DNA of 64,000 nt from Neisseria sp. GTDB taxonomy: Bacteria; Pseudomonadota; Gammaproteobacteria; Burkholderiales; Neisseriaceae. This document shows positions 1-64,000 of the stretch, piece by piece (the stretch's first letter is position 1; every line of letters starts with the position of its first letter). The notes below the pieces were generated by a model. It was not told where the DNA came from and did no database searches. It was given only the letters and a program-made list of their open reading frames with translations. Location: assembly GCF_030530745.1 (NCBI RefSeq), contig NZ_JAUMUI010000001.1, forward strand, positions 156,697 through 220,696, given 5' to 3'. Made by a program: the position numbers and the translations under genes.

Positions 1-852
1 TTCGACTGGGTGGGCGGACGCTATTCCGTATGGTCGGCCATCGGCCTGCCCGTGATGGTGGCCGTCGGCGGCACCCACTTCCGCAAATTTCTCAGCGGCG
101 CGCACGCAATGGACAAACACTTCTTCAACACCCCGCCGCGCCGCAATATCCCCGTTTTACTGGCCTTAATCGGCATATGGTACGGCAATTTCTGCGGCGC
201 GCACGGCCAGGCCGTCGTGCCCTACAGCCACAACCTGCGCCGCCTGCCGGGCTATTTGCAGCAGCTCGACATGGAAAGCAACGGCAAACGCCGCACGCTG
301 CACGGCGACACGGTGGAATGCCACACCGGCGGCATCGTGTTCGGCGAAGAAGGCGTTAACTGCCAACACGCCTTTTTCCAACTGCTGCACCAAGGCACGC
401 GGCTGATTCCCGCCGATTTCATCGTGCCGATGCGCACCCCCTACCAAATCGGCCGCCAGCACCGCTTCACCGTCGCCAACGCCTTCGCCCAAACCGAAGC
501 ACTGATGCGCGGCAAAACCCTTGAAGAAGCCCGCGCCGAACTCACCGCCCTGCCTGAAGCCGAACGCGAAGAGCTTGCGCCGCAGAAAGAATTTCCCGGC
601 AACCAGCCCAGCAACAGCATACTGATCGAAGAAATCAACCCGTTCAACCTCGGCATGCTGATTGCCATGTACGAACACAAAGTATTCGCCCAAGGCGCAA
701 TTTGGGGCATCAACTCTTTCGACCAATGGGGCGTGGAATACGGCAAAGCGCTGGCAAAAAACATCGAACCCGAGCTTGCCCGCACCCAAAACATTCAACA
801 CGATTCTTCAACCGCCGGATTGATTGCGTTTTACCGCAAATGCAACCCATAG
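1..852 (+). CDS. pgi: glucose-6-phosphate isomerase, C-terminal part
   Basis: Interconverts glucose 6-phosphate and fructose 6-phosphate in the cytoplasm. The gene enters from the left edge already in frame (Phe-Asp-Trp at base 1), so about 283 of the family's usual ~550 residues are present and the start lies outside. The family-specific stretch GGRYSVWSAIGLP is at the very beginning, followed by the NFCGAHGQAVVPYS and GQLHGDT-like (RTLHGDTVECHTGG) segments and the conserved GVEYGKALA near the end, which together make the assignment secure. The C-terminal lysine-rich tail is ordinary. It is followed by a strong hairpin terminator at 888-931. Confidence 0.96.
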   Translation, partial: FDWVGGRYSVWSAIGLPVMVAVGGTHFRKFLSGAHAMDKHFFNTPPRRNIPVLLALIGIWYGNFCGAHGQAVVPYSHNLRRLPGYLQQLDMESNGKRRTLHGDTVECHTGGIVFGEEGVNCQHAFFQLLHQGTRLIPADFIVPMRTPYQIGRQHRFTVANAFAQTEALMRGKTLEEARAELTALPEAEREELAPQKEFPGNQPSNSILIEEINPFNLGMLIAMYEHKVFAQGAIWGINSFDQWGVEYGKALAKNIEPELARTQNIQHDSSTAGLIAFYRKCNP

Positions 853-887
853 GCCGCCACCTTTTGCCGGTAAGGCAGAAATCAAAC

Positions 888-931
888 CGATGCGGCCGGT
901 GCTTTGTCAGAACCGGCCGCATCGTTTGTTT
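888..931 (+). terminator. rho-independent terminator of pgi
   Basis: A 13-base-pair perfect stem (888-900 with 912-924, GC-rich arms CGATGCGGCCGGT) with an 11-base loop is followed by TTTGTTT. It lies 36 bases behind the pgi stop codon. Confidence 0.85.
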
Positions 932-959
932 AAACACACAGCCGCCCGAAGGCGGCTGG
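928..959. repeat. solitary CRISPR-repeat-like unit
   Basis: These 32 bases match the repeat of the array at 6131-8419 at 29 of 32 positions (differences at repeat positions 5, 20 and 32). The stem arms GCCGCC and GGCGGC are intact and the loop change creates a TTCG tetraloop when read on the minus strand. There is no second repeat at spacer distance on either side, so it is a single unit located between pgi and greB, overlapping the T-tract of the pgi terminator. The same loop change is present in the degenerate repeat at 17986-18017 but in none of the 35 array repeats. Confidence 0.8.
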
Positions 960-1034
960 TTAAAGGCAATGCCGGCATCGTTTTTTGCGGCGGTTCCGAA
1001 TTGCCGGACTCAAACTCGGTTCGCCCCCACACAC

Positions 1035-1526
1035 TCACTCAATCCTTACATACGCCACCGACAAAATTTCAATCACTTCCCTGCCCTCCGGCCCGTTCAG
1101 CACCACTTCGTCGCCTTCGCGCGCTTTAATCAGGCTGCGCGCCAGCGGCGAAATCCATGAAATTTTGTTTTTGGCCGTGTCGATTTCGTCGATACCGACG
1201 ATTCTCACCACCTGTTCGCTACCGTCGCCGCGCAAAAGTTCCACCGTGGCGCCGAAAAACACTTGGTCGGTGGCTTCGCGGATTTCTGGATCGACCACTT
1301 GCGCCGCTTCCAAACGCTTGGTTAAAAAACGGATGCGGCGGTCGATTTCGCGCATACGGCGCTTGCCGTAGAGATAGTCGCCGTTTTCGCTTCGATCGCC
1401 GTTGCCCGCCGCCCAATTCACAATCTGAACGATTTCGGGGCGTTCTTTGTTAACCAGGCTGTACAGCTCGTCTTTCAAAGCCTGCCAGCCTGCGGGGGTG
1501 ATGTAGTTGGGTGTGTTGCCGCTCAT
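1035..1526 (-). CDS. greB: transcription elongation factor GreB
   Basis: Rescues backtracked RNA polymerase by stimulating cleavage of the nascent transcript's 3' end. The 163-residue length suits GreB. The N-terminal coiled coil carries the acidic tip NGDRSENGDYLYGKRR (about residues 42-57, including the conserved Asp/Glu pair), and the C-terminal FKBP-like domain ends in ISPLARSLIKAREGDEV. ATG at 1526 gives the family N-terminus. It converges with pgi. An AT-type uptake sequence lies directly upstream at about 1534. Confidence 0.96.
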   Translation of the reverse strand: MSGNTPNYITPAGWQALKDELYSLVNKERPEIVQIVNWAAGNGDRSENGDYLYGKRRMREIDRRIRFLTKRLEAAQVVDPEIREATDQVFFGATVELLRGDGSEQVVRIVGIDEIDTAKNKISWISPLARSLIKAREGDEVVLNGPEGREVIEILSVAYVRIE

Positions 1527-1595
1527 GTAATGCCGTCTGAAATGTACAAAAGTGCATTTTAACCGATTGCCGCGCTTTTTTCAGACGGCCTCCCT

Positions 1596-1674
1596 AGGGG
1601 CTGTTGACAATTAACGCAACGGCGGTGTTTTTGGCCAAAAATACCGCCGTTGCGTTGAATGTCGGCAGCCCCTA
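1596..1674. repeat. 79-bp inverted-repeat element
   Basis: The outer ends AGGGGCTG and CGGCAGCCCCT pair, and inside them ACGCAACGGCGGT pairs with ACCGCCGTTGCGT around a TTGGCCAAAA centre. A decayed relative, still recognisable by ATACCG, GTCGGCA and AGCCCTAA, is at about 49745-49835. It looks like a small dispersed palindromic element between greB and the PepSY gene and encodes nothing. Confidence 0.6.
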
Positions 1675-1738
1675 ATTTCCGACTAAACCGGACCCGTTAA
1701 AATTTATCCTGTATTTCCCGCATCATTAAGGAGTTGCC

Positions 1739-2011
1739 ATGAAAAAACCGTTTGCCCTGATGACCGCTGCCGCGCTGATATTTTCCGCCGCCGCACCTGC
1801 GTCCGCCCAAACCTATATTTCAAGAAAGCAGGCAGTTGCCGCCGCCAAAGCCAAAGTGCCCGGGCGCGTTGCCGATGTAGATGCAGAACTTGATTCACGC
1901 CGCCCGCATTATGAAGTGGATATTTATACCAAACGGGGCCGCAAACACGAAATCAAAGTAGATGCACGCACCGGCAAGGTTTATTCAAACCGTATCGACT
2001 ATGATGATTGA
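1739..2011 (+). CDS. small exported PepSY-domain protein
   Basis: A 90-residue protein with a clear signal peptide (MKKPFALMTAAALIF, cleavage expected after ASAQ near residue 23) and one PepSY-type domain filling the rest: the helix SRKQAVAAAKAKVPG followed by the strands YEVDIYTKRGRKHEIKVDA and the typical GKV end. Such domains are thought to bind or inhibit peptidases in the periplasm; the exact role of this one is unknown. The start is supported by TAAGGAG seven bases before the ATG. It is a single gene, closed by an inverted uptake-sequence pair at 2033-2078. Confidence 0.85.
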   Translation: MKKPFALMTAAALIFSAAAPASAQTYISRKQAVAAAKAKVPGRVADVDAELDSRRPHYEVDIYTKRGRKHEIKVDARTGKVYSNRIDYDD

Positions 2012-2032
2012 TAAAGGTTTTACAAATGCTTC

Positions 2033-2078
2033 AGGCCGTCTGAAAAAATTTCTTTATAGAAAACTTTTCAGACGGCCT
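2033..2078. terminator. inverted DUS pair
   Basis: AGGCCGTCTGAAA and its complement TTTCAGACGGCCT form a 13-bp stem 20 bases behind the PepSY gene, the usual Neisseria arrangement in which paired uptake sequences double as a transcription terminator. Confidence 0.65.
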
Positions 2079-2145
2079 TCTTACAGGCTGCGTTAACAAC
2101 CGATACCCATCAATACGGTTTTTCCGTAACTTGGCGTAGTAACTT

Positions 2146-2718
2146 CTATGCCTGCACCCGGCCGCGCCGGTAGGCCGCATATTTCCGGTATAGCCACACA
2201 GCCACAAACACCACCACGAATACGGCCAGAACCGGCAGAAACAGGCTGAGCAGCGTCATCACCACCGCCGCACCGGTTTCCAAAACCGAAAACACGGGAT
2301 TGGCCGTGCCGCCCGTGGCGGCGGTACTGGCTGCGCGGGTGGTGGCGTTCACGCCTTTAATGGCCGCCGCTGCGCCGCCGCCTGCTATAACCGCCAGCGC
2401 CCACGTTACGGCGGGGCTTAAATCGGCGGCGGTCGAGGCCATCACGGCCGTGCCCGCCAAGCCGGCCAGCGGTACTGCGAGCGTGTCGAGCAGGTTGTCG
2501 ACAAACGGCACCAGATAGGCCAGCGATTCGGTGATGGCGGCGATGCCGAGGATAATCAGCGCGTTGGTGCTGCCCAGCCACTGCCAGCTTTCGTTCAACG
2601 GCCACATGCCGAAATAAGCCGACACGCTCAGGGCAAACAAAGGCAGAAAAACGCGAAAGCCCGAGCTGGCCGCCAAACCGATGCCGAGCGCGATGCTGAT
2701 AAGTGTTTCAAAGTTCAT
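2146..2718 (-). CDS. DUF4126 family inner-membrane protein
   Basis: A 190-residue, very hydrophobic protein with about four to five membrane spans and the DUF4126 hallmarks: an N-terminal SIALGIGLAASSGFRVFLPL, then FVDNLLDTLAVPLAGLAGT and the Gly/Ala-rich IAGGGAAAAIKGVNATTRA, ending in a hydrophobic helix and a basic tail (YRKYAAYRRGR). Function unknown. ATG at 2718 is preferred to an upstream start at 2757 because the protein family begins at MNFETLISIALG. Confidence 0.8.
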   Translation of the reverse strand: MNFETLISIALGIGLAASSGFRVFLPLFALSVSAYFGMWPLNESWQWLGSTNALIILGIAAITESLAYLVPFVDNLLDTLAVPLAGLAGTAVMASTAADLSPAVTWALAVIAGGGAAAAIKGVNATTRAASTAATGGTANPVFSVLETGAAVVMTLLSLFLPVLAVFVVVFVAVWLYRKYAAYRRGRVQA

Positions 2719-2802
2719 GATTTTAATCGAAAACAGAAAACGCGCATGATACTGCAATCTTGCGCGTTTGCGGCAGATTTACGATTATGGCAACCCGGCC
2801 CG

Positions 2803-3123
2803 TCAATATCTCGGTACAGCAGGATCGGCCTGCAACGACCAGGCGTCGATACCGCCTTGCAGGTTATACAGTTCGTCGAAACCTGCGTTGGCCAAATACA
2901 TGGCGGTGTGCAGGCTGCGCACGCCGTGGTGGCAATACACCACAATCGGGCCTTCGTCGGGCAACTCGTTGTGGCGCAGCGGAATCAGGTTCATCGGAAT
3001 ATGCACATGGCCGGGCAGCGCGCAAAAGGCAACTTCCTCGTCGGTGCGCACGTCGAGCAGGGTTAACGGTTTGCCTTCGGCAAGCCATTGCTGCAATTGT
3101 TGGGGGGTGATTTGCGGAATCAT
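2803..3123 (-). CDS. single-domain rhodanese-like sulfurtransferase
   Basis: A 106-residue protein made of one rhodanese domain. It has LLDVRTDEE near residue 23, the cysteine active-site loop CHHGVRS at about residues 64-70, and the closing LQGGIDAW. Proteins of this size (GlpE-like) transfer sulfane sulfur to thiophilic acceptors in the cytoplasm; the physiological partner cannot be read from the sequence. It precedes no co-directional close neighbour except the DUF4126 gene 84 bases downstream. An inverted uptake-sequence pair separates it from pcm. Confidence 0.88.
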   Translation of the reverse strand: MIPQITPQQLQQWLAEGKPLTLLDVRTDEEVAFCALPGHVHIPMNLIPLRHNELPDEGPIVVYCHHGVRSLHTAMYLANAGFDELYNLQGGIDAWSLQADPAVPRY

Positions 3124-3147
3124 AATGAGTGTGTTTGAGTGTGTGCA

Positions 3148-3176
3148 AGGCCGTCTGAAACGCGTTCAGACGGCCT
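3148..3176. terminator. inverted DUS pair
   Basis: AGGCCGTCTGAA and TTCAGACGGCCT face each other with a five-base loop between the rhodanese gene and the upstream pcm gene, so it probably terminates pcm transcripts. Confidence 0.6.
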
Positions 3177-3263
3177 CAAACTTTGCAAAATTAAATTCCC
3201 GCCTGCTGTGCAGGTTGGGCGTTTCTGATGCTGGCCGGCCGTGCGGAAGATTCGGCCTGTTTG

Positions 3264-3914
3264 TTAAAACTGAAATTTTCCGGCGGCTGCGGGGGTATTC
3301 AGATAAGGGATATAAGTGTCGAACAACGTGTGTTCGGTAAAGCCTTCGCCGTGGCGGGTAATCAGCAGGGCGCGCTGAACAGGCGCGCTGCCCGCCACCA
3401 CCACCATACGGCCGCCGTTTTTCAATTGGTTTTTCAAGGCTTCGGGCACAACGGGCACGGCACCGCCGATATAGACGGCATCGAACGGGGCGCTTTCCGA
3501 AACACCTGCCAGGCCGTCGCCGGTTTGATAAACCACATTATCGAAACCGAGCCCGTCAAGCACGTTTCGGGCACGCTGTTGCTGTGCGGCGTCGATATCA
3601 ATAGTGGTTACGCTGCCGCCCAGTTTGTGCAGCAGCGCGGTGGCATAACCCGAGCCGGTGCCGACCTCCAGCACGCGCTCGCCCGCTTTCAGCGCTAACC
3701 CCTGAATCAGGCGGGCAACGATTTTCGGCTCCAGCATGCTGCCGCCGTTAGGCAGCGGCAGCGTTATATCGGCATAGGCGTAAGCCCGCTGCGCTTCGCC
3801 CACAAAACGTTCGCGCGGCACTTCGGCCAGTGCGTCTAAAACATCGAAATCCAACACATCCCAAGGGCGGATTTGTTGTTCTACCATATTGAAACGTGCT
3901 TGCTCAAAGTTCAT
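3264..3914 (-). CDS. pcm: protein-L-isoaspartate O-methyltransferase family protein
   Basis: A 216-residue SAM-dependent methyltransferase of the Pcm family, which repairs isoaspartyl residues in damaged proteins. The N-terminus NMVEQQIRPWDVLD and PRERFV are typical of the proteobacterial subgroup. The SAM-binding motif I, VLEVGTGSGYATALL, sits at about residue 81, followed by the acidic strand end TIDID and the post-motif FDAVYIGGAVPVVPEAL. Some members of this subgroup lack proven isoaspartate activity, so the substrate is inferred. ATG at 3914 is the natural family start. Confidence 0.85.
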   Translation of the reverse strand: MNFEQARFNMVEQQIRPWDVLDFDVLDALAEVPRERFVGEAQRAYAYADITLPLPNGGSMLEPKIVARLIQGLALKAGERVLEVGTGSGYATALLHKLGGSVTTIDIDAAQQQRARNVLDGLGFDNVVYQTGDGLAGVSESAPFDAVYIGGAVPVVPEALKNQLKNGGRMVVVAGSAPVQRALLITRHGEGFTEHTLFDTYIPYLNTPAAAGKFQF

Positions 3915-4110
3915 GCCTTGCTCCGTGGCGGTTTGATATTCGGATTGTTTTTGGATTATACGGTGTTTGACGCGGGTATCACAATGTTTCAGACGGCATG
4001 TGCAGCATCTCAGCTTGATTTTTTTCGGCTTCAGACAAACCGTTAAAAACTATCATAAAAACCAAAATTTTATCATGGCAGTTTTTCACTGCTTTTTATA
4101 AAAACCGTTC

Positions 4111-4143
4111 AGGCCGTCTGAAACCGAATTTTTCAGACGGCCT
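4111..4143. terminator. inverted DUS pair behind ettA
   Basis: AGGCCGTCTGAAA and TTTCAGACGGCCT form a stem 18 bases past the ettA stop codon on the minus strand. Confidence 0.65.
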
Positions 4144-4161
4144 GCATAGATGGTTGGGCCA

Positions 4162-5835
<1,674 letters not shown>

Positions 5836-6130
5836 AGCAATCTCTTAAACTTCATGCATAGATTGGAAAATTTCACACAACCCGGCAGGCCGTCTGAAGC
5901 CTACCGTTCCTACTGTTTAAAGATTTTTACATTTTAACCGAAAAAATCTTTTTTAAAAACAATGAGTGAAGATAAGCAGCATCCCCCAACCTCCCGCCGA
6001 CACATACCGCTGTTTAATAACCATATCGGTCTTAAATATCTTCAAAATTGCCAATTTCGGCAGATCCAATACACAACCGCTCAAAAGCAACTGAAGTGGT
6101 TTATCCGGCATTGGCTTCATTCTGCCAATT
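5836..6130. other. intergenic region between ettA and the CRISPR array
   Basis: One uptake sequence (about 5888) and no convincing gene, RNA or terminator are visible. The last ~190 bases show no repeat-like unit, so the array ends cleanly at 6131. Confidence 0.5.
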
Positions 6131-8419
6131 GCTTCAACACACAGCCGCCTGAAGGCGGCTGCTTGTCCAAATCCCGGCGGCGTTTGTCCGGCAGCAGGTT
6201 TCAACACACAGCCGCCTGAAGGCGGCTGCTTATTAACATACCATCCCTTGTTGTGAAAGACGTAGTTTCAACACACAGCCGCCTGAAGGCGGCTGCTTCG
6301 GGCTTCCCGCAAATTTCAGTCGGCCAGTTAATGTTTCAACACACAGCCGCCTGAAGGCGGCTGCGTTTTGAAAGGTAGGGCGCATAAACGGCCTTGCCGG
6401 TTTCAACACACAGCCGCCTGAAGGCGGCTGCATTAAAGTTTATTCCCCTAGCATGATTGAGCTTGTTTCAACACACAGCCGCCTGAAGGCGGCTGCGTTG
6501 TTGGTGTAGTTCTTGCATTACTTGTGAATAGTTTCAACACACAGCCGCCTGAAGGCGGCTGCTGGATGTATGCTGGCAGCGGCTGCGACTTCAACGGTTT
6601 CAACACACAGCCGCCTGAAGGCGGCTGCCTATAGGCGGTATAGCCGTTGCCCAAAGCCTGCAGTTTCAACACACAGCCGCCTGAAGGCGGCTGCACGCAT
6701 CTACCTGGTCGTCATGCCTCCCGTTGGGGTTTCAACACACAGCCGCCTGAAGGCGGCTGCTTCAATACCACGGGGCGAAGTAGTTAGTTCTGAAGTTTCA
6801 ACACACAGCCGCCTGAAGGCGGCTGCGTCCCGGCAGTACCGGAATAAGACGGGGATTTTGTTTCAACACACAGCCGCCTGAAGGCGGCTGCCTGACAGAT
6901 TTCTTTTGGCGTTGTTTTACATAACGTTTCAACACACAGCCGCCTGAAGGCGGCTGCATGGATAATCATCCAATGCCAGCGGGGCAAGGTTGTTTCAACA
7001 CACAGCCGCCTGAAGGCGGCTGCTGCGTGGTTTTGGCATCTTTAATACTCCGTAATTGTTTCAACACACAGCCGCCTGAAGGCGGCTGCAGGCTGCCGTT
7101 GCCGAACGCAGCCGAAAACTGCTGTTTCAACACACAGCCGCCTGAAGGCGGCTGCGCCCAACCTGCGCACGCCCTGCATCCTGCACTGGGATGTTTCAAC
7201 ACACAGCCGCCTGAAGGCGGCTGCTGAATTAAAGAGCAGTTATGCTTATTACAAGCAGGTTTCAACACACAGCCGCCTGAAGGCGGCTGCCCGCGCCCTT
7301 GGCCTCAATCCTACGTAAAACAGAGTTTCAACACACAGCCGCCTGAAGGCGGCTGCCTTCACGATATGAGTTTGCATATTATTCTCAAGTGTTTCAACAC
7401 ACAGCCGCCTGAAGGCGGCTGCGTAATAACGGCTGCGGAAGAATCCTCAATATAGACGGTTTCAACACACAGCCGCCTGAAGGCGGCTGCACAAAGCTTC
7501 GCTTCGCTTCGTTTTGTATGCTGAAGTTTCAACACACAGCCGCCTGAAGGCGGCTGCTTTTGCCGTTCATCTATCCTGTATCACCTTGTATATGTTTCAA
7601 CACACAGCCGCCTGAAGGCGGCTGCATAACGCGGTCAAAGTGCCCACTTGCCAAACTATGTTTCAACACACAGCCGCCTGAAGGCGGCTGCGTTGGCGCA
7701 GATTTAGACAAATTAAGCAGCACGGTTTCAACACACAGCCGCCTGAAGGCGGCTGCTTTACCCTACCCGGCAGCTGATAGACGGGGATTAGTTTCAACAC
7801 ACAGCCGCCTGAAGGCGGCTGCTTGACCGCCCTTTTCGGGGATTTGCGCGGCCTGCAAGTTTCAACACACAGCCGCCTGAAGGCGGCTGCCTTCACATTC
7901 AGCCTTGGCGTGGTAAGCGAAGAGGTTTCAACACACAGCCGCCTGAAGGCGGCTGCCTGATTCATATTTGCGCACTGTACCCTGTTTCGTGTTTCAACAC
8001 ACAACCGCCTGAAGGCGGCTGCACGATTACAAATGCCGTTTCTGAATTGACTTTTAGTTTCAACACACAGCCGCCTGAAGGCGGCTGCCCATTACGCCGC
8101 TGGGCAGACGGTTGATATAGCTCTGTTTCAACACACAGCCGCCTGAAGGCGGCTGCAGAAGAAGGGCGCGGGCTGAAAAAGCCGATTTGTTGTTTCAACA
8201 CACAGCCGCCTGAAGGCGGCTGCGTCGGTACTGGTTTCAGCCAGCTTTACTATCTGTTTCAACACACAGCCGCCTGAAGGCGGCTGCCTAACAACATTTT
8301 TTCTTCTGTTTCCACACAAATGTTTCAACACACAGCCGCCTGAAGGCGGCTGCGCGGCCATGCCGTCAAAACCAAAAACGACAAAATGTTTCAACACACA
8401 GCCGCCTGAAGGCGGCTGC
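6131..8419 (-). CRISPR. type I-C CRISPR array, 35 repeats and 34 spacers
   Basis: A 32-base repeat recurs at 65-69-base steps. On the plus strand it begins GTTTCAACACACAGCC and ends GAAGGCGGCTGC. On the minus strand it ends GTTGAAAC, the usual 3' handle of type I-C repeats, and has a stem CAGCCGCC/GGCGGCTG. Spacers are 33-37 bases and all differ by eye. Transcription is therefore from the cas2 side towards lower coordinates. The unit at 6131-6162 (leader-distal) has a T-to-C change that spoils the handle, as expected for the oldest end. The unit at 7991-8022 has one change (repeat position 14) that leaves a G-U pair in the RNA. I could not identify any spacer target by eye. Confidence 0.98.
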
Positions 8420-8610
8420 TCCCTATGGTTTGAAGCCTTGCTGGGTAAGGCTTGGCGGCCTTTGATTCGCTAAACTTCCGCATAGGGAGTGATTTGCAGT
8501 ATAGCACGGTATGAATTTTTATACTGCATTTTTATAACATACTGATTTTTAAAGAATTTTTTGCTATCGCTAACCTGCCTGCATTTTAATGAGAACCGCA
8601 GGTTAGCGAA
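8420..8610 (-). promoter_or_regulatory. CRISPR leader
   Basis: AT-rich stretch between cas2 and the newest repeat. It holds a perfect 9-bp inverted repeat whose inner arm abuts the first repeat (CTCCCTATG at 8419-8427, CATAGGGAG at 8481-8489), a possible -10 TATACT for leftward transcription (8498-8503), and a perfect 12-bp hairpin just behind the cas2 stop (8567-8578 with 8598-8609, loop 19), which may terminate cas2 transcripts. The adaptation machinery should recognise the repeat-proximal part; no binding site is proven here. Confidence 0.75.
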
Positions 8611-8904
8611 TTATAAAATCAACGTATCCTTAAATATATCCACCGCCGGTTTGGCACCGTAGTGCTCTACTTTTCTGCGCCATTTGCTGCCCAAATGGTA
8701 AAACCGCAAACTGTCGCACTCGGGGTTGTAAGTTTCCAATAATTTTGCTTTCAATACTACCCACTGATCGGGCGTAACGTCGCATTCAAACACCGAATAT
8801 TGCGCCCGCACGCCGTAATCCAGGCAATGTTTGGCAATCCTGCGCAGCCGTTTCTGCCCTTCGGGATCGTCAAATGAAATATCGTAAGTAATCAACATCA
8901 GCAT
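8611..8904 (-). CDS. cas2: CRISPR-associated endonuclease Cas2 (type I-C)
   Basis: The 97-residue structural partner of Cas1 in the spacer-integration complex. The ferredoxin-like fold starts with MLITYDISFDDPEGQKRLRR, carrying the conserved Asp after the first strand, and continues with YSVFECDVTPDQW. Its start lies 39 bases behind the cas1 stop, so the two genes are probably co-transcribed. Two in-frame ATGs exist (8904 and 8898); the second gives the more common family N-terminus MLITYD, so the start is uncertain by two residues. Confidence 0.95.
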   Translation of the reverse strand: MLMLITYDISFDDPEGQKRLRRIAKHCLDYGVRAQYSVFECDVTPDQWVVLKAKLLETYNPECDSLRFYHLGSKWRRKVEHYGAKPAVDIFKDTLIL

Positions 8905-8943
8905 TGGTAAAATTTTCCTAAAAAATGACCGCTTGCAAACCGG

Positions 8944-9957
8944 CTACCTCATTAAAAACGGCGGATATTCCGCCAAATCGCCGCGTAAATGGCGGGCGAG
9001 CAACATTGCCTGAATATATGGCAATAATCCGATTTCTACTTCCTCGTTCAAAAAAGGATGAACTATTTTTTCCTGTTTTTTCGCCTGTAAGGTTTGGAAT
9101 ATCAACTTGCGTGTTTCAGGTTTAATCATAATTGCACCACTTGCTTCGCTAACAAAGTCTGTTGGTTTGATTTGCCCGCGGTTAATCAGCGACAACACCA
9201 TTCTATCCACCCACCAGGCACGGAATTCTTCCAAAATATCCTGTGCCAAACTGTCTCGCCCCGGACGGTCGGCGTGCAAAAAGCCCACCTGCGGATCCAA
9301 GCCCACGCCCTGCAAGGAACCGCTGATGTCTTTACCTAAAATACTGTATAAAAACGACAGCAACGCATTCACCCCGTCGCGCGGCGGGCGGCGGTTACGT
9401 CCGTAGAACACAAAACCGCTTTCTGTCTTAATCAACTGCCCGAACACGCCGAAGTAGCGGGCTGCCGCGTCGCCCTCGATACCGCGAATCAGTTCCAGAT
9501 TTTCCGCTTTTTTCAATTGCATCAGTGATGAATTTAATGCCGAAACCGCCGTCTGAATCTCCGCATTATCGCCGTGATTGCGAATCTGCCGCTGCAACAC
9601 CCGCTTGGAAGCCTGAATTTTGGCGGCGATAATATTGCGTGCCACCGGCACGGGGTTTTGCTCGGAAAGCCGATACTGCGTCCGCCGCAACAGCACGTTA
9701 CCGCTCTGCCGCCCTTGCAACCGCCCCAAAAAACGCCCGTTTTCGGTGAAAAACGCCAAATTGACATTATTTTCACCGCAAAACCCCATCAAAAACGGCG
9801 ACACCAACACATTGCCGAAACAGAAAATATGCCCGATGGAATGCACCGGCAACTGTGCCACTTTTTTGTGATCTTGCTCCACCACCAAAGTTTCGCGTTC
9901 TTTGTGGAGATAACTGCCTTGAGTGGTGATATACAGCGTATTTTGCAGCTTACGCAT
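8944..9957 (-). CDS. cas1: CRISPR-associated integrase Cas1 (type I-C)
   Basis: Integrates new spacers at the leader end of the array together with Cas2. The 337-residue protein begins MRKLQNTLYITTQGSYL, the standard I-C Cas1 N-terminus. This is why ATG at 9957 is chosen over an in-frame upstream start at 10050, which lies inside an uptake sequence. The catalytic region contains the His and Asp/Glu of HADRPGRDSLAQDILEEFR (about 250-268), after the conserved helical Glu region EGDAAARYF. GGGAG lies about 12 bases upstream of the start. Unlike the usual I-C operon, cas1 does not follow cas4 directly: about 1.3 kb of low-GC DNA separates them. Confidence 0.96.
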   Translation of the reverse strand: MRKLQNTLYITTQGSYLHKERETLVVEQDHKKVAQLPVHSIGHIFCFGNVLVSPFLMGFCGENNVNLAFFTENGRFLGRLQGRQSGNVLLRRTQYRLSEQNPVPVARNIIAAKIQASKRVLQRQIRNHGDNAEIQTAVSALNSSLMQLKKAENLELIRGIEGDAAARYFGVFGQLIKTESGFVFYGRNRRPPRDGVNALLSFLYSILGKDISGSLQGVGLDPQVGFLHADRPGRDSLAQDILEEFRAWWVDRMVLSLINRGQIKPTDFVSEASGAIMIKPETRKLIFQTLQAKKQEKIVHPFLNEEVEIGLLPYIQAMLLARHLRGDLAEYPPFLMR

Positions 9958-10015
9958 GGTTGAAAAACTCCCTTTATTTTGACCGCTCTTTTGTTTTTGG
10001 AACAACTTACCATTT

Positions 10016-10050
10016 AGGCCGTCTGAGAAAATCAGTCTTTCAGACGGCAT
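10016..10050. terminator. inverted DUS pair upstream of cas1
   Basis: AGGCCGTCTGA and an AT-type TTTCAGACGGCAT face each other. No T-tract follows on either side, so termination is uncertain. The pair sits between cas1 and the inserted low-GC DNA. Confidence 0.4.
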
Positions 10051-10189
10051 AGAACAAAAAACAGATAACCACTAACGCGTTCGTGTTCAAGGACACAACC
10101 CATGTTTGCTTCTATTTATATGCAATTTAGTATCTTCATGCTAAAATACTCTTGGCTTAAATTCACAACCTTAATTAAAGGAACATTAA

Positions 10190-10869
10190 ATGAAAAATAG
10201 ATTTTATTTAAAAACGAAGGTCCTAACGATCAAATAATATTCGATGCCCTTCATTATGCTTCCGAAATTTCTACTCAAAATAATGACAAGCATATTCATA
10301 TCATATTTCCCCATAAAGCTAATTTTGAATCAACCAATCTTGGTAAAATAATTGACCAAATATTTGGTAATGGTTCAGCCAAGAAATTATGCAAAGGTGA
10401 AAGCATAGGAAATTTAGATTTTATACTACCATCAAAAATTAACCTCCATAATTCGTCCGGTACAATTTTGGCAATTTATTGTTCAACTGATGATATGAAT
10501 AAAATAGACTCAAATGCTTCTGCAAATTCAATTATATTTGTATCATGGCTCTCAGAAGAAGCTGATATTTGGGAGAGTACTTGGCATAATAATGGGCTTA
10601 ACATTATTCACGGGGAATCCTCTCAACAAATTGAAATTTTACCAGAAGAAATCACATCATCATTAAAACGGTTAACCTCTATGGTTAATCTATCTACTGG
10701 CTTGGCGCACCCTTCAGATCAAAAGCATGCTCAACGTATTTTCAAAGAGCTACAAGAAAAAGGATACAAAGCCGATGAACAAACAGTTGCAAATTGGGCC
10801 ATAGCCAATGGCTGGAATGCTCGCCATTTGAATGATCTCAAAAAACTAACCAAGAGATATCTTTCATAA
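10190..10869 (+). pseudogene. unrecognised gene inserted between cas1 and cas4, frameshifted in an A-tract
   Basis: An ATG at 10190 with AAAGGAAC upstream reads MKNRFYLK and then leaves the long open frame. That frame is open from 10201 to the stop at 10867-10869. Adding one A to the five-A run at 10210-10214 joins the start to the whole frame and gives a protein of about 226 residues. The product would have an N-terminal alternating alpha/beta half (IIFDALHYASEI, HIHIIFPHKANF, GTILAIYCSTDD) and a C-terminal helical domain of about 55 residues (GLAHPSDQKHAQRIFKEL, NWAIANGWNARHLNDL). I do not recognise the family. Base composition is far more AT-rich than the cas genes on both sides and the gene runs opposite to them, so it is an insertion. 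It may be a recent pseudogene, a phase-variable gene or a base-calling error in the A-run. Confidence 0.6.
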
Positions 10870-10950
10870 TTTTTATTCGTTCAATAAACCCTTAGATGAC
10901 TTTTTTAAATATTTAAAAAAACCATCTAAATTACAATCTATAGGCAAATT

Positions 10951-10992
10951 ACGTAGGTTGGATTAGACAAAATTCTGTAACCCAACCTACGT
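10951..10992. repeat. small palindromic repeat
   Basis: ACGTAGGTTGG (10951-10961) and its exact complement CCAACCTACGT (10982-10992) enclose 20 bases. Short palindromes with this core are common dispersed elements in bacterial genomes. It separates the two broken genes of the cas4-cas1 insertion. Confidence 0.55.
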
Positions 10993-11277
10993 TTACTCAT
11001 CATCTAGGTCAAGTCTTTCTCTTTCTTCCCTTATTGCCTCCAAATCACCTTCACTAAGCTCTCATTCCAAATAGTAAAAAAATTGTATTTTTATTATCTA
11101 GTATTTCATTCATTTCATCTAAAATTATTTTCTACAAAATTATTCTCTTCTATCTCATCAACATTTTTTAATAATAACTCTTGCGGCAAACCACTTTTTA
11201 ACCCGAGAAAGTTATCATGAAAGGTATAAACCCGATCATCATGTCCAGTATCTACAAGAATATTCACAATATTTTCT
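10993..11277 (-). pseudogene. decayed gene remnant directly behind cas4
   Basis: On the minus strand, starting within a few bases of the cas4 stop, one frame reads VENIVNILVDTGHDDRVYTF and continues through LGLKSGLPQELLLKNVDEI to a stop near 11120. A second frame continues EMNEILDNKNTIFLLFG, and a third ends SEGDLEAIREERERLDLDDE at the stop 10993-10995. These three pieces read like one acidic C-terminal region broken by two frame changes. The 5' part is missing, apparently replaced by the cas4 end. Very AT-rich. Family not recognised. Confidence 0.4.
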
Positions 11278-11281
11278 ACTA

Positions 11282-11950
11282 TTACTCTCCAAACAACCCC
11301 TCCACATACCCCACCGACTTATCCTTCTCCAGCAACTTCGGTTGGCAAATTTCTATCAGCGAGCAGGCTTTGCAGTGTTTGCCGTATTCGGGCAGCGGGG
11401 TAGTGCCGCTGTCTAACAGTTCGCGTACTTGGCGGATCGCGTTCAGGGTTTCGGCTCTGAGGCCATCTGAAAATATTACCGGCACGCGGTGTCGGGTTTG
11501 CATATACCAGAGTGCGCCCTCGTCTATAGTTTGCCCCGTCATTTCTTCCAGACAAAGCGCTTGGGCGCAGAGCTGGATTTCGTCCATCGCGGTGGGTTTG
11601 GGCCTGCCGCGTTTGTATTCTACGGGTTTCAGGCTGCCTGTACGCAAATCCCGCTCCACCATATCGGCAATGCCCGTCAGCCCCAAGCGTTCGGCGGACA
11701 AATGCACGCTGCGTTCAAACCGCACGCCTTTGCGGGTTTCAGGCTCGCCGCCGTCCACTCGTTCGTGCAGCACCCGCCCCTGTGCGGTGAGAAAATTCTC
11801 CGCCCACGCCTGTTCGTTGTGAATCAACGCACACTGGCGCGGGCAAAAGGCGTAGTGTTGCAGGGCGGAGAGGGGAACGGTGGGTAGATCCCGTTCCCCT
11901 GTGCCTGCAAGCGGTGGTTTTTGCTCAGAATTTTGCAAATTTTCCGTCAT
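11282..11950 (-). CDS. cas4: CRISPR-associated exonuclease Cas4 (type I-C)
   Basis: Trims and orients prespacers so that PAM-adjacent spacers are integrated. The 222-residue protein has all four Fe-S cysteines (CPRQC at about residue 36, and CKACSLIEIC near 193) and the RecB-like nuclease core: ADMVERD, VEYKRGRPK and the QLCAQALCLEE motif. The start overlaps the cas7c stop by ATGA, so translation is probably coupled. The last residues GYVEGLFGE end directly against the low-GC insertion, yet length and cysteines look complete. Confidence 0.95.
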   Translation of the reverse strand: MTENLQNSEQKPPLAGTGERDLPTVPLSALQHYAFCPRQCALIHNEQAWAENFLTAQGRVLHERVDGGEPETRKGVRFERSVHLSAERLGLTGIADMVERDLRTGSLKPVEYKRGRPKPTAMDEIQLCAQALCLEEMTGQTIDEGALWYMQTRHRVPVIFSDGLRAETLNAIRQVRELLDSGTTPLPEYGKHCKACSLIEICQPKLLEKDKSVGYVEGLFGE

Positions 11951-12789
11951 CAGAAACCGTCTATTTCTTGAGGTGTTAATCCGTCGAGATTATCTAACCG
12001 ATAGCTGCCGTCGGCGTTTACTTTCAGGCTGCCGTGTACGTTGGCGGACGAATATTGCCCTGCTTTGCAATTGTGTTCCCACCAGATGAGTTTGAGTACC
12101 TGCATACTGCCTTCGGGGCGGGCGGAAGATGCGTCGCCTTCAAACAGTTTGGTGAGCACGGCTTTGATTTTGTCGGCATCGCCGTCTGAAAAGCCGGTGC
12201 GTTCGGCCAGCTGCGGCGACATGGCGCCGAAGGCGACGTAAATGCCGCTGTCCACGCGGTGTTTCATGCCCATGGTGTCGGAGCCGCGTTTGCTGCCGTC
12301 GCCTTCGCCGCTGACGCTTTTGGTAATTTGCGTACTGGTGATATTGACCGGCTCAACACTGAATGCGGATTGAATGGTTACGGGACCGCGTACGGCAATC
12401 GATACGCCTGCGCCGTCATCACTTTTGCCGAATGCGAATACCTGCCCGAAGCTGCGCACGTCCAGCCATTTTTCACAGGCTTTTTTAGCAGTTTCGTCTT
12501 TATCGGCTTTTTTACCGAATGCCTCTGCCCCCAAGCCGACTTCTTTGTCTTTGGCACGGTTGGCAAGGCTGGTCATGCCGTCGGTTTTCTTTTCGTCGGA
12601 TTGTACGAAGATGGCTTCGCCGCTGTCTTGCAGGCGGTCGCGGATTTTGCGTTTCAAACAAACATCGGTCATTTCGCCGATGCCTGAAAAATCGGCACGC
12701 GGGCGGTTGCCGTTTAAGGGGTCGCCGTTGGGATTGGCGTTTTTGACGCTGATAATCAGGGCAAAGTCGATTTTTTTGGTTAAGCTCAT
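11950..12789 (-). CDS. cas7: type I-C Cascade backbone subunit Cas7c (Csd2)
   Basis: Polymerises along the crRNA spacer to form the Cascade filament. The 279-residue protein begins with the typical Csd2 segment FALIISVKNANPNGDPLNG, followed by a thumb region rich in Lys/Asp and the conserved GMKHRVDSGIYVAFG and ending in a beta-strand pair SLKVNADGSYRLDNLDG. AAAGGA lies upstream of the ATG, 25 bases behind the cas8c stop. It overlaps cas4 by ATGA. Confidence 0.95.
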   Translation of the reverse strand: MSLTKKIDFALIISVKNANPNGDPLNGNRPRADFSGIGEMTDVCLKRKIRDRLQDSGEAIFVQSDEKKTDGMTSLANRAKDKEVGLGAEAFGKKADKDETAKKACEKWLDVRSFGQVFAFGKSDDGAGVSIAVRGPVTIQSAFSVEPVNITSTQITKSVSGEGDGSKRGSDTMGMKHRVDSGIYVAFGAMSPQLAERTGFSDGDADKIKAVLTKLFEGDASSARPEGSMQVLKLIWWEHNCKAGQYSSANVHGSLKVNADGSYRLDNLDGLTPQEIDGF

Positions 12790-12814
12790 GTTGTTTTCCT
12801 TTCAATGTTCAGGG

Positions 12815-14809
12815 TTATTCAGGGGTTTCGGTTTTCTTTTGTTTGGCGGCTTTGCGTGCGGCAATTTGGCGTGCCAGCTCCATTTTTTGGCAGTGGTAAC
12901 CGAGCAGGAATTCGCCGCTTAATTTGTCGTCGCAAACAAAGTCGTCGGTTTGGAACAGCTCCATAATCTCACCGATGGCCTGCGTGCCCGTATCTTTGCC
13001 GCGGCTGCGCAGTCGGTCTTGATAGGGTTTCAGTGCCAATTCGATATTGCGCCAAGTGGCAAAAGGGTGTTCGGCAAAGCGCTGCATATAGCGTTCGGCG
13101 GTGGTGGCGCGTTTTTCCTCCGCCAGATAAAGCGCATAGGATTCGATATTTTCGGCAATGGCCAGCAGCCTGCCGTACAAGTAGTCGCGTGAACGGTTTT
13201 CTGTATCTAAACTCATAGGGTAAGTTCTCCTTTCTGATAAATCATGATGACGGGCGCGCCAGCCTTTGTATAAAGCGCAAGCGACGCCGATGTTTCTTTG
13301 CCACTCCCAATTTTCGCTGCCGCTCGGATTGCAGGCCGTCTGAAAACTTTTTTGCACCAAATCATAAGGCATCGGCACGTTTTTACCGCCGGCAATCACG
13401 GGCAGCAGGCGGGCGTAGAGTTGTTTTTTCAGGGCATCGCTCAATGTCTGTCCGTAAACGGCGTAGCCGATGGCAGACGGCGACGGCGGCACAAACGCCC
13501 ACAGGGTTTGTTTATCTGTTTTTTTGCCGTTTTGCTTTTCAATGCTGTGGCGTTGGTACCAAGAAAAATCGTCTATCCAAGCGTCCAGGTTGGCGAAATA
13601 GTCGGCAGGCAGAAATTCTTGGTAGTAAGTCAGCGCCATACGTCCCGGTGTGGCGGAGTCCAGCATGAGCAGGGAAATCTGTTCATGTTCTTTCAGCGCT
13701 TTTTTATAGCCGTGCAGTTTCTTTTTAATGATGGCGGCGGCCTGCCGCCCGATATTGACAGACCAATCGATACCGCTGTTTTCGTTTTCAGACAGACTGT
13801 TGATTTCGTCATTATTTTCAACCGCACTTGTATCCAGATTATCCCAGTCGATTTCGTCAAAAGTATCTTTTATCGGCGAAGGAATTTCTTTGCCGCTGAT
13901 TGCCCAAGCAACGGTTACCTGATCGCCGTTGCGGATACCTTGGCGGGCGATCAGCCAACGTAATGCACTGTGTGCTTTGGCGGATACTTCCGCCGAGACA
14001 CTGGCCGCCTCTTCAGCCGCTTCAAAACGCCCACGGAAGGTGTAGCCCGCCGTATCGTTGGACGAAATCAATTTGGCTTTATCGCCCGTATGACGCAATT
14101 TGGCAGGGTGCATGGTGGAAACCGACGTATCGATACCCTGTATCAAACAAAAACCCTGTTGTGCCGCACTGCTGCCGATGTAGTCTATCCACGACTGCTG
14201 CACGCTTTGATCCGTCCATGTTTCGCTATGCACATCGCCGGCAATTTCCACACACCAGCACACCAATGCCGAACCGAACTCGATTTCGCCCTTGGTTTTC
14301 GGCAATACGGAAAAAATCGGCGGGGCTTCGCCCTCCGCTTCCCATTTGCTTAAAACTTTGCCGTTTGCGTCCGACTGAAAAACGCCTGCCCGAACCAAAT
14401 CGGCGACAACCGTGCCTTTGCCGACATAATCCAGCACGGCTTGCACTTTCGGGTGTTTGAATGTCGAGTCGCACCATTGCTGCAACTGCTTGCGATAACC
14501 TTCAAAATAGGCTTTTTTGCCGCCGCCGTAATCGGCGTAATCTTTGGCAACATATTGGATTTTGTCTGCCAGTGGGTGCGGTGCTTCACCGCTGGTACGG
14601 TTTTCCGATGATTCGGTAGCCGGCAGCATAATTGCCGTTTTTGGCGGCATTACCCGTGCCGTTTGAAATTCTCCTTGTCCGTTTAATACGATAACAATAT
14701 GGGCATTTTGCAGGGTATGCCCGACGGGTGTCAGCGGTTCGTCATCGCTGTCAAACGTTTGCCCCGATACGGCTTCATACGTCCGATACAGTTTCTGCAT
14801 CCAGCTCAT
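12815..14809 (-). CDS. cas8c: type I-C Cascade large subunit Cas8c (Csd1)
   Basis: The large subunit recognises the PAM and opens the target duplex. The 664-residue length is slightly above the usual ~600. The N-terminus MSWMQKLYRTYEAVSG and the HTLQNAHIVIVLNGQGEF segment are characteristic of Csd1, as is the C-terminal half with LDTENRSRDYLYGRLLAIAE. In type I-C an internal start inside this gene usually yields the small subunit Cas11c; I cannot pick that start with confidence. It overlaps the cas5c stop by ATGA. One uptake sequence lies inside the gene (about 13338). Confidence 0.93.
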   Translation of the reverse strand: MSWMQKLYRTYEAVSGQTFDSDDEPLTPVGHTLQNAHIVIVLNGQGEFQTARVMPPKTAIMLPATESSENRTSGEAPHPLADKIQYVAKDYADYGGGKKAYFEGYRKQLQQWCDSTFKHPKVQAVLDYVGKGTVVADLVRAGVFQSDANGKVLSKWEAEGEAPPIFSVLPKTKGEIEFGSALVCWCVEIAGDVHSETWTDQSVQQSWIDYIGSSAAQQGFCLIQGIDTSVSTMHPAKLRHTGDKAKLISSNDTAGYTFRGRFEAAEEAASVSAEVSAKAHSALRWLIARQGIRNGDQVTVAWAISGKEIPSPIKDTFDEIDWDNLDTSAVENNDEINSLSENENSGIDWSVNIGRQAAAIIKKKLHGYKKALKEHEQISLLMLDSATPGRMALTYYQEFLPADYFANLDAWIDDFSWYQRHSIEKQNGKKTDKQTLWAFVPPSPSAIGYAVYGQTLSDALKKQLYARLLPVIAGGKNVPMPYDLVQKSFQTACNPSGSENWEWQRNIGVACALYKGWRARHHDLSERRTYPMSLDTENRSRDYLYGRLLAIAENIESYALYLAEEKRATTAERYMQRFAEHPFATWRNIELALKPYQDRLRSRGKDTGTQAIGEIMELFQTDDFVCDDKLSGEFLLGYHCQKMELARQIAARKAAKQKKTETPE

Positions 14810-15528
14810 AGTCCCAACTCCTCAGCCTCATCTTCCACAGGCTTGACGTTTTCGCCGCGTTTAAACGGTTTTTCAGGCTGCATTTCTCGGATAAAGCGGG
14901 TTTTCAGACGGCCTGTTTCATCGTTTACGCTTGGGAACTCAATCACGCCGTGTTCCATTTTCGCCGCCCAAAAACGGCTGACCAGCTCGGGTTTGCCCGT
15001 TTCTTCGGGATAGCCGAAGCTGTGAAACATCAAGCCGAAATCAAGGTTGTCGATCTCATCGTAAAAGCCTTTGCCCGAGCCGAATTCGCACGGTTCCACA
15101 TAGCCTTGGCAATCACGCGTGCCCAAGAAAATATCCTGCCTGCCGCCGCGTTCCAGCATTCTTTCGGCAATCGCCATATGTTTGCCGAAATTGCGGTCGC
15201 CTTTGAGTTCTTCCCAATTTTCGTTCCAAGTGAAGTGCGCCTGCACTTGGTATTCCACATCTTGCAGAAAAGTGTAAATCGCCAGCGTATTGCCGCCGTT
15301 CCAGTCCAAGGGTTTGGTGGATTTGCTTTGGGTGCGGATCGGCTTCATTATGCGGATTTTGTCGATGTGCCAAATCAGGGTCGGCTTCCAGTAAATGCTT
15401 TTGACAATGCCTTTAACCGCTTCATAGGTCGGTACCTGGTAGCTGAATTTTTCGCCGCCGATTTTGGTAACGGGGTCGGTAAACAAAGCCTGCCGTCCCC
15501 AAACGCGGAAAGTAATGGTGCTGTTCAT
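14806..15528 (-). CDS. cas5c: type I-C crRNA-processing subunit Cas5c (Cas5d)
   Basis: In type I-C systems Cas5 replaces Cas6: it cuts pre-crRNA at the repeat hairpin and stays bound to the 5' handle. The 240-residue protein begins MNSTITFRVWGRQALFTDP, with the RAMP fold and the active-region segment SYQVPTYEAVKGIVKSIYWK. A longer in-frame start at 15594 would run into cas3; ATG at 15528 has AGGAG seven bases upstream and gives the family N-terminus. It begins 10 bases behind the cas3 stop. Confidence 0.94.
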   Translation of the reverse strand: MNSTITFRVWGRQALFTDPVTKIGGEKFSYQVPTYEAVKGIVKSIYWKPTLIWHIDKIRIMKPIRTQSKSTKPLDWNGGNTLAIYTFLQDVEYQVQAHFTWNENWEELKGDRNFGKHMAIAERMLERGGRQDIFLGTRDCQGYVEPCEFGSGKGFYDEIDNLDFGLMFHSFGYPEETGKPELVSRFWAAKMEHGVIEFPSVNDETGRLKTRFIREMQPEKPFKRGENVKPVEDEAEELGL

Positions 15529-15538
15529 ATCGCTCCTT

Positions 15539-17971
15539 CTATAATTCGTAAAACGGCATTTCGCCGGTTTCATCGACGGATAAGCCGTATTCATCGCTGT
15601 AATGCCCGTCTTTCAAATAATAAATGCCTGAGCCTGCTTGTACTTCATAGATAGCCTGTTCCTGCTCCAATTTCTGCCACACATTCGGAAACACGTTCAC
15701 ACTGTAGCGCTGCGCTTTGGCCAGCGTGCGGTACATTACTTTCGGTTTCCATTCGCCGCAAAGCAAAGCAATCAAATCCCTACCTTCGCCATATGGCACA
15801 ATGACGGCGCGGGTCGGCGCATCAATGGCTTGAAAAGCCTGCCCCGCGCTTTTGAATGACTGCATCAGAAGCGGAAACAGCTTGGTTCTTTGATTGTTTT
15901 TCGCTGCATAAACATTTGAAGCATTATCGGAAAGCCAGTCCAATAGGCTACCTGAAATGCTGTTTTTAACCGCATAGCCCATCTCGCCGCTGCGGTTGTA
16001 AAAATAGTATTGGAAATACCGCTGCATGGCGGCAGGCTGCAAAATATCCTGTCCGGCAAATTCGCGCAATACGCGTTCGGCATTTTTCTGCCCTTGGTCA
16101 ATATCGGGCAGCACCCGTGCCAAATCCGGCTCTTGCAGGTTGAGCACATACACCTGCCCTTTGCCGTTTTTTTCGCCATGACGATTACAACGCCCCGCTG
16201 CTTGGGCAATGGAATCCAGCCCGCCCAAAGCACGGATGACGCAAGCCATAGAAATATCCACGCCCGCTTCAATCAATTGGGTGCTGATACAGATCACGGG
16301 TTGTTTGTTTTTCAGACGGCCTTTGATTGCATCAAAAATGGTTTTGCGGTGTGCGGAACATTGGTTGGTGCTGAGGTGAAACAGTGCTTCTTTCGGCACG
16401 TTCTGCGTTTGACAGTATTGATAAAGTTCTTGCGCCCATTTTTTGGTATTGACGATAAACAGGCAGCTTGATGCCGTCTGAAACTGCTCCAATAAAAATC
16501 CGCCCGCTTCATTCACTGACCAGCCGCCCGCTTTGGGTTGATACTGGATTTCCACACGCGATAAATCGTCGAACAATTTGTTTTGCTCGTCGTTTTTACC
16601 CATCATTTCGGCGTTTTGCGCCAGTTTCAATTCGCCGAATTCCGATTTGGGCAATTTATCAAGCAGCGGCTGGGTGGCCGTGCACAATACCGCACTGGAT
16701 TTGCCGAACTGCGTGAGCCAGTTCAGCACATTGCAAAACAGGTGCACGCATTTCACCGGCAGAGTTTGGATTTCGTCGAAAATCAGCACGCTGCGTGTCA
16801 TCGGGTGGATATGCCGCACGCCGCGTGTGCCGCCGCCGAACCAAGCATCGAGAAACTGCACCATGGTGGTAAACACAATCGGCTTATCCCAATTTTCGGC
16901 AAGCAGTTTGTCCTGCCAGTTTTGCTTTTCAGGATCAAGGTTGGAATGGTGTTCCAGCACCCAATCTTCGCCGAGAATTTCACGCACGGTGCCTGCATTT
17001 TGGTCAATGATGGACGTGTAGGGAATGATGTAGATAATGCGGTCGAGATTGTGCTTTTGTGCGTGGTGCAAAGCATAACGCAGGCTCGCCAGCGTTTTGC
17101 CGCCACCGGTCGGTACGGTCAACGTGTAGATGCCTTGCGGGTCGGTAGCACGTTTCAGACAGGCATCGGATATCTCGCGGCGGATTTGGTCAATCGGGTA
17201 ACGGATTTCAAAATCGGCCAGATGAGTTTCCAGCTTATCAATGGCTTCCTGCCAGTTGGGCTTTTGAGTCAAACGGCGCAAATCCTTTTGCGCTTCGCGT
17301 TCAAAATCCGCACTGTTGATACGGTCGGCATCAATCAGGCAGCTGAATAGAAAACGGGTGAGGCAGCCGAGATGAAATTCTTTGATTTTTTCGTTGCTGT
17401 CCGGTTGCTTCAAAATGGCTGCAAGCGGCTTTAACAGCAATTTAACCAAATCTTCATTAGCCAAACCTTCCGCCTGCCGCTTGACCGCTTCATCAGCATT
17501 TTGCTCGCACTCTGCCAAATGCGTCAGCGCATCGTCTTTTGAAAAGCGTATCCGCCAAACCGCATCGCCTTCAGGACTCAGGCAGTCAATCAATCCCGCG
17601 CCGTGGTGCGAAGCAATGCACAAGCCCAATATTTGTCCAACCAATTCGCCGATGCCGTTTTGCGCGCCAAACTTTTTCAGACGGCCATACACCCATTGTG
17701 CGCCCGCCGTGGAGTGGTCGATTTTCTTGCCGTTCGGCAGCGTATCTTCCACATCGACATCGGGATTCACGCCCGCTGCCGCCTTGATATAGCTTTGAAA
17801 CGCTTGCGAATATTTACCGAAATCGTGCATTAACCCCAGTAACTCACCCGCTTCGGGCAAATCCAGCTTCGCCGCCAATTCGCGGGCAATGGCGGCGGTT
17901 TCGGTTAAATGAGTGGCAACAGATTGTTCCGATTTATCCGCTTGGCGGATATGGGCGATAAAATTTGTCAT
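15539..17971 (-). CDS. cas3: CRISPR-associated helicase-nuclease Cas3 (type I-C)
   Basis: Recruited by Cascade to nick and then processively degrade target DNA. The 810-residue protein has the N-terminal HD nuclease domain (LMHDFGKYSQAF with the HD pair at 49-50, later SHHGAGLID) and the superfamily 2 helicase core: Walker A PTGGGKT, the DEAH-type box FDEIQTLP, SAVLCTATQPLL and motif VI AQAAGRCNRHG. It is the first gene of the cas block. ATG at 17971 has a GGA-rich stretch upstream. Its 5' leader contains the hairpin of the degenerate repeat at 17986-18017. Confidence 0.96.
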   Translation of the reverse strand: MTNFIAHIRQADKSEQSVATHLTETAAIARELAAKLDLPEAGELLGLMHDFGKYSQAFQSYIKAAAGVNPDVDVEDTLPNGKKIDHSTAGAQWVYGRLKKFGAQNGIGELVGQILGLCIASHHGAGLIDCLSPEGDAVWRIRFSKDDALTHLAECEQNADEAVKRQAEGLANEDLVKLLLKPLAAILKQPDSNEKIKEFHLGCLTRFLFSCLIDADRINSADFEREAQKDLRRLTQKPNWQEAIDKLETHLADFEIRYPIDQIRREISDACLKRATDPQGIYTLTVPTGGGKTLASLRYALHHAQKHNLDRIIYIIPYTSIIDQNAGTVREILGEDWVLEHHSNLDPEKQNWQDKLLAENWDKPIVFTTMVQFLDAWFGGGTRGVRHIHPMTRSVLIFDEIQTLPVKCVHLFCNVLNWLTQFGKSSAVLCTATQPLLDKLPKSEFGELKLAQNAEMMGKNDEQNKLFDDLSRVEIQYQPKAGGWSVNEAGGFLLEQFQTASSCLFIVNTKKWAQELYQYCQTQNVPKEALFHLSTNQCSAHRKTIFDAIKGRLKNKQPVICISTQLIEAGVDISMACVIRALGGLDSIAQAAGRCNRHGEKNGKGQVYVLNLQEPDLARVLPDIDQGQKNAERVLREFAGQDILQPAAMQRYFQYYFYNRSGEMGYAVKNSISGSLLDWLSDNASNVYAAKNNQRTKLFPLLMQSFKSAGQAFQAIDAPTRAVIVPYGEGRDLIALLCGEWKPKVMYRTLAKAQRYSVNVFPNVWQKLEQEQAIYEVQAGSGIYYLKDGHYSDEYGLSVDETGEMPFYEL

Positions 17972-17985
17972 GCTTATCCATCCGT

Positions 17986-18080
17986 TCCATTACACACAGC
18001 CGCCCGAAGGCGGCTGATTTTCAAACGATGATCACTCACCAATCTTAGTTTCAACACACGCACGCCAGCAGGCGCACGAC
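17986..18080 (-). CRISPR. two-repeat CRISPR-like unit in the cas3 upstream region
   Basis: In the 124 bases between res and cas3 lie two degenerate repeats around a 30-base spacer. The upstream repeat (minus strand, 18080 to 18048) keeps the whole 3' part GTGTGTTGAAAC. Its stem arms differ from the array but still pair over 8 positions as CGTGCGCC/GGCGTGCG, two of them G-U, so the fold holds only in minus-strand RNA. The downstream repeat (18017 to 17986) keeps CAGCCGCC/GGCGGCTG with a TTCG loop but has lost its handle. The spacer (18018-18047) is shorter than any in the array. The layout would yield one crRNA-like guide transcribed towards cas3. The first seven spacer bases (TAAGATT) recur at 18114-18120, preceded by TTT. 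A cas-regulating or cas-guarding RNA is the likeliest reading, but a dying relic array is possible. Confidence 0.65.
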
Positions 18081-18094
18081 ACAACAACCGTTTT

Positions 18095-20785
18095 TCAGAC
18101 GGCCTTTTTCTCAAATCTTAAAAAATCCTCCAGTCTTTTTGCTTCATCTACTTCATCGTGGGCAATCAACAGGTATTTCCACGCCTTGCCGCCGTGCTGC
18201 GTGGCATAGTCCGCTGCCTGTTTGCACCAAGCCGCTGCCGCTTCGGTTTTGGCCAGCACTTCAGGGCTTTGCATATCAGCACGGGATTTGGTTTCTGCCA
18301 TCAGGATAAAATCATCGCCCTCTACTACGAAATCGGGAATATATTCTTTCTGATCGGCACCTTGTTTGTAATAAATCTGAAATTGCCCCTTGGCCGGTTT
18401 GAACCATTTTTGCGCATCGCGCTCCAGAATCACGGCGAAGCGGCGCTCGGTGTCGGAATCGAATTTTTGCAGCGGATACAGGCACTTTTTAAACCCGCCG
18501 AACAGCATTTGCTTGATGCGCGAAACATCTTGCACCGTTTCGCGCACCGAATGCACCGGCTCGTTTGCCGAAGCGGTGTAATGGCAGGGTTTGAGCGCGG
18601 TAAAACCACGGCTGACATGCGCTTCATAATGCGTGGCTTTTTCCCAGAAATGCGCCGTCATTTGCGCATGAATTTCCCGTGCAATCAGGCGGCGGTTTTT
18701 ATCCAACACATCCAGCGCTTCGGCCTCGGAAAGATAACTGCGCAAATGCCGCACCATCTGCCCGGCCAGGTCATACAAAAGATTAGCTTGGGTGAAGTAG
18801 TCAATATCGTCAAAATCGATCAGCGCGTGCACGATATAGTCTTCAGGGCGTTTCTCAACCAGCCCCAACTCGGCAGACAGGCTACTTTGCTCATCGGTAT
18901 GCAGGTTGTGAATCAGGATTTCGCGCGCACCCGGCTGCAAATGCAGATTGCCGACATCCAGGGTAAAGGGGTGGAACCTCGTGCTGACTTCCCCGCTCGG
19001 CATCATGGTGATACGCGGAATATCGATGGTTTGCGCCACCAGAACTTGCGTGGTTTTCGCCACAATTTCCGCCACATCGGGCAACGCATCTGCCAATAAT
19101 TCGCCCTGCGCACCCTGCAATTGCTGTTTCACTTCTTCTGTGATTTTTGCCTGAATATCCGCTTGCAATAAGGCTTGCGAAGTCGGCGCTTGTTGAGGGC
19201 GGGTTTCGTATCGGGCCGCCGCTTCCATAACCTTGCGGGCAATTTGTTTTTCCGCCTCACTGGTAAATATCGGCTGATCCGCTTCTGCCGGATACGCGCC
19301 AACCGTTTCAGACGGCCTATCCAACCCCAAACGGCTTTCTATACCGCTCGGAACGGTAACGCTCACTTTTTGCTCGTCTTCCCCGGCAGGATCCAAAATC
19401 ACCTGCTGCAAGCGCAATACCGAACCGCCTTTGTTGGCTTCGTCAATAATTTCCTGAAAGCGGTCGTGCGCCACAATATTGAGTCTGTCCACCACTTCCA
19501 CGCCGGTGCGCTTGCCATAAGGCAGGCGCAAGCCACGACCGATGCTTTGCTCAATCAAAGTGCGCGCATTGGCGGCGCGCAGCGGCACAATGGTATAAAG
19601 ATTGGTTACATCCCAGCCTTCTTTAAGCATATTTACGTGAATCACGATTTCGGTCGGCTCGTCCACGCTTTCCACCGCCAAGAGCCGCGCAATCATCTCT
19701 TCCTCGTCTTTGCCCGACTTGCTGGAATCCACCTGAATCACCTTGCCCGCATAACGCCCGCCGTAAAAGGCATCGGATTCCAACAATGAAAGCAGCCCTG
19801 CCGCATGCGTGGTATCGCGGGCAATCACCAGCATAAAGGGTTTGACTGCCGGCACGCCGTTTTCCCGCGCAAAGGTTTGCAGCTCCACCTTGGTGTTTTC
19901 ATGCAGGCGCACACCGTCTTCCAGCTTGATTTTTTCAATCTCTTCCGGCGTATGGTTTTGGGCGTTGAAATTACGCTGCGTTACCACCGCGGGCATTTTC
20001 ACAAAACCGTCTTCCATCGCCCGCGCCAAGGGGTAATCCATCACCACGTTTTTAAACGGAATCGGCGCTTTGGCGGATTCCACAAACGGCGTGGCGGTCA
20101 GCTCCAAACCCAACAGCGGATTCAATTCGTTAATCGCCCGCATCCCCGCCTGCGCGCGATAACGGTGCGATTCGTCCATCAGCAGCACCAAATCGGGCAA
20201 GTTAGCCAGATAATTGAAATAACTGTCGCCCAACACCTCGCGCATCCGCTTGATACGCGGCTCCTTGCCGCCACGCACTTCGGAATTGATTTTGGAGATA
20301 TTGAAGATATTGATGCGCACCTCGGTAAAGAAATCCGCCATGCCGATATTCTGCTGCTCGTAATTGTCGCCCGTAATCACGCGCGGCGGGTTCACGGCAA
20401 ATTCGCCGATGCCCTTGAATACATATTTCGGCGTATTGGGCGAAAAATCGGCAATCAGCTTGTTGTAAATGGTCAGGTTCGGTGCCAGCACAAAAAAGTT
20501 GTTAATACCGTGCGCCAAATGCAGATAGGCGACAAATGCCCCCATCAGACGCGTTTTACCCACCCCCGTTGCCAAGGCAAAGCACAGCGACGGAAAATCA
20601 CGTTCAAATTCCTGCAAGGTGGAAAATTCGGCCTTCAGCGTTTCCAGCACCGCCGCCACATCACGCTGATGTTTCAGCATTTCAGGGGCGGCATCCAAGG
20701 CTTGTTTCAACTTCGCCAGACTTTCCGCCTGCGGTGTGCGCAAAGACAAGCGTCCGTTGATATGGTTTTGAATTCTTGTGGTCAT
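18095..20785 (-). CDS. res: type III restriction enzyme, Res subunit
   Basis: ATP-dependent helicase-like endonuclease subunit that cuts DNA together with Mod. The 896-residue protein has Walker A ATGVGKT (about 75), the DEAH-like box LLMDESHRYRAQ, the LTATP motif, the C-terminal helicase motif EQSIGRGLRLPYGKRTG, and a C-terminal PD-(D/E)xK-type nuclease core (IPDFVVEGDDFILMAETK near residue 830). Length is within the family's usual range. The start ATG overlaps the rhuM stop as TAATG. No frameshift is seen, so the enzyme looks active. Confidence 0.93.
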   Translation of the reverse strand: MTTRIQNHINGRLSLRTPQAESLAKLKQALDAAPEMLKHQRDVAAVLETLKAEFSTLQEFERDFPSLCFALATGVGKTRLMGAFVAYLHLAHGINNFFVLAPNLTIYNKLIADFSPNTPKYVFKGIGEFAVNPPRVITGDNYEQQNIGMADFFTEVRINIFNISKINSEVRGGKEPRIKRMREVLGDSYFNYLANLPDLVLLMDESHRYRAQAGMRAINELNPLLGLELTATPFVESAKAPIPFKNVVMDYPLARAMEDGFVKMPAVVTQRNFNAQNHTPEEIEKIKLEDGVRLHENTKVELQTFARENGVPAVKPFMLVIARDTTHAAGLLSLLESDAFYGGRYAGKVIQVDSSKSGKDEEEMIARLLAVESVDEPTEIVIHVNMLKEGWDVTNLYTIVPLRAANARTLIEQSIGRGLRLPYGKRTGVEVVDRLNIVAHDRFQEIIDEANKGGSVLRLQQVILDPAGEDEQKVSVTVPSGIESRLGLDRPSETVGAYPAEADQPIFTSEAEKQIARKVMEAAARYETRPQQAPTSQALLQADIQAKITEEVKQQLQGAQGELLADALPDVAEIVAKTTQVLVAQTIDIPRITMMPSGEVSTRFHPFTLDVGNLHLQPGAREILIHNLHTDEQSSLSAELGLVEKRPEDYIVHALIDFDDIDYFTQANLLYDLAGQMVRHLRSYLSEAEALDVLDKNRRLIAREIHAQMTAHFWEKATHYEAHVSRGFTALKPCHYTASANEPVHSVRETVQDVSRIKQMLFGGFKKCLYPLQKFDSDTERRFAVILERDAQKWFKPAKGQFQIYYKQGADQKEYIPDFVVEGDDFILMAETKSRADMQSPEVLAKTEAAAAWCKQAADYATQHGGKAWKYLLIAHDEVDEAKRLEDFLRFEKKAV

Positions 20786-21816
20786 TATTTGTCTTCCTTA
20801 TCCGTTTGTTTTAACAAGCGGTCAAAATCGCTTTCAAACAAGCGGTCTTGCACAATGCGGTATTTTTCAAATTCGCTTTCCGCATGTGCCTTGGCGATTT
20901 CTGCCGTTACTTTTCCCGCATCCTGCAACACTTCGCGGTCGGCGGCTTCAATAAAGCGGTTCAAACGCACCTCCCAATCCTGCATGGTCATCGGAATGTG
21001 GCGCATCGCCATATCTTCGGCAATATCCAAATAGGCGTTGACCAAGCGCGAAAGCTGCGCCATTTCGTATTCGTTCAAATAATTTTTGGCAACAGAGACA
21101 TCAAATTTCTGAATCTTGCCGTGTGGCGCGTCTTTCCAGGACTGCAAGCCCATATGCGGCTTTTCGGCATCGGCCCGGTGATAAATAACCTCTGCCGCCG
21201 TCTGCCCGTGAATTGCCCAATGCAGCTTGTTTTGCACCGTGGCAAAAAACCGCTTGGTGGCTTGTGCCGTAACGTCATAATCCACCGCCGTAGCATAAAT
21301 ATCGGTGATTTTCTGATAAAACTTGCGTTCGGACAGGCGGATTTCCCGTACCCGCTGCAACTGCTCTTCAAAATATTCTCGGGTAAATACCGAACCGCCG
21401 TTTTTCAAACGTTCGTCATCCATCACATAAGCTTTGATGGTAAAACTTTCCACAATTTCGGTTGCCCATTTGCGAAACTGCACCGCCCGTTCGGAATTAA
21501 CCTTATAGCCCACGGCAATAATGGCAGACAAATTATAGTGTTTGGTATGGTAGTTTTTGCCGTCGGCGGCAGTTATCCGAAAATTTCGGATAACTGAATC
21601 TGCCTGTAGCTCACTGTCGGAAAAAATTTTTCCCAAATGATAGTTCACTGTGCGGACATCCACATCATAAAGCGCCGCCATCATTTTCTGCGTCAGCCAA
21701 ACATTCTCATCGGCATACACCGCCTGCACACCGCCTTCCTTATTGGCCGCCACAAAGGTCAGATACTCCGCCGCCGATGAGCGGGTAATGGAAACCGCAT
21801 TCTGTTTTTTCACCAT
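20785..21816 (-). CDS. rhuM: RhuM family protein
   Basis: A 343-residue protein of the RhuM family, found widely inside type I and III restriction loci and first named on a Salmonella pathogenicity island. The signature is the N-terminal DNA-binding-like segment VWLTQKMMAALYDVDVRTVNY followed by FRITAADGKNYHTKHYNLSA and KVNSERAVQFRKWATE. The C-terminal half has the Fic-adjacent-type helices LHWAIHGQTAAEVIYHRADA. The biochemical role is unknown. It starts two bases behind the DUF1016 gene and overlaps res, so it is an integral operon member. Confidence 0.85.
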   Translation of the reverse strand: MVKKQNAVSITRSSAAEYLTFVAANKEGGVQAVYADENVWLTQKMMAALYDVDVRTVNYHLGKIFSDSELQADSVIRNFRITAADGKNYHTKHYNLSAIIAVGYKVNSERAVQFRKWATEIVESFTIKAYVMDDERLKNGGSVFTREYFEEQLQRVREIRLSERKFYQKITDIYATAVDYDVTAQATKRFFATVQNKLHWAIHGQTAAEVIYHRADAEKPHMGLQSWKDAPHGKIQKFDVSVAKNYLNEYEMAQLSRLVNAYLDIAEDMAMRHIPMTMQDWEVRLNRFIEAADREVLQDAGKVTAEIAKAHAESEFEKYRIVQDRLFESDFDRLLKQTDKEDK

Positions 21817-21817
21817 A

Positions 21818-22852
21818 TCAAAGATCCTCCTGCCAATCCGACAATTCGCTTTCCAACTCCTCCACCGTCGGCAGATTACTGACCAAGGATTCAGGCAGGG
21901 CGCGTACCAGTTCGTATTCGGCGATGCCTATCGGCTTATCGATACCGGACAAAGCATATTCGGCCACCAAGCGGTTTTGCGTTTTGCACAACAATAAACC
22001 AATGGTGGGGTGATCATCAGGAGCTTTCACTTGCGCATCGACCGCCGCCAAATAAAAATTCAACTGCCCTGCATGCTCCGGCTTAAATGCCGTGGCTTTT
22101 AATTCCACCACCACATAGCATTTCAAACGCGTATGGTAGAACAGCAAATCGATGAAAAACTCATCGCCGTTCACTTCCAAACGGTATTGCCGCCCCACAA
22201 AAGCAAAACCACTGCCCAATTCCAACAGAAAATGGGTAATATGCCGCACCAATGCCTCTTCAATATCGCGCTCATGCGCTTCCTCCCCCAAACCCAAAAA
22301 ATCAAACAAATAAGGGTCTTTCAGGGTCTCTTGTGCCAAAGCAGACGTAGGCGCAGGCAAGCGGGCGGTAAAATTGGTAACCGCCTGCCCTTGGCGTTCA
22401 TGCAAGCGGTTTTTGATATGGATTTCCAAAGTGGCACGCGACCAAGCCTGTGCTATAGCCTGCTGTAAATACCACTCTCTTTGCTGTGGTATTTTCACCT
22501 TATCAATCAAAGTACAAAGATGAAACCACGGTAATTGTGCAGCAGCCTGCTGCACAATTTCAAAATCCGGCCAAGCCTCAGCAAACGCACGCATATATTT
22601 CAGATTGCGGGTAGAAAACCCCTTCATCTCCGGAAACGCTTCCCGCAGATCGCGCCCTAGGCGGTCAATCACTTTACTGCCCCAGCCTTGTGCCGCCTGC
22701 CGCTCTAAAATATCCCGCCCGATATGCCAATACAGGGAGACCAGCTCGGCATTTGCCGCCAAAGCCGCTTTTTGCCGCGCCGCCAGCACCCGCCCTTTGA
22801 TTTCGGTAAGCCAATCGCCGTAATCGGCGGGTAACAAATGGTTTTTATTCAT
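21818..22852 (-). CDS. yhcG: DUF1016 (YhcG-type) PD-(D/E)xK nuclease-domain protein
   Basis: A 344-residue protein with the two DUF1016 domains: an N-terminal helical DNA-binding part (AELVSLYWHIGRDILERQ, then GFSTRNLKYMRAFAEAWP) and a C-terminal PD-(D/E)xK fold (FFIDLLFYHTRLKCYVVVELK, with the D and ExK of the catalytic core). Such proteins are embedded in many restriction-modification loci, where their exact contribution is unknown. ATG at 22852 is chosen over a start at 22981 inside mod: it overlaps the mod stop by 8 bases and follows GGAGGCAA. Confidence 0.87.
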   Translation of the reverse strand: MNKNHLLPADYGDWLTEIKGRVLAARQKAALAANAELVSLYWHIGRDILERQAAQGWGSKVIDRLGRDLREAFPEMKGFSTRNLKYMRAFAEAWPDFEIVQQAAAQLPWFHLCTLIDKVKIPQQREWYLQQAIAQAWSRATLEIHIKNRLHERQGQAVTNFTARLPAPTSALAQETLKDPYLFDFLGLGEEAHERDIEEALVRHITHFLLELGSGFAFVGRQYRLEVNGDEFFIDLLFYHTRLKCYVVVELKATAFKPEHAGQLNFYLAAVDAQVKAPDDHPTIGLLLCKTQNRLVAEYALSGIDKPIGIAEYELVRALPESLVSNLPTVEELESELSDWQEDL

Positions 22853-24629
22853 TTGCCTCCCCCGCAAACAAATCCTCCTGATTGTCCGCCGCACTTTTGC
22901 CTTTTGCAGCTTTATTGCGGTTTTCAGGCAGCCTTTCAGACGGCATCGGTTCAGGCTCCGCCATCGGCAGATTGGCGACATTCAAACTGTAATCGTCATG
23001 CCCCCATTCGCAGCGCGCCAGCACCATTTTCGGGATTTTTTTCAAAGAAAGATTCGGGAAACGCTCCGCCGCCTGCGCCGCCGTAATGCCGCGCCAAGCG
23101 GCGCAGCACACCAAGAGGCTTTGGTTTTCGCCCACCTCGTCCGACAGCGCCTGCAACTGTTCGGCAGACAACGTTTGTGTGGTTACATAAATAAAATCGC
23201 GCTCGCTGGAAAAACCGTGCTGCCACCACAAGGTTTCAGACGGCCTGTAAGTAAAGCCCTCCAGCTTGGCCAGCGCTTCCGCCAGCATTTCGGGGTTATA
23301 GTCGGGATTGATGACCGGATTGCCCCACGCATCGTTCACAATCAGGGTCGGCGCCAAGCGGTAATAACGGAAGCCGCCGCCGCCCTGCCAGTTCACCGCC
23401 TTGGAAATCCCGCCCTGATCGGTGCCGTCAATCACCTTTTGCAAACGCGGAATAATATGCGTATGGCAATGCTCGCCCAACTCCACCATAATCCAGCGCC
23501 GCCCCATTTTATGGGCGACTGCGCCGGTGGTGCCGGAACCGGCGAAAGAGTCTAGGACTAGGTCTCCGGGGTTGGTGGCTAGCTCCAAACATCGCTTAAT
23601 TAAACGTTCTGGTTTTTTCCCTTTACGGAAAGTAACTCCTCCTTCATTTGCAATTCCTTCCCATGCGATATCCTTCCAAACATTTGTTAGTAAGGCAGTT
23701 GCTGATAATTTTCCATCAATTTCAGCAACATTTTTCTTGTAAAAAATTAATTGTTGACCATCAATAATATATACATCATCTAAACCACTAGATCGTTCTA
23801 GCTTAAAAACTCTACCAGGCGCCTTCAAAGATTCTTTTTTCAATTGGACAATTTTTTCTCCCGCTCCTAAATCACTAATTGAAGCCAAACGACATACCTG
23901 TCTTGCATTATTTACAATGAAATCATTAAAATGTTCTAAAAGGGAGTCAGGTCTACGAGATCGTGAAGGAGGAGACTTCTCATACGCATCCATTAGTGGA
24001 ACAAGCCTCCATTGAGAAAAATCCTCATCTGGATTATCTAGCCATTTGTTATATGCATAATCTGGTGAACGAGAAACACGGCCAGAATTCTCTATAAATT
24101 CGCTTTTATCTTTGGCATACCATAAAATATACTCTGATGATTTAAATACTCCAGGATTTACTGTACTAAACGCGGAAGGGGAACGTGCTTCAACAGTAAT
24201 TCTATTTACAAAATTACTTCGACCAAACACTTCATCTAGCAAAACTTTACAATAGTCTAGCTCGTCATCATTCAAATGAACAAAAATAGAACCTCTTTTA
24301 TTTAACAAAGAACTTAACAACTTAAATCGTTCATACATCAATCCAAGCCAAATGGAATGTTCTAAACCATCATCATAATTCTCAAAGGCTTCACCTGTAT
24401 TAAACGGTGGATCAATATAAATACAAGATACTTCACCAGTAAACTCCTGCTCCAACGCCTTGAGTGCCAGCAGATTATCGCCAAAAATCAACCGATTATC
24501 AAAAATCGCCTGCTCGGAACGCGTTGCCGCATGATACGATTTCTCCGCATCCTCCAGCAAAATCCGCGCCTCCAACTTAGGGCGCTTGTCTTTGCCTATC
24601 CAAGTGAGTTCTAGTTTTTGTTTGATCAT
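22845..24629 (-). CDS. mod: type III restriction-modification DNA methyltransferase, Mod subunit
   Basis: Adenine methyltransferase and specificity subunit. In the 594-residue protein the catalytic motif IV DPPF (IDPPFNTGEAF, about residue 73) comes before the SAM-binding motif I DSFAGSGTTGA (about 378), the order of the beta class to which type III Mod proteins belong. The specificity region lies between them. The 3' third (22845 to about 23560) is GC-rich like the neighbours, whereas about 23570-24450 is strikingly AT-rich, so the central and N-terminal part was probably exchanged. No simple-sequence tract of the kind that makes modA or modB phase-variable is present. It starts 12 bases behind kwaB. 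Confidence 0.93.
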   Translation of the reverse strand: MIKQKLELTWIGKDKRPKLEARILLEDAEKSYHAATRSEQAIFDNRLIFGDNLLALKALEQEFTGEVSCIYIDPPFNTGEAFENYDDGLEHSIWLGLMYERFKLLSSLLNKRGSIFVHLNDDELDYCKVLLDEVFGRSNFVNRITVEARSPSAFSTVNPGVFKSSEYILWYAKDKSEFIENSGRVSRSPDYAYNKWLDNPDEDFSQWRLVPLMDAYEKSPPSRSRRPDSLLEHFNDFIVNNARQVCRLASISDLGAGEKIVQLKKESLKAPGRVFKLERSSGLDDVYIIDGQQLIFYKKNVAEIDGKLSATALLTNVWKDIAWEGIANEGGVTFRKGKKPERLIKRCLELATNPGDLVLDSFAGSGTTGAVAHKMGRRWIMVELGEHCHTHIIPRLQKVIDGTDQGGISKAVNWQGGGGFRYYRLAPTLIVNDAWGNPVINPDYNPEMLAEALAKLEGFTYRPSETLWWQHGFSSERDFIYVTTQTLSAEQLQALSDEVGENQSLLVCCAAWRGITAAQAAERFPNLSLKKIPKMVLARCEWGHDDYSLNVANLPMAEPEPMPSERLPENRNKAAKGKSAADNQEDLFAGEANE

Positions 24630-24641
24630 AACTTTAACACC

Positions 24642-25586
24642 TTATTTATTAACCTTGGATTTTGCAGCAGCATCAAATATTTCGTCATTGATGGGTGAGC
24701 GCAAACGATCGTTATTAAGTAGTTTTAACAATAAATCTATTGTTTCTTCTTCAACTACAATCTGTCCATTCTCCACCTTCAAATCCCATTTTTCTTTTTT
24801 ATTGACAGCAATTAATTTTTTAAGATAATCAGGTTGTTTATAATAACCAGATTTTAATATAGAAGCCATTTTTCGTAAGTGATGTAGATTATTGCCAACA
24901 TACTGCTCAATCAATTCTATATTTTTAAAAGTTTCAAGATTTTTAAAATCAGCAATCACTTCAGCAGATTTCCTCTTTATCCCTTCGCGAAAATTCATTG
25001 AACTCTCAAACTGTTTTTTGCTCGCTATAAATACTGTTCCTTTATAAACAAAAAAATCATAATTTGGATAAATAACAAAAACCTCTTTATCATCAGGATC
25101 AACCAATTCTTTATTTATAAAAAACAGAACCCCTTTTGAAGCCACCTTTTTAGGCTGCGTGTCCGTATTGATTTTTTTCCAGGCATACAATTTTTTATCA
25201 TCTTTTTCAAACAAAATAACATAAGCCCATGAATTAAGCAGATCTTTATGATTATCTACTCTTAGATTATCAAAGCCTTTATTTATTTCCGTTTCAACTT
25301 TTTCAAAATCCGTGATACCAGAATCAATTGTTAGCAATACATCATCACAGTCTGCATTGCTATAATCATATTTCTCAATATGAAACTTTTTCCCTTGAAG
25401 TTGATTTTTCAGGTAGCCTTTAAAGCGAGTAGGCAATTTTTTATCCATATCGACACGCCAAGCATGATACGAAGCTTCTTTGATAGTTGTTGGAGCCTTT
25501 CTTTTTATCAGCCAGAATGATACAGACCAATCGTTAAAACTTTCTGCTTGTATTTCTTTAATTTGCTTTTTGGTGTTTGTAATCAT
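24642..25586 (-). CDS. kwaB: Kiwa-like anti-phage protein KwaB (DUF4868)
   Basis: A 314-residue soluble, low-GC gene product. The central part matches the DUF4868/KwaB pattern as I know it: WAYVILFEKDDKKLYAWKKI, then EVFVIYPNYDFFVYKGTVFI and the helix NLETFKNIELIEQYVGNNL, ending in a Lys-rich helical region. In Kiwa, KwaB is a DNA-binding effector working with the membrane protein KwaA. The partner gene directly upstream encodes a four-span membrane protein and overlaps by ATGA, which strengthens the call. The identification rests on pattern recognition, not on a profile search. Confidence 0.7.
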   Translation of the reverse strand: MITNTKKQIKEIQAESFNDWSVSFWLIKRKAPTTIKEASYHAWRVDMDKKLPTRFKGYLKNQLQGKKFHIEKYDYSNADCDDVLLTIDSGITDFEKVETEINKGFDNLRVDNHKDLLNSWAYVILFEKDDKKLYAWKKINTDTQPKKVASKGVLFFINKELVDPDDKEVFVIYPNYDFFVYKGTVFIASKKQFESSMNFREGIKRKSAEVIADFKNLETFKNIELIEQYVGNNLHHLRKMASILKSGYYKQPDYLKKLIAVNKKEKWDLKVENGQIVVEEETIDLLLKLLNNDRLRSPINDEIFDAAAKSKVNK

Positions 25587-26164
25587 GATTTTTCCTTATT
25601 ACTCTTATAGTCAGAGTTTGAACGAATATATAAATAATGAGAAAGCCTATCCAAACAAACTGTATCACCAGAGCTAATGGGCTGCTTAGTAATAACCATT
25701 GCTTGCACCTCCTTTTCCCCTCGCTTAAACGTACAATCAATCAACATATATCCAAAAATGGCTAAGATAGGATTGATAAATACTGTTTGTGTCCGATAAG
25801 CCATAGTGAACAATACAATCAGAAATAATAGAATCGCCAATATTGTTTGCCAATCAGTTAAGTCAATCCGCATAAAAGACATCATATAAGGAATTGTATA
25901 TCCAAACATATCTCCTGACTTATTCGATGCCTTACTCACAACAACCATTAATCCACTTCGGACACTTTTAACCACTCGTAACACAATGACGCTGCTAATT
26001 ATTGCTGCAACTAATAAGCCAATTCCGATTTCTGGAGAATTAAAATAGTTTGGACTTGTCAAATCTATTTGTTTAATTGCCATAATCACCATTAATGGAG
26101 AATATGCACTAATAAAAAGAATTAACGAGACCCATGGTCTTAATCTTAAGGATGAATCAGCCAT
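25583..26164 (-). CDS. kwaA: Kiwa-like membrane protein KwaA
   Basis: A 193-residue inner-membrane protein with four predicted spans: about 8-28 (VSLILFISAYSPLMVIMAI), 42-62 (IGIGLLVAAIISSVIVLRVV), 104-124 (ILAILLFLIVLFTMAYRT) and 128-145 (INPILAIFGYMLIDCTF), followed by a cytoplasmic tail. Size and topology fit KwaA, the membrane sensor of Kiwa. ATG at 26164 has GAGGA eight bases upstream and is preferred to the start at 26197, which lies in the helicase remnant. The stop overlaps kwaB by ATGA. AT-rich like kwaB. Confidence 0.65.
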   Translation of the reverse strand: MADSSLRLRPWVSLILFISAYSPLMVIMAIKQIDLTSPNYFNSPEIGIGLLVAAIISSVIVLRVVKSVRSGLMVVVSKASNKSGDMFGYTIPYMMSFMRIDLTDWQTILAILLFLIVLFTMAYRTQTVFINPILAIFGYMLIDCTFKRGEKEVQAMVITKQPISSGDTVCLDRLSHYLYIRSNSDYKSNKEKS

Positions 26165-26177
26165 ATACTTATCCTCA

Positions 26178-26852
26178 TCACACCATCTCCCACTCAATAA
26201 AAAACAATTCTTTCTCTTCCACCTGCTGTTTCAACTGCTCTTCCAGCTCTTCAATCAATCGGTTGCGTTGGTTTTCAATTTCATCCTGTTTGTCAAACAG
26301 CTCCCGCCGCTGTTTGCTGCGTTTGTTTTCCAGTTCGCGCTGTTTTTTCTGCCAAGCCAGCTTTTCTTCCAGCGTGGCGGCGGTGGCAGCGGTGCGGCGG
26401 GCTTCTTTGATTTCGCGGTCGGTTTCTTTGATGTCTTGCTCCAAGCCGTGTTTGAGGTCGTCCATCCAGTCGTCTAGCTTTTGCACTTCTTGCTCAAAGT
26501 AGCCGAAATTGCGGTGGGTGGCGTCGTTTTGCAGTTGTTATTGGCGGCAGTCGATATCGACAACCAAGACTATCTGAATACTTGTTTGTGCGCTTGCGCT
26601 CCGCCCAGCACTGCAAAATCACCAAGCCGGCCTCAATGGTTTTGCCCAAGCCGACTTCATCCGCCAAAATCACGCCGTTCGATAAAGGATTCTGGCAGGC
26701 AAACAAGGCGGCATCGACTTGATGCGGATTCAGATCCACTTGCGAATCAACCAGCGTGCCCGCCAGCTAATCCATGCTGCCGCTTTGTGCCTGACGGGTG
26801 AGCAGCCAGGCATAGTATTGGGTTTGGTGGGGAGTGAGGTGCAAGTGCTTCA
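26178..26852 (-). pseudogene. remnant of a Snf2-type helicase gene
   Basis: Starting at ATG 26852 the protein reads MKHLHLTPHQTQYYAWLLT, meets an in-frame TAG at 26766-26768, and continues with the helicase N-terminus NPHQVDAALFACQNPLSNGV and Walker A ADEVGLGKTIEAGLVI. Just after CWAERKR homology ends. The next recognisable part, in another frame, is the coiled-coil C-terminus (KLDDWMDDLKHGLEQDI to EEKELFFIEWEMV, stop at 26178). Nearly the whole helicase core is therefore deleted, in addition to a nonsense change. Intact relatives are large Snf2/RapA-like proteins in defence islands. The remnant lies 13 bases upstream of kwaA and may once have led the same operon. Confidence 0.75.
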
Positions 26853-27020
26853 TTCTGTTATACTATTTTTCTTATTTGAGAAGTGATCATGATAAGCATT
26901 GCCACAACTGAAGTCAAATTTTATTTCTAAGAATGGTGATAGAGATACTGAAGCTATATCACCAACTCCTCCGCCCTCAAAAACGCTATATCCCCCCAAG
27001 AGAACCCCGCCACTTCATCA
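26853..27020 (-). other. short gene fragment cut by the insertion sequence
   Basis: Next to the left end of the insertion sequence the minus strand reads DEVAGFSWGDIAFLRAEELV and then a stop. Joining across the element at the duplicated TA extends this by only a few codons (RDISTY) before a stop, so the fragment was already incomplete or begins nearby. Nothing else is seen here. Confidence 0.3.
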
Positions 27021-27025
27021 TATAG

Positions 27026-27625
27026 TCAATTAAAATAAGAACTCCGTAGTAATGCAGTCATAAAATCTCCCACGGCAGGTAAAACTTTCCGCAAATGCTT
27101 TTTAATATCCGCCCATACCTTTTCAATCGGATTAAGCTCGGGTGAATAAGGTGCAAGGGGCAATACTTTATGTCCCTGCTTCTGCGCCATTTCAGCCAAA
27201 ACCACCATACGGTGGAAGCGGGCATTGTCCATAATGATGACGGATTTCTCCGTCAGTTCGGGCAGCAGCATCTGCTCAAACCATGCTTCGAACAGGCTGC
27301 CGTCCATGGTGCCGCAATAGGTCATGGGTGCAATCAGGCTGCCTTTACCTTGGATTTGTGCTGCAGCCAATGAAATACGTCGGTATTTCCTGCCGCTGAT
27401 TTGTGCTTTGACGGGTACGCCTTTTTCCGAGTAGGCGTAAGGGCGGTAAAAAAAGGTGTCGAACCCTGTTTCATCAAGAAAAACTGCTTGATAGTCAGTA
27501 TATTGGCCCAATGCTTGTTGATAAGCAGCTACTTGTTCGGGCTTTTGTTCTTTGTATGTGGCGGTCTTTTTTTTCGTGTGATGCCCATGACTTTGAGCAG
27601 GTAGCTGACATTTGGGGTGCTGCAC
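27026..27625 (-). CDS. IS630-family transposase, OrfB (catalytic part)
   Basis: The DDE catalytic domain: first Asp in VFLDETGFD, second in VIIMDNARFH and the Glu in PELNPIEKVWADIKKHL, all in the right order and spacing for IS630. The apparent N-terminus upstream of KKKTATYKEQKPEQ is an artefact of reading the OrfA region in this frame. The real product is probably the OrfA-OrfB fusion made by frameshifting. The stop lies five bases from the end of the element. Nothing suggests inactivation. Confidence 0.85.
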   Translation of the reverse strand: MQHPKCQLPAQSHGHHTKKKTATYKEQKPEQVAAYQQALGQYTDYQAVFLDETGFDTFFYRPYAYSEKGVPVKAQISGRKYRRISLAAAQIQGKGSLIAPMTYCGTMDGSLFEAWFEQMLLPELTEKSVIIMDNARFHRMVVLAEMAQKQGHKVLPLAPYSPELNPIEKVWADIKKHLRKVLPAVGDFMTALLRSSYFN

Positions 27626-27879
27626 CCTAAATGTTCTGCGATTTCGTACAGGTAGGCATCAGGATGTTGTTTGAGATAGTCCGAAAGCTGTTGCCTGTCT
27701 GTTTTTGTGGCATTACCACCTTTAACTTGATGCGCCGGTGAACTTGTTTGTTCATAGAGTCGCAGCCAACTGCTCAGCGTTTTGTCGCTGATACCGTATA
27801 CACGGCAGACTTGGCTTGCATTTTTGCATTGCCGGTAATATTCGATTGCTTTTTGCCGGAGTTCTATCGGGTAGGCCAT
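27529..27879 (-). CDS. IS630-family transposase, OrfA (DNA-binding part)
   Basis: A 116-residue helix-turn-helix part: MAYPIELRQKAIEYYRQCKN with KTLSSWLRLYE and the second helical region YLYEIAEHLGCSTPNVSYLL. It overlaps OrfB across the slippery run of eight A's near 27570, where the ribosome probably shifts frame to make the full enzyme. Confidence 0.85.
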   Translation of the reverse strand: MAYPIELRQKAIEYYRQCKNASQVCRVYGISDKTLSSWLRLYEQTSSPAHQVKGGNATKTDRQQLSDYLKQHPDAYLYEIAEHLGCSTPNVSYLLKVMGITRKKRPPHTKNKSPNK

Positions 27880-27990
27880 TTTTCTGTCGGTAAGGGGGTA
27901 AAGTTCGGAATTCTTATTTTAATTCACTATATGTTGAAATGTCCCTTACGCTGATTTTTTATCAATACGGCATTTATCCGGCCTGCCCTT

Positions 27991-28034
27991 TTTCAGACGG
28001 CCTCAATAACGGGTTGAAAAAAGGCCGTCTGAAA
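27991..28034. terminator. inverted DUS pair
   Basis: TTTTCAGACGGCCT faces AGGCCGTCTGAAAA with a spacer of about 18 bases, between the insertion sequence and the gene at 28134. It probably ends the transcript of the 28134-28946 gene. Confidence 0.55.
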
Positions 28035-28133
28035 ACCTTGGGCTTCTGCAAACCCGCCTGTGCACATATTTTGTGCTGCGGCGGTTTCACCTAAACCCGG
28101 TTTTCAAACGGCCTGCCTTGCCGGTACGGCGTA

Positions 28134-28946
28134 TCAGCGTTTGTATTTCAGGCTGTATTTGATTTCCGACATGGCGGCTTTAAGGTTGTAGTCGAGGATT
28201 TCCTCTACCACAGCGGGAGTCTGCTCGTTCAGAACCTGCTGGAGCTGGTAGGTGAGTGCGGCAGTTTGTTTCTGAACCGCCACGCGCACCATGCCGGCCA
28301 CTGCATCGGTAAGGTGCGGGCGCAGCCGGCGGATCAGGCGTTCCAGCAGCTCTTGTTCCGACAAACACATCACCGGCTTGCGCGGATCAACCTGCGGGTT
28401 GATTACCTTCACCGTAACCGGCAGCCATTCTTCGGCCTGCACGGCTTCTTCAAATACGTTGCCGTCTTCTTCCCGCACCGTTTCGCCCTCCTCCTGCTGC
28501 TGTGCGGAAGGGTCGGCAAACGAAACTCTTTGCCGCTTGGGATTCAGCCATACCGTGCGCGTGCTTTCCAATTTGCCGTCGTCCACCCGCGCCGACTGCA
28601 AAGCCGTTTGCGCGGCCAGCCAGTCTTCCTGCAACAACACGGTGGTGTCGGTTTCGGCGGTAATGGTGTCGGCCAGCGGGTCGTTGTGTTCCTGCTGCCA
28701 TTGCTGCAAATATTCGCGCAGCATCCGTTCGGCAGCCTTGGCATTCAGCTGTGCCTCTTCCGGCGCGGGTTTGGCACGCTTCGGTGCGGCCTGTGGGGCG
28801 GGTGCCGGGCGTTGCGCCTGCGGCCTTACCGCTCCACTTCGCCCCGAATGGCGCTGCTCGCGCAATTTTTCCAAACCTTTTTCCCAGTCGAATTCTTCTT
28901 GTCCGTTATCGTTGCCGGAAGCTTCCGGCATGTTGCGGTTAGTCAT
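28134..28946 (-). CDS. conserved hypothetical protein, acidic and Gln-rich
   Basis: A 270-residue cytoplasmic protein of unknown function. Residues 1-65 are a low-complexity charged and Ala/Pro-rich region (RPAPAPQAAPKRAKPAPEEA). The middle is acidic. The C-terminal ~90 residues are helical and look like the conserved part (LSEQELLERLIRRLRPHLTD, then QQVLNEQTPAVVEEILDYNL). No signal peptide or membrane span. ATG at 28946 follows AAGGATAAACAC and is preferred to a start at 29054 that would cover the divergent promoter region. Confidence 0.65.
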   Translation of the reverse strand: MTNRNMPEASGNDNGQEEFDWEKGLEKLREQRHSGRSGAVRPQAQRPAPAPQAAPKRAKPAPEEAQLNAKAAERMLREYLQQWQQEHNDPLADTITAETDTTVLLQEDWLAAQTALQSARVDDGKLESTRTVWLNPKRQRVSFADPSAQQQEEGETVREEDGNVFEEAVQAEEWLPVTVKVINPQVDPRKPVMCLSEQELLERLIRRLRPHLTDAVAGMVRVAVQKQTAALTYQLQQVLNEQTPAVVEEILDYNLKAAMSEIKYSLKYKR

Positions 28947-29080
28947 GTGTTTATCCTTATTGTCTGCGGCCTGTTGCCGCCGCTTTATATCGTGAACCGG
29001 TTCAGTTTCCGTGCCGCCAAAGTTTAAATCTGAGTTTGCGCTATAATGCTGCATTCTAACAGATTCCCGAAAGAAAAATC
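28947..29080. promoter_or_regulatory. divergent promoter region
   Basis: The gap between the diverging genes at 28946 and 29081 has a good -10 box TATAAT at 29042-29047 for the rightward gene. A matching -35 is not obvious. Confidence 0.45.
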
Positions 29081-29332
29081 ATGAACAGCATAGAACAGCG
29101 CTTGGAATATCTCGAAGAAGCCTGCGACGTTTTGCGCATGCAAAACCATGTATTGGCCACTGCCTTCAAAGGCATGGTGCGCGCCCTGCCCGCCGATACC
29201 GCACAAGATGTGGTCGAGTCGGTGCAGCTTGCCTTTGAAGATGCCTTGGCCGAACTTAATTATGAAGACAGCCCGCACACGGATTTGTTCCACGATGTTA
29301 CTTATGCCTTTTTCCGCGAAAAAGAGCGTTAA
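29081..29332 (+). CDS. small conserved hypothetical protein
   Basis: An 83-residue acidic protein (MNSIEQRLEYLEEACDVLRM start) with an N-terminal coiled-coil-like helix and a second helix LPADTAQDVVESVQLAFEDA. No signal peptide or known motif; function unknown. ATG at 29081 is preceded by GAAAGAAAAATC and a TATAAT box 34 bases earlier. Confidence 0.7.
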   Translation: MNSIEQRLEYLEEACDVLRMQNHVLATAFKGMVRALPADTAQDVVESVQLAFEDALAELNYEDSPHTDLFHDVTYAFFREKER

Positions 29333-29449
29333 CAACCTGCAACCGTATGGCCTTCATATGCAGGCGACAACAGCCCAAACCGTATTAAAGATGTATTTTT
29401 GTTGGCTTATGTTAAAATAATTATTTTTAATTTCCTAGGAACACTCAAA

Positions 29450-30235
29450 ATGAACATGAAAAAATGGATTGCCGCCGCCATCGCCTGCTCCGCATTAGCC
29501 TTAGGCGCCTGTGGCGGCCAAAGCGGCGGTTCCGCCTCAACAGGTGCCGGTGCCGACAAAGTATACCGCGTTGCCACCAATGCCGAATTTGCCCCGTTCG
29601 AATCGATGAACGCCAGCAACCAAATCGAAGGTTTCGATATCGACCTGCTCAATGCCATGTCTGAAGCCGGCAACTTCAAAGTGGAATACAAACACCAGCC
29701 GTGGGACAGCATTTTCCCCGCGTTAACCAACGGCGACGTGGATATCCTGCTCTCGGCCATCACCATCACCGACGAGCGCAAACAAACCATGAGCTTCACC
29801 AACCCCTACTTTGAAATCACGCAAGTGATCCTGGTGCAGAAGGGTAAAAACATCAATTCGGTCGAAGATCTGAAAAAAGCACAGAAAGTGGGCGTGGTAA
29901 CCGGCCAAACCGGTGATTTTGCCGCTTCTAAAATCTTGGGCAGCAACAGCCCCAAAATCGCCCGTTTCGAAAGCCTGCCGCTGGTGATTAAAGAGCTGGA
30001 AAACGGCGGCCTTGATGCGGTGATTTCCGACAGCGCCGTTGTAGGCAACTATGTGAAAAACAATGGCGACAAAGGCTTCAGCATGGTTGCCGTGCCTGAT
30101 TTCGAAGCGGAAAACTACGGCATGGCCGTGCGTAAAGACGATACCGCCACGCTGAATATGCTGAATGACGCCCTGGCCAAAGTACGCGAAAACGGCGAAT
30201 ATGAAAAAATCCAAAGCAAGTATTTCGCTAAATAA
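29450..30235 (+). CDS. amino-acid ABC transporter, substrate-binding lipoprotein
   Basis: Type 3 family periplasmic binding protein anchored as a lipoprotein: the signal peptide ends in the lipobox LGAC (Cys about residue 20). The mature part has the family features NAEFAPFESMNASNQIEGFD with IDLLNAMSEAG, ALTNGDVDILLSAITITDER and GVVTGQTGDFAA. It should deliver a polar or basic amino acid to an inner-membrane permease, but no permease or ATPase gene is adjacent. ATG at 29450 is chosen; an ATG two codons later (29456) is also possible. A strong terminator follows. Confidence 0.9.
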   Translation: MNMKKWIAAAIACSALALGACGGQSGGSASTGAGADKVYRVATNAEFAPFESMNASNQIEGFDIDLLNAMSEAGNFKVEYKHQPWDSIFPALTNGDVDILLSAITITDERKQTMSFTNPYFEITQVILVQKGKNINSVEDLKKAQKVGVVTGQTGDFAASKILGSNSPKIARFESLPLVIKELENGGLDAVISDSAVVGNYVKNNGDKGFSMVAVPDFEAENYGMAVRKDDTATLNMLNDALAKVRENGEYEKIQSKYFAK

Positions 30236-30252
30236 GGCGGTTCGCTGCAAAC

Positions 30253-30290
30253 AAAACAAAAGCCCCTTGGCCGCAAGGGGCTTTTGTTTT
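30253..30290 (+). terminator. rho-independent terminator
   Basis: AAAAGCCCCTTG and CAAGGGGCTTTT form a stem followed by TGTTTT, 18 bases behind the substrate-binding protein gene. Confidence 0.88.
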
Positions 30291-30304
30291 GGCCTGAACA
30301 AGCA

Positions 30305-30436
30305 AGCCGAGACCTTTGCAAAACTGCCTTGAGGCCGTCTGAAATACTCAAGCCCCGTCATACTCGGGCTTGACCCAAGTATTTAGGGTTTCAGTAACAG
30401 TAAGATATCCGGATCAAGCCCGAACATGACGAAACT
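30305..30436. repeat. dispersed intergenic repeat
   Basis: Composed of GACCTTTGCAAAA, a GAGGCCGTCTGAAATAC uptake sequence and imperfect palindromes of CGGGCTTGACCC / GGATCAAGCCCG. Relatives are seen at about 44235-44400, 55275-55405 and 58003-58100, and shorter ones at 32725 and 50541. Confidence 0.6.
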
Positions 30437-30470
30437 GTTATTAAGTCAGTTGGTTTTGCTATATATCTGA

Positions 30471-30498
30471 AGGCCGTCTGAAACGTTTCAGACGGCCT
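30471..30498. terminator. inverted DUS pair behind the alcohol dehydrogenase gene
   Basis: AGGCCGTCTGAAA and TTTCAGACGGCCT form a near-perfect stem 38 bases behind the stop of the minus-strand gene at 30537. Confidence 0.65.
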
Positions 30499-30536
30499 TG
30501 TTATTGTTTAGAAGCTTAAACGATCGGTCCGGTTCA

Positions 30537-31682
30537 TCAAGCCGGGTCGAAAGCGGCTCGGAAGATGCCGATAATCTGCTCTTTGTCTGCCTGAATCGGA
30601 TTAGTAAGGCCGCAAACGTCTTTCAGCGCGTTTTCGGCTAACACGTCGAAGTCTTCTTCTTTCACACCCAATTCTTTCAGCGATTTCGGAATACCGACGA
30701 TGCGCGCCAGTTTGGTGATGGCGCCGATAACGTCCAGTCCGGCCAAATCGGGGTTGTTTTTGCCCAAAATCGCGCCGATTTCATCCAAGCGCGCTTTGGC
30801 GGCCTGTTGGTTGAAGCGTTCTACGTGGGGCAGCAGCAAGGCGTTGCAGACACCGTGCGGCAGATCGTAGAAACCGCCCAATTGGTGCGCCATGGCGTGC
30901 ACGTAACCGAGCGAAGCGTTGTTGAACGCCATGCCCGCCATAAACTGCGCATAGGCCATTTGTTCGCGCGCCTCTTTGTTTGTCGGGTCGCTCACGGCGG
31001 TGGGCAGATAACGGGCGATCAACTCGATGGCTTTAACGGCCACGGCATCGGTAATCGGCGAAGCGGCGGTGGAAACATAGGCTTCCACGGCGTGGGTAAG
31101 CGCGTCCATACCGGTGGCGGCGGTGAGGGGGGCGGGCATGCCTTCCATCAGGGCCGGTTCGTTCACCGACAACAGCGGGGTAACATGTTTATCGACGATG
31201 GCCATTTTCACATGGCGGGTTTCGTCGGTGATGATGGTGAAACGGGTCATTTCCGAAGCCGTGCCGGCGGTGGTGTTGATGGCCACCAGCGGGATTTGCG
31301 GTTTTTTCGATTTATCCAAACCTTCGTAGTCTTCGATTTTGCCGCCGTTGGCCGCCACGATGGCGATGGCTTTGGCCGCATCGTGGGAAGAACCGCCGCC
31401 CAAAGAAATCACGCAGTCGGCGCTGCTTTCTTTCAGTTTCGCCAAACCGGCATTAACGTTGCTTACGGTGGGGTTGGGCTGCACTTGGTCGAATACGGCA
31501 TAATCAATGCCTTTTTCTTTCAACAAGCCGCCGATTTGGTCGGCCACGCCCATTTTGCTCAAACCGCCGTCGGTTACGATTAAGGCTTTTTTCAGGCCGA
31601 GCGCGGCAATCGCGTCCATCGCCTGAGCCAGCGCACCGGCACCGATAATGTTTTGAACGGGCATGAAGAATTGTGTTGCCAT
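30537..31682 (-). CDS. yiaY: iron-containing alcohol dehydrogenase
   Basis: A 381-residue group III (iron-dependent) NAD(P)-linked dehydrogenase of the FucO/YiaY/AdhB type, oxidising short-chain alcohols or L-threonine-like substrates in the cytoplasm. It has the nucleotide-binding [13 protein letters not shown] (about 95-107), [12 protein letters not shown], the metal-binding helix [14 protein letters not shown] and the [16 protein letters not shown] segment with the iron-ligand histidines. ATG at 31682 follows AAGGAGCACTATC; an in-frame start at 31784 lacks family similarity. The true substrate cannot be read from sequence. Confidence 0.9.
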
Positions 31683-32067
31683 GATAGTGCTCCTTGTGTA
31701 GTTTGCAGAAATCATTCCGCCGGTGCCGTATTTTTCTGAAAACCGCCTGTACACCGGTACCGTCCAAATTGCCACAAGGCGCAAACGGCTGCAAGCTGAA
31801 AATCCGCCTGCGTTTGTTTTTTAGCGTTATCTTACCTAATATTAAATATTTGAAACATGTTTTCACTTCTTTTGCTTTGTTTGCAGAGAAAGGCCGTCTG
31901 AAAGTTTCCGGCACATTATTGCGCCAACGCAATCTTTCAGACGGCCGAAAGCCTGTTCAAAACACACCACCCACTCTGCCTGCAGAACCGTTAATTTAAA
32001 CTGCCTGATCTGAATTACAGCATCCGGATCACAATATCAAAAAACGGAAGGGCAATACAGCCCGACG
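31683..32067. other. intergenic region without a gene
   Basis: Contains an inverted uptake-sequence pair (about 31890-31946) and an AT-rich stretch around 31820-31865 that could carry the dehydrogenase promoter. No further coding or RNA signal is seen. Confidence 0.5.
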
Positions 32068-32454
32068 CTAAGAAGCCCTGCCGAACACACGTTTTGCCGA
32101 AGCAACTTTATATGCCAGCCACAGTGCCGCACCCGCCCCAAACATATCGGCAATACTGTCGGCAATACTACCTTCGCGTGTGCGGGTAAATAAAGCCTGC
32201 GCGGTTTCGCTGCCCGTAGCGGCCAATACGGCCAACACAAACAGCAACCGGTAAGGCACGGCAAGGCCATCCTGCATAAAAGCTTTGGCCAGCAGCCAAA
32301 ATTGGGCGAAAAACAGCGCGAAATGCACCACCTTATCAAAATGGACAAACGGCGGGGCTCCGCCGTCGGACTCGCTGAACAGCAGCAAATATACTGCGGC
32401 AACAAACCACAACACGGCAAACAGTGCAAAACGGTTTTTGGGTATCCGTATCAA
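32068..32454 (-). CDS. VanZ-family membrane protein
   Basis: A 128-residue protein with about three to four membrane spans (FALFAVLWFVAAVYLLLF, then LLFVLAVLAATGSETAQAL) and the VanZ hallmark FDKVVHFALFFAQFW followed by GSIADSIADMFGAGAALW. The function of such stand-alone VanZ proteins is unknown. No ATG fits. TTG at 32454 overlaps the upstream stop (TTGA) and sits behind GAGGAGGGAG, so translational coupling is likely; another TTG at 32475 is possible but has a poorer ribosome site. Confidence 0.72.
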   Translation of the reverse strand: MIRIPKNRFALFAVLWFVAAVYLLLFSESDGGAPPFVHFDKVVHFALFFAQFWLLAKAFMQDGLAVPYRLLFVLAVLAATGSETAQALFTRTREGSIADSIADMFGAGAALWLAYKVASAKRVFGRAS

Positions 32455-32657
32455 ACTCCCTCCTCTTCCAACCAAATCCGGCAGGTTTGCGCCAAACGCT
32501 CGAACTTTCCACCACGCGCCTGCAGAATATCACACCACCCGGCCACATCGCCACGCGAAGGCGCTTCGTCCAAACTGCACTCATAAAGCAGAAAATCCAG
32601 TGTTTCAGCCACTACGTCGGCGGATTCAGTGCGGATTAAATCTAAAACTGCCTGCAT
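32451..32657 (-). CDS. small conserved hypothetical protein
   Basis: A 68-residue soluble protein (MQAVLDLIRTESADVVAETL start) made mainly of helices, with two cysteines in the second half. It overlaps the VanZ gene by four bases. No known motif; function unknown. Confidence 0.6.
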   Translation of the reverse strand: MQAVLDLIRTESADVVAETLDFLLYECSLDEAPSRGDVAGWCDILQARGGKFERLAQTCRIWLEEEGV

Positions 32658-32833
32658 AACAACCAACTTAACCAGTTAGATAAAATATGATTATAACGCC
32701 TCGACCGATATCCGCCAGCGCAAACCGAAGCCTTTGCAAAACCCGCCGTGGCCGTCTGAAATACCCTGCCGCACCCAACTTGGTTCACAATAGAACACAA
32801 ACGAATAAAACCGAACCGCCACAATCAACAGGC

Positions 32834-32925
32834 AAAAAAATGCACACATTCACAAGAATGTGTGCCAAGTCTACAAAGGAGAAATAGAGGAGAAACTATC
32901 AACTGAATACAGAAATTAGTCAACG
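32834..32925 (-). ncRNA. sibling small RNA B (NmsR/RcoF-like)
   Basis: About 92 nt. Promoter -35 TTGACT (32960-32955) and -10 CATAAT (32937-32932) are separated by exactly 17 bases. The RNA has a weak 5' stem, a single-stranded CUCCU-rich middle (TTTCTCCTCTATTTCTCC), and a terminator hairpin with arms GCACACATTC/GAATGTGTGC followed by seven T's after an A. The middle and the first terminator base pairs are identical to sibling A at 33124-33213, while the stems differ in compensating ways. CUCCU can pair with Shine-Dalgarno sequences. Neisseria is known to have tandem sibling RNAs of this build that repress TCA- and methylcitrate-cycle and amino-acid genes; identity with them is inferred. Confidence 0.8.
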
Positions 32926-32931
32926 GAAAGG

Positions 32932-32960
32932 ATTATGCCGAAACGCCGGCACCTAGTCAA
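32932..32960 (-). promoter_or_regulatory. promoter of sibling small RNA B
   Basis: TTGACT, 17 bases, CATAAT on the minus strand; the hexamers and spacing are identical to those of sibling A although the spacer bases differ. Confidence 0.8.
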
Positions 32961-33123
32961 TCATTCCGCTTATTTTATTTTACAATCCGGGTATTTTATT
33001 TTTGCTATGTACCTGTATTGCGCATACTGCCGGCACATTTGGAAAACCTTGCCAGCCGGGCTGCCCGAAACTTTTCCGAAACTGCTTTAGAAGCGTTTGA
33101 TTTCGCAAGCGAACCTTACAGAC

Positions 33124-33213
33124 AAAAAAATGCGCATATCCGGTTAAGGTATGCGCCAAGTCTACAAAGGAGAAATAGAGGAGAAAACATCAAGCTGCTC
33201 ATTGCAACCTGAT
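33124..33213 (-). ncRNA. sibling small RNA A (NmsR/RcoF-like)
   Basis: About 90 nt. It begins with an 11-bp stem-loop (CATCAGGTTGC/GCAGCTTGATG, two G-U pairs), then the single-stranded TTTTCTCCTCTATTTCTCC and CTTTGTAGACTTG, then a terminator hairpin with arms GCGCATACC/GGATATGCGC and seven T's. The single-stranded middle is identical over about 30 bases to sibling B, 290 bases downstream. Expected role: Hfq-assisted translational repression through anti-Shine-Dalgarno pairing. Confidence 0.8.
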
Positions 33214-33219
33214 GTACGT

Positions 33220-33248
33220 ATTATGCTGATTTGCAGTAAGGCAGTCAA
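33220..33248 (-). promoter_or_regulatory. promoter of sibling small RNA A
   Basis: -35 TTGACT (33248-33243), 17-base spacer, -10 CATAAT (33225-33220). The predicted start is at about 33213. Confidence 0.8.
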
Positions 33249-33352
33249 ATATTTTTCGGATTCTGTTCGTTTGATGTTGCAAAGGCAACACAAAGCCTGA
33301 ATTTTCTGCCTGCAATGTTCGGTTTGTTTTCGGTTGGATGCCATCCGTTTTT

Positions 33353-34219
33353 TCAGACGGCCTTCCCGCCGCCTTCAAACACACCCAATGCCTGCCAGAC
33401 TTTTACCGCATCGGCGGTGGCTTTTACATCGTGCACACGCAGAATCTGCGCGCCTCGCGCCGCCGCCGCCAACGCCGCCGCCACGCTGCCGTGTATGCGT
33501 GCCGCAGCGTCGGCTTCGCCCGTCAGCTCGCCTATCATGCGCTTGCGCGACACGCCTATCAGCAGCGGCAGGCCGGTTTGCTGCATCAGGCTGCGCAAAT
33601 GCCGCATCAGCGCGGTGTTGTGTTGCAGGTTTTTGCCGAAACCGAAACCCGGGTCGAGAACGATGCGTTCGCGGGCAATGCCCGCTGTGGTGCAAACTGC
33701 CGCGCGCCCGTTGAGATAGCGGGCAACTTCAGCCACAACATCTTGATATTGCGGATTGTTTTGCATGGTAGCGGGCAGGCCCTGCATGTGCATCAGGCAG
33801 ATACCCGTGGCGGGCTGCTGCGCCAGCAATTCCACTGCGCCGTCGTCGCTCAGAGCAGATACATCGTTGATGATGTCCACCCCGCCCTGCTCCAGCGCCC
33901 GCTTCATCACTGCCGTTCGGCGGGTATCCAAACTCACGGGCACATTCCACGAGGCCAGCTCTTTGAGCACAGGCGCCACGCGCGCCCATTCGGTTTCGGG
34001 CGGCACATAATCCGCCCCGGGGCGGGTGGATTCGCCGCCGATGTCGAGAATGTCGGCGCCTTCCTGCAACAGCCGCTCCGCGTGGTTTAATGCGGTGCGG
34101 GCGTTTTGCGAATAGGCGCCGCCGTCGGAAAACGAATCGGGTGTCAGGTTGACGATGCCCATGATTTTCGGCCGCGACAAATCAATGTTGAAGCGGCCGC
34201 ACTGCCAGTGTGTGTTCAT
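33353..34219 (-). CDS. folP: dihydropteroate synthase
   Basis: Condenses p-aminobenzoate with dihydropterin pyrophosphate in folate synthesis; the target of sulfonamides. The 288-residue TIM-barrel protein has the signatures [15 protein letters not shown] (residues 20-34), [11 protein letters not shown], the pterin-site segment IINDVSA and the conserved [13 protein letters not shown]. The sulfonamide-relevant loops look ordinary, with no insertion. ATG at 34219. The two small RNAs lie downstream. Confidence 0.96.
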
Positions 34220-34285
34220 CGGTTGTTGTCTCTGTGAAAGCGGTGGCTTGCCGCATGAGATGTTTTCAGACGGCCTTTGCCGCCT

Positions 34286-34492
34286 TTATTTCGTCAATAC
34301 AAAAAATTCGATTAATACATTTTTGAAAATAAAGCCGAACACGCCCAGCCCTAAAACCAAAAACAGAATAAACATACCGAATTTGCCGGCTTTCGATTCT
34401 TTGCCCAAGTTCCAAACGATGAAACCGAGAAACACCACCAAGCCGGTCAGGCAGATTTTCAGCGCCCAATCGGCAAATACTGCTTCATCCAT
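34286..34492 (-). CDS. DUF2788 family small membrane protein
   Basis: A 68-residue protein with two membrane spans, ALKICLTGLVVFLGFIVWNL and FGMFILFLVLGLGVFGFIF, joined by the basic loop GKESKAGK. This is the DUF2788 pattern; function unknown. ATG at 34492 is preceded by an AAAGGTAAAAATATGG stretch that can act as a ribosome site. Confidence 0.8.
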   Translation of the reverse strand: MDEAVFADWALKICLTGLVVFLGFIVWNLGKESKAGKFGMFILFLVLGLGVFGFIFKNVLIEFFVLTK

Positions 34493-34512
34493 ATTTTTAC
34501 CTTTATTGTTTT

Positions 34513-34545
34513 TTCAGACGGCCTTTATAAACAGGCCGTCTGAAA
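34513..34545. terminator. inverted DUS pair
   Basis: TTCAGACGGCCT faces AGGCCGTCTGAA just behind the metZ stop codon on the minus strand. Confidence 0.65.
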
Positions 34546-34547
34546 GC

Positions 34548-35717
34548 TTATGCCAGCGCCTGTTCCAAATCGGCAATCAAATCCTGCACGTTTTCCAAAC
34601 CCACCGACAGGCGCAGCAGGCCGGGCTGTATGCCGGCTTCGAGTTTCGTTTCGGGCGCCATTCTGCCGTGGGTGGTGGTCCACGGATGGGTGATGGTGGA
34701 GCGCACGTCGCCCAAGTTGGCGGTTTTCGAGAACACTTTGGCCGAATCGATTACCTTCCAAGCCGCTTCTTGGCCGCCTTCCACTTCAAAGGCCACCACG
34801 ATGCCGCCGCTGCTTTGCTGTTTGCGCACCAATTGCGCCTGCGGGTGGTCGTCGAACCCCGCATAATACACCGCCTTCACCTGCGGCCGGGTGCGCAGCC
34901 ACGCCGCCACCTGCGCCGCGTTGGCCGCCTGTTTTTCCATGCGCACAAACAGGGTTTCCACACCGCTGAGCAACACCCATGCGTTAAACGGCGACAACGC
35001 CACACCTGCCGAATTCACATACAGGGCGATTTCTTTAATCAGCCCGTTCCGGCCCGCGATAATGCCGCCGAGCACCCTGCCCTGGCCGTCTATGCCTTTG
35101 GTGGCCGACTGCACCGACAAATCGGCGCCGAAGCGCAAAGGCTGCTGGATGGCTGGCGTGCAGAAACTGTTGTCCACCGCCAAAAGCGCACCCGCCTCAT
35201 GGGCAATGGCGGCCAAGGCTTCGAGATCGGCCACTTCGTTTAGGGGGTTGGACGGCGTTTCAAGAAACAGCATTTTGGTGTTCGGTTTCACCGCCGCGCG
35301 CCATTCGTTGATATCGGTTTGCGGCACCAGCGTAACTTCAATGCCGAATTTCGACACGATGCCGCTGATAAAGCCCGCTGTGGTGCCGAACAGGCTGCGG
35401 CTGGCAATCAGATGGTCGCCCGCCTTCAAAAACGTCAGCAATGCCGCCTGAACCGCCGCCATGCCCGTGGCGGTGGCGATGCCGCCCTCGCCCGCTTCCA
35501 AAACGGCCACGCGCTGCTGGAACGCCGACACGGTGGGGTTGGCGGTACGCGAATAGGTGTAGCCTTCCACTTCTTTGGCAAACAGCGCCGCACCGTGCGC
35601 CGCGCTGTCGAACTTGAAGCTGCTGGTTAAAAACAGGGCCTGGTTGTGTTCGTTATATTCGGTTTGGCTTTTCGCGCCGCGTATCGCCAGCGTTTCGGGG
35701 TGTAGTTTATCGCTCAT
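34548..35717 (-). CDS. metZ: O-succinylhomoserine sulfhydrylase
   Basis: PLP enzyme that forms homocysteine directly from O-succinylhomoserine and sulfide. The 389-residue protein has the Cys/Met-metabolism PLP fold: YTYSRTANPTVSAFQQRVA, the ring-stacking region ASRSLFGTT, LFLETPSNPLNEVADL and the PLP-lysine segment DLSVQSATKGIDGQGRVLGG. The MetZ-type N-terminus (HPETLAIRGAKSQTEYNEH) favours this over MetB. It pairs functionally with metX at 41761. ATG at 35717 is chosen over 35816, which has no family similarity. Confidence 0.92.
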   Translation of the reverse strand: MSDKLHPETLAIRGAKSQTEYNEHNQALFLTSSFKFDSAAHGAALFAKEVEGYTYSRTANPTVSAFQQRVAVLEAGEGGIATATGMAAVQAALLTFLKAGDHLIASRSLFGTTAGFISGIVSKFGIEVTLVPQTDINEWRAAVKPNTKMLFLETPSNPLNEVADLEALAAIAHEAGALLAVDNSFCTPAIQQPLRFGADLSVQSATKGIDGQGRVLGGIIAGRNGLIKEIALYVNSAGVALSPFNAWVLLSGVETLFVRMEKQAANAAQVAAWLRTRPQVKAVYYAGFDDHPQAQLVRKQQSSGGIVVAFEVEGGQEAAWKVIDSAKVFSKTANLGDVRSTITHPWTTTHGRMAPETKLEAGIQPGLLRLSVGLENVQDLIADLEQALA

Positions 35718-36027
35718 CGGAATGCTTTCTCTGCGTGAAATAAAACCGCACCGCAACATGCGCACGGCCGGGTGGAAAACGGCAAACATTTTGCGCCTAT
35801 TCGGTGCGGGTTTCAACCTTTGAAATGCTTTGAAAAATGCAGGTTTCTGTTAAAAGAAAAGGCAGAACCCGCAGCAACCGCCCGACTATTTTCATAACAA
35901 AATCATGAATATATCTTAACAAAGGTAAAAATAAAAATATAACTTGTTGAAAAAAAAAAAAAAAAATGAAATAATTTTTACACGGCAAAACCGCATAAAA
36001 CGACCTTACTGTAAAAGGACTTCAACC
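35718..36027. promoter_or_regulatory. intergenic region with an A17 tract in a putative promoter
   Basis: Seventeen consecutive A's (35950-35966) lie between a -35-like TTGTTG (35944-35949) and a -10-like AATAAT (35970-35975), spacing about 20, upstream of the lipoprotein gene at 36028. Length changes in the tract would move the spacing towards or away from 17, the arrangement of known Neisseria phase-variable promoters. No gene is present. Confidence 0.5.
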
Positions 36028-36633
36028 ATGAAAAACTTTGTATTCGTTATCGGCATTTCCTCCCTCTTGCTTGCGGCCTGCGGAAGCGGCGGCGGCGGTT
36101 CCGGCACGGCCGAAACACCCGACGGCACCCGCATCAATTTAAGTTTGAGCGATAACGGCTTAGTGGGCGGGCAGACTACAGACGGCAAACTGGTCGGCTG
36201 GAACCAGGATTCGTCTTTTTACGGCGCTTGGGTCAATAACAGCAACCAAGTTCAAGAGTTGCGTTACCAAGGCACCTTAACTCCGGAAAAAGACATTCCC
36301 AATTCAGGCAAGGCCACTTATTACGGCAACGCCGTGCGCAACGACAGCCTTACCGGTGATATCATCACCGACGGCACCAGCCGCGTTACTGTCGATTTCG
36401 GCAATAAAACCGTCAGCGGCGAAATTACCATGCCCGGCCTGCGCCGCGACATCACCCTCCATGAAGGCCGTCTGAGCGGCGCCCAATATTCAGGAAACGC
36501 AAGCGTTTTGGGCAACAGCGGCGGGCGTTACGAAGGCGGCCTGTTCGGTGCGAATGCCGCCGAAACCGCAGGGGTAGTTAAATTCGACAACAATTCGAGC
36601 TTGGATACCGCATTCGGCGGAAAACGTTATTGA
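36028..36633 (+). CDS. TbpB-like surface lipoprotein
   Basis: A 201-residue lipoprotein: signal peptide with lipobox LLAAC (Cys about 17), then a Gly/Ser linker (GSGGGGSG), and an eight-stranded barrel-type domain related to TbpB/factor-H-binding-protein barrels. The diagnostic C-terminal repeat is GGRYEGGLFGANAAETAGVV followed by DTAFGGKR. Such proteins are usually exported to the cell surface by Slam translocators and may bind host proteins; the ligand is unknown. AAAAGGAC lies upstream of the ATG. The A17 tract about 60 bases upstream may make expression variable. Confidence 0.82.
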   Translation: MKNFVFVIGISSLLLAACGSGGGGSGTAETPDGTRINLSLSDNGLVGGQTTDGKLVGWNQDSSFYGAWVNNSNQVQELRYQGTLTPEKDIPNSGKATYYGNAVRNDSLTGDIITDGTSRVTVDFGNKTVSGEITMPGLRRDITLHEGRLSGAQYSGNASVLGNSGGRYEGGLFGANAAETAGVVKFDNNSSLDTAFGGKRY

Positions 36634-36664
36634 TAAACAAAATCAATCAAAAAGGAATTTATCA

Positions 36665-37084
36665 ATGAAATTCAAACAAATCTTCGCCGTCAGTGCGGCA
36701 TCTTTATTATTGGCTGCCTGCGGTGCTACCGGCACAGCCTTTTCAGGCTTGGAAGAGCCTGCCGAAGGTCAAAGCAAACTATATGTTTACCGCACCAAAG
36801 CGCTCAAAGGCGGCGGCATACATTTTGATGTCAACGCCAACGACACCCCCATCGGCCACCTGCGCAACGGCGGCTATATCAGCACCGAACTGCCCCCGGG
36901 AGATTACGAAATATGGGCAAAAACCGAGGCGCGCCGCGGTGTAACCGTGCCGCTGCAGCCAAACAGAATCCAATGCGTCAAAGCCTCTGTCGGATTCGGC
37001 GCGTTCGTCGGCAGGCCTAAATTCCAGCATGTTCCTTTGGAACAATGCAAAGCCGAAATTGCAGGAACCGTGCAGAGCTTTTAA
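36665..37084 (+). CDS. DUF2846-like lipoprotein
   Basis: A 139-residue protein with a lipoprotein signal (MKFKQIFAVSAASLLLAAC, Cys 19) and a beta-rich domain of the DUF2846 type: KLYVYRTKALKGGGIHFDV, then GHLRNGGYISTELPPGDYEI. It probably sits on the inner leaflet of the outer membrane. Function unknown. It follows the TbpB-like gene by 31 bases with AAAAGGAATTTATC before the ATG, so both are probably one transcript. Confidence 0.78.
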   Translation: MKFKQIFAVSAASLLLAACGATGTAFSGLEEPAEGQSKLYVYRTKALKGGGIHFDVNANDTPIGHLRNGGYISTELPPGDYEIWAKTEARRGVTVPLQPNRIQCVKASVGFGAFVGRPKFQHVPLEQCKAEIAGTVQSF

Positions 37085-37100
37085 GTTTCGACCTTCGGAG

Positions 37101-37129
37101 AGGCCGTCTGAAAAACTTCAGACGGCCTT
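37101..37129. terminator. inverted DUS pair
   Basis: AGGCCGTCTGAA and TTCAGACGGCCT followed by TTTATT, between the convergent DUF2846-like and DUF815 genes; can act for both. Confidence 0.7.
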
Positions 37130-37149
37130 TATTGATAACGGGCTGTTTC

Positions 37150-38016
37150 TCAATCTGCCGCCCGCTCTTCGGGCAGCCTGCCCGCCCAATCGACGGCGAA
37201 CTGCCACGCGGTGCGGCCGGAGCGGCTGCCGCGCGTGAGCGACCAGTTGAGTGCGGCTTTGCGGGCGGTTTCGTCAAACGGCAGGCCGAAATCGGCCAAC
37301 CAGTTTTCCGCGGCTTGCAGGTAGTCGTTTTGGTCGAACGGGTAAAAGCTCAGCCACAGGCCGAAGCGGTCGGAAAGCGACACTTTTTCCTCCACCGCCT
37401 CTTTCGGGTGCACTTCGCCGCGGCTGCCCGTGGTTGCAAGGTTTTCGTCCATATATTCGGGCATCAGGTGACGGCGGTTGGAGGTGGCGTACACCAACAC
37501 GTTGGCGCAGCGCTGCGAGAGGCCGCCGTCGAGCGCGGTTTTGAGTGCTTTATAGGTTTCGTCGCCGCTTTCAAACGACAAATCGTCGCAGAACACGATG
37601 AACTTTTCGGGGCGCTTTTCCAACACGCCCAACAGAGCAGGCAGCGTAACCAAATCGGTTTTGTCCACTTCTATCAGGCGCAGGCCGTCTGAAGCGTATT
37701 CGTGCAGCAGCGCCTTAACCAGTGAAGATTTGCCCGTGCCGCGCGCGCCCGTCATCAGCACGCTGTTGGCGGGACGCCCTGCCAGAAACTGCTCGGTGTT
37801 GCGCACCAGCCGCCGCATCTGCGTGTCCACCGCCGCCAAACGGCCGAGCGGAAAAGTGTGCGGTTCGGGCAGGCTTTCGAGCACGCCCTTCCTGCCTATG
37901 CTCTGCCAGCGGTAAGCCAGCGCGCGCCAATCGGGGTCGGCGGCTTCGGGCGGCAGCAGGGTATCGAGGCGGCGCAGCACCGAAGCGGCGAGTTTGAAGA
38001 ATTTTGCGGGTTTCAT
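37150..38016 (-). CDS. DUF815 family AAA ATPase
   Basis: A 288-residue predicted ATPase: Walker A MTGARGTGKSSLVKALLHEY (about 89-108), Walker B FIVFCDDLSFE, and the sensor-type segment NVLVYATSNRRHLMPEYMDE, which is diagnostic for DUF815. The C-terminal part carries the arginine-rich LTRGSRSGRTAWQF. Cytoplasmic; its substrate is unknown. ATG at 38016 gives a typical family length. Confidence 0.87.
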   Translation of the reverse strand: MKPAKFFKLAASVLRRLDTLLPPEAADPDWRALAYRWQSIGRKGVLESLPEPHTFPLGRLAAVDTQMRRLVRNTEQFLAGRPANSVLMTGARGTGKSSLVKALLHEYASDGLRLIEVDKTDLVTLPALLGVLEKRPEKFIVFCDDLSFESGDETYKALKTALDGGLSQRCANVLVYATSNRRHLMPEYMDENLATTGSRGEVHPKEAVEEKVSLSDRFGLWLSFYPFDQNDYLQAAENWLADFGLPFDETARKAALNWSLTRGSRSGRTAWQFAVDWAGRLPEERAAD

Positions 38017-38163
38017 GGTTTTCCTTTTTCAGACGCTCAAACAGTCAGACAGATTGGCTTTATTTTATCCTGTTTTGCATGCAGGCCGTCTGAAAGAGGC
38101 AGAATGCTTTTCAAACAGCCTTTGTTATAATCTTTTCCTTTATCTGTTTCTGCATCATTTCAA

Positions 38164-39114
38164 ATGACCGCACCGAAAGCTTTCGCCCTGCTCGGGCCGA
38201 CCGCAAGCGGCAAAACCGGGCTTGCCCTGCAAATTGCCGAACACCTGCCCGTGGAAATCATCAGCCTTGATTCCGCACTGGTTTACCGCGGCATGGACAT
38301 CGGCACCGCTAAGCCCGCCGCCGCCGAACGCGCCGCCGTGCCGCACCACTTAATCGACATCGTTTCCCCTCTTGAAGCCTACAGCGCCGCCGACTTCGTG
38401 CGCGACTGCGTGCGCTTGGCGCATGAAATCGGCGCGCGCGGCAAACTGCCGCTGATTGTGGGCGGCACCATGATGTATTTCCACGCCCTCGCAGAAGGCT
38501 TGAACACGCTGCCCGAAGCCGACCCTGCCGTACGCGCCGCCTTGCAGGCCGAAAAGGCCGCACACGGACTCCCGCACCTCTACCGCCGCCTGCAAGAGTG
38601 CGATCCCGCCACCGCCGCGCGTTTGAAACCCGCCGACAGCCAGCGCATCGAGCGCGCGCTCGAAGTGTTTATCCTCACCGGCAAACCCTTGAGCCGCCAT
38701 TTCGCCGGGCAGCAAGCGCACACCCCGCCGCTCGATTTGCACACTGTGGCGCTGATTCCCGAAAACCGCGCCCTGCTTCACGCGCAAATCGGCAAGCGTT
38801 TCGCAACCATGCTCGAACAAGGCTTTTTAAGTGAAGTCGAACTGCTGCAAACCGAATACCCCGCGCTCACCGCCGATATGCCTTCCATGCGCTGCGTAGG
38901 CTACCGCCAGGCGTGGGATTATCTGGCGGGCGAATACGGCTATCAGGAATTTATCGAGAAAGGCACCGCCGCCACCCGCCAGCTTGCCAAACGCCAGCTT
39001 ACCTGGCTGCGCAAAACCCCGATAAACAAAGTGATCGATCCCTACGGCAGCGGCTGCGGTATGCTTCAGACGGCCTTAGCCGAAGCCGGCCGGCATTTCG
39101 GCGGCAGCGTGTAA
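38164..39114 (+). CDS. miaA: tRNA dimethylallyltransferase
   Basis: Transfers a dimethylallyl group to A37 of tRNAs that read UNN codons. The 316-residue protein has the P-loop [20 protein letters not shown] (about 9-28), the [16 protein letters not shown] motif with the catalytic Asp/Ser region, [15 protein letters not shown] and [18 protein letters not shown] at 38164. A downstream uptake sequence overlaps the 3' end of the reading frame (LQTALAEAG region), a common Neisseria feature. Confidence 0.96.
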
Positions 39115-39204
39115 TTTGTTGACAATCTTTCCCCGCAACGGTTGTAATTTTATTAAAATAACCCAAGCTTTAACGCCTGAAATAAAACACCTCCTCCAAA
39201 CGAG

Positions 39205-41217
39205 ATGAAGAAAAACAGCATCAAACCCACACTTTACGCACTGTTGGGCAAACATGCCGACAACCCCGATTTCGTAGCCGTACTCAACGCCCTAACCGAT
39301 TTCCTGCGCAAGGGCGGCATCAAACGCGCCCCGGCGCGCATTGGTGCGCTGATTGAAGTTTTCGGTGAAAACGAAGCTCTGTGCCACCGGTTTGCCAAAC
39401 GCTTTTACACCTGGCTCGCGCAAGTGCGCATCTATCCCGCACTGGTGGGTTTGGGCATTTTTTCGCGCAGCGGTTTCGCGCGCGAAATGGGGATTCGCCT
39501 CTACGAGCGCTTCAACCCTTCTTATAAAGATTTAAACAACCTGCACGATATTTTTCTTTATCTCTTCCACTCGAAAAACGACGGCAGATGGCTTGCAGCC
39601 GTGTCGGCCAAACAATGGCTGAAACTCTACCGCCTGATCAGAAACCACGCCGACACCGCCGCCGTTCAGGCGGCCTCGCGCCAGCTCGCGCAGGCACGCC
39701 TGCACGCTTTGGAAATGCTTTCCGTGTGGGTAGCCGCCGAGGCGCTCGATCAGGATTTGATCCGCATCGAACCGCGCCTGCTCGACACCAACTCCGCCTT
39801 TATCGCCCTCCAGCGCGAAACCGCCAAACTGGCCGAACACTACCAAACCGAAACCTCCCCCTACGACACCGCCCATATCGAAGTGATGCTCGACCAATGC
39901 CGCAGCCAGATAGAGCGCCTGCGCCGCCGCGGCACGGGGGCAGGTTCCGGCTCTTCGGTGAAAGTCGCCCACCTGATCGAACGGCTGGCGCAAACCGTAG
40001 AGCGGCTCGAACTGCTGCTCAATATCCAAACCGGCAGCCACCCCGAATACCACACCGCCGTTCTGCTCAGCTCGATGACCACCGCCGCCGTCGAACAGCA
40101 CAGCACCGATCAATTGTGGCACAGCAGCGTGAAAATGCTGGCCAAAAGCATCACCGAAAACAAAAGCAACCGCGGCGGGCACTACATCACCCGCAACCGC
40201 AGCGAATATTTCGCCATGCTGCGTTCGGCGGCCGGCGGCGGCGTGCTGATTGCCCTGATGGCGCTGAACAAAATCCACATCGGCGGCATGGGCCTAAGCG
40301 AATTCACCACATCGCTGCTCAGCGGCCTGAACTACGGCTTAGGGTTCATGATGATCCAACTTCTGGGCCTAACCGTTGCCACCAAACAGCCCGCCATGAC
40401 CGCCGCCAGCTTTGCCGAACAGGTAGAACACAACGAAAAGGGCCGCGCCGTTGATGTGAAACTCGCTTCGCTGCTGATAGACGTGGTGCGCTCGCAAAGC
40501 GTGGCCGTGTTCGGCAACGTCAGCGTGGCCGTGCTGCTGGCCGCACTGGTTTCGGTGGCATTTGCCGCCAACACCGGCACGCCGATTCTGAACGCCGGCA
40601 ACGTTGCCTACCAACTCAAATCGGTGCGCCCGTTCACCGAGCCTACCCTGTGGTATGCCGCCATTGCCGGCGTGTGGCTGTTTTGCTCGGGCATCATCGC
40701 GGGCTTTTTCGACAACCGCGCCGACTATCTCGACCTGCGCCGCCGCCTCACCGTCAACCCGCTGCTCAGAAAAACCGTGCCGCTGCACGCGCGCCAGCGT
40801 TTCGGCGACTATATCCACCGCAACTACGGCTCGATGATGGGCAACTTCATTTTCGGCATGCTGCTGGGCATGACCGGCTACGTCGGCCACCTGCTCGACC
40901 TGCCGCTCGATATCCGCCATGTGGCGTTCTCATCGGCCAACATCGGCTATGCCGCCGTAAGCGGCAATCTCGGTTTTGCCGCCTTTATGATTACCCTTGC
41001 CGGCGTGCTGCTCATCGGCCTGGTCAACCTGCTGGTGAGCTTCACCCTCGCCCTCACCGTTGCCCTGCGCGCCCGCGGCACCCGTATCGAAAGTGTGCCC
41101 GCCCTCTTAAAAAGCACCTGGCTGCAAATCAAAGCCAACCCCCTGCACTTGTTTTTCCCCGTGCAAATCGTGGCGGATGCTGCCAAAGGCAGCAAGGCCG
41201 GGCACAAGCAGTCCTAA
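39205..41217 (+). CDS. gcr: Gcr-type predicted site-specific recombinase, membrane protein
   Basis: A 670-residue protein of the family long annotated as site-specific recombinase in Neisseria. The N-terminal ~330 residues are soluble and helical (KKNSIKPTLYALLGKHADN, FSRSGFAREMGIRLYERFNP). The C-terminal half has about six to seven membrane spans (GGGVLIALMALNKIHIGG, ALLAALVSVAFAANTGTP, MLLGMTGYVGHLLDLPL). I see no tyrosine or serine recombinase catalytic motif, so the recombinase label is doubtful and a membrane function is at least as likely. ATG at 39205. Confidence 0.8.
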   Translation: MKKNSIKPTLYALLGKHADNPDFVAVLNALTDFLRKGGIKRAPARIGALIEVFGENEALCHRFAKRFYTWLAQVRIYPALVGLGIFSRSGFAREMGIRLYERFNPSYKDLNNLHDIFLYLFHSKNDGRWLAAVSAKQWLKLYRLIRNHADTAAVQAASRQLAQARLHALEMLSVWVAAEALDQDLIRIEPRLLDTNSAFIALQRETAKLAEHYQTETSPYDTAHIEVMLDQCRSQIERLRRRGTGAGSGSSVKVAHLIERLAQTVERLELLLNIQTGSHPEYHTAVLLSSMTTAAVEQHSTDQLWHSSVKMLAKSITENKSNRGGHYITRNRSEYFAMLRSAAGGGVLIALMALNKIHIGGMGLSEFTTSLLSGLNYGLGFMMIQLLGLTVATKQPAMTAASFAEQVEHNEKGRAVDVKLASLLIDVVRSQSVAVFGNVSVAVLLAALVSVAFAANTGTPILNAGNVAYQLKSVRPFTEPTLWYAAIAGVWLFCSGIIAGFFDNRADYLDLRRRLTVNPLLRKTVPLHARQRFGDYIHRNYGSMMGNFIFGMLLGMTGYVGHLLDLPLDIRHVAFSSANIGYAAVSGNLGFAAFMITLAGVLLIGLVNLLVSFTLALTVALRARGTRIESVPALLKSTWLQIKANPLHLFFPVQIVADAAKGSKAGHKQS

Positions 41218-41250
41218 AATCCCGCACGGCTGATCCGGGCAAAAGCAAAC

Positions 41251-41278
41251 AGGCCGTCTGAAAATTTTCAGACGGCCT
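41251..41278. terminator. inverted DUS pair
   Basis: AGGCCGTCTGAAAA and TTTTCAGACGGCCT between the convergent gcr gene and the small membrane-protein gene at 41305. Confidence 0.7.
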
Positions 41279-41304
41279 GCCCGATTGCAAAATTCAAAAC
41301 AGCC

Positions 41305-41481
41305 TCACCACGCACCCAGCACATACCACACCAGCACCGCCAGCGCCGCCGCCAAAAACACCCACGCGCTGATTTGCACGATTTCGTGCAGGGCGCGTTT
41401 CTGCCTGCGGTTAAACAGGCGGTGCACCACCAGAGCAACCAGCGCAATCAGAAACGCAATGCGTAAAATGCGGCCTATCAT
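41305..41481 (-). CDS. small two-span membrane protein
   Basis: A 58-residue protein starting MIGRILRIAFLIALVALVVH, with a first span at about 5-20, a basic loop HRLFNRRQKRALHEIVQ and a second span SAWVFLAAALAVLVWYVLGA. The stop is at 41305-41307. The clean two-span layout with a positively charged loop and good Neisseria-like codon use argue that it is real. Function unknown. Confidence 0.6.
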   Translation of the reverse strand: MIGRILRIAFLIALVALVVHRLFNRRQKRALHEIVQISAWVFLAAALAVLVWYVLGAW

Positions 41482-41617
41482 AATATTCCGTTTCCCAAGC
41501 TCGCCGCAGAGGCCGTCTGAAAGATTCGGATTTCAGACGGCCCCTGCAAAGCGTACACACAAAAACAGCGGCATATCCGCCGCAGCCGTATGCGCACACA
41601 AATCAAAACCAAACCGC

Positions 41618-41725
41618 TATAGCGGAAAAAACTTTATTTCTGCCACGGCGTTGCTGCGCCTTGCCGTACTATTTGTACTGTCTGCGGCTTGCTGCCTTGT
41701 GGCAGAAATAAGTTTTTCCGCTATA
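41618..41725. repeat. Correia element
   Basis: A 108-bp element with TATAGCGGAAAAA termini in inverse orientation at both ends and the unmistakable Correia core (CGTACTATTTGTACTGTCTG). It lies just upstream of metX. Its right end creates TATAAT with the flanking DNA (41724-41729), so it may act as a metX promoter. Correia elements are also known substrates for RNase III and integration-host-factor binding; neither is shown here. Confidence 0.88.
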
Positions 41726-41729
41726 TAAT
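41724..41729 (+). promoter_or_regulatory. candidate -10 box of metX made at the Correia element boundary
   Basis: TATAAT is formed by the last TATA of the element plus flanking AT, 32 bases before the metX ATG. A -35 at the proper distance is weak. Confidence 0.45.
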
Positions 41730-41760
41730 AGCCGTTTTCCCGAATTTGCGCCTGCCCGCC

Positions 41761-42903
41761 ATGACCGACAAAGCCGACGTTTGGATTGTAACCCCGCAGA
41801 AAATCGCGTTTGAAACGCCGCTCACCCTGCAAAACGGCCAAACCCTGCCGCGCTTCGATTTGATGGTCGAAACCTACGGCACGCTCAACGCGGGCAAATC
41901 CAACGCCGTATTGGTCTGCCACGCCCTTTCGGGCAACCACCACGTTGCCGGCCGCCATTCGCCCGACGACAAACACCCCGGCTGGTGGGACAACATGGTC
42001 GGCCCCGGCAAACCCATCGACACCGACCGTTTTTTCGTGGTGGGGCTGAACAACCTCGGCGGCTGCCACGGCAGCACCGGCCCCTTGAGCACCAACCCCG
42101 AAACCGGCGGAGAATACGGCGCCGACTTCCCCGTGGTAACGGTGAAAGACTGGGTGCAAAGCCAAGCCCTTTTGGCTGATCATTTCGGCATCAGGCAATG
42201 GGCGGCCGTTGTCGGCGGCAGCTTGGGCGGAATGCAGGCCCTGCAATGGACGATAGACTTCCCCGACCGCGTGCGCCACGCCCTCGTGATTGCCTCGGCC
42301 ACCCGCCTTTCCGCACAAAACATCGCCTTTAACGATGTAGCCCGCCAAGCCATCATCACAGACCCCGATTTCCACGACGGCCACTACCGCCGCCATCAAA
42401 CCATTCCCCGCCGCGGCCTGCGCATCGCCCGCATGATGGGGCATATCACCTACCTTGCCGAACAGGGTTTGGGCAGAAAATTCGGCCGCAATATGCACGC
42501 CGACGGCTATCAATACAGCTACGACGTTGAATTCGAAGTCGAATCCTACCTGCGCTATCAGGGCGACAAATTCGCCGAACGCTTCGATGCCAACACCTAT
42601 CTGCGCATGACCAAAGCGTTGGATTATTTCGCCCCTGCCGCCGAGTTCGGCAACGATTTGGTGGCCACCCTCAAAACCGTGCAGGCCAAATTTTTCGTAG
42701 CCAGCTTCAGCACCGACTGGCGTTTCGCCCCCGCCCGCTCGCGCGCACTGGTGAAACATTTGGTGAAAGCCGGAAAAAGTGTGCAGTATATCGAAGTGGA
42801 GTCGCACCACGGCCACGATGCCTTTCTGATGACCGACGAACCCTATATCCGCGCCGTGCGCGCCTATATGAACAACGTAGCCGAGGAGTGCCGCCGTGAC
42901 TGA
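41761..42903 (+). CDS. metX: homoserine O-acyltransferase MetX
   Basis: Activates homoserine for methionine synthesis (O-succinyl rather than O-acetyl is likely given the MetZ partner). The 380-residue alpha/beta hydrolase has the nucleophile elbow [12 protein letters not shown] (about Ser 144), an upstream [11 protein letters not shown] and the catalytic His in SHHGHDAFL near residue 350. ATG at 41761 gives the family N-terminus; an in-frame start at 41689 lies inside the Correia element and is rejected. metW follows with a 8-base overlap. Confidence 0.94.
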
Positions 42904-43480
42904 GCTGCGCGACGACTTACAATTGATTTACGGTTGGATTCCCGCCGGCAGCCGCGTGCTGGATTTAGGCTGCGGCAAAGGCGAGCTGCTTTCCGCCCTG
43001 ATTCGGGAAAAAAACTGCAGCGGCTACGGCGTGGAAATCGACACCGAGGGCGTGCTCGCCTCGATGGAACGCGGCATCAACGTGATACAGGCCGATTTGG
43101 AACAAGGCTTGCAGGATTTCGATGCCGACAGCTTCGACATCATCGTGTTGAGCCAAACCATACAGGCCATGCAGAACACCGAAACCATTCTGCAAGACCT
43201 CACCCGCGTGGCCAAACAGGCCATCGTATCGTTCCCCAATTTCGGCTACTGGAAAAACCGCCTGCAAATCGGCCTGTTGGGCCATATGCCGGTGAGCGAG
43301 CGCATGCCCTACCAATGGTATAACACGCCCAATATCCACTGGTGCACCCTGCAGGATTTCGACCGCCTGTGCGCCAAAAACCATATCCGCGTACTGGAAC
43401 GCACGGTGATGACCGCAGGCCGGCGCATCAACATCCTGCCCAACCTGCTCGGCAGCCTGGCGTTTTACCGCGTGGGCTAG
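42896..43480 (+). CDS. metW: methionine biosynthesis protein MetW
   Basis: A 194-residue SAM-methyltransferase-fold protein that travels with metX in proteobacteria and supports MetX activity. The motif I is [18 protein letters not shown] (about 21-38), followed by YGVEIDTEG and the MetW-typical [20 protein letters not shown]. The start is GTG at 42896, overlapping the metX stop, with GAGGAG seven to twelve bases upstream. Confidence 0.93.
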
Positions 43481-43514
43481 TTTGGTTTTGAGGTTGCTGT
43501 TAACAGACAACCAG

Positions 43515-43542
43515 AGGCCGTCTGAAAGTTTTCAGACGGCCT
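43515..43542. terminator. inverted DUS pair
   Basis: AGGCCGTCTGAAA and TTTCAGACGGCCT between the convergent metW and PAS-protein genes. Confidence 0.68.
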
Positions 43543-43577
43543 CTGTTTGCTTCGGGCATGGCATCTTTAATCTCAGT

Positions 43578-43946
43578 TTATCCTTTCGGCGCTGCCGCAC
43601 GGGCGATTGACAATGCCCCTTTCTGCCCCGTTTCTTCATCAACCACCACACAAAAACCCACTTCGGCATAAATATATCCGCCGGCTTTGTTTAACGCCTT
43701 GGTGCGCGCTGGCTTGCCACCGTGTTTGGTTCTGCCCGTTTCGATGGCGGCATAAAACCCCCGCCAATGCGGTTCGCGCAGATGTTCGGGAATAATAATA
43801 TCGAGGCTTCGGCCGACGGCTTCTTCGGCGCTGAAACCGAACAGCATTTCAGAGGCGCGGTTCCAAAAACGGATAATGCCCGTTTGGTCGGCGTAGATAA
43901 CCGAATCGGTGGCTTGTTCGAGCATGGCTTGATAAGGCAGGTTCAT
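43578..43946 (-). CDS. single PAS-domain protein
   Basis: A 122-residue protein consisting of one PAS domain: ATDSVIYADQTGIIRFWNRA, then MLFGFSAEEAVGRSLDIIIP and the closing strands YIYAEVGFCVVVDEE. It has no output domain, so it may sense a ligand or redox state and signal by protein contact. ATG at 43946 (GGAACCCTGCC upstream). Its upstream region carries a MITE-like element. Confidence 0.82.
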   Translation of the reverse strand: MNLPYQAMLEQATDSVIYADQTGIIRFWNRASEMLFGFSAEEAVGRSLDIIIPEHLREPHWRGFYAAIETGRTKHGGKPARTKALNKAGGYIYAEVGFCVVVDEETGQKGALSIARAAAPKG

Positions 43947-43963
43947 GGCAGGGTTCCTTTTTT

Positions 43964-44197
43964 TATAGTGAGTGAATGAACACAAAAATCTACGGAGACC
44001 TTTGCCCCCAGATGTGGATGCAGTTCAAGGCGTAGCAGCGCAGCGAGTGCAGACATATCAAACAGATAGGCTAAGCGAGCGAGCAGTACCCTAAAGGGCA
44101 TAAACGCACAACGAAGAAATGCGCCGCAGATGGGGGTTTTGCAAAAGTCTCCTACGGTGTCAGCGCACCTTGTATCTTTTTGTGTTCATTCACTATA
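43964..44197. mobile_element. MITE-like element with nested inverted repeats
   Basis: Outer termini TATAGTGAGTGAATGAACAC (43964-) and the complement of the sequence ending at 44197 (TATAGTGAATGAACACAAAA) pair; the left has a four-base GTGA insertion. Inside them GGAGACCTTTGCCCCC pairs roughly with GGGGGTTTTGCAAAAGTCTCC. The TA edges and the TATAGTGAAT end resemble the IS630-type element at 27021. No reading frame. It sits in the upstream region of the PAS gene. Confidence 0.7.
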
Positions 44198-44206
44198 TCA
44201 GACTTC

Positions 44207-44437
44207 AGGCCGTCTGAAAGTTTTCAGACGGCCTGAAGCCTTTGCAAAAAAGCCGTTTTAATCCTGAATGTATTATATTTCGTCATACCCGTGCTCAACC
44301 CGATTATCTCTTTTTCTTCTAAAACAAAAAGATGCTCGGGTCAAGCCCGAGCATGACGTAAGTGTTTTAAGGTGCCTAAAAGAGTTTCGCAAAGGTATCA
44401 GCCTCTGTTTATTTCAGACATCTGCGTCTATTGGCCG
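44207..44437. repeat. DUS pair plus dispersed intergenic repeat
   Basis: An inverted uptake-sequence pair (44207-44234) is followed by CCTTTGCAAAAA and by palindromes of CGGGTCAAGCCCGAGCATGACG type, the same family as 30305-30436. No gene in 43947-44437. Confidence 0.6.
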
Positions 44438-46999
44438 TTAAACCGACAATTGCGCCAGCAGCGCCTGTTTTAAGGCAAGCTGGTTTTTCGGGTTTTCCAG
44501 ATGCGGGCTGAACAGCACAAAGCTGTCTTCCACACGTTCGTCGAGGGTGGCGATTTTGGCGTAACGCAGGCTGATGCCTTGGTCGGACAACACTTCGGCA
44601 ACGTCGGCCAGCAGATAGGGGCGGTTGACGGCGACGATTTCGAGCGTGTACCAGCCCGGATAATCCTGCTCGGCGGTCAGATGCACGCCCGGGGCGATGG
44701 GCAGGTGGAGGCTGCGGCGGCTGCGGATGCCGCAGGCGGTGTGTTCGGCGGTGGTGTCACAGCCGTGGATGAAATTGTTGATTTCGGCTTCAAGTGCGCT
44801 TTGCACGTTGGGGTAATCGGCGGCGGCGTGTTTGGGCGGTATCTGCACGATAAAGGTGTCGAGAATATAGCCGTGCTCAGTAACGAAAGCGCGTGCGGCG
44901 AGAATATCGAGGCCGTGGCGGCTGAAAATGCGGCACAGGCGGGCGAACAGGCGCGGTTGGTTGGGCATGAACACCATCACCTGCAAGGTATCGCTCTCGG
45001 GCAAAATGCGGCTGCGCACCTGCGGCTGTTCGGTTTGATGGACGAGGTTGGCGGTATGCCAAAGGATTTCGCGCAATTCGTGGCGCACAAAATAAGCCGG
45101 CCCCAGTGCCTGCCAGAGTTTCTGCTGCTGTTTTTCGGGCGTGCCTGCACGGGCGAGCTGATCGGCCGCACCCTGCTGGCGGCGGCTGACAATCACGCGG
45201 CGGCTGCCGCTTTCGCCGGCAAAACGGCGGGCGGCGGCGTGAAAGAGGTTTTCCAGCAAGCCGGCACGCCAGCTGTTCCACAGTTTGGGATTGGTGCCGC
45301 GGATGTCGGCAACGGTGAGCAGGTAAAGTGCGTTTAACCGCTCCTGCGTTTTCACGCGCCCGCAGAAGTTGTTGATCACGTCCGGATCTTGAATGTCTTC
45401 TTTCTGCGCCACCGCCGACATCAGCAGATGGTCTTCCACCAGCCAGGCCAAGAGGTCGCTTTCTTCTTCGCTGAGAAAATGGTCGGCGGCAAAACGGCGG
45501 GCGTCGGCAATGCCTTCTACCGAATGGTCGCCGCCCCGTCCTTTGGCAATATCGTGAAACAGTGCGGCCAGATAAAGGATATGCTGCTTTTCGAATGCCT
45601 GCATCAGCGCCGAAGCAAACGGCAGCTCGTGGCTGCGCGAATCCATCGCCAAGCGGCGCATATTGTGCAGCACGGTTAAAATATGGTCGTCTACGGGATA
45701 AATGTGGAACAGATCGTGCTGGAGCAGGCCGACGATTTTATCCCAAGCGGGCAGGTAGCGTTCGAGCACGCCGTAGAGGTTGAGAAAGCGCATCACATGG
45801 GTTAACCCTTCGCCGTGCTTGAAAAAACCGACGAAACGGCGGCGGTTTTCGGGGTTGTTGTAAAACGCGGTATTGATTTTGCGCGAAGCCGCCCACCAGT
45901 TGCGCAGGGTTTTCGGGGCAAGCGTGGTGATGTCGTTACGCGTTTGCAGGATTTCTACCGCTTTCCACAAGTGTTCGGGGTGGCGGGAAAACAGTTTTTT
46001 ATCGTATACCGCCAGCCGGTTGCCCACCTGGTAATAATTATCATCGATACGGTAAACAATGCGGTGCACCTGCGAATACACACGCCCGCGCAGCATGGGC
46101 AGCAGAATGCCGTTGAGCTGCATCACGGTTTTGCTGGCACGGTAAAACACCCGCATCAGTTTTTCGCTTTTGATGCGGCGGGCATCATCGCGCCAGCCCA
46201 TGTTTTCGGCCACCTGTGTTTGCAGGTCGAAAATCAGCCTGTCTTCACACCGCCCTGCCGCCAGGTGCAGGCCGATGCGGATGGCAGCCAGTTTTTTATG
46301 GCTGTTAAGCAGCATCGCTGCTTCTGTCCGGGTAACCACACCTTGAGAAATCAGGGTGCCCAAAGGTGCGTCCAAGCCTTGCGCCCGCGCCAGCCACAAC
46401 ATAGTGTGGATGTCGCGCAGGCCGCCCGGGCAGTTTTTGATGTTGGGTTCGAGCACCGCACCCGATCCTTGCGACTTGGCATGGCGCTGCTGCATTTCCA
46501 TTATTTTGGCTTCAAGAAAAGCTACGGTGTCGCGCTGCAAATCCATACGCTGCAAAAGCCGGCCGGCTAAAACACGGCTGCCGCAAAGGAAACGGGCCTC
46601 AAGAAAAGCTGTGTCGCCTGTGATGTCTTCGCGCACGCTCCCGCACAACTCTTCCACGCTGCCGGTTTTCACGGCGGGAACCAGCTGCATATCCCACAGT
46701 GCCTGCACGAAGATTTCGGCTTTTTCCTGCTGCTGCGCCGTGAGCGGTTCAGGCGACACGACGGCCAGATCGACATCGGAATAAGGATACATCTCCCCGC
46801 GTCCGAATCCGCCGGTGGCCAGCAGGCACAGCGGGCTGTCAGAAAAAAGCGCCTGCCACAACACTACCAGCGCATTCTCGATGGCTTTGGTGTATTGCTC
46901 GAAAAAAACCGTTGCCCGCCGCTTGGCGAAATAAGCTTCTACGGCCTGCTGTTTTTGAAGTTTGAGGTTTTGAGCGGCAGATTGGATTAAGGCTTGCAT
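44438..46999 (-). CDS. glnD: PII uridylyltransferase / uridylyl-removing enzyme
   Basis: Senses glutamine and modifies or demodifies PII proteins. The 853-residue protein has the nucleotidyltransferase motif [16 protein letters not shown] (about 63-78), the [20 protein letters not shown] region, a central HD domain ([20 protein letters not shown]) and two C-terminal ACT domains ([20 protein letters not shown] and [20 protein letters not shown]). All domains are intact. ATG at 46999. An inverted DUS pair lies directly upstream. Confidence 0.96.
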
Positions 47000-47013
47000 G
47001 ATGTTGTGTGCAC

Positions 47014-47041
47014 AGGCCGTCTGAAAACTTTCAGACGGCCT
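47014..47041. terminator. inverted DUS pair
   Basis: AGGCCGTCTGAAA and TTTCAGACGGCCT between rapZ and glnD; probably terminates the ptsN-hprK-rapZ transcript. Confidence 0.62.
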
Positions 47042-47202
47042 TAAATATTGGAAAAAGCAGAATCTGTAAAAGCGGAAAACTTAACGTCCTGCAGAATTTG
47101 TAATTTTTCCACATATGGCTGATAAAAAACACCCCAGGCGGATCCGAATATGGAGCAGATGTTTGAAAACCTGCGCTGCCTTCCGGCCTGCCTCCCGAAC
47201 CG

Positions 47203-48057
47203 TCAGCGTTCCGCCAAACGGTTCAGCTGGCGGTGGCGCACCAGCAGTTCGTAGTGCCCCTGCAGGCGTTCGGCCAGTTTTTCCACCACATACACCGAGC
47301 GGTGCTGGCCGCCGGTGCAGCCTATGCCGATGGTAACGTAGCTGCGGCTTTCCACCTGCATCTGCGGCAGCCAGCGGCTCATAAAGTTGCCGATATCGTT
47401 GATCATTTCCTGCACGGCAGGCTGGTTGCCCAGATAATCCCGAATCGGCTTGTCGCGGCCGTTGAAAGGACGCAGCTCGGTGTCGTAATAGGGATTGGGC
47501 AGGCTGCGCATGTCGAACAGAAAATCCACATTGGTGGGCACGCCGTATTTGAAGCCGAACGATTCGAGAAGTACCAATAATCCCTGCCGCTCGTGTTTGA
47601 GCCATTGCTGCACGGTGTAGCGCAGCTGCTGGGCATTCATTTTGGAGGTATCGATGCAGTAGGCGGCCTCTCGAAGGGGAAACAGCCAGGTTTTTTCCTG
47701 CTGCAGGCTTTCCAGCAGGGTCAGGGTTTGGCCGGAAAGGGGATGGCTGCGGCGTGTTTCCGAAAAACGGCGTACCAAAACGCCCTCTTCAGCTTCGAGA
47801 AAGAGAATTTCGACTTCGTGCCCTTGATCGCGCAGGGCTTGAATCCGGGTTTGCGCTTCTTTGATGTCGATTCGCGAACGGATATCCATGCTGATGCCCA
47901 ACCGGGCAACTTCGCTGCTTTCGGCATGATAGGCCACCAGGCCGGGCAGGAGTTGGATGGGCAGGTTATCGACACAGTAATAGCCCAAATCTTCCAGAAG
48001 CTTGAGCGCAACCGATTTTCCCGAACCGGAAAGCCCACTAATCAATACTATTTTCAT
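47203..48057 (-). CDS. rapZ: RNase adapter protein RapZ
   Basis: A 284-residue P-loop protein; in enterobacteria RapZ guides RNase E to the GlmZ small RNA, while in other bacteria its target differs. Walker A is [20 protein letters not shown] (about 7-26), followed by [13 protein letters not shown] and the C-terminal nucleotide/RNA-binding region with [13 protein letters not shown] (about 245) and HRQLN. The start overlaps hprK by 20 bases, as in the conserved ptsN-hprK-rapZ operon. Confidence 0.94.
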
Positions 48058-49072
48058 GGCTGGTTTCGTTTTCTTTCAACATGCTTTGGTGGCGTTCCAA
48101 AAATTCTTTGGTACTGTCTTTGCCGCGAAGCTGAAGAATATAGTTGCGCACGGCGGCTTCTACCAATACGGCCAGGTTGCGGCCCACTGCCACGGGCAGG
48201 GTAACCGAACGCACGCTGACATCTAAAATGGATTCGGTTTCCGAACGGATGCTCAAACGGTCGAGCCGTTTCATGTATTCATCGTCGGCAGCAACCAAAT
48301 TGATGATTAATTGAAGGATTTTTTTCGGCCGGATAGACGTTTCGCCGAAAATATGGCGGATGTTCAACACCCCCAGCCCGCGCACTTCGAGAAAGTCTTT
48401 CAACATGGGCGGGCAGCGGCCGTCGAGCGTTTCGGGGCCTGTGCGGTAAAGTTCGACCGCATCGTCGGCAATCAGGCTGTGCCCGCGCGAAATGAGTTCC
48501 AATGCCAACTCGCTTTTGCCCAAGCCGGATTGGCCGGTAATCAGCACGCCGATTTCAAACACATCGAGAAACACGCCGTGCTTCACGGTGGAAACCGCCA
48601 GCGTGCGTTGCAGGTAAATCCGCAGCACGTCCATCAAATGCGGGCTTTCCAGTTTGGACGTGAGCAGCGGGATATTGTTGGTGTGGCAGTAGTCGCGCAG
48701 CATGGGCGACACGGGCAGGCCGTTGGCCACAATCACCACCGACATGGGAATATCAAACAGCGCGCCGAAGCTCTCTTCAGGGTTGCCGTTTGCCTGCACC
48801 TGGCGCATGGGGCGGGTTTTATCCACCATCGTGCTCAGATCGCTGAGATCGTCGGCCCCCTCTTCCATGCGCTTCAGAAATTCGGCTTCGGCCACGCCGA
48901 TTACCTGCACTTGGTTGGGGTGGATAAAATTCAAATGGCCGACCAGCGCCAAAACGGGCTTGTCGGCCTCTATGCCGATACGGTTGTCGGCTCCCGCCGT
49001 ACCGGCCGCCCAAGCCAGTTGCAGCTTGTGCTGGTTGTCCTGATACAGGCGGCGGACGGAAATACTGGGCAT
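48038..49072 (-). CDS. hprK: HPr kinase/phosphorylase
   Basis: Phosphorylates HPr at Ser46 or reverses it according to metabolic state. The 344-residue protein is slightly longer than usual because of a C-terminal tail. It has the N-terminal domain with [15 protein letters not shown]-like [17 protein letters not shown], the catalytic P-loop [20 protein letters not shown] (about 178-197), the HprK capping segment [11 protein letters not shown] and the signature [22 protein letters not shown] at 49072, three bases behind ptsN. Confidence 0.95.
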
Positions 49073-49075
49073 AAT

Positions 49076-49525
49076 TTACTCTTCGCTCAAAAGCCGCCGC
49101 ACTTCTTCTGCAGAAACGGCGGCCGTTAAAGCTTCCCGCACGTTTTTTTGCGAGAAACGCTCTGCTAATTTGGATAACGCTTCCAAATGCCCGCCGGTAG
49201 CGTTTTCAGGCACCAGCAAAACAAAAATCAGCGAAACCGGTTTGCCGTCGGGCGCATCAAAAGGCACAGGATCTTTAGTGCGGATGAACGCGCCCACCGC
49301 TTTTTTCACCGAAGCATGGCGGCCGTGCGGAATCGCCACTCCCTGCCCCAGGCCGGTGGTGCCGAGCTTTTCGCGGGCAAACAGGCAGTCGAACACGTCG
49401 GCGCGCGCCAATCCGGCTTCGTTTTCCAACAACAGCCCCGCCTGCTCGAACACGCGTTTTTTACTGCTGACTTCCAAATCCAGCTCAATATGGGATAAAG
49501 GCAGGATTTCGCTGATCAGGCTCAT
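49076..49525 (-). CDS. ptsN: nitrogen-type PTS enzyme IIA
   Basis: A 149-residue EIIA domain that receives phosphate from NPr/HPr and acts as a regulator rather than a transporter. The phosphoacceptor His is in GQGVAIPHGRHASVKKAVGA (about residue 68), and LIFVLLVPENATGGHLEALS with a second conserved His follows. It leads the operon with hprK and rapZ. ATG at 49525. Confidence 0.94.
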   Translation of the reverse strand: MSLISEILPLSHIELDLEVSSKKRVFEQAGLLLENEAGLARADVFDCLFAREKLGTTGLGQGVAIPHGRHASVKKAVGAFIRTKDPVPFDAPDGKPVSLIFVLLVPENATGGHLEALSKLAERFSQKNVREALTAAVSAEEVRRLLSEE

Positions 49526-49831
49526 ATTGGTCTCAACTTATGTAAGCAAAACAGGAGCGGATTGTACCCACTGTCAGGTCAAACCTCAAACTTTTCAGCC
49601 CTGATTTACATAATCCCACCCCGCCCTGAAACTATTTATTTTTAAATAATTCATAAACTTACAACCAAGTTATATTTAAAGGCGAGGCCGTCTGAAAACC
49701 TTGGGCAGTTTCAGACGGCCGGGGAATTTTCATTACACGCAGGCACGACAGGCACCGATGTCTGCCGGCATTTAACCGACGAAGCAGTTTTGGATCCAAA
49801 ATACCGTTGTTGTATTGGACGTCGGCAAGCC
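49526..49831. repeat. intergenic region with DUS pair and decayed palindromic element
   Basis: An inverted uptake-sequence pair (49685-49720) is followed by a degenerate copy of the element at 1596-1674 (shared ATACCG, GTCGGCA and GCCCTAA). No gene is seen. Confidence 0.5.
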
Positions 49832-50458
49832 CTAAATCACATAAAAATATACACAAACAAACTGCGCCAAACTGCCGCCGAGCACAAACAGGTGCCAGAT
49901 GCCGTGGCCGTGCTTGATTTTTTCATCATTCACAAACCAATAAATCCCCGCGCTGTAAAGCAGGCCGCCCAACACCAGCCAAAACAGCCCCTCCGGCGGC
50001 AGGCTTTTGGCCAGCGGATAAATCGCCACCAGCACCAGCCAACCCATCAGCACATACAGTATCATCGAAAGCAGCCGTTTTTCGCTCTTTCGGCCTATGG
50101 TCAGCTCTTGGGCGATACCGAACACCGCCAACCCCCACGATACGCCGAACAGCGACCAGCCCCATGCGCCGTGCAGCGACACCAGCGTAAACGGCGTATA
50201 ACTGCCTGCAATCAAAAGATAAATGGCGCAATGGTCTACTTTTTGCAGCACCGCCTTCACTTTCGGCTGAGGCACGCTGTGGTAAACCGTGGAACCGGCA
50301 TACAGCACAATCAGGCAGGCTCCGTAAGCTGCCGCACTGATGATTTTATAAACATCAAGCGTGCCTGCCGCCTTAACCAAAAGCAGTACCAGCCCGGCCA
50401 CAGCCAACACCGCGCCTGCCAAATGGCTGTATGCGTTAAATTTTTCACCTGCGTACAT
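49832..50458 (-). CDS. hemolysin III family (YqfA/TrhA) membrane protein
   Basis: A 208-residue seven-span membrane protein of the hemolysin III / PAQR superfamily. It carries EKFNAYSHLAGAVLAVAG, the conserved GSTVYHSV with the metal-site His, KVDHCAIYLLIAGSYTPF and the C-terminal HGHGIWHLFVLGGS histidines. Bacterial members affect membrane homeostasis; despite the name, haemolysis is not established. ATG at 50458. Confidence 0.9.
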   Translation of the reverse strand: MYAGEKFNAYSHLAGAVLAVAGLVLLLVKAAGTLDVYKIISAAAYGACLIVLYAGSTVYHSVPQPKVKAVLQKVDHCAIYLLIAGSYTPFTLVSLHGAWGWSLFGVSWGLAVFGIAQELTIGRKSEKRLLSMILYVLMGWLVLVAIYPLAKSLPPEGLFWLVLGGLLYSAGIYWFVNDEKIKHGHGIWHLFVLGGSLAQFVCVYFYVI

Positions 50459-50577
50459 CGTAACAGTTCTTATTTGAAGGGCTTGTCAGTTTACTGCATT
50501 CTGCATCAAACGTGCAGCCGTCTATAATTAAATCGGGTTAAAGGCTTTGCAAAACCCGGTATGAATCCTAAAAATTC

Positions 50578-50605
50578 AGGCCGTCTGAAAATATTCAGAC
50601 GGCCT
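50578..50605. terminator. inverted DUS pair behind mscL
   Basis: AGGCCGTCTGAA and TTCAGACGGCCT, 20 bases behind the mscL stop codon on the minus strand. Confidence 0.65.
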
Positions 50606-50625
50606 GATTATCGTTCGGGCAAATA

Positions 50626-51066
50626 TTATTTTTTGCTCAAAGAATCACGGATTTCACGCAGCAGCAACACTTCTTCGGAAGGTTCGGCCGGAGCTTCTTC
50701 GGCTGCCGGAGCTTCGCGCTTCAGTTTGTTGATAAGTTTGATTACCACGAAAATGGCGGCGGCGATAATCAGGAAGCTGATAATGGTGTTGATGAACAGG
50801 CCCAAATTCAGGGTAACCGCGCCGGCCTCTTGAGCGGCAGCCAAAGTAGCATAGCCGGCTTCAGGGGCATTGGCACCGTCTTTCAGGGTGATGAACAGGT
50901 TCGAGAAATCCACACCGCCGATCAGGATGCCGATGGGGGGCATAATCACGTCGTCAACCAAAGATTTTACGATGCCGCTAAACGCCGTACCGATAACCAT
51001 ACCGACTGCAAGGTCGATAACGTTACCGCGCATGATAAACTCTTTAAATTCTTGTGCCAAAGACAT
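50626..51066 (-). CDS. mscL: large-conductance mechanosensitive channel MscL
   Basis: Opens under membrane tension to release solutes during osmotic downshock. The 146-residue protein has the N-terminal helix [20 protein letters not shown], the pore-lining first span [20 protein letters not shown], the second span [20 protein letters not shown] and a charged C-terminal bundle with an Ala/Glu-rich linker. Start at 51066 follows GGAAGTATT. Confidence 0.95.
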
Positions 51067-51281
51067 AATACTTCCTTTCTAAAAAACTCAAAAAAATGCA
51101 TGAAGCGGTAAAATTACGCTTTCAAAACAAGACCGCGCATAGTACTGGATTTATTGTAATGATATGTATTAAATAGTTAAATTTTGTACTTAATGCTCAA
51201 AACAGCGGTTTTGGTTTCCGTTCAGGTGTAAAAAATACCGTTCGACAGCAAATGTAACTTTTTTGCCGCACCCCGCCCTCA

Positions 51282-51773
51282 TTAAAGCGAACGGCTTTTC
51301 AGCCAGCTCCCCCACACCAACAGCAGCACAAAACTAAAATACAGCACGCTCCACACCGGCAGCGGTACGCCGAAGAAATAATCTGGCACGGCACAATCGC
51401 CGAAACCGCGGATAACCGGCTCGTATAAATCGAACAGCGGCCAGTCGCGCAGACGGAACGTCCACGGCGCTCCGCAAGCCGGAGCTGCGCCCGGCGGCAG
51501 ACTTTGAATATACATTTGATACACCGCCACGCCTGCACCATACACGGCAGGCACGCTCACCAGCAGCGCGCTGAACATACGCCCCGCCCTGCTCTTCTGC
51601 CTGCCCAGCGCGGCCGGCAGCGCCGTTATGCCGACGGCCAACACCGATAAACGCTGCAAAATGCACAACACGCAGGGGTTTAACCCCATAACGTATTGCG
51701 AATAAAACGAACCTATGGCGGTGCAGACCGAAAGCACCACCACGGCCCATAAGGTTTTGCGGAAAAGATTCAT
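51282..51773 (-). CDS. dsbB: disulfide bond formation protein DsbB
   Basis: Inner-membrane quinone reductase that reoxidises DsbA. The 163-residue, four-span protein has the first periplasmic cysteine pair in LNPCVLCILQRL (34, 37) and the second pair in PACGAPW and GDCAVPDYF (about 99 and 126). ATG at 51773. The disulfide isomerase dsbC lies 2 kb upstream on the same strand but not in the same operon. Confidence 0.93.
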   Translation of the reverse strand: MNLFRKTLWAVVVLSVCTAIGSFYSQYVMGLNPCVLCILQRLSVLAVGITALPAALGRQKSRAGRMFSALLVSVPAVYGAGVAVYQMYIQSLPPGAAPACGAPWTFRLRDWPLFDLYEPVIRGFGDCAVPDYFFGVPLPVWSVLYFSFVLLLVWGSWLKSRSL

Positions 51774-51906
51774 AAATAAATACTCCGTATCAGGCAGGCC
51801 AGATGGCGGTAAATTTCATCAGTTTCAAAAGAAAAAGCCGTCAACCGGCGGGCGCGGTACGCTTTCAGACGGCCTGTCCGATACCGCCCGCGCGGCTGCC
51901 GCCGTT

Positions 51907-52788
51907 TTATTGCACCGCCGCCCAATCGTCTCGCGCCCGCTTGGCCTCTTCGAAATAACGGTAAAGTGCAGCGGCATCGCCCGCTTCGAGCATAGTTTTC
52001 AAGGCGGCAAGCTGCTGCTGCTGGCCGTCGAGCAATGCGAGCAGGCTGTGTTTGTTGGCCAGGCAGATATCGGCCCAGACGGCGGGGTGGCTGGATGCGA
52101 TGCGGGTGAAGTCCCGAAAGCCCGAAGCGGCGAAATCGAAATAAACGCCGCCGTCGGGATGAGTGGCGATTTGGTGCACATAAGCGTAGGCCAAGAGGTG
52201 AGGCAGGTGCGACACGGCGGCGAAAACGGCATCGTGTTCTTGCGCGCTCATGCGGAAGGTTTGCGCCCCCGCCGCCTGCCACAGCGATTCCACCAGGCAA
52301 AGGCCGTCTGAATCTTCTGCGCCGTGCGGGCAGATAATCAGTTTTTTGTTTTGAAACAGCCCGAACTGTGCCGCTAATGCGCCGCTGCGGTCAGAACCGG
52401 CTATCGGGTGGACGGCGATGCAGCGCGGCAGTTGTTGCGGCAGATATTGCCTGAACGCGTCGATTGCCGACTGTTTGGTGCTGCCCACGTCGGTTATCAC
52501 GGTATGCCCGTCAAGCAACGGCGCCAGTTCCGCGCACACGGCCGGCAAAGTGGCGACGGGCGTAGCCACCACTACTAAATCCGCCCCGCCGACTGCTTCG
52601 GCGCAAATATGATCAAACGCGCGGTCGACTACTTTGCGCTCCAACGCGCGGTCGAGGTTGCTGCGGTCAAGGTCGATGCCCGTTACCGTGCCCGCCAGCC
52701 CTTTGTGTTTCAAATCAAGCACAAACGATCCGCCTATCAGGCCGACGCCGATAAGGGTGATGCGCAGTGGTTGAAGGATGGCGGTCAT
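51907..52788 (-). CDS. tyrA: prephenate dehydrogenase
   Basis: NAD-dependent oxidative decarboxylation of prephenate in tyrosine synthesis. The 293-residue protein has the Rossmann motif ITLIGVGLIGGSFVLDLKHK (about 10-29), TPVATLPAVCAELAP, VGSTKQSAI and the catalytic-site segment AVHPIAGSDRSGALA with the conserved His. The second domain ends in the family's helical bundle. No chorismate mutase domain is fused. ATG at 52788. Confidence 0.93.
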   Translation of the reverse strand: MTAILQPLRITLIGVGLIGGSFVLDLKHKGLAGTVTGIDLDRSNLDRALERKVVDRAFDHICAEAVGGADLVVVATPVATLPAVCAELAPLLDGHTVITDVGSTKQSAIDAFRQYLPQQLPRCIAVHPIAGSDRSGALAAQFGLFQNKKLIICPHGAEDSDGLCLVESLWQAAGAQTFRMSAQEHDAVFAAVSHLPHLLAYAYVHQIATHPDGGVYFDFAASGFRDFTRIASSHPAVWADICLANKHSLLALLDGQQQQLAALKTMLEAGDAAALYRYFEEAKRARDDWAAVQ

Positions 52789-52922
52789 AACGGAACGGAA
52801 AGCAGATTAAGGCCGCCAGTTTACCTGATTGGGTGGTTACTTAACAGGCATTTAACTAAATACAGGCTGTCGGAATGATTTTTCAGACGACCCGTCCCCT
52901 GTTTTCATCAAAAATTCCTTTA

Positions 52923-53043
52923 CGGTTGAAACCCCGTTATTTATGGCGGCAGAATTTGGGTTTATTGGAGGGGCGCAACCCCTTCCCAATCAGGACAATA
53001 CGTAGGGCGACGCTTTATGTGCCGTCCTGTGTATTGAAACATT
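52923..53043. repeat. left copy of a ~120-bp inverted repeat flanking dsbC
   Basis: Matches the complement of 54236-54360 over its whole length by eye with scattered differences (shared runs include GAATTTGGGTTTAT and CCCCTTCCCAATCAGG). It ends TGTGTATTGAAACAT. Confidence 0.75.
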
Positions 53044-53074
53044 TTCTCTTCCCAACTATTTAATTAGTGGCTCC

Positions 53075-53170
53075 TATAGCGGGTTTAATTACTTTGATAC
53101 CAAGCAGCAAGCTGCAAGCTGCAGATAGTGCAAGTATAGTAAGGCGCGAGCGAAAGTTAAATTAATCCGC
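53075..53170. repeat. degenerate Correia element
   Basis: Starts TATAGCGGGTTTAATTA and ends with the inverse TTAAATTAATCCGC; the centre (GATAGTGCAAGTATAGTAAG) is the Correia core in reverse orientation. The final TATA is missing. With the repeat at 52923-53043 it fills most of the 520-base gap between tyrA and dsbC. Confidence 0.7.
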
Positions 53171-53210
53171 TTGCCATACCTGGATCCGGTTCAGGCACCT
53201 CTCGGTACTC

Positions 53211-53242
53211 GAAATAAAAAACACCCGGGCCAAGCCCGGGTG
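53211..53242 (-). terminator. rho-independent terminator of dsbC
   Basis: On the minus strand the stem CACCCGGGC/GCCCGGGTG is followed by TTTTTTATTT, about 70 bases behind the dsbC stop codon. Confidence 0.82.
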
Positions 53243-53309
53243 CGGCATTGTTTAATGTGTCAGACCACATTCTGAAATGCATAAACAGTCAAAAACAGCC
53301 AAAAAATGC

Positions 53310-54107
53310 TTACACTTTTTTCTGGTTTTCCTCAACAGCCTTCTGCAACTGCGGCAGAGGGCTGTAGCCGCTTTGCGTGCGCCCGTTGGGAAACACCAGC
53401 GCAGGCGTGCCGTAAAAACCGAGCTGCTCGCCCAGCGAAGTGGTTTCTTCCACCGGATTTTCGCAACCTGCAACCTGCGGCGGCATTTTGCCTTCGCGCA
53501 TCCAAGCCGTCCATGCGGCGGTACGGTCTTTCTGGCACCAAATTTGTTCTGCCTTGCGGGCGGCGTCGGGGTGCAGGCTGGCAATCGGCATCATAAAACT
53601 GTAAATGGTGATGTCGGTCATCTTGGCAAATTCGTGCTCCAAACGTTTGCAGAACGGGCAGTCGGGGTCGGAAAACACCGCTACTTTGAGTTTGCCGTTG
53701 CCGCGCACTTCTTTAACGGCTTTATCGAGCGGCAGCGAATCGAATTCAACGGTGTTCAACTCGGCCATACGTTCTTCGGTCAAGTCGATGCGCCTGTTAG
53801 TGTCGAGCAGGCTGCCCTGCAGAATATAGTCGGCTTTGGCATCAGTGTAGATAATCTGGTTGCCCGACACCACCACTTCGTAAATACCGCCGATAGGCGT
53901 GGTGCGCACGCTTTGCACGCTCAGCTTCTGCCCGGCATAGGTTTTTTCCAGCTTGGCCTTAATGGCAGCTTCGGTGCCTGTTTTGACTTCGGCTTGCTCC
54001 TTCTGCGGCTTGGCGCCTGCCTGACCGTTTTTCACCGGCGTTTGGCCGCAGGCCGCCAGCGAAGCCATCAGCAAGGCATGCAGCAGCGGTTGTTTGATGA
54101 ATTTCAT
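53310..54107 (-). CDS. dsbC: thiol:disulfide interchange protein DsbC, lipoprotein form
   Basis: Periplasmic disulfide isomerase. The 265-residue protein has a lipoprotein signal (MKFIKQPLLHALLMASLAAC, Cys 20), a charged linker, a dimerisation domain (AIKAKLEKTYAGQKLSVQSV) and a thioredoxin-like domain with active site DPDCPFCKRLEHEFAK. The cis-Pro loop is YGTPALVFPNG. ATG at 54107. The gene is bracketed by ~120-bp inverted repeats. Confidence 0.93.
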   Translation of the reverse strand: MKFIKQPLLHALLMASLAACGQTPVKNGQAGAKPQKEQAEVKTGTEAAIKAKLEKTYAGQKLSVQSVRTTPIGGIYEVVVSGNQIIYTDAKADYILQGSLLDTNRRIDLTEERMAELNTVEFDSLPLDKAVKEVRGNGKLKVAVFSDPDCPFCKRLEHEFAKMTDITIYSFMMPIASLHPDAARKAEQIWCQKDRTAAWTAWMREGKMPPQVAGCENPVEETTSLGEQLGFYGTPALVFPNGRTQSGYSPLPQLQKAVEENQKKV

Positions 54108-54161
54108 GTATTTCCTCGTATCGTTTATGTGCGGGGTTGCGCCCTGCCTGAAAAGCCCTCA

Positions 54162-54188
54162 AGGCCGTCTGAAACGTTCAGACGGCCT
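54162..54188. terminator. inverted DUS pair
   Basis: AGGCCGTCTGAA and TTCAGACGGCCT upstream of dsbC, between the divergent genes. Confidence 0.5.
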
Positions 54189-54235
54189 TTTAAACGCACG
54201 TATTTTACCAAATTCTGCATTTCTTTCCGTTAAAA

Positions 54236-54360
54236 CATGTTTCAACACACAGGACGACACATAAAGCGCCGCCCTACGTGTTGCCCTGATTGGGAAGGGG
54301 TTACCCCCCCCTATCCGATAAACCCAAATTCTACCGCCATAACCGGCGGGGTCTCAACCG
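54236..54360. repeat. right copy of the ~120-bp inverted repeat flanking dsbC
   Basis: Inverse relative of 52923-53043. Its outer left end, GTTTCAACACACAG at 54239-54252, is identical to the first 14 bases of the CRISPR repeat unit. It overlaps the region just before the exonuclease gene. Confidence 0.75.
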
Positions 54361-54469
54361 AAAAGGAAACTTGATGAATTTCCACCCTGAACATGATATT
54401 TTCACACCACACTTGGCGCACGCGCCGCTTCATGCCAAAATGCCGAAACCTTATACGGAAGCCCCAGCC

Positions 54470-55264
54470 ATGACCCCGATTCTAGCCTTCGATATCGAAA
54501 CCGTGCCCGATGTGAAGGGCATACGCACCCTTTACGAACTGCCCGACAGCGTAAACGATGCCGATGCGGTTGTTTTCGCCCAGCAGAAACGCCGCGCCCA
54601 AACCGGCAGCGACTTCATGCAGCACCACCTGCACCAAGTGGTGGCGATTTCCTGCTGTATGCGTTGGGGGCAGGATAAAATCCACGTCGGCACCATAGGC
54701 GAAACCAGCGACGACGAAGAAACCATGATCGCCAAGTTTTTCGATCTGGTCGAAACCCACACGCCGCAACTGGTGAGCTGGAACGGCGGCGGCTTCGACC
54801 TGCCCGTTTTGCACTACCGCGCCCTGATACACGGCATTCCCGCCGCCCGCTATTGGGACATGGGCGAAGGCGATTTCGGCGACAGCCGCGACTTCAAATG
54901 GAACAACTACATCAGCCGCTACCACAGCCGCCATTGCGACCTGATGGACCTGCTCGCCCTCTACCAGCCCCGTGCCAGCGTGCCGCTCGACGACATGGCC
55001 AAACTGTGCGGCTTTCCCGGCAAACTCGGCATGGACGGCAGCAAAGTGTGGGAAGCCTACCATGCAGGCCGTCTGAAAGACATCCGCGACTATTGCGAAA
55101 CCGATGCTGCCAACACTTATTTAATGTATCTGCGCTTCCGCATGATGAGCGGCGCACTCGATGCCGACGAATACGAGCTGGAAATCAAACGCATGAAAGG
55201 CTACTTGAAAACGCTGGCCGAAGAAAAAGCCCATTGGGCCGAATTCTGCACCGCATGGCGGTAA
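54470..55264 (+). CDS. PolB-like 3'-5' exonuclease
   Basis: A 264-residue stand-alone DEDD-type exonuclease. The first acidic motif is ILAFDIETVPD (residues 3-13), the second VSWNGGGFDLPVLHYRAL, and the third is YCETDAANTYLMYLRF. Such proteins are called predicted PolB-type exonucleases; the substrate is unknown. ATG at 54470 (GGAAG upstream) is chosen because motif I starts at once. An ATG at 54374 with AAAGGAAACTTG upstream would add 32 unconserved residues and remains possible. Confidence 0.85.
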   Translation: MTPILAFDIETVPDVKGIRTLYELPDSVNDADAVVFAQQKRRAQTGSDFMQHHLHQVVAISCCMRWGQDKIHVGTIGETSDDEETMIAKFFDLVETHTPQLVSWNGGGFDLPVLHYRALIHGIPAARYWDMGEGDFGDSRDFKWNNYISRYHSRHCDLMDLLALYQPRASVPLDDMAKLCGFPGKLGMDGSKVWEAYHAGRLKDIRDYCETDAANTYLMYLRFRMMSGALDADEYELEIKRMKGYLKTLAEEKAHWAEFCTAWR

Positions 55265-55274
55265 TTTTTGGCCG

Positions 55275-55405
55275 CCGGAGCCTTTACAAGAGGCCTTGAG
55301 GCCGTCTGAAATACCCGATCCGGCTACACCCGGGCCTTGCCCGAATATCTTAAATTTTTGAGGGCTGTTGAAAAATGCCCGGGTCAAACCCGGGCATAAC
55401 GCAGA
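55275..55405. repeat. dispersed intergenic repeat
   Basis: GAGCCTTTACAAGAGGCCTTG plus an uptake sequence and palindromes of CCCGGGTCAAACCCGGGC type; same family as 30305-30436. Confidence 0.55.
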
Positions 55406-55424
55406 AATTTCAAGGTGCCGCCGC

Positions 55425-55949
55425 TCAATCCCCACCCTTGCGCTTCTCCCGCACATCCACCAAACGGGTTCCCGCCAGATAATCGTATAAAAACTGGCGG
55501 TCCGGATTCAACAAAGCAAAGCCCCACGGCAGTATCCACCAAACCAGCGCCGCGCCGAAAGCCGGCCGCGGGGGGATTTGGCCGAAGTGGCGCAAAGCCG
55601 AATAAGCCAGCATAGGCACAAAAATAACCAACACACACGCCCACATAAAGCGCAGGCGCAACCGGCGCAGTGGCGGACGGGCGCCCGACGCATCGGCCAG
55701 CCCTATGCCCCACACTTTCATCGGCAACGTTTGCCCTTTTTTATACCAATTGGCCTTGAAATAAAACCACCACACCGCCAGCGGAATCAGCGTGGCCGCC
55801 AGGCTGGACAAAACATGGGAAACGGTGTTGAGCAGCGTGGCGGCCACACCGGCAGGCAGCGCGGCCACCGCGCCGACAGCACCCGCAAGCAGCGCTTCAT
55901 ACAGCAGCGCAATCAGGCGGCGTTTTAGGGAAACGGCAGGCAGGGTCAT
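55425..55949 (-). CDS. RDD-family membrane protein
   Basis: A 174-residue protein with the RDD signature arrangement: SLKRRLIALLYEALLAGAV at the start, YKKGQTLPMKVWGIGLAD (the conserved GQT-K-G part) in the middle and three spans. It ends DRQFLYDYLAGTRLVDVREK, typical of the family. Function unknown; some RDD proteins act as ion antiporters. ATG at 55949 is preferred over 56039. Confidence 0.85.
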   Translation of the reverse strand: MTLPAVSLKRRLIALLYEALLAGAVGAVAALPAGVAATLLNTVSHVLSSLAATLIPLAVWWFYFKANWYKKGQTLPMKVWGIGLADASGARPPLRRLRLRFMWACVLVIFVPMLAYSALRHFGQIPPRPAFGAALVWWILPWGFALLNPDRQFLYDYLAGTRLVDVREKRKGGD

Positions 55950-56023
55950 AAAATAAAAAGCGGCACGATAATCAAGGCGGCTATTATAGCGGATAACGGC
56001 ACAGCGTATAGCGGCGCGGCGGC

Positions 56024-56055
56024 AGGCCGTCTGAAACACTTTGTTCAGACGGCCT
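56024..56055. terminator. inverted DUS pair
   Basis: AGGCCGTCTGAA and TTCAGACGGCCT between the divergent RDD and ABC-F genes. Confidence 0.45.
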
Positions 56056-56093
56056 CATCCATTAAAATACACGCTTTTTACGCGCCCGAAACC

Positions 56094-58004
56094 ATGAATA
56101 TCCTGCAAGCAGAAAACCTCTCGTTCGCCGTCGGCCATGTCGCCCTGCTCGACAAAGCCTCGTTCCAGCTTAACAGCGGCGAAAAAGTCGGCCTGATCGG
56201 CCGCAACGGCGCGGGCAAATCATCCTTGCTGAAAATTCTGGCGGGCGTGCAGAAAGCCGACGACGGCCGGCTGATTCTGCAAAACGGCCTGAAAACCGTG
56301 TATGTGCCGCAAGAATCGTTTTTCAACCCCGAAGAGAGCGTGTTCGACGTGGTAGCCGAAGGTTTGGGCGGCCTGCGCGGCATTTTGCGCCGCTACCACC
56401 GCATCAGCCGCGAGCTGGAAAACGGCACCGACGATGCCTTATTGAAAGCGCTGCACGAGGTGCAAACCGAATTGGAAGCACAAAACGGCTGGCAGTTCGA
56501 CGCGGCTATCAGGCAGGCCGTCAGCGAACTGGGCCTGCCTGAAAACGAATTGATCGGCAACCTTTCCGGCGGCCAGAAAAAACGCGTGGCGCTGGCGCAG
56601 GCGTGGGTGCAGAAGCCCGATATCCTGCTGCTCGACGAACCCACCAACCACCTCGACATCGACGCCATCATCTGGCTGGAAAACCTGCTCAAAGCCTTTG
56701 AAGGCAGCATCGTAGTCATCACCCACGACCGGCGCTTCCTCGACAACACCGCCGGCCGCATCGTCGAACTCGACCGCGGCACGCTGCGTTCCTACCCCGG
56801 CAGCTTTTCCAAATACAGCGAGAAAAAAGCGCAGGAGTTGGCCGTCGAAGCCGAACACAACCGCCTGTTCGACAAATTCCACGCCCAAGAAGAAGCCTGG
56901 ATACGCAAAGGCATCGAAGCGCGCCGCACCCGAAACGAAGGCCGCGTGCGCCGTTTGGAAGAATTGCGCCGCCAACGCGCCGAACGCCGCGAACGGCAGG
57001 GGCAGGTGAACTTCAAACTCGACAGCGGCGAAAAAAGCGGCAAAATCATCGCCGAGCTGGAACACGCTTCGTTCCAATACGGCGGCAAAGTCATCATCGA
57101 TAAATTCTCCGCCGTGATTCAGCGCGGCGACAAAATCGGCTTAATCGGCCCCAACGGCATCGGCAAAACCACTTTTTTAAAGCTGATTTTGGGCGAATTG
57201 CAGCCCACCTACGGCCGCATCCGCATCGGCAGCAAACAGGAAGTGGCCTATTTCGATCAGTTCAGAAGCGCGCTCAACGAAAACGACACCGTGTTCTACA
57301 CGCTCGGACAAGGCAACGATTATGTGGAAATCGGCGGCAAGAAAAAACACGTGATGAGCTACCTTGAAGATTTTCTGTTCCCGCCCGCCCGCGCACAAAG
57401 CCCTGTTTCTTCACTCTCCGGCGGCGAACGCAACCGCCTGTTGCTGGCCAAACTGTTTACAAAACCCGCCAATATCCTGGTGCTCGACGAGCCGACCAAC
57501 GATTTGGACATCGACACGCAAGAGCTTTTGGAAGAGCTGTTGCGCGATTATCAGGGCACGGTGTTTCTGGTCAGCCACGACCGGATGTTTTTGGATAACG
57601 TGATTACGCAAAGCATCGTGTTTGAAGGAGAAGGCCGTCTGAAAGAATACATCGGCGGCTATGAAGACTATCTCGATGCCAAAAAACGCGAGCAAAGTTT
57701 TCAGACGGCCTCGAACAGCAAAACCGAAAGGCCGTCTGAAAACATAAAAACCGAACGCAAAGCCAACCGCACGGTAAAACTCTCCTACAAAGAACAGCGC
57801 GAACTCGACGCCCTGCCCGAAGAAATCACCGCCCTGGAAAACGAACAGGCCGAACTCAACATGCAGCTTTCTGATCCAGAAATCTTCAAAGACTACGAAA
57901 AAGCCGGCGCCCTGCAAACGCGCGCGGCGGAAGTCGAAATGCTGCTGTTGGAAAAACTGGAACGCTGGGAAATATTGGAAAACAAGAAAAACGGCGCGGG
58001 TTGA
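56094..58004 (+). CDS. uup: ABC-F ATPase, Uup-like
   Basis: A 636-residue soluble double ATPase of the Uup type (ribosome- and DNA-junction-associated). Domain 1: GRNGAGKSSLL (about 38), LSGGQKKRVALAQAW, DEPTNHLD. Linker arm: ARRTRNEGRVRRLEELRR. Domain 2: GPNGIGKTTFLKLILGE, LSGGERNRLLLAKLF, DEPTNDLD. The C-terminal coiled coil (residues ~560-636) is the Uup mark. Between domain 2 and the coiled coil, residues about 536-552 (SFQTASNSKTERPSEN) are encoded by an inverted uptake-sequence pair inside the gene (57694-57741). ATG at 56094. Confidence 0.93.
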   Translation: MNILQAENLSFAVGHVALLDKASFQLNSGEKVGLIGRNGAGKSSLLKILAGVQKADDGRLILQNGLKTVYVPQESFFNPEESVFDVVAEGLGGLRGILRRYHRISRELENGTDDALLKALHEVQTELEAQNGWQFDAAIRQAVSELGLPENELIGNLSGGQKKRVALAQAWVQKPDILLLDEPTNHLDIDAIIWLENLLKAFEGSIVVITHDRRFLDNTAGRIVELDRGTLRSYPGSFSKYSEKKAQELAVEAEHNRLFDKFHAQEEAWIRKGIEARRTRNEGRVRRLEELRRQRAERRERQGQVNFKLDSGEKSGKIIAELEHASFQYGGKVIIDKFSAVIQRGDKIGLIGPNGIGKTTFLKLILGELQPTYGRIRIGSKQEVAYFDQFRSALNENDTVFYTLGQGNDYVEIGGKKKHVMSYLEDFLFPPARAQSPVSSLSGGERNRLLLAKLFTKPANILVLDEPTNDLDIDTQELLEELLRDYQGTVFLVSHDRMFLDNVITQSIVFEGEGRLKEYIGGYEDYLDAKKREQSFQTASNSKTERPSENIKTERKANRTVKLSYKEQRELDALPEEITALENEQAELNMQLSDPEIFKDYEKAGALQTRAAEVEMLLLEKLERWEILENKKNGAG

Positions 58005-58100
58005 AACCTTTGCAAGTTATGCCGGTATTTTAAATTCCCTGCATCATACCTAAGGTATGACGTCGGATATTTCAGACGGCATGAGGGAATTTTGCAAGGT
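58003..58100. repeat. dispersed intergenic repeat
   Basis: Contains AAACCTTTGCAAGTTATGCC, an AT-type uptake sequence (TTTCAGACGGCAT) and TTTTGCAAGGTTTCC in inverse orientation; related to 30305-30436. Confidence 0.5.
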
Positions 58101-58130
58101 TTCCGCCCGCCCTTTCCAACAAACCCCATA

Positions 58131-58161
58131 AAAAATACCCGGGAAGCACCCGGGTATTTTT
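58131..58161. terminator. bidirectional rho-independent terminator
   Basis: AAAAATACCCGGG and CCCGGGTATTTTT form a stem with A/T tails on both sides, between the convergent ABC-F gene and the SPOR-like gene. Confidence 0.88.
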
Positions 58162-58184
58162 GTTGCCGGGCAACGCCCGTTTCC

Positions 58185-59099
58185 TTATCTGCACGCCTTG
58201 CGGCTCAGTTTGCCGTAGCGTGAAACCACTTTCTGGATTTCCTGTGCAGACTGATCATCCACATCCATAAACGTTACCTGCATTTTAGCCACACTCAAGC
58301 CGCCTTCGGGAGAAGCACCGTGTTCTTCCTGCTCTTGAATACGGGTACCGCCGAAACCTGCGGTTGCCAGGCGCGAAATCAACACTTGGGCTGCGGAACG
58401 GCTTCGGGCGACACCCACGCTGATACTGCCTTCGTGAATGCTGCCGCTGAAACCCTTGGCCGCCAAGCTGTCGATCATGGCTGCCGCATCACCGTCTGCC
58501 GAAACCAACACGCGGTAGGTTTTTTGCACTTGGTCGGCCTCCCGCTTTTCAACCGTACGCGAAGCGGCGTGCGGCCATCGGCGCAGCAGGCCTTTGATGC
58601 GGTGGTAATCGTCTTCGTTCAACGTTACCGATGCGGGAGAGGTGCATTGGCTGCTTTCTTTTTTGGCTTCGGCGTTTTTTTGCCGTTCCTGTTCGCGTTT
58701 GGCTTTTTCTTTTTCCAGCTGCTCGCGCCTGGCTTTTTCTTCCCGCTCTTTCCTGTTTTTTTCTTCCAGCTCTTGGGCCTCTTTTTGCCTGGCCTCCCTC
58801 TCAGCCTTCTCTTGTGCCAGACGTGCTGCATCGGTTTCGGTTTCCGAAGCGGGCAAAGCCGGTTCCGAAGCAGCAGAAGCGGCAGAGGCCGAAACAGAAT
58901 CTGCAACCCATTCGGGGGCAGAAACCGCCGCCGGATGCAAAGTTTCCACCGCGGCAGGTACCGTTTGTTGCTGTTGCGGAACATCCACACCTTGCACAGG
59001 CGCGGAGGCGTTTCTTTGTTTTTCTGCAATGCGGCTGGCAACCGTTCCGCCAAAAACGATGATGTTTAACGCTACCAGCACGGCAAATAGCCATTTCAT
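58185..59099 (-). CDS. membrane-anchored SPOR-like protein
   Basis: A 304-residue protein: N-terminal signal anchor ([20 protein letters not shown]), an Ala/Ser-rich stretch, a long Glu/Lys/Arg coiled coil (about residues 85-145, [20 protein letters not shown]), and a C-terminal domain of two repeats that looks like a divergent SPOR (peptidoglycan-binding) domain ([20 protein letters not shown], with [20 protein letters not shown]). Probably periplasmic and linked to cell-wall work. It overlaps birA-coaX by ATGA, so it is the last gene of that operon. Confidence 0.72.
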
Positions 59100-60841
59100 T
59101 GTTGTTGTATCCAGTTAAGTAAGCCGTAAATAACGAGATTATCTACAATTTTAACTATATTGTCCAAAACAAATGACGCCGGCAACGCCTGCACCACTTT
59201 GGAGGCGCCGCCGCCCGTGATAATCAGGTCGACGGGTTTGCCTGCCCCCACTTTTTCACGCAGCCGCGCGTGCATCAGCAATACCGATCCGCATACGGCA
59301 TCCATCATGCCGCTGGCCAACGCGTTGGCGGTAGTGGTAGGAAAGGGATACACGCGCCCTATCGGGCGGTTGAGGTTGGCGGTTTTCAAAGCCATGGCCT
59401 CTTTCATCAGGTGGAAGCCCGGCATGATGGTGCCGCCGAGATAATGGTTGTCGTCGGTGAGTGCGTCCACCGTTACGGCGGTACCACAGCTGACCACTAC
59501 ACAGGCGTTTTGTGTGAAACGGCGGCTGCCCAGCGCGTTAAACCAGCGGTCGGTACCGTGTTCGATATAGTTGCGGTAATGGTTGCGTATGCCCAACGCC
59601 TGCGGCATGGAAGACAACCATTCTACCGGCTGAGGCAATTGCGCGGCGGCTTGGGCTTTTTTGGCTTCGCCGCACACGGCGCTGCCGACAATGCGCACAT
59701 TATCCCCGCCGCGCTCCTGCCATTCTGTGCCGAGCAGGGTCAAATCGCGGTAGGGCGCACGGCCGGTGTGGACGATGCTGCCGTTTTCCACCCACGCCCA
59801 TTTCAACTGGCTGTTGCCGCCGTCGAGCAGCAGGTATTTTTCTGTTGCGGCCGTCTGAACAGGGAGCGGGTTGTCGCCGGGGCGCAGGCTGATTTCGCCG
59901 TTCACCACGATATGCTCGCCGCTTTCGGTCTGCAGCCGCAAAGCACCTTGCCCGGTAATGCCTGCCGCCACGCCTTCACAAACGGTTTCTCCGTTTTGCA
60001 GCAGGCGCACAGGGCGGTTGTGATCACGGTTGGCAGCCTGGTATGCTTCCAAAAACGGAGCAAAACCGTGCTGCCTGTAACAGCCGATCACGGCTGAGAG
60101 TTCGCCCAATAAGGCCGACAGCAGCACGCCGGCTTGCACAGGCCGTGCTGCAGCGGAAACCGCCTGCACAGAAACCGCATCTTCCACATCTTTGGGCAAT
60201 ACGAAATTAATGCCTATACCCGTTACGGCAACAGTTTTGCCGCCGTTGCGCACGGTTTCGATCAAGATGCCGCCGAGTTTGTTCCGCCCCACCACCAAAT
60301 CGTTCGGCCACTTGATTTGCGCGGGCACACCGAGCTTGGTTAAAGCAGAATGACAAGCCAGCGCTACGGCAGGTGCGAGTGCGCCCAATTCATGCTGCGG
60401 TTGTTCAAACACACTGCCGAAGCTGAACATCAGGCACTCGCCCAAACGGTTCTGCCACACTTTTCCCTGCCTGCCGCGCCCTTTGCTCTGGCTGTGTGCC
60501 AGCACCAGCAGGCCATCGGCCTGCTGCGGTGAGGCTTTGGCCGCTTCCAGCACGATATCGTTGCTGGATGTGCATTCGTGATACAAGGCCGTCTGAAAAC
60601 CGTGTTGCACACCGATTTGCCGCAACTGCTCTTCGTTGAACACCGCCAGCGGACGCACCAGCCGCCATTGCCCGTCGTGCTGGCGCAGCAGGCCGCGGAT
60701 ATGGGGCGGCATCTGCTGCCACAATCCGTTAATCTGCTGCGGCTTCACGCCGGCGGCCAAACCCAACGCCGAAACATGTTGCGGCAGGCCGTCTGAAAGC
60801 GCGGCAAGCAGCTTCCAATGCTGCGGTTTGAGCGGCATCAT
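59096..60841 (-). CDS. birA/coaX: fused biotin-protein ligase and type III pantothenate kinase
   Basis: A 581-residue bifunctional protein typical of Neisseria. Residues about 1-310 form the biotin ligase with an N-terminal winged-helix-like region ([20 protein letters not shown]) and the biotin-binding [14 protein letters not shown] and [20 protein letters not shown]. From about 335 comes the CoaX kinase ([16 protein letters not shown], then [20 protein letters not shown] and [20 protein letters not shown]). It catalyses the first step of CoA synthesis and biotinylates acetyl-CoA carboxylase. ATG at 60841, overlapping hldE. An uptake sequence lies inside the coding region near 60795. Confidence 0.93.
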
Positions 60842-61347
60842 TTCTGTCCTGCCCCCTCTGCGGCGCGGATTTTTGCCAGCGTTTGGGTGGTGGACGTTTG
60901 GTGCAGAAACGGAATCGAATACACTTTGCCGCCGCGCGCAAGCGTTTCCGGTGCGCCGACGATTTTTTCCACCGGCCAGTCGCCGCCTTTAACCAGAATA
61001 TCGGGCTTGACGGCCTCTATCAATGTGGCGGGTGTGTCGTCGTCGAACCAGGTAACCACGTCCACACAGGCCAATGCGGCAGCCACGGCGGCACGGTTTT
61101 CGAGCGTGTTAATCGGACGGTCGCTGCCTTTCCCCTGCCGCCTCACCGAAGCATCGGTATTCAGTGCCAACACCAGCGCCGCCCCCGTTTCCCGCGCCTG
61201 CGCCAGATAAGTAGCATGGCCGCGGTGCAGGATATCGAAACAGCCGTTGGTAAACACCAGCGGGCGCGGCAGCCCGGCGATGCGCGCAGCCAATTCTTCG
61301 GGCGGGCAGATTTTGTGTTCAAAAGCAGGCAAAGGCCAATTGCTCAT
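60838..61347 (-). CDS. hldE: D-glycero-beta-D-manno-heptose 1-phosphate adenylyltransferase
   Basis: Cytidylyltransferase-like enzyme (RfaE2/HldC) that makes ADP-heptose precursor for the lipooligosaccharide inner core. The 169-residue protein has the motif [20 protein letters not shown] (about 30-49) with the HxGH signature and [20 protein letters not shown] later. Only the transferase half of the E. coli HldE is present, as is normal in Neisseria. The start is at 61347 or the adjacent ATG at 61350. It leads the operon with birA-coaX and the SPOR-like gene. Confidence 0.92.
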
Positions 61348-61430
61348 CATGCGGCTTTCTGAAAAGGATTTAAGATGCCCAAATGATACCGAAGCGGCAC
61401 GTTTTGGGAAAGCGGGCACGCAACGGCATT

Positions 61431-61465
61431 TTCAGACGGCCGAGAACCTTGCAGGCCGTCTGAAA
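61431..61465. terminator. inverted DUS pair
   Basis: TTCAGACGGCC faces GGCCGTCTGAA between hldE and the tRNA genes. Confidence 0.5.
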
Positions 61466-61488
61466 AGCCGGAATAAAAGCCGGAATAA

Positions 61489-61522
61489 AAGAAAACCCGT
61501 GTATGCATTTATACACGGGTTT
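61489..61522 (-). terminator. terminator behind the tRNA genes
   Basis: AAACCCGTGTAT and ATACACGGGTTT form a strong stem; read on the minus strand it is followed by TTTTCTTTTATT. Confidence 0.82.
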
Positions 61523-61529
61523 CGGAATT

Positions 61530-61606
61530 TGGGGTGGCTGATGGGGCTCGAACCCACGACAACCGGAATCACAATCCGGGGCTCTACCAACTGAGCTACA
61601 GCCACC
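61530..61606 (-). tRNA. tRNA-His (GTG)
   Basis: Complete cloverleaf on the minus strand, with anticodon GTG in the loop TTGTGAT, TTCGAGCC in the T arm and an encoded CCA. The acceptor stem GTGGCTG/CAGCCAC leaves an extra 5' G facing C73, the G-1 hallmark of tRNA-His. Confidence 0.96.
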
Positions 61607-61623
61607 GCAAGAAAACTTTAATC

Positions 61624-61700
61624 TGGCACGCCCGACAGGAATCGAACCTGTAACCGCCCGCTTAGAAGGCGGGTGCTCTATCCGGTTGAGCTACGGGCGC
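61624..61700 (-). tRNA. tRNA-Arg (TCT)
   Basis: Cloverleaf on the minus strand with anticodon loop CTTCTAA between CCCGC and GCGGG, TTCGATTC in the T arm and an encoded CCA. The first acceptor pair is G-T. It reads AGA/AGG. Confidence 0.95.
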
Positions 61701-61743
61701 GTTGCGGTGTTCGCGCCTTATCGGGCTTGTTTGTTCCGGAGCC

Positions 61744-61821
61744 TGGTCGGGGCGGTGGGATTCGAACTCACGACCCCCTGTTCCCAAAACAGGTGCGCTA
61801 ACCAGACTGCGCTACGCCCCG
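61744..61821 (-). tRNA. tRNA-Pro (TGG)
   Basis: Minus strand; anticodon loop TTTGGGA between CCTGT and ACAGG gives TGG. The acceptor begins CGGGGCG, has C1 as expected for proline, and CCA is encoded. Confidence 0.95.
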
Positions 61822-62042
61822 ACGAGAAAGCCGAACTATACCGAGGGGGGCGGCAAACGTCAAGCCCTGCCGCAGGCCGAAGCCTTGCACTTATGCTATC
61901 TGTTTCATTTATTGTATGATTTATAGTTTTCAGCCGCACAACCGACCGGCAAAAACTTCAGAAAACAAGTGAAAACCTGCGCCGAAAATGCGATAATCCG
62001 CGCTCTTCACCCATTTCCCTGCCAGCAAAGGATATCTCTGTC

Positions 62043-62900
62043 ATGACTGCCCAACTGATTAACGGCAAAGAAATTTCCCAGCAACGTTTAGAAAAAGTCG
62101 CCCAAGAAACCGCCGTGCGCCGCGCCGCCGGTTTGCGCACGCCCTGCCTGGCCGTGGTGCTGGTTGGAGACGACCCGGCCAGCGCGGTTTATGTGCGCAA
62201 CAAAAAGCTGGCGTGCGAAAAAGTGGGTTTCAAATCTCTCTCTTACGAGCTGCCGGCAGAAACTCCGCAGGAAGATTTATTGCAATTGGTTGACAGTTTA
62301 AACGCCAACCCCGATGTGGACGGCATTTTGGTGCAACTGCCGCTGCCCAAGCAAATCGACAGCCAAGCCGTGCTCGAGCGCATTCTGCCGCATAAAGACG
62401 TGGATGGCTTCCACCCCTACAACGTCGGCCGTTTGGTGGTGAAAATGCCGCTGATGCGCCCCTGCACCCCCAAAGGCGTGATGACGCTGCTCGAAGCCTA
62501 CGGCATCAATCCCGAGGGTAAAAAAGCCGTGGTGGTGGGCGCATCGAATATCGTGGGGCGCCCGCAAATGCTGGAGCTTCTGCTGGCGCGCGCCACCGTA
62601 ACCATCTGCCACAGCAAAACCCAAAACCTCGCCGCCGAAGTAGCCGCCGCCGATATTGTGGTGGCCGGCGTGGGCATTCCGAACTTTGTGAAAGGCGAAT
62701 GGATCAAACCCGGCGCGGTGGTTATCGATGTGGGCGTCAACCGTTTGGACAACGGCAAATTGTGCGGCGATGTGGAATTCGATGCGGCCAAAGAACGCGC
62801 ATCGATGATTACCCCCGTGCCCGGCGGCGTCGGCCCGATGACGATTGCCACGCTGCTGGAAAACACGCTGTATGCGGCCGCACTGCACGACAAAGCTTGA
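62043..62900 (+). CDS. folD: bifunctional methylenetetrahydrofolate dehydrogenase / cyclohydrolase
   Basis: Interconverts one-carbon units on tetrahydrofolate with NADP. The 285-residue protein has the active-site Tyr/Lys segment [19 protein letters not shown], the PROSITE-type [12 protein letters not shown] and the dinucleotide-binding [19 protein letters not shown], and ends in the conserved [23 protein letters not shown] at 62043 follows AAAGGATATCTCTGTC. Confidence 0.97.
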
Positions 62901-63033
62901 AACCTTGGCAAAACGGAAACGTTGTCGCTTGAAAAAGTTTTCCGCCATACCTGTATTTGACAGCGTCATGAGGCGTTTTTTAAAAACCGGCAAGGCTTTG
63001 CAAACCCTTCTTCAACGGTTGTAACAAAGCAGG

Positions 63034-63067
63034 AAGGCCGTCTGAAAAAATATTTTCAGACGGCCTT
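63034..63067. terminator. inverted DUS pair between folD and sspB
   Basis: AGGCCGTCTGAAAA and TTTTCAGACGGCCTT; placed to serve the convergent folD and sspB transcripts. Confidence 0.68.
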
Positions 63068-63118
63068 CCTGCTTTTACGGTTTCGGCGCCGGATAGCACA
63101 AATTCACAATAAACCGCC

Positions 63119-63568
63119 CTATTTCACCAGCTTCAAACCTTTTTTGGGTTTGCCGCCGCCGTTTTCGGGCGGATCGGCAGGTTCGGTTTCCTGCTGTTCC
63201 TTTTCCACCGGATGCAGCGCGTCGCTGCCTTTTTTCCCGCTTTCCGTTTGATAAGGCTCTACTTCAAACCCCATGCCTTCGCCGCTTTCGCGGGCGAAAA
63301 TGCTGATAACGTGGCCGACGGGAATCCAGATTTCATGTGCCACGCCGCCGAAGCGGGCGGAAAAGTGTATCCATTCGTTGTCTATCGTCAGCGCATGGCT
63401 GGCGATGGTGCCGATGTTCAGCACGATTTCGTTGTCGCGCACATATTGCATGGGCACACGGGTGTGCTCGTTTACCCAGGCAACGATGTGCGGGGTTTGG
63501 TTGTTGTCCAAACACCATTCGTAAAATGCACGCAGCAGGTAGGGTTTGGTGCTGGTGGTAGTGGTCAT
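63119..63568 (-). CDS. sspB: ClpXP protease specificity-enhancing factor SspB
   Basis: Delivers ssrA-tagged proteins to ClpXP. The 149-residue protein has the folded domain (TKPYLLRAFYEWCLDNNQTP, ARFGGVAHEIWIPVGHVISI) and a flexible acidic linker ending in the basic ClpX-binding tail KPKKGLKLVK. It follows sspA, the standard operon partner. ATG at 63568. Confidence 0.95.
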   Translation of the reverse strand: MTTTTSTKPYLLRAFYEWCLDNNQTPHIVAWVNEHTRVPMQYVRDNEIVLNIGTIASHALTIDNEWIHFSARFGGVAHEIWIPVGHVISIFARESGEGMGFEVEPYQTESGKKGSDALHPVEKEQQETEPADPPENGGGKPKKGLKLVK

Positions 63569-63620
63569 GGCGGCATTCCTTTCGATAAAGGCGGCTTCAG
63601 ACGGACAACCCCGGCGGGGT

Positions 63621-64000
63621 TTAACGGCGCATGGCTTTTTCGGCGGGAGTGAGCGCCTCGATGAAGGCGTCGCGCTGGAAAATGCGTTCGGCGTATTTCA
63701 GAATCGGCGCGGCCGATTTGCCCAGCTTGATGTCGTAGTAGTTCAAACGCCACAGCAGCGGCGACAGGGCGACATCAATCATCGAAAAATCTTCGCCCAT
63801 AATGTATTTGGTTTTGGCAAAAGACGGCGCCAGCATGGTAAGCCCTTGGGCGATGGCTTCGCGGGCTTTGGCCTGCTCTTTGCTGCCTGCTTCGGGCGAT
63901 TCGAGCACTTTCACGTGGCTGAACAATTCTTTTTCCATACGGAACAGCACCAAACGGCCGCGGCCGCGCATCACCGGATCGCCGGGCATCAGCTGCGGGT
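63621..64000 (-). CDS. sspA: stringent starvation protein A, C-terminal part
   Basis: GST-fold RNA-polymerase-associated protein; the gene runs off the right edge, so the N-terminal thioredoxin-like half is missing. What remains is the helical domain: GEDFSMIDVALSPLLWRLNY (the GST N-capping region) and YAERIFQRDAFIEALTPAEK. The frame stays open to base 64000 (before PGDPVMRGRGR), so the ATG near 63989 is internal. It is followed by sspB 52 bases downstream. Confidence 0.93.
   Translation of the reverse strand, partial: PQLMPGDPVMRGRGRLVLFRMEKELFSHVKVLESPEAGSKEQAKAREAIAQGLTMLAPSFAKTKYIMGEDFSMIDVALSPLLWRLNYYDIKLGKSAAPILKYAERIFQRDAFIEALTPAEKAMRR

Follow-up and report, generated by a model that had tools for sequence, protein, structure and literature searches.

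A probable CreR/CreA-type guide unit in a Neisseria type I-C cas locus and its predicted repression of a linked defence cassette

The stretch of DNA analysed here (64,000 nucleotides of a Neisseria sp. contig, hereafter the window) carries a CRISPR-Cas locus together with a cassette of other defence genes, and the array and genes listed below all lie on the minus strand. The CRISPR array lies at about 6060 to 8420, where the repeat GCAGCCGCCTTCAGGCGGCTGTGTGTTGAAAC is present in 33 exact copies. By using profile models, cas2 (8611-8904), cas1 (8944-10050), cas4 (11282-11950), cas7 (11950-12789), cas8c (12815-14809), cas5c (14806-15594) and cas3 (15539-17971) were identified; cas1, cas5, cas7 and cas8c fit type I-C models, and cas2, cas3 and cas4 fit general ones. 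Sequence comparison further revealed a type III restriction subunit (Res, 18095-20785), a RhuM family protein (20785-21816), a YhcG-type nuclease (21818-22981), a DNA methylase (Mod, 22845-24629), KwaB (24642-25586) and KwaA (25583-26197). The first gene behind the promoter predicted for this region is an SNF2/DrmD-like helicase relic (26181-26853), recognised as two tblastn pieces of an intact gene in the related genome G050; its frame is broken and a large internal part is gone. From this relic onward, KwaA, KwaB, Mod, YhcG, RhuM, Res, the unit described below, cas3, cas5, cas8c, cas7 and cas4 form one co-directional run, followed after 1.2 kb by cas1 and cas2. The 1.2-kb gap between cas4 and cas1 (10050-11282) is without a clear gene on the cas strand and contains a 133-codon open reading frame on the plus strand.

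The gap between res and cas3 comprises 123 bases (17972-18094), one fewer than the 124 of the initial annotation, which had also claimed a repeat-spacer-repeat unit at this place. Direct reading of the minus strand from 18079 to 17984 confirmed the unit, which consists of a first repeat (R1, 18048-18079), a 31-nt guide or spacer (TAAGATTGGTGAGTG..., 18017-18047) and a second repeat (R2, 17984-18016), in this order. R1 is degenerate, and its arms CGTGCGCC/GGCGTGCG form an 8-pair stem including two G-U pairs, with a TGCT loop, followed by the intact 11-nt handle TGTGTTGAAAC, the same sequence as at the 3' end of the array repeat. In R2 the array stem is preserved (a perfect 8-pair stem with a TTCG loop), the 3' end and handle are decayed, and 12 nt separate the repeat from the cas3 start codon (17971). 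Each repeat folded singly into the described hairpin in the fold computation, so that sequence and fold agree with what had been said of both stems, namely that the R1 arms have diverged and still pair and that the R2 stem is perfect. In comparison with the array stem, three R1 pairs are altered on both sides with pairing kept, a point judged by eye; the MAFFT alignment of the units misplaced the R1 stems. On shuffling of the R1 stem region, an equivalent stem was reached in 2% of trials. Moreover, a stem of 5-9 pairs adjoins the handle in 14 of 15 aligned units (p 0.002-0.05 each in shuffles), and the remaining one (G079) has no significant stem beside the handle (p 0.63). When the guide was compared with a phage collection, no good match was found (two records with coverage of no more than 31%, E 0.9). 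Thus, with both repeats degenerate and no good phage match, the unit is unlike an ordinary CRISPR array.

With regard to the target of the guide, the initial annotation had pointed to a site beside the unit, where TAAGATT recurs at 18120-18114 behind TTT. The recurrence is real, scores 8/10 in the seed (over 18120-18109, 10 of the first 12 bases agree, with a TTT PAM), and is also kept in the closest relative, G037. As a guide target directly upstream of the unit, this site is hardly credible: the window contains three sites of at least 8/10 versus a mean of 2.24 for shuffled seeds, the site sits in the coding end of res, no promoter-like pairs were found in 17950-18400, and in G050, G036, G034 and G038 the end of res shows no match to the guide of the respective genome (by eye). 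The most likely target is a PAM-flanked site in the promoter region 8.9 kb upstream of the unit, ahead of the defence cassette. At this site, a TTC PAM (26925-26927, plus strand) precedes a target (26928-26959, plus strand) in which 11 of the first 12 bases equal the guide, with a difference at position 6, which type I complexes are not known to read. The seed (positions 1-5 and 7-11) is therefore matched 10/10, and the site is the only one of its kind in the window; the TTC/TTT-flanked sites of at least 8/10 are 26928 (10/10), 63523 (9/10) and 18120 (8/10), and only 10 of 2000 shuffled seeds have any 10/10 site in the window. Across the 2.28-Mb genome, TTY-TAAGANTGGTG occurs without mismatch once, at 26928, and with one mismatch at five sites (three for a reversed-pattern control). 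Beyond position 12 the pairing is poor, which suggests that the target would be bound rather than destroyed.

A promoter is predicted on the minus strand 7 nt downstream of the PAM (TTGACT-17-TATCAT, 26917-26889, 10/12), a closeness that is partly built in, as the scan was limited to -35 distances of 0-13 nt. Promoter-like sites in this kilobase show no real excess (2 versus a mean of 1.0 in shuffles), and 9 of the 16 promoters scanned across genomes reach 9 of 12. Judging from the co-directional genes, this promoter may drive the cas genes in the window. Strong read-through into cas is uncertain, because the promoter is a predicted one, its first gene is a relic, and it lies 8.9 kb away.

Similar units were searched for in 84 genomes of the family and beyond, and 19 genomes with units could be listed, 18 of them from the family of the window's genome and one from Necropsobacter massiliensis, a member of the Pasteurellaceae. 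Among 45 cas3 rows listed (five genomes twice, and L039 partial), three, from two genomes (that of the window and G037), have the unit upstream of cas3. A second I-C lineage of the genus, whose cas3 is 36-40% identical to that of the window, has the unit directly upstream of cas5 in 13 of 18 cas5 loci listed, one of which is in another genus (G079); in the same set, L132, L135, L141 and L145 have no unit upstream of cas5, and L144 (G015) has an inverted one. In G045 and G021, with a cas3 sharing about 75% identity with that of the window, the unit occupies the gap between cas4 and cas1, where none was seen by eye in the window. No unit was recognised in the searched stretches of G014, G046, G043, G024, G035, G022, G067, G026, G010, G011, G048, G031 and G040, in which the hits included array ends.

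The guides were then compared with the promoter regions of their own loci. In 14 genomes the region compared was the 200 bp ahead of the first cassette gene, except in G079, where 300 bp ahead of the unit were taken; G027, in which the start string was not found, was scored separately. The best TTC/TTT-flanked match was at least 8/10 in 12 of the 14 guides and always lay on the opposite strand. For the 11 of these with a start codon, the distance from the site down to the first start codon is 63-77 nt. Seed scores were 10 for the window, G050, G038, G016, G054, G051, G020 and G079, 9 for G034 and G049, 8 for G036 and G033, and 6 for G037 and G052. The ten guides scoring 9 or 10 gave shuffle p values of at most 0.007, and those of the others were 0.06 (G036), 0.09 (G033), 0.55 (G037) and 0.79 (G052). 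The G052 guide agrees with its target in 12 of 12 bases, which follow TTA rather than TTC/TTT. In addition, the G027 guide scored 9/10, and the guides of G045, G021, G015 and N. massiliensis scored 10/10. Hence, in 15 of the 19 units the guide has a 9-10/10 seed match behind TTC or TTT in the promoter region of its locus, the exceptions being G036 and G033 (8/10), G052 (full seed but TTA) and G037 (no match). When guides and promoters of different classes were combined, scores lay mostly in the range 5-8 and reached 9 where G054-type guides were paired with the G016 promoter or G050-type guides with that of G037. Because the genomes are related, and because the targets were already known when the promoter windows, the start codons and the G079 stretch were set, the pooled significance is overstated.

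A search blind to promoters was also carried out, in which 56 isolated handles in 70 loci (some duplicates) were examined for a 10/10 target within 2.5 kb. Such a target was found for eight handles from seven genomes, and for none in 40 rounds with shuffled seeds. This stricter shuffled-seed scan replaced a first, loose scan of isolated handles (1240 handles, 17 hits), which was dropped because shifted controls gave 48-120 hits and several of its own hits proved to be array or uptake-sequence repeats; the Necropsobacter unit first surfaced in it. A pattern search of viral contigs gave 43 matches, for which chance was judged likely given the short pattern.

N. massiliensis carries a unit of the G015 type. 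In both genomes (L192 10475-10634 in G015, L043 12720-12910 in N. massiliensis) a divergent unit stands on the strand opposite to cas5. Both guides match the cas5 promoter over its -10 region (by eye). Two seed bases differ between the two guides, and the targets differ identically.

Over the unit, the window and G037 show 4 differences in 121 positions (P 0.0015 at 11.3% surrounding divergence). This closeness was not counted as support, because the guide and promoter of G037 do not match and the tract may be recombinant. The guide of G037 is near-identical to that of the window, and its best promoter match is 6/10. The region concerned (contig C59, about 18300-18600; L178 1285-1599) combines a window-type guide with a promoter that fits a G050-type guide (9/10), as if the unit had been exchanged.

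These comparisons bear on the view that the unit is a functionless relic of an array end. The degeneration of both repeats and the mismatch in G037 would suit such a relic, but decay has spared the stem pairing and handle of R1 as well as the stem of R2, the guide finds no good match among the phages searched, and guides and targets differ in step between species. Since units recur in related I-C loci, where the initial annotation had named a lack of conservation as the outcome that would speak against its proposed guide, and since 15 of 19 guides fit their own promoter region, the relic view appears very unlikely. Another possibility is that Cas5c cuts the unit in the 5' leader of the cas3 mRNA and thereby limits Cas3 whatever the guide sequence. 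As R2 adjoins the cas3 start and no promoter-like pair occurs in 17950-18400, the cas3 mRNA probably carries the unit, which favours this idea; it leaves the guide-promoter matches unexplained, and is considered unlikely as the sole role of the unit, although leader cleavage may act in addition.

The DNA between the target promoter and the guide may be regarded as a slot whose content varies. In the window it holds Kiwa and type III restriction-modification (R-M) genes; a SNF2/DrmD-like helicase with R-M genes is found in G050 (profile) and in G036, G034 and G038 (by eye), with target and unit of G038 on separate contigs. Gabija occupies the slot of G027, SIR2-HerA that of G033, a PDC-M48B protein that of G052, and DUF2188 that of G054 (Pfam) and of G049, G051 and G020 (by eye). 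G016, G021 and G045 have a small membrane-type ORF (pairwise E 5e-15 to 7e-4), and the G079 slot contains no ORF of 55 codons or more. Complete defence systems are thus present at positions where Cascade carrying the guide would silence them. Examination of the cas5 loci of the second Neisseria I-C lineage (L128-L143) suggests that the stretch between cas3 and cas5 is a hotspot of swappable defence genes (Gabija, SIR2-HerA, R-M and others).

The history of the locus in the window may be related to this second lineage. Directly beyond the target, positions 26960-27025 (minus strand) encode what resembles the last 22 codons of the second-lineage cas3 (68% of 22 aa, E 0.002), adjoining an insertion sequence with a DDE transposase gene (window 26960-27625). 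Because the end of a second-lineage cas3 and an insertion sequence adjoin the promoter, the promoter, helicase relic, res and unit look like parts of a second-lineage locus, with first-lineage cas genes swapped in behind the unit.

Taken as a whole, sequence comparison upholds one part of the earlier proposal, a CRISPR-derived guide in the region that controls a type I-C locus: the unit is probably of the CreR/CreA type and directs type I-C Cascade to repress the operon to which the unit belongs, together with the defence genes in it. The unit would be transcribed from the minus strand, probably inside the operon under its control, and Cas5c would cut both stems, releasing a guide that resembles a crRNA and has a normal handle. 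Once loaded with it, type I-C Cascade would bind at 26928 beside the TTC PAM, upstream of the -35 element of the operon promoter, and block RNA polymerase; no destruction by Cas3 would be expected, since pairing is good only in the seed. Transcription of Kiwa, Mod, YhcG, RhuM and Res would be damped, and that of the unit and the cas genes as well via read-through. Such a feedback loop would open when Cascade is scarce, filled by crRNAs from the array, or blocked by anti-CRISPRs. In Neisseria, promoters at sites with TTC or TTT PAMs are repressed by I-C Cascade that lacks Cas3 (PMC10865793).

RNA-guided self-repression by CreR/CreA-type units is known, and a type I-C form that holds whole defence systems looks new. 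The primary CreR study (Cell Host Microbe 2023) reportedly dealt with types I-B, I-E and V-A. Shmakov et al. (NAR 2023) are said to have described mini-arrays that partially match the promoters of cas or cargo genes in many type I loci; to our knowledge, co-variation with multi-gene defence cassettes was not part of that work. Among the titles and abstract openings that literature searches listed, from a collection lacking most subscription papers, none described such units in Neisseria I-C or whole defence systems under CreR control. CreR is a crRNA-like RNA whose partial match directs Cas proteins to repress the cas promoter (PMC12737573). The present unit resembles it in being a repeat-guide-repeat element beside cas genes, with a handle identical to that of the array and a partial, seed-based match next to a PAM in the region of a predicted promoter that may drive cas, and differs in its type (I-C), in targets that are not always the cas promoter alone, and in a guide-target distance of up to about 11 kb, which results from the other defence genes between promoter and cas. 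CreA (PMC9458426) has two ectopic repeats, the first diverged with the Cas5-binding handle kept and the second without a handle; here too, R1 has diverged with its handle kept and R2 has lost its handle. Unlike in CreA, R1 and R2 both keep hairpins, which would fit processing by Cas5c, and whereas the CreT toxins of that source are small RNAs, the cassette genes here encode proteins. For CrePA, PMC12737573 describes a guide that represses a protein gene freed by anti-CRISPRs, and known CreP is one toxin of the KilA-N type; in the place of CreP, whole systems (Kiwa, R-M, Gabija, SIR2-HerA) would stand here, and their repression is predicted. Racr (RNA anti-CRISPR), for which a type I-C case exists, consists of solitary repeats in viral genomes that engage Cas proteins (PMC10651486). 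The present unit likewise has ectopic repeats that would engage Cas proteins, and differs in having two repeats and a guide in a chromosomal cas locus.

The benefit of such repression could be thrift, as for CreR, or guarding and a second line of defence, as for CreA, and both may hold. In a guarding role of the kind known from CreTA and CrePA, harmful cassette genes would be silenced, and loss or inhibition of Cascade would lead to dormancy or abortive infection. This is possible and somewhat doubtful. It would agree with Gabija and SIR2-HerA in the slot and with G045 and G021, where the unit is remote from the effector genes and a 54-aa ORF with a hydrophobic stretch stands alone between target and unit (a related 59-aa ORF is found in G016). 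On the other hand, the unit lies directly ahead of cas3 or cas5 in the window and most relatives, fitting cas control, the small ORFs are without known toxicity, and the first cassette gene of the window is a relic. The ORFs of 54-59 aa with one hydrophobic stretch (L183 15678-15842 in G045, L185 15701-15865 in G021 and L175 10345-10524 in G016) are candidates for CRISPR-repressed small proteins.

Combining the CreR/CreA-type reading with the slot leads to a broader proposal, put forward tentatively with the chances slightly against it. In Neisseria I-C loci, Cascade and a resident guide would serve as a switch for a swappable defence slot that lies behind the cas promoter and ahead of the effector genes. 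The contents of the slot (Kiwa with type III R-M, Gabija, SIR2-HerA or a small membrane peptide) would be repressed as long as CRISPR works and freed by anti-CRISPRs as a second line. Guide and promoter would have co-evolved, and the guide of the window would have outlived the replacement of its cas lineage. Should the cassette truly be controlled in this way, adaptive and innate immunity would form one circuit, in which a block of CRISPR turns on restriction, Kiwa or Gabija. RNA-guided self-repression would be extended to type I-C by guide seeds and targets in promoters that differ in step between species and in two bacterial families. The search for an isolated handle with a nearby PAM-flanked seed match, which recovered seven genomes, may be applicable to other subtypes.

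Besides the array and the unit, a solitary near-complete CRISPR repeat with a TTCG loop on the minus strand was observed at 928-959 of the window, far from the array and beside another hairpin; no second repeat was seen there. The gene ahead of it is presumably that of a glucose-6-phosphate isomerase, which its end resembles.
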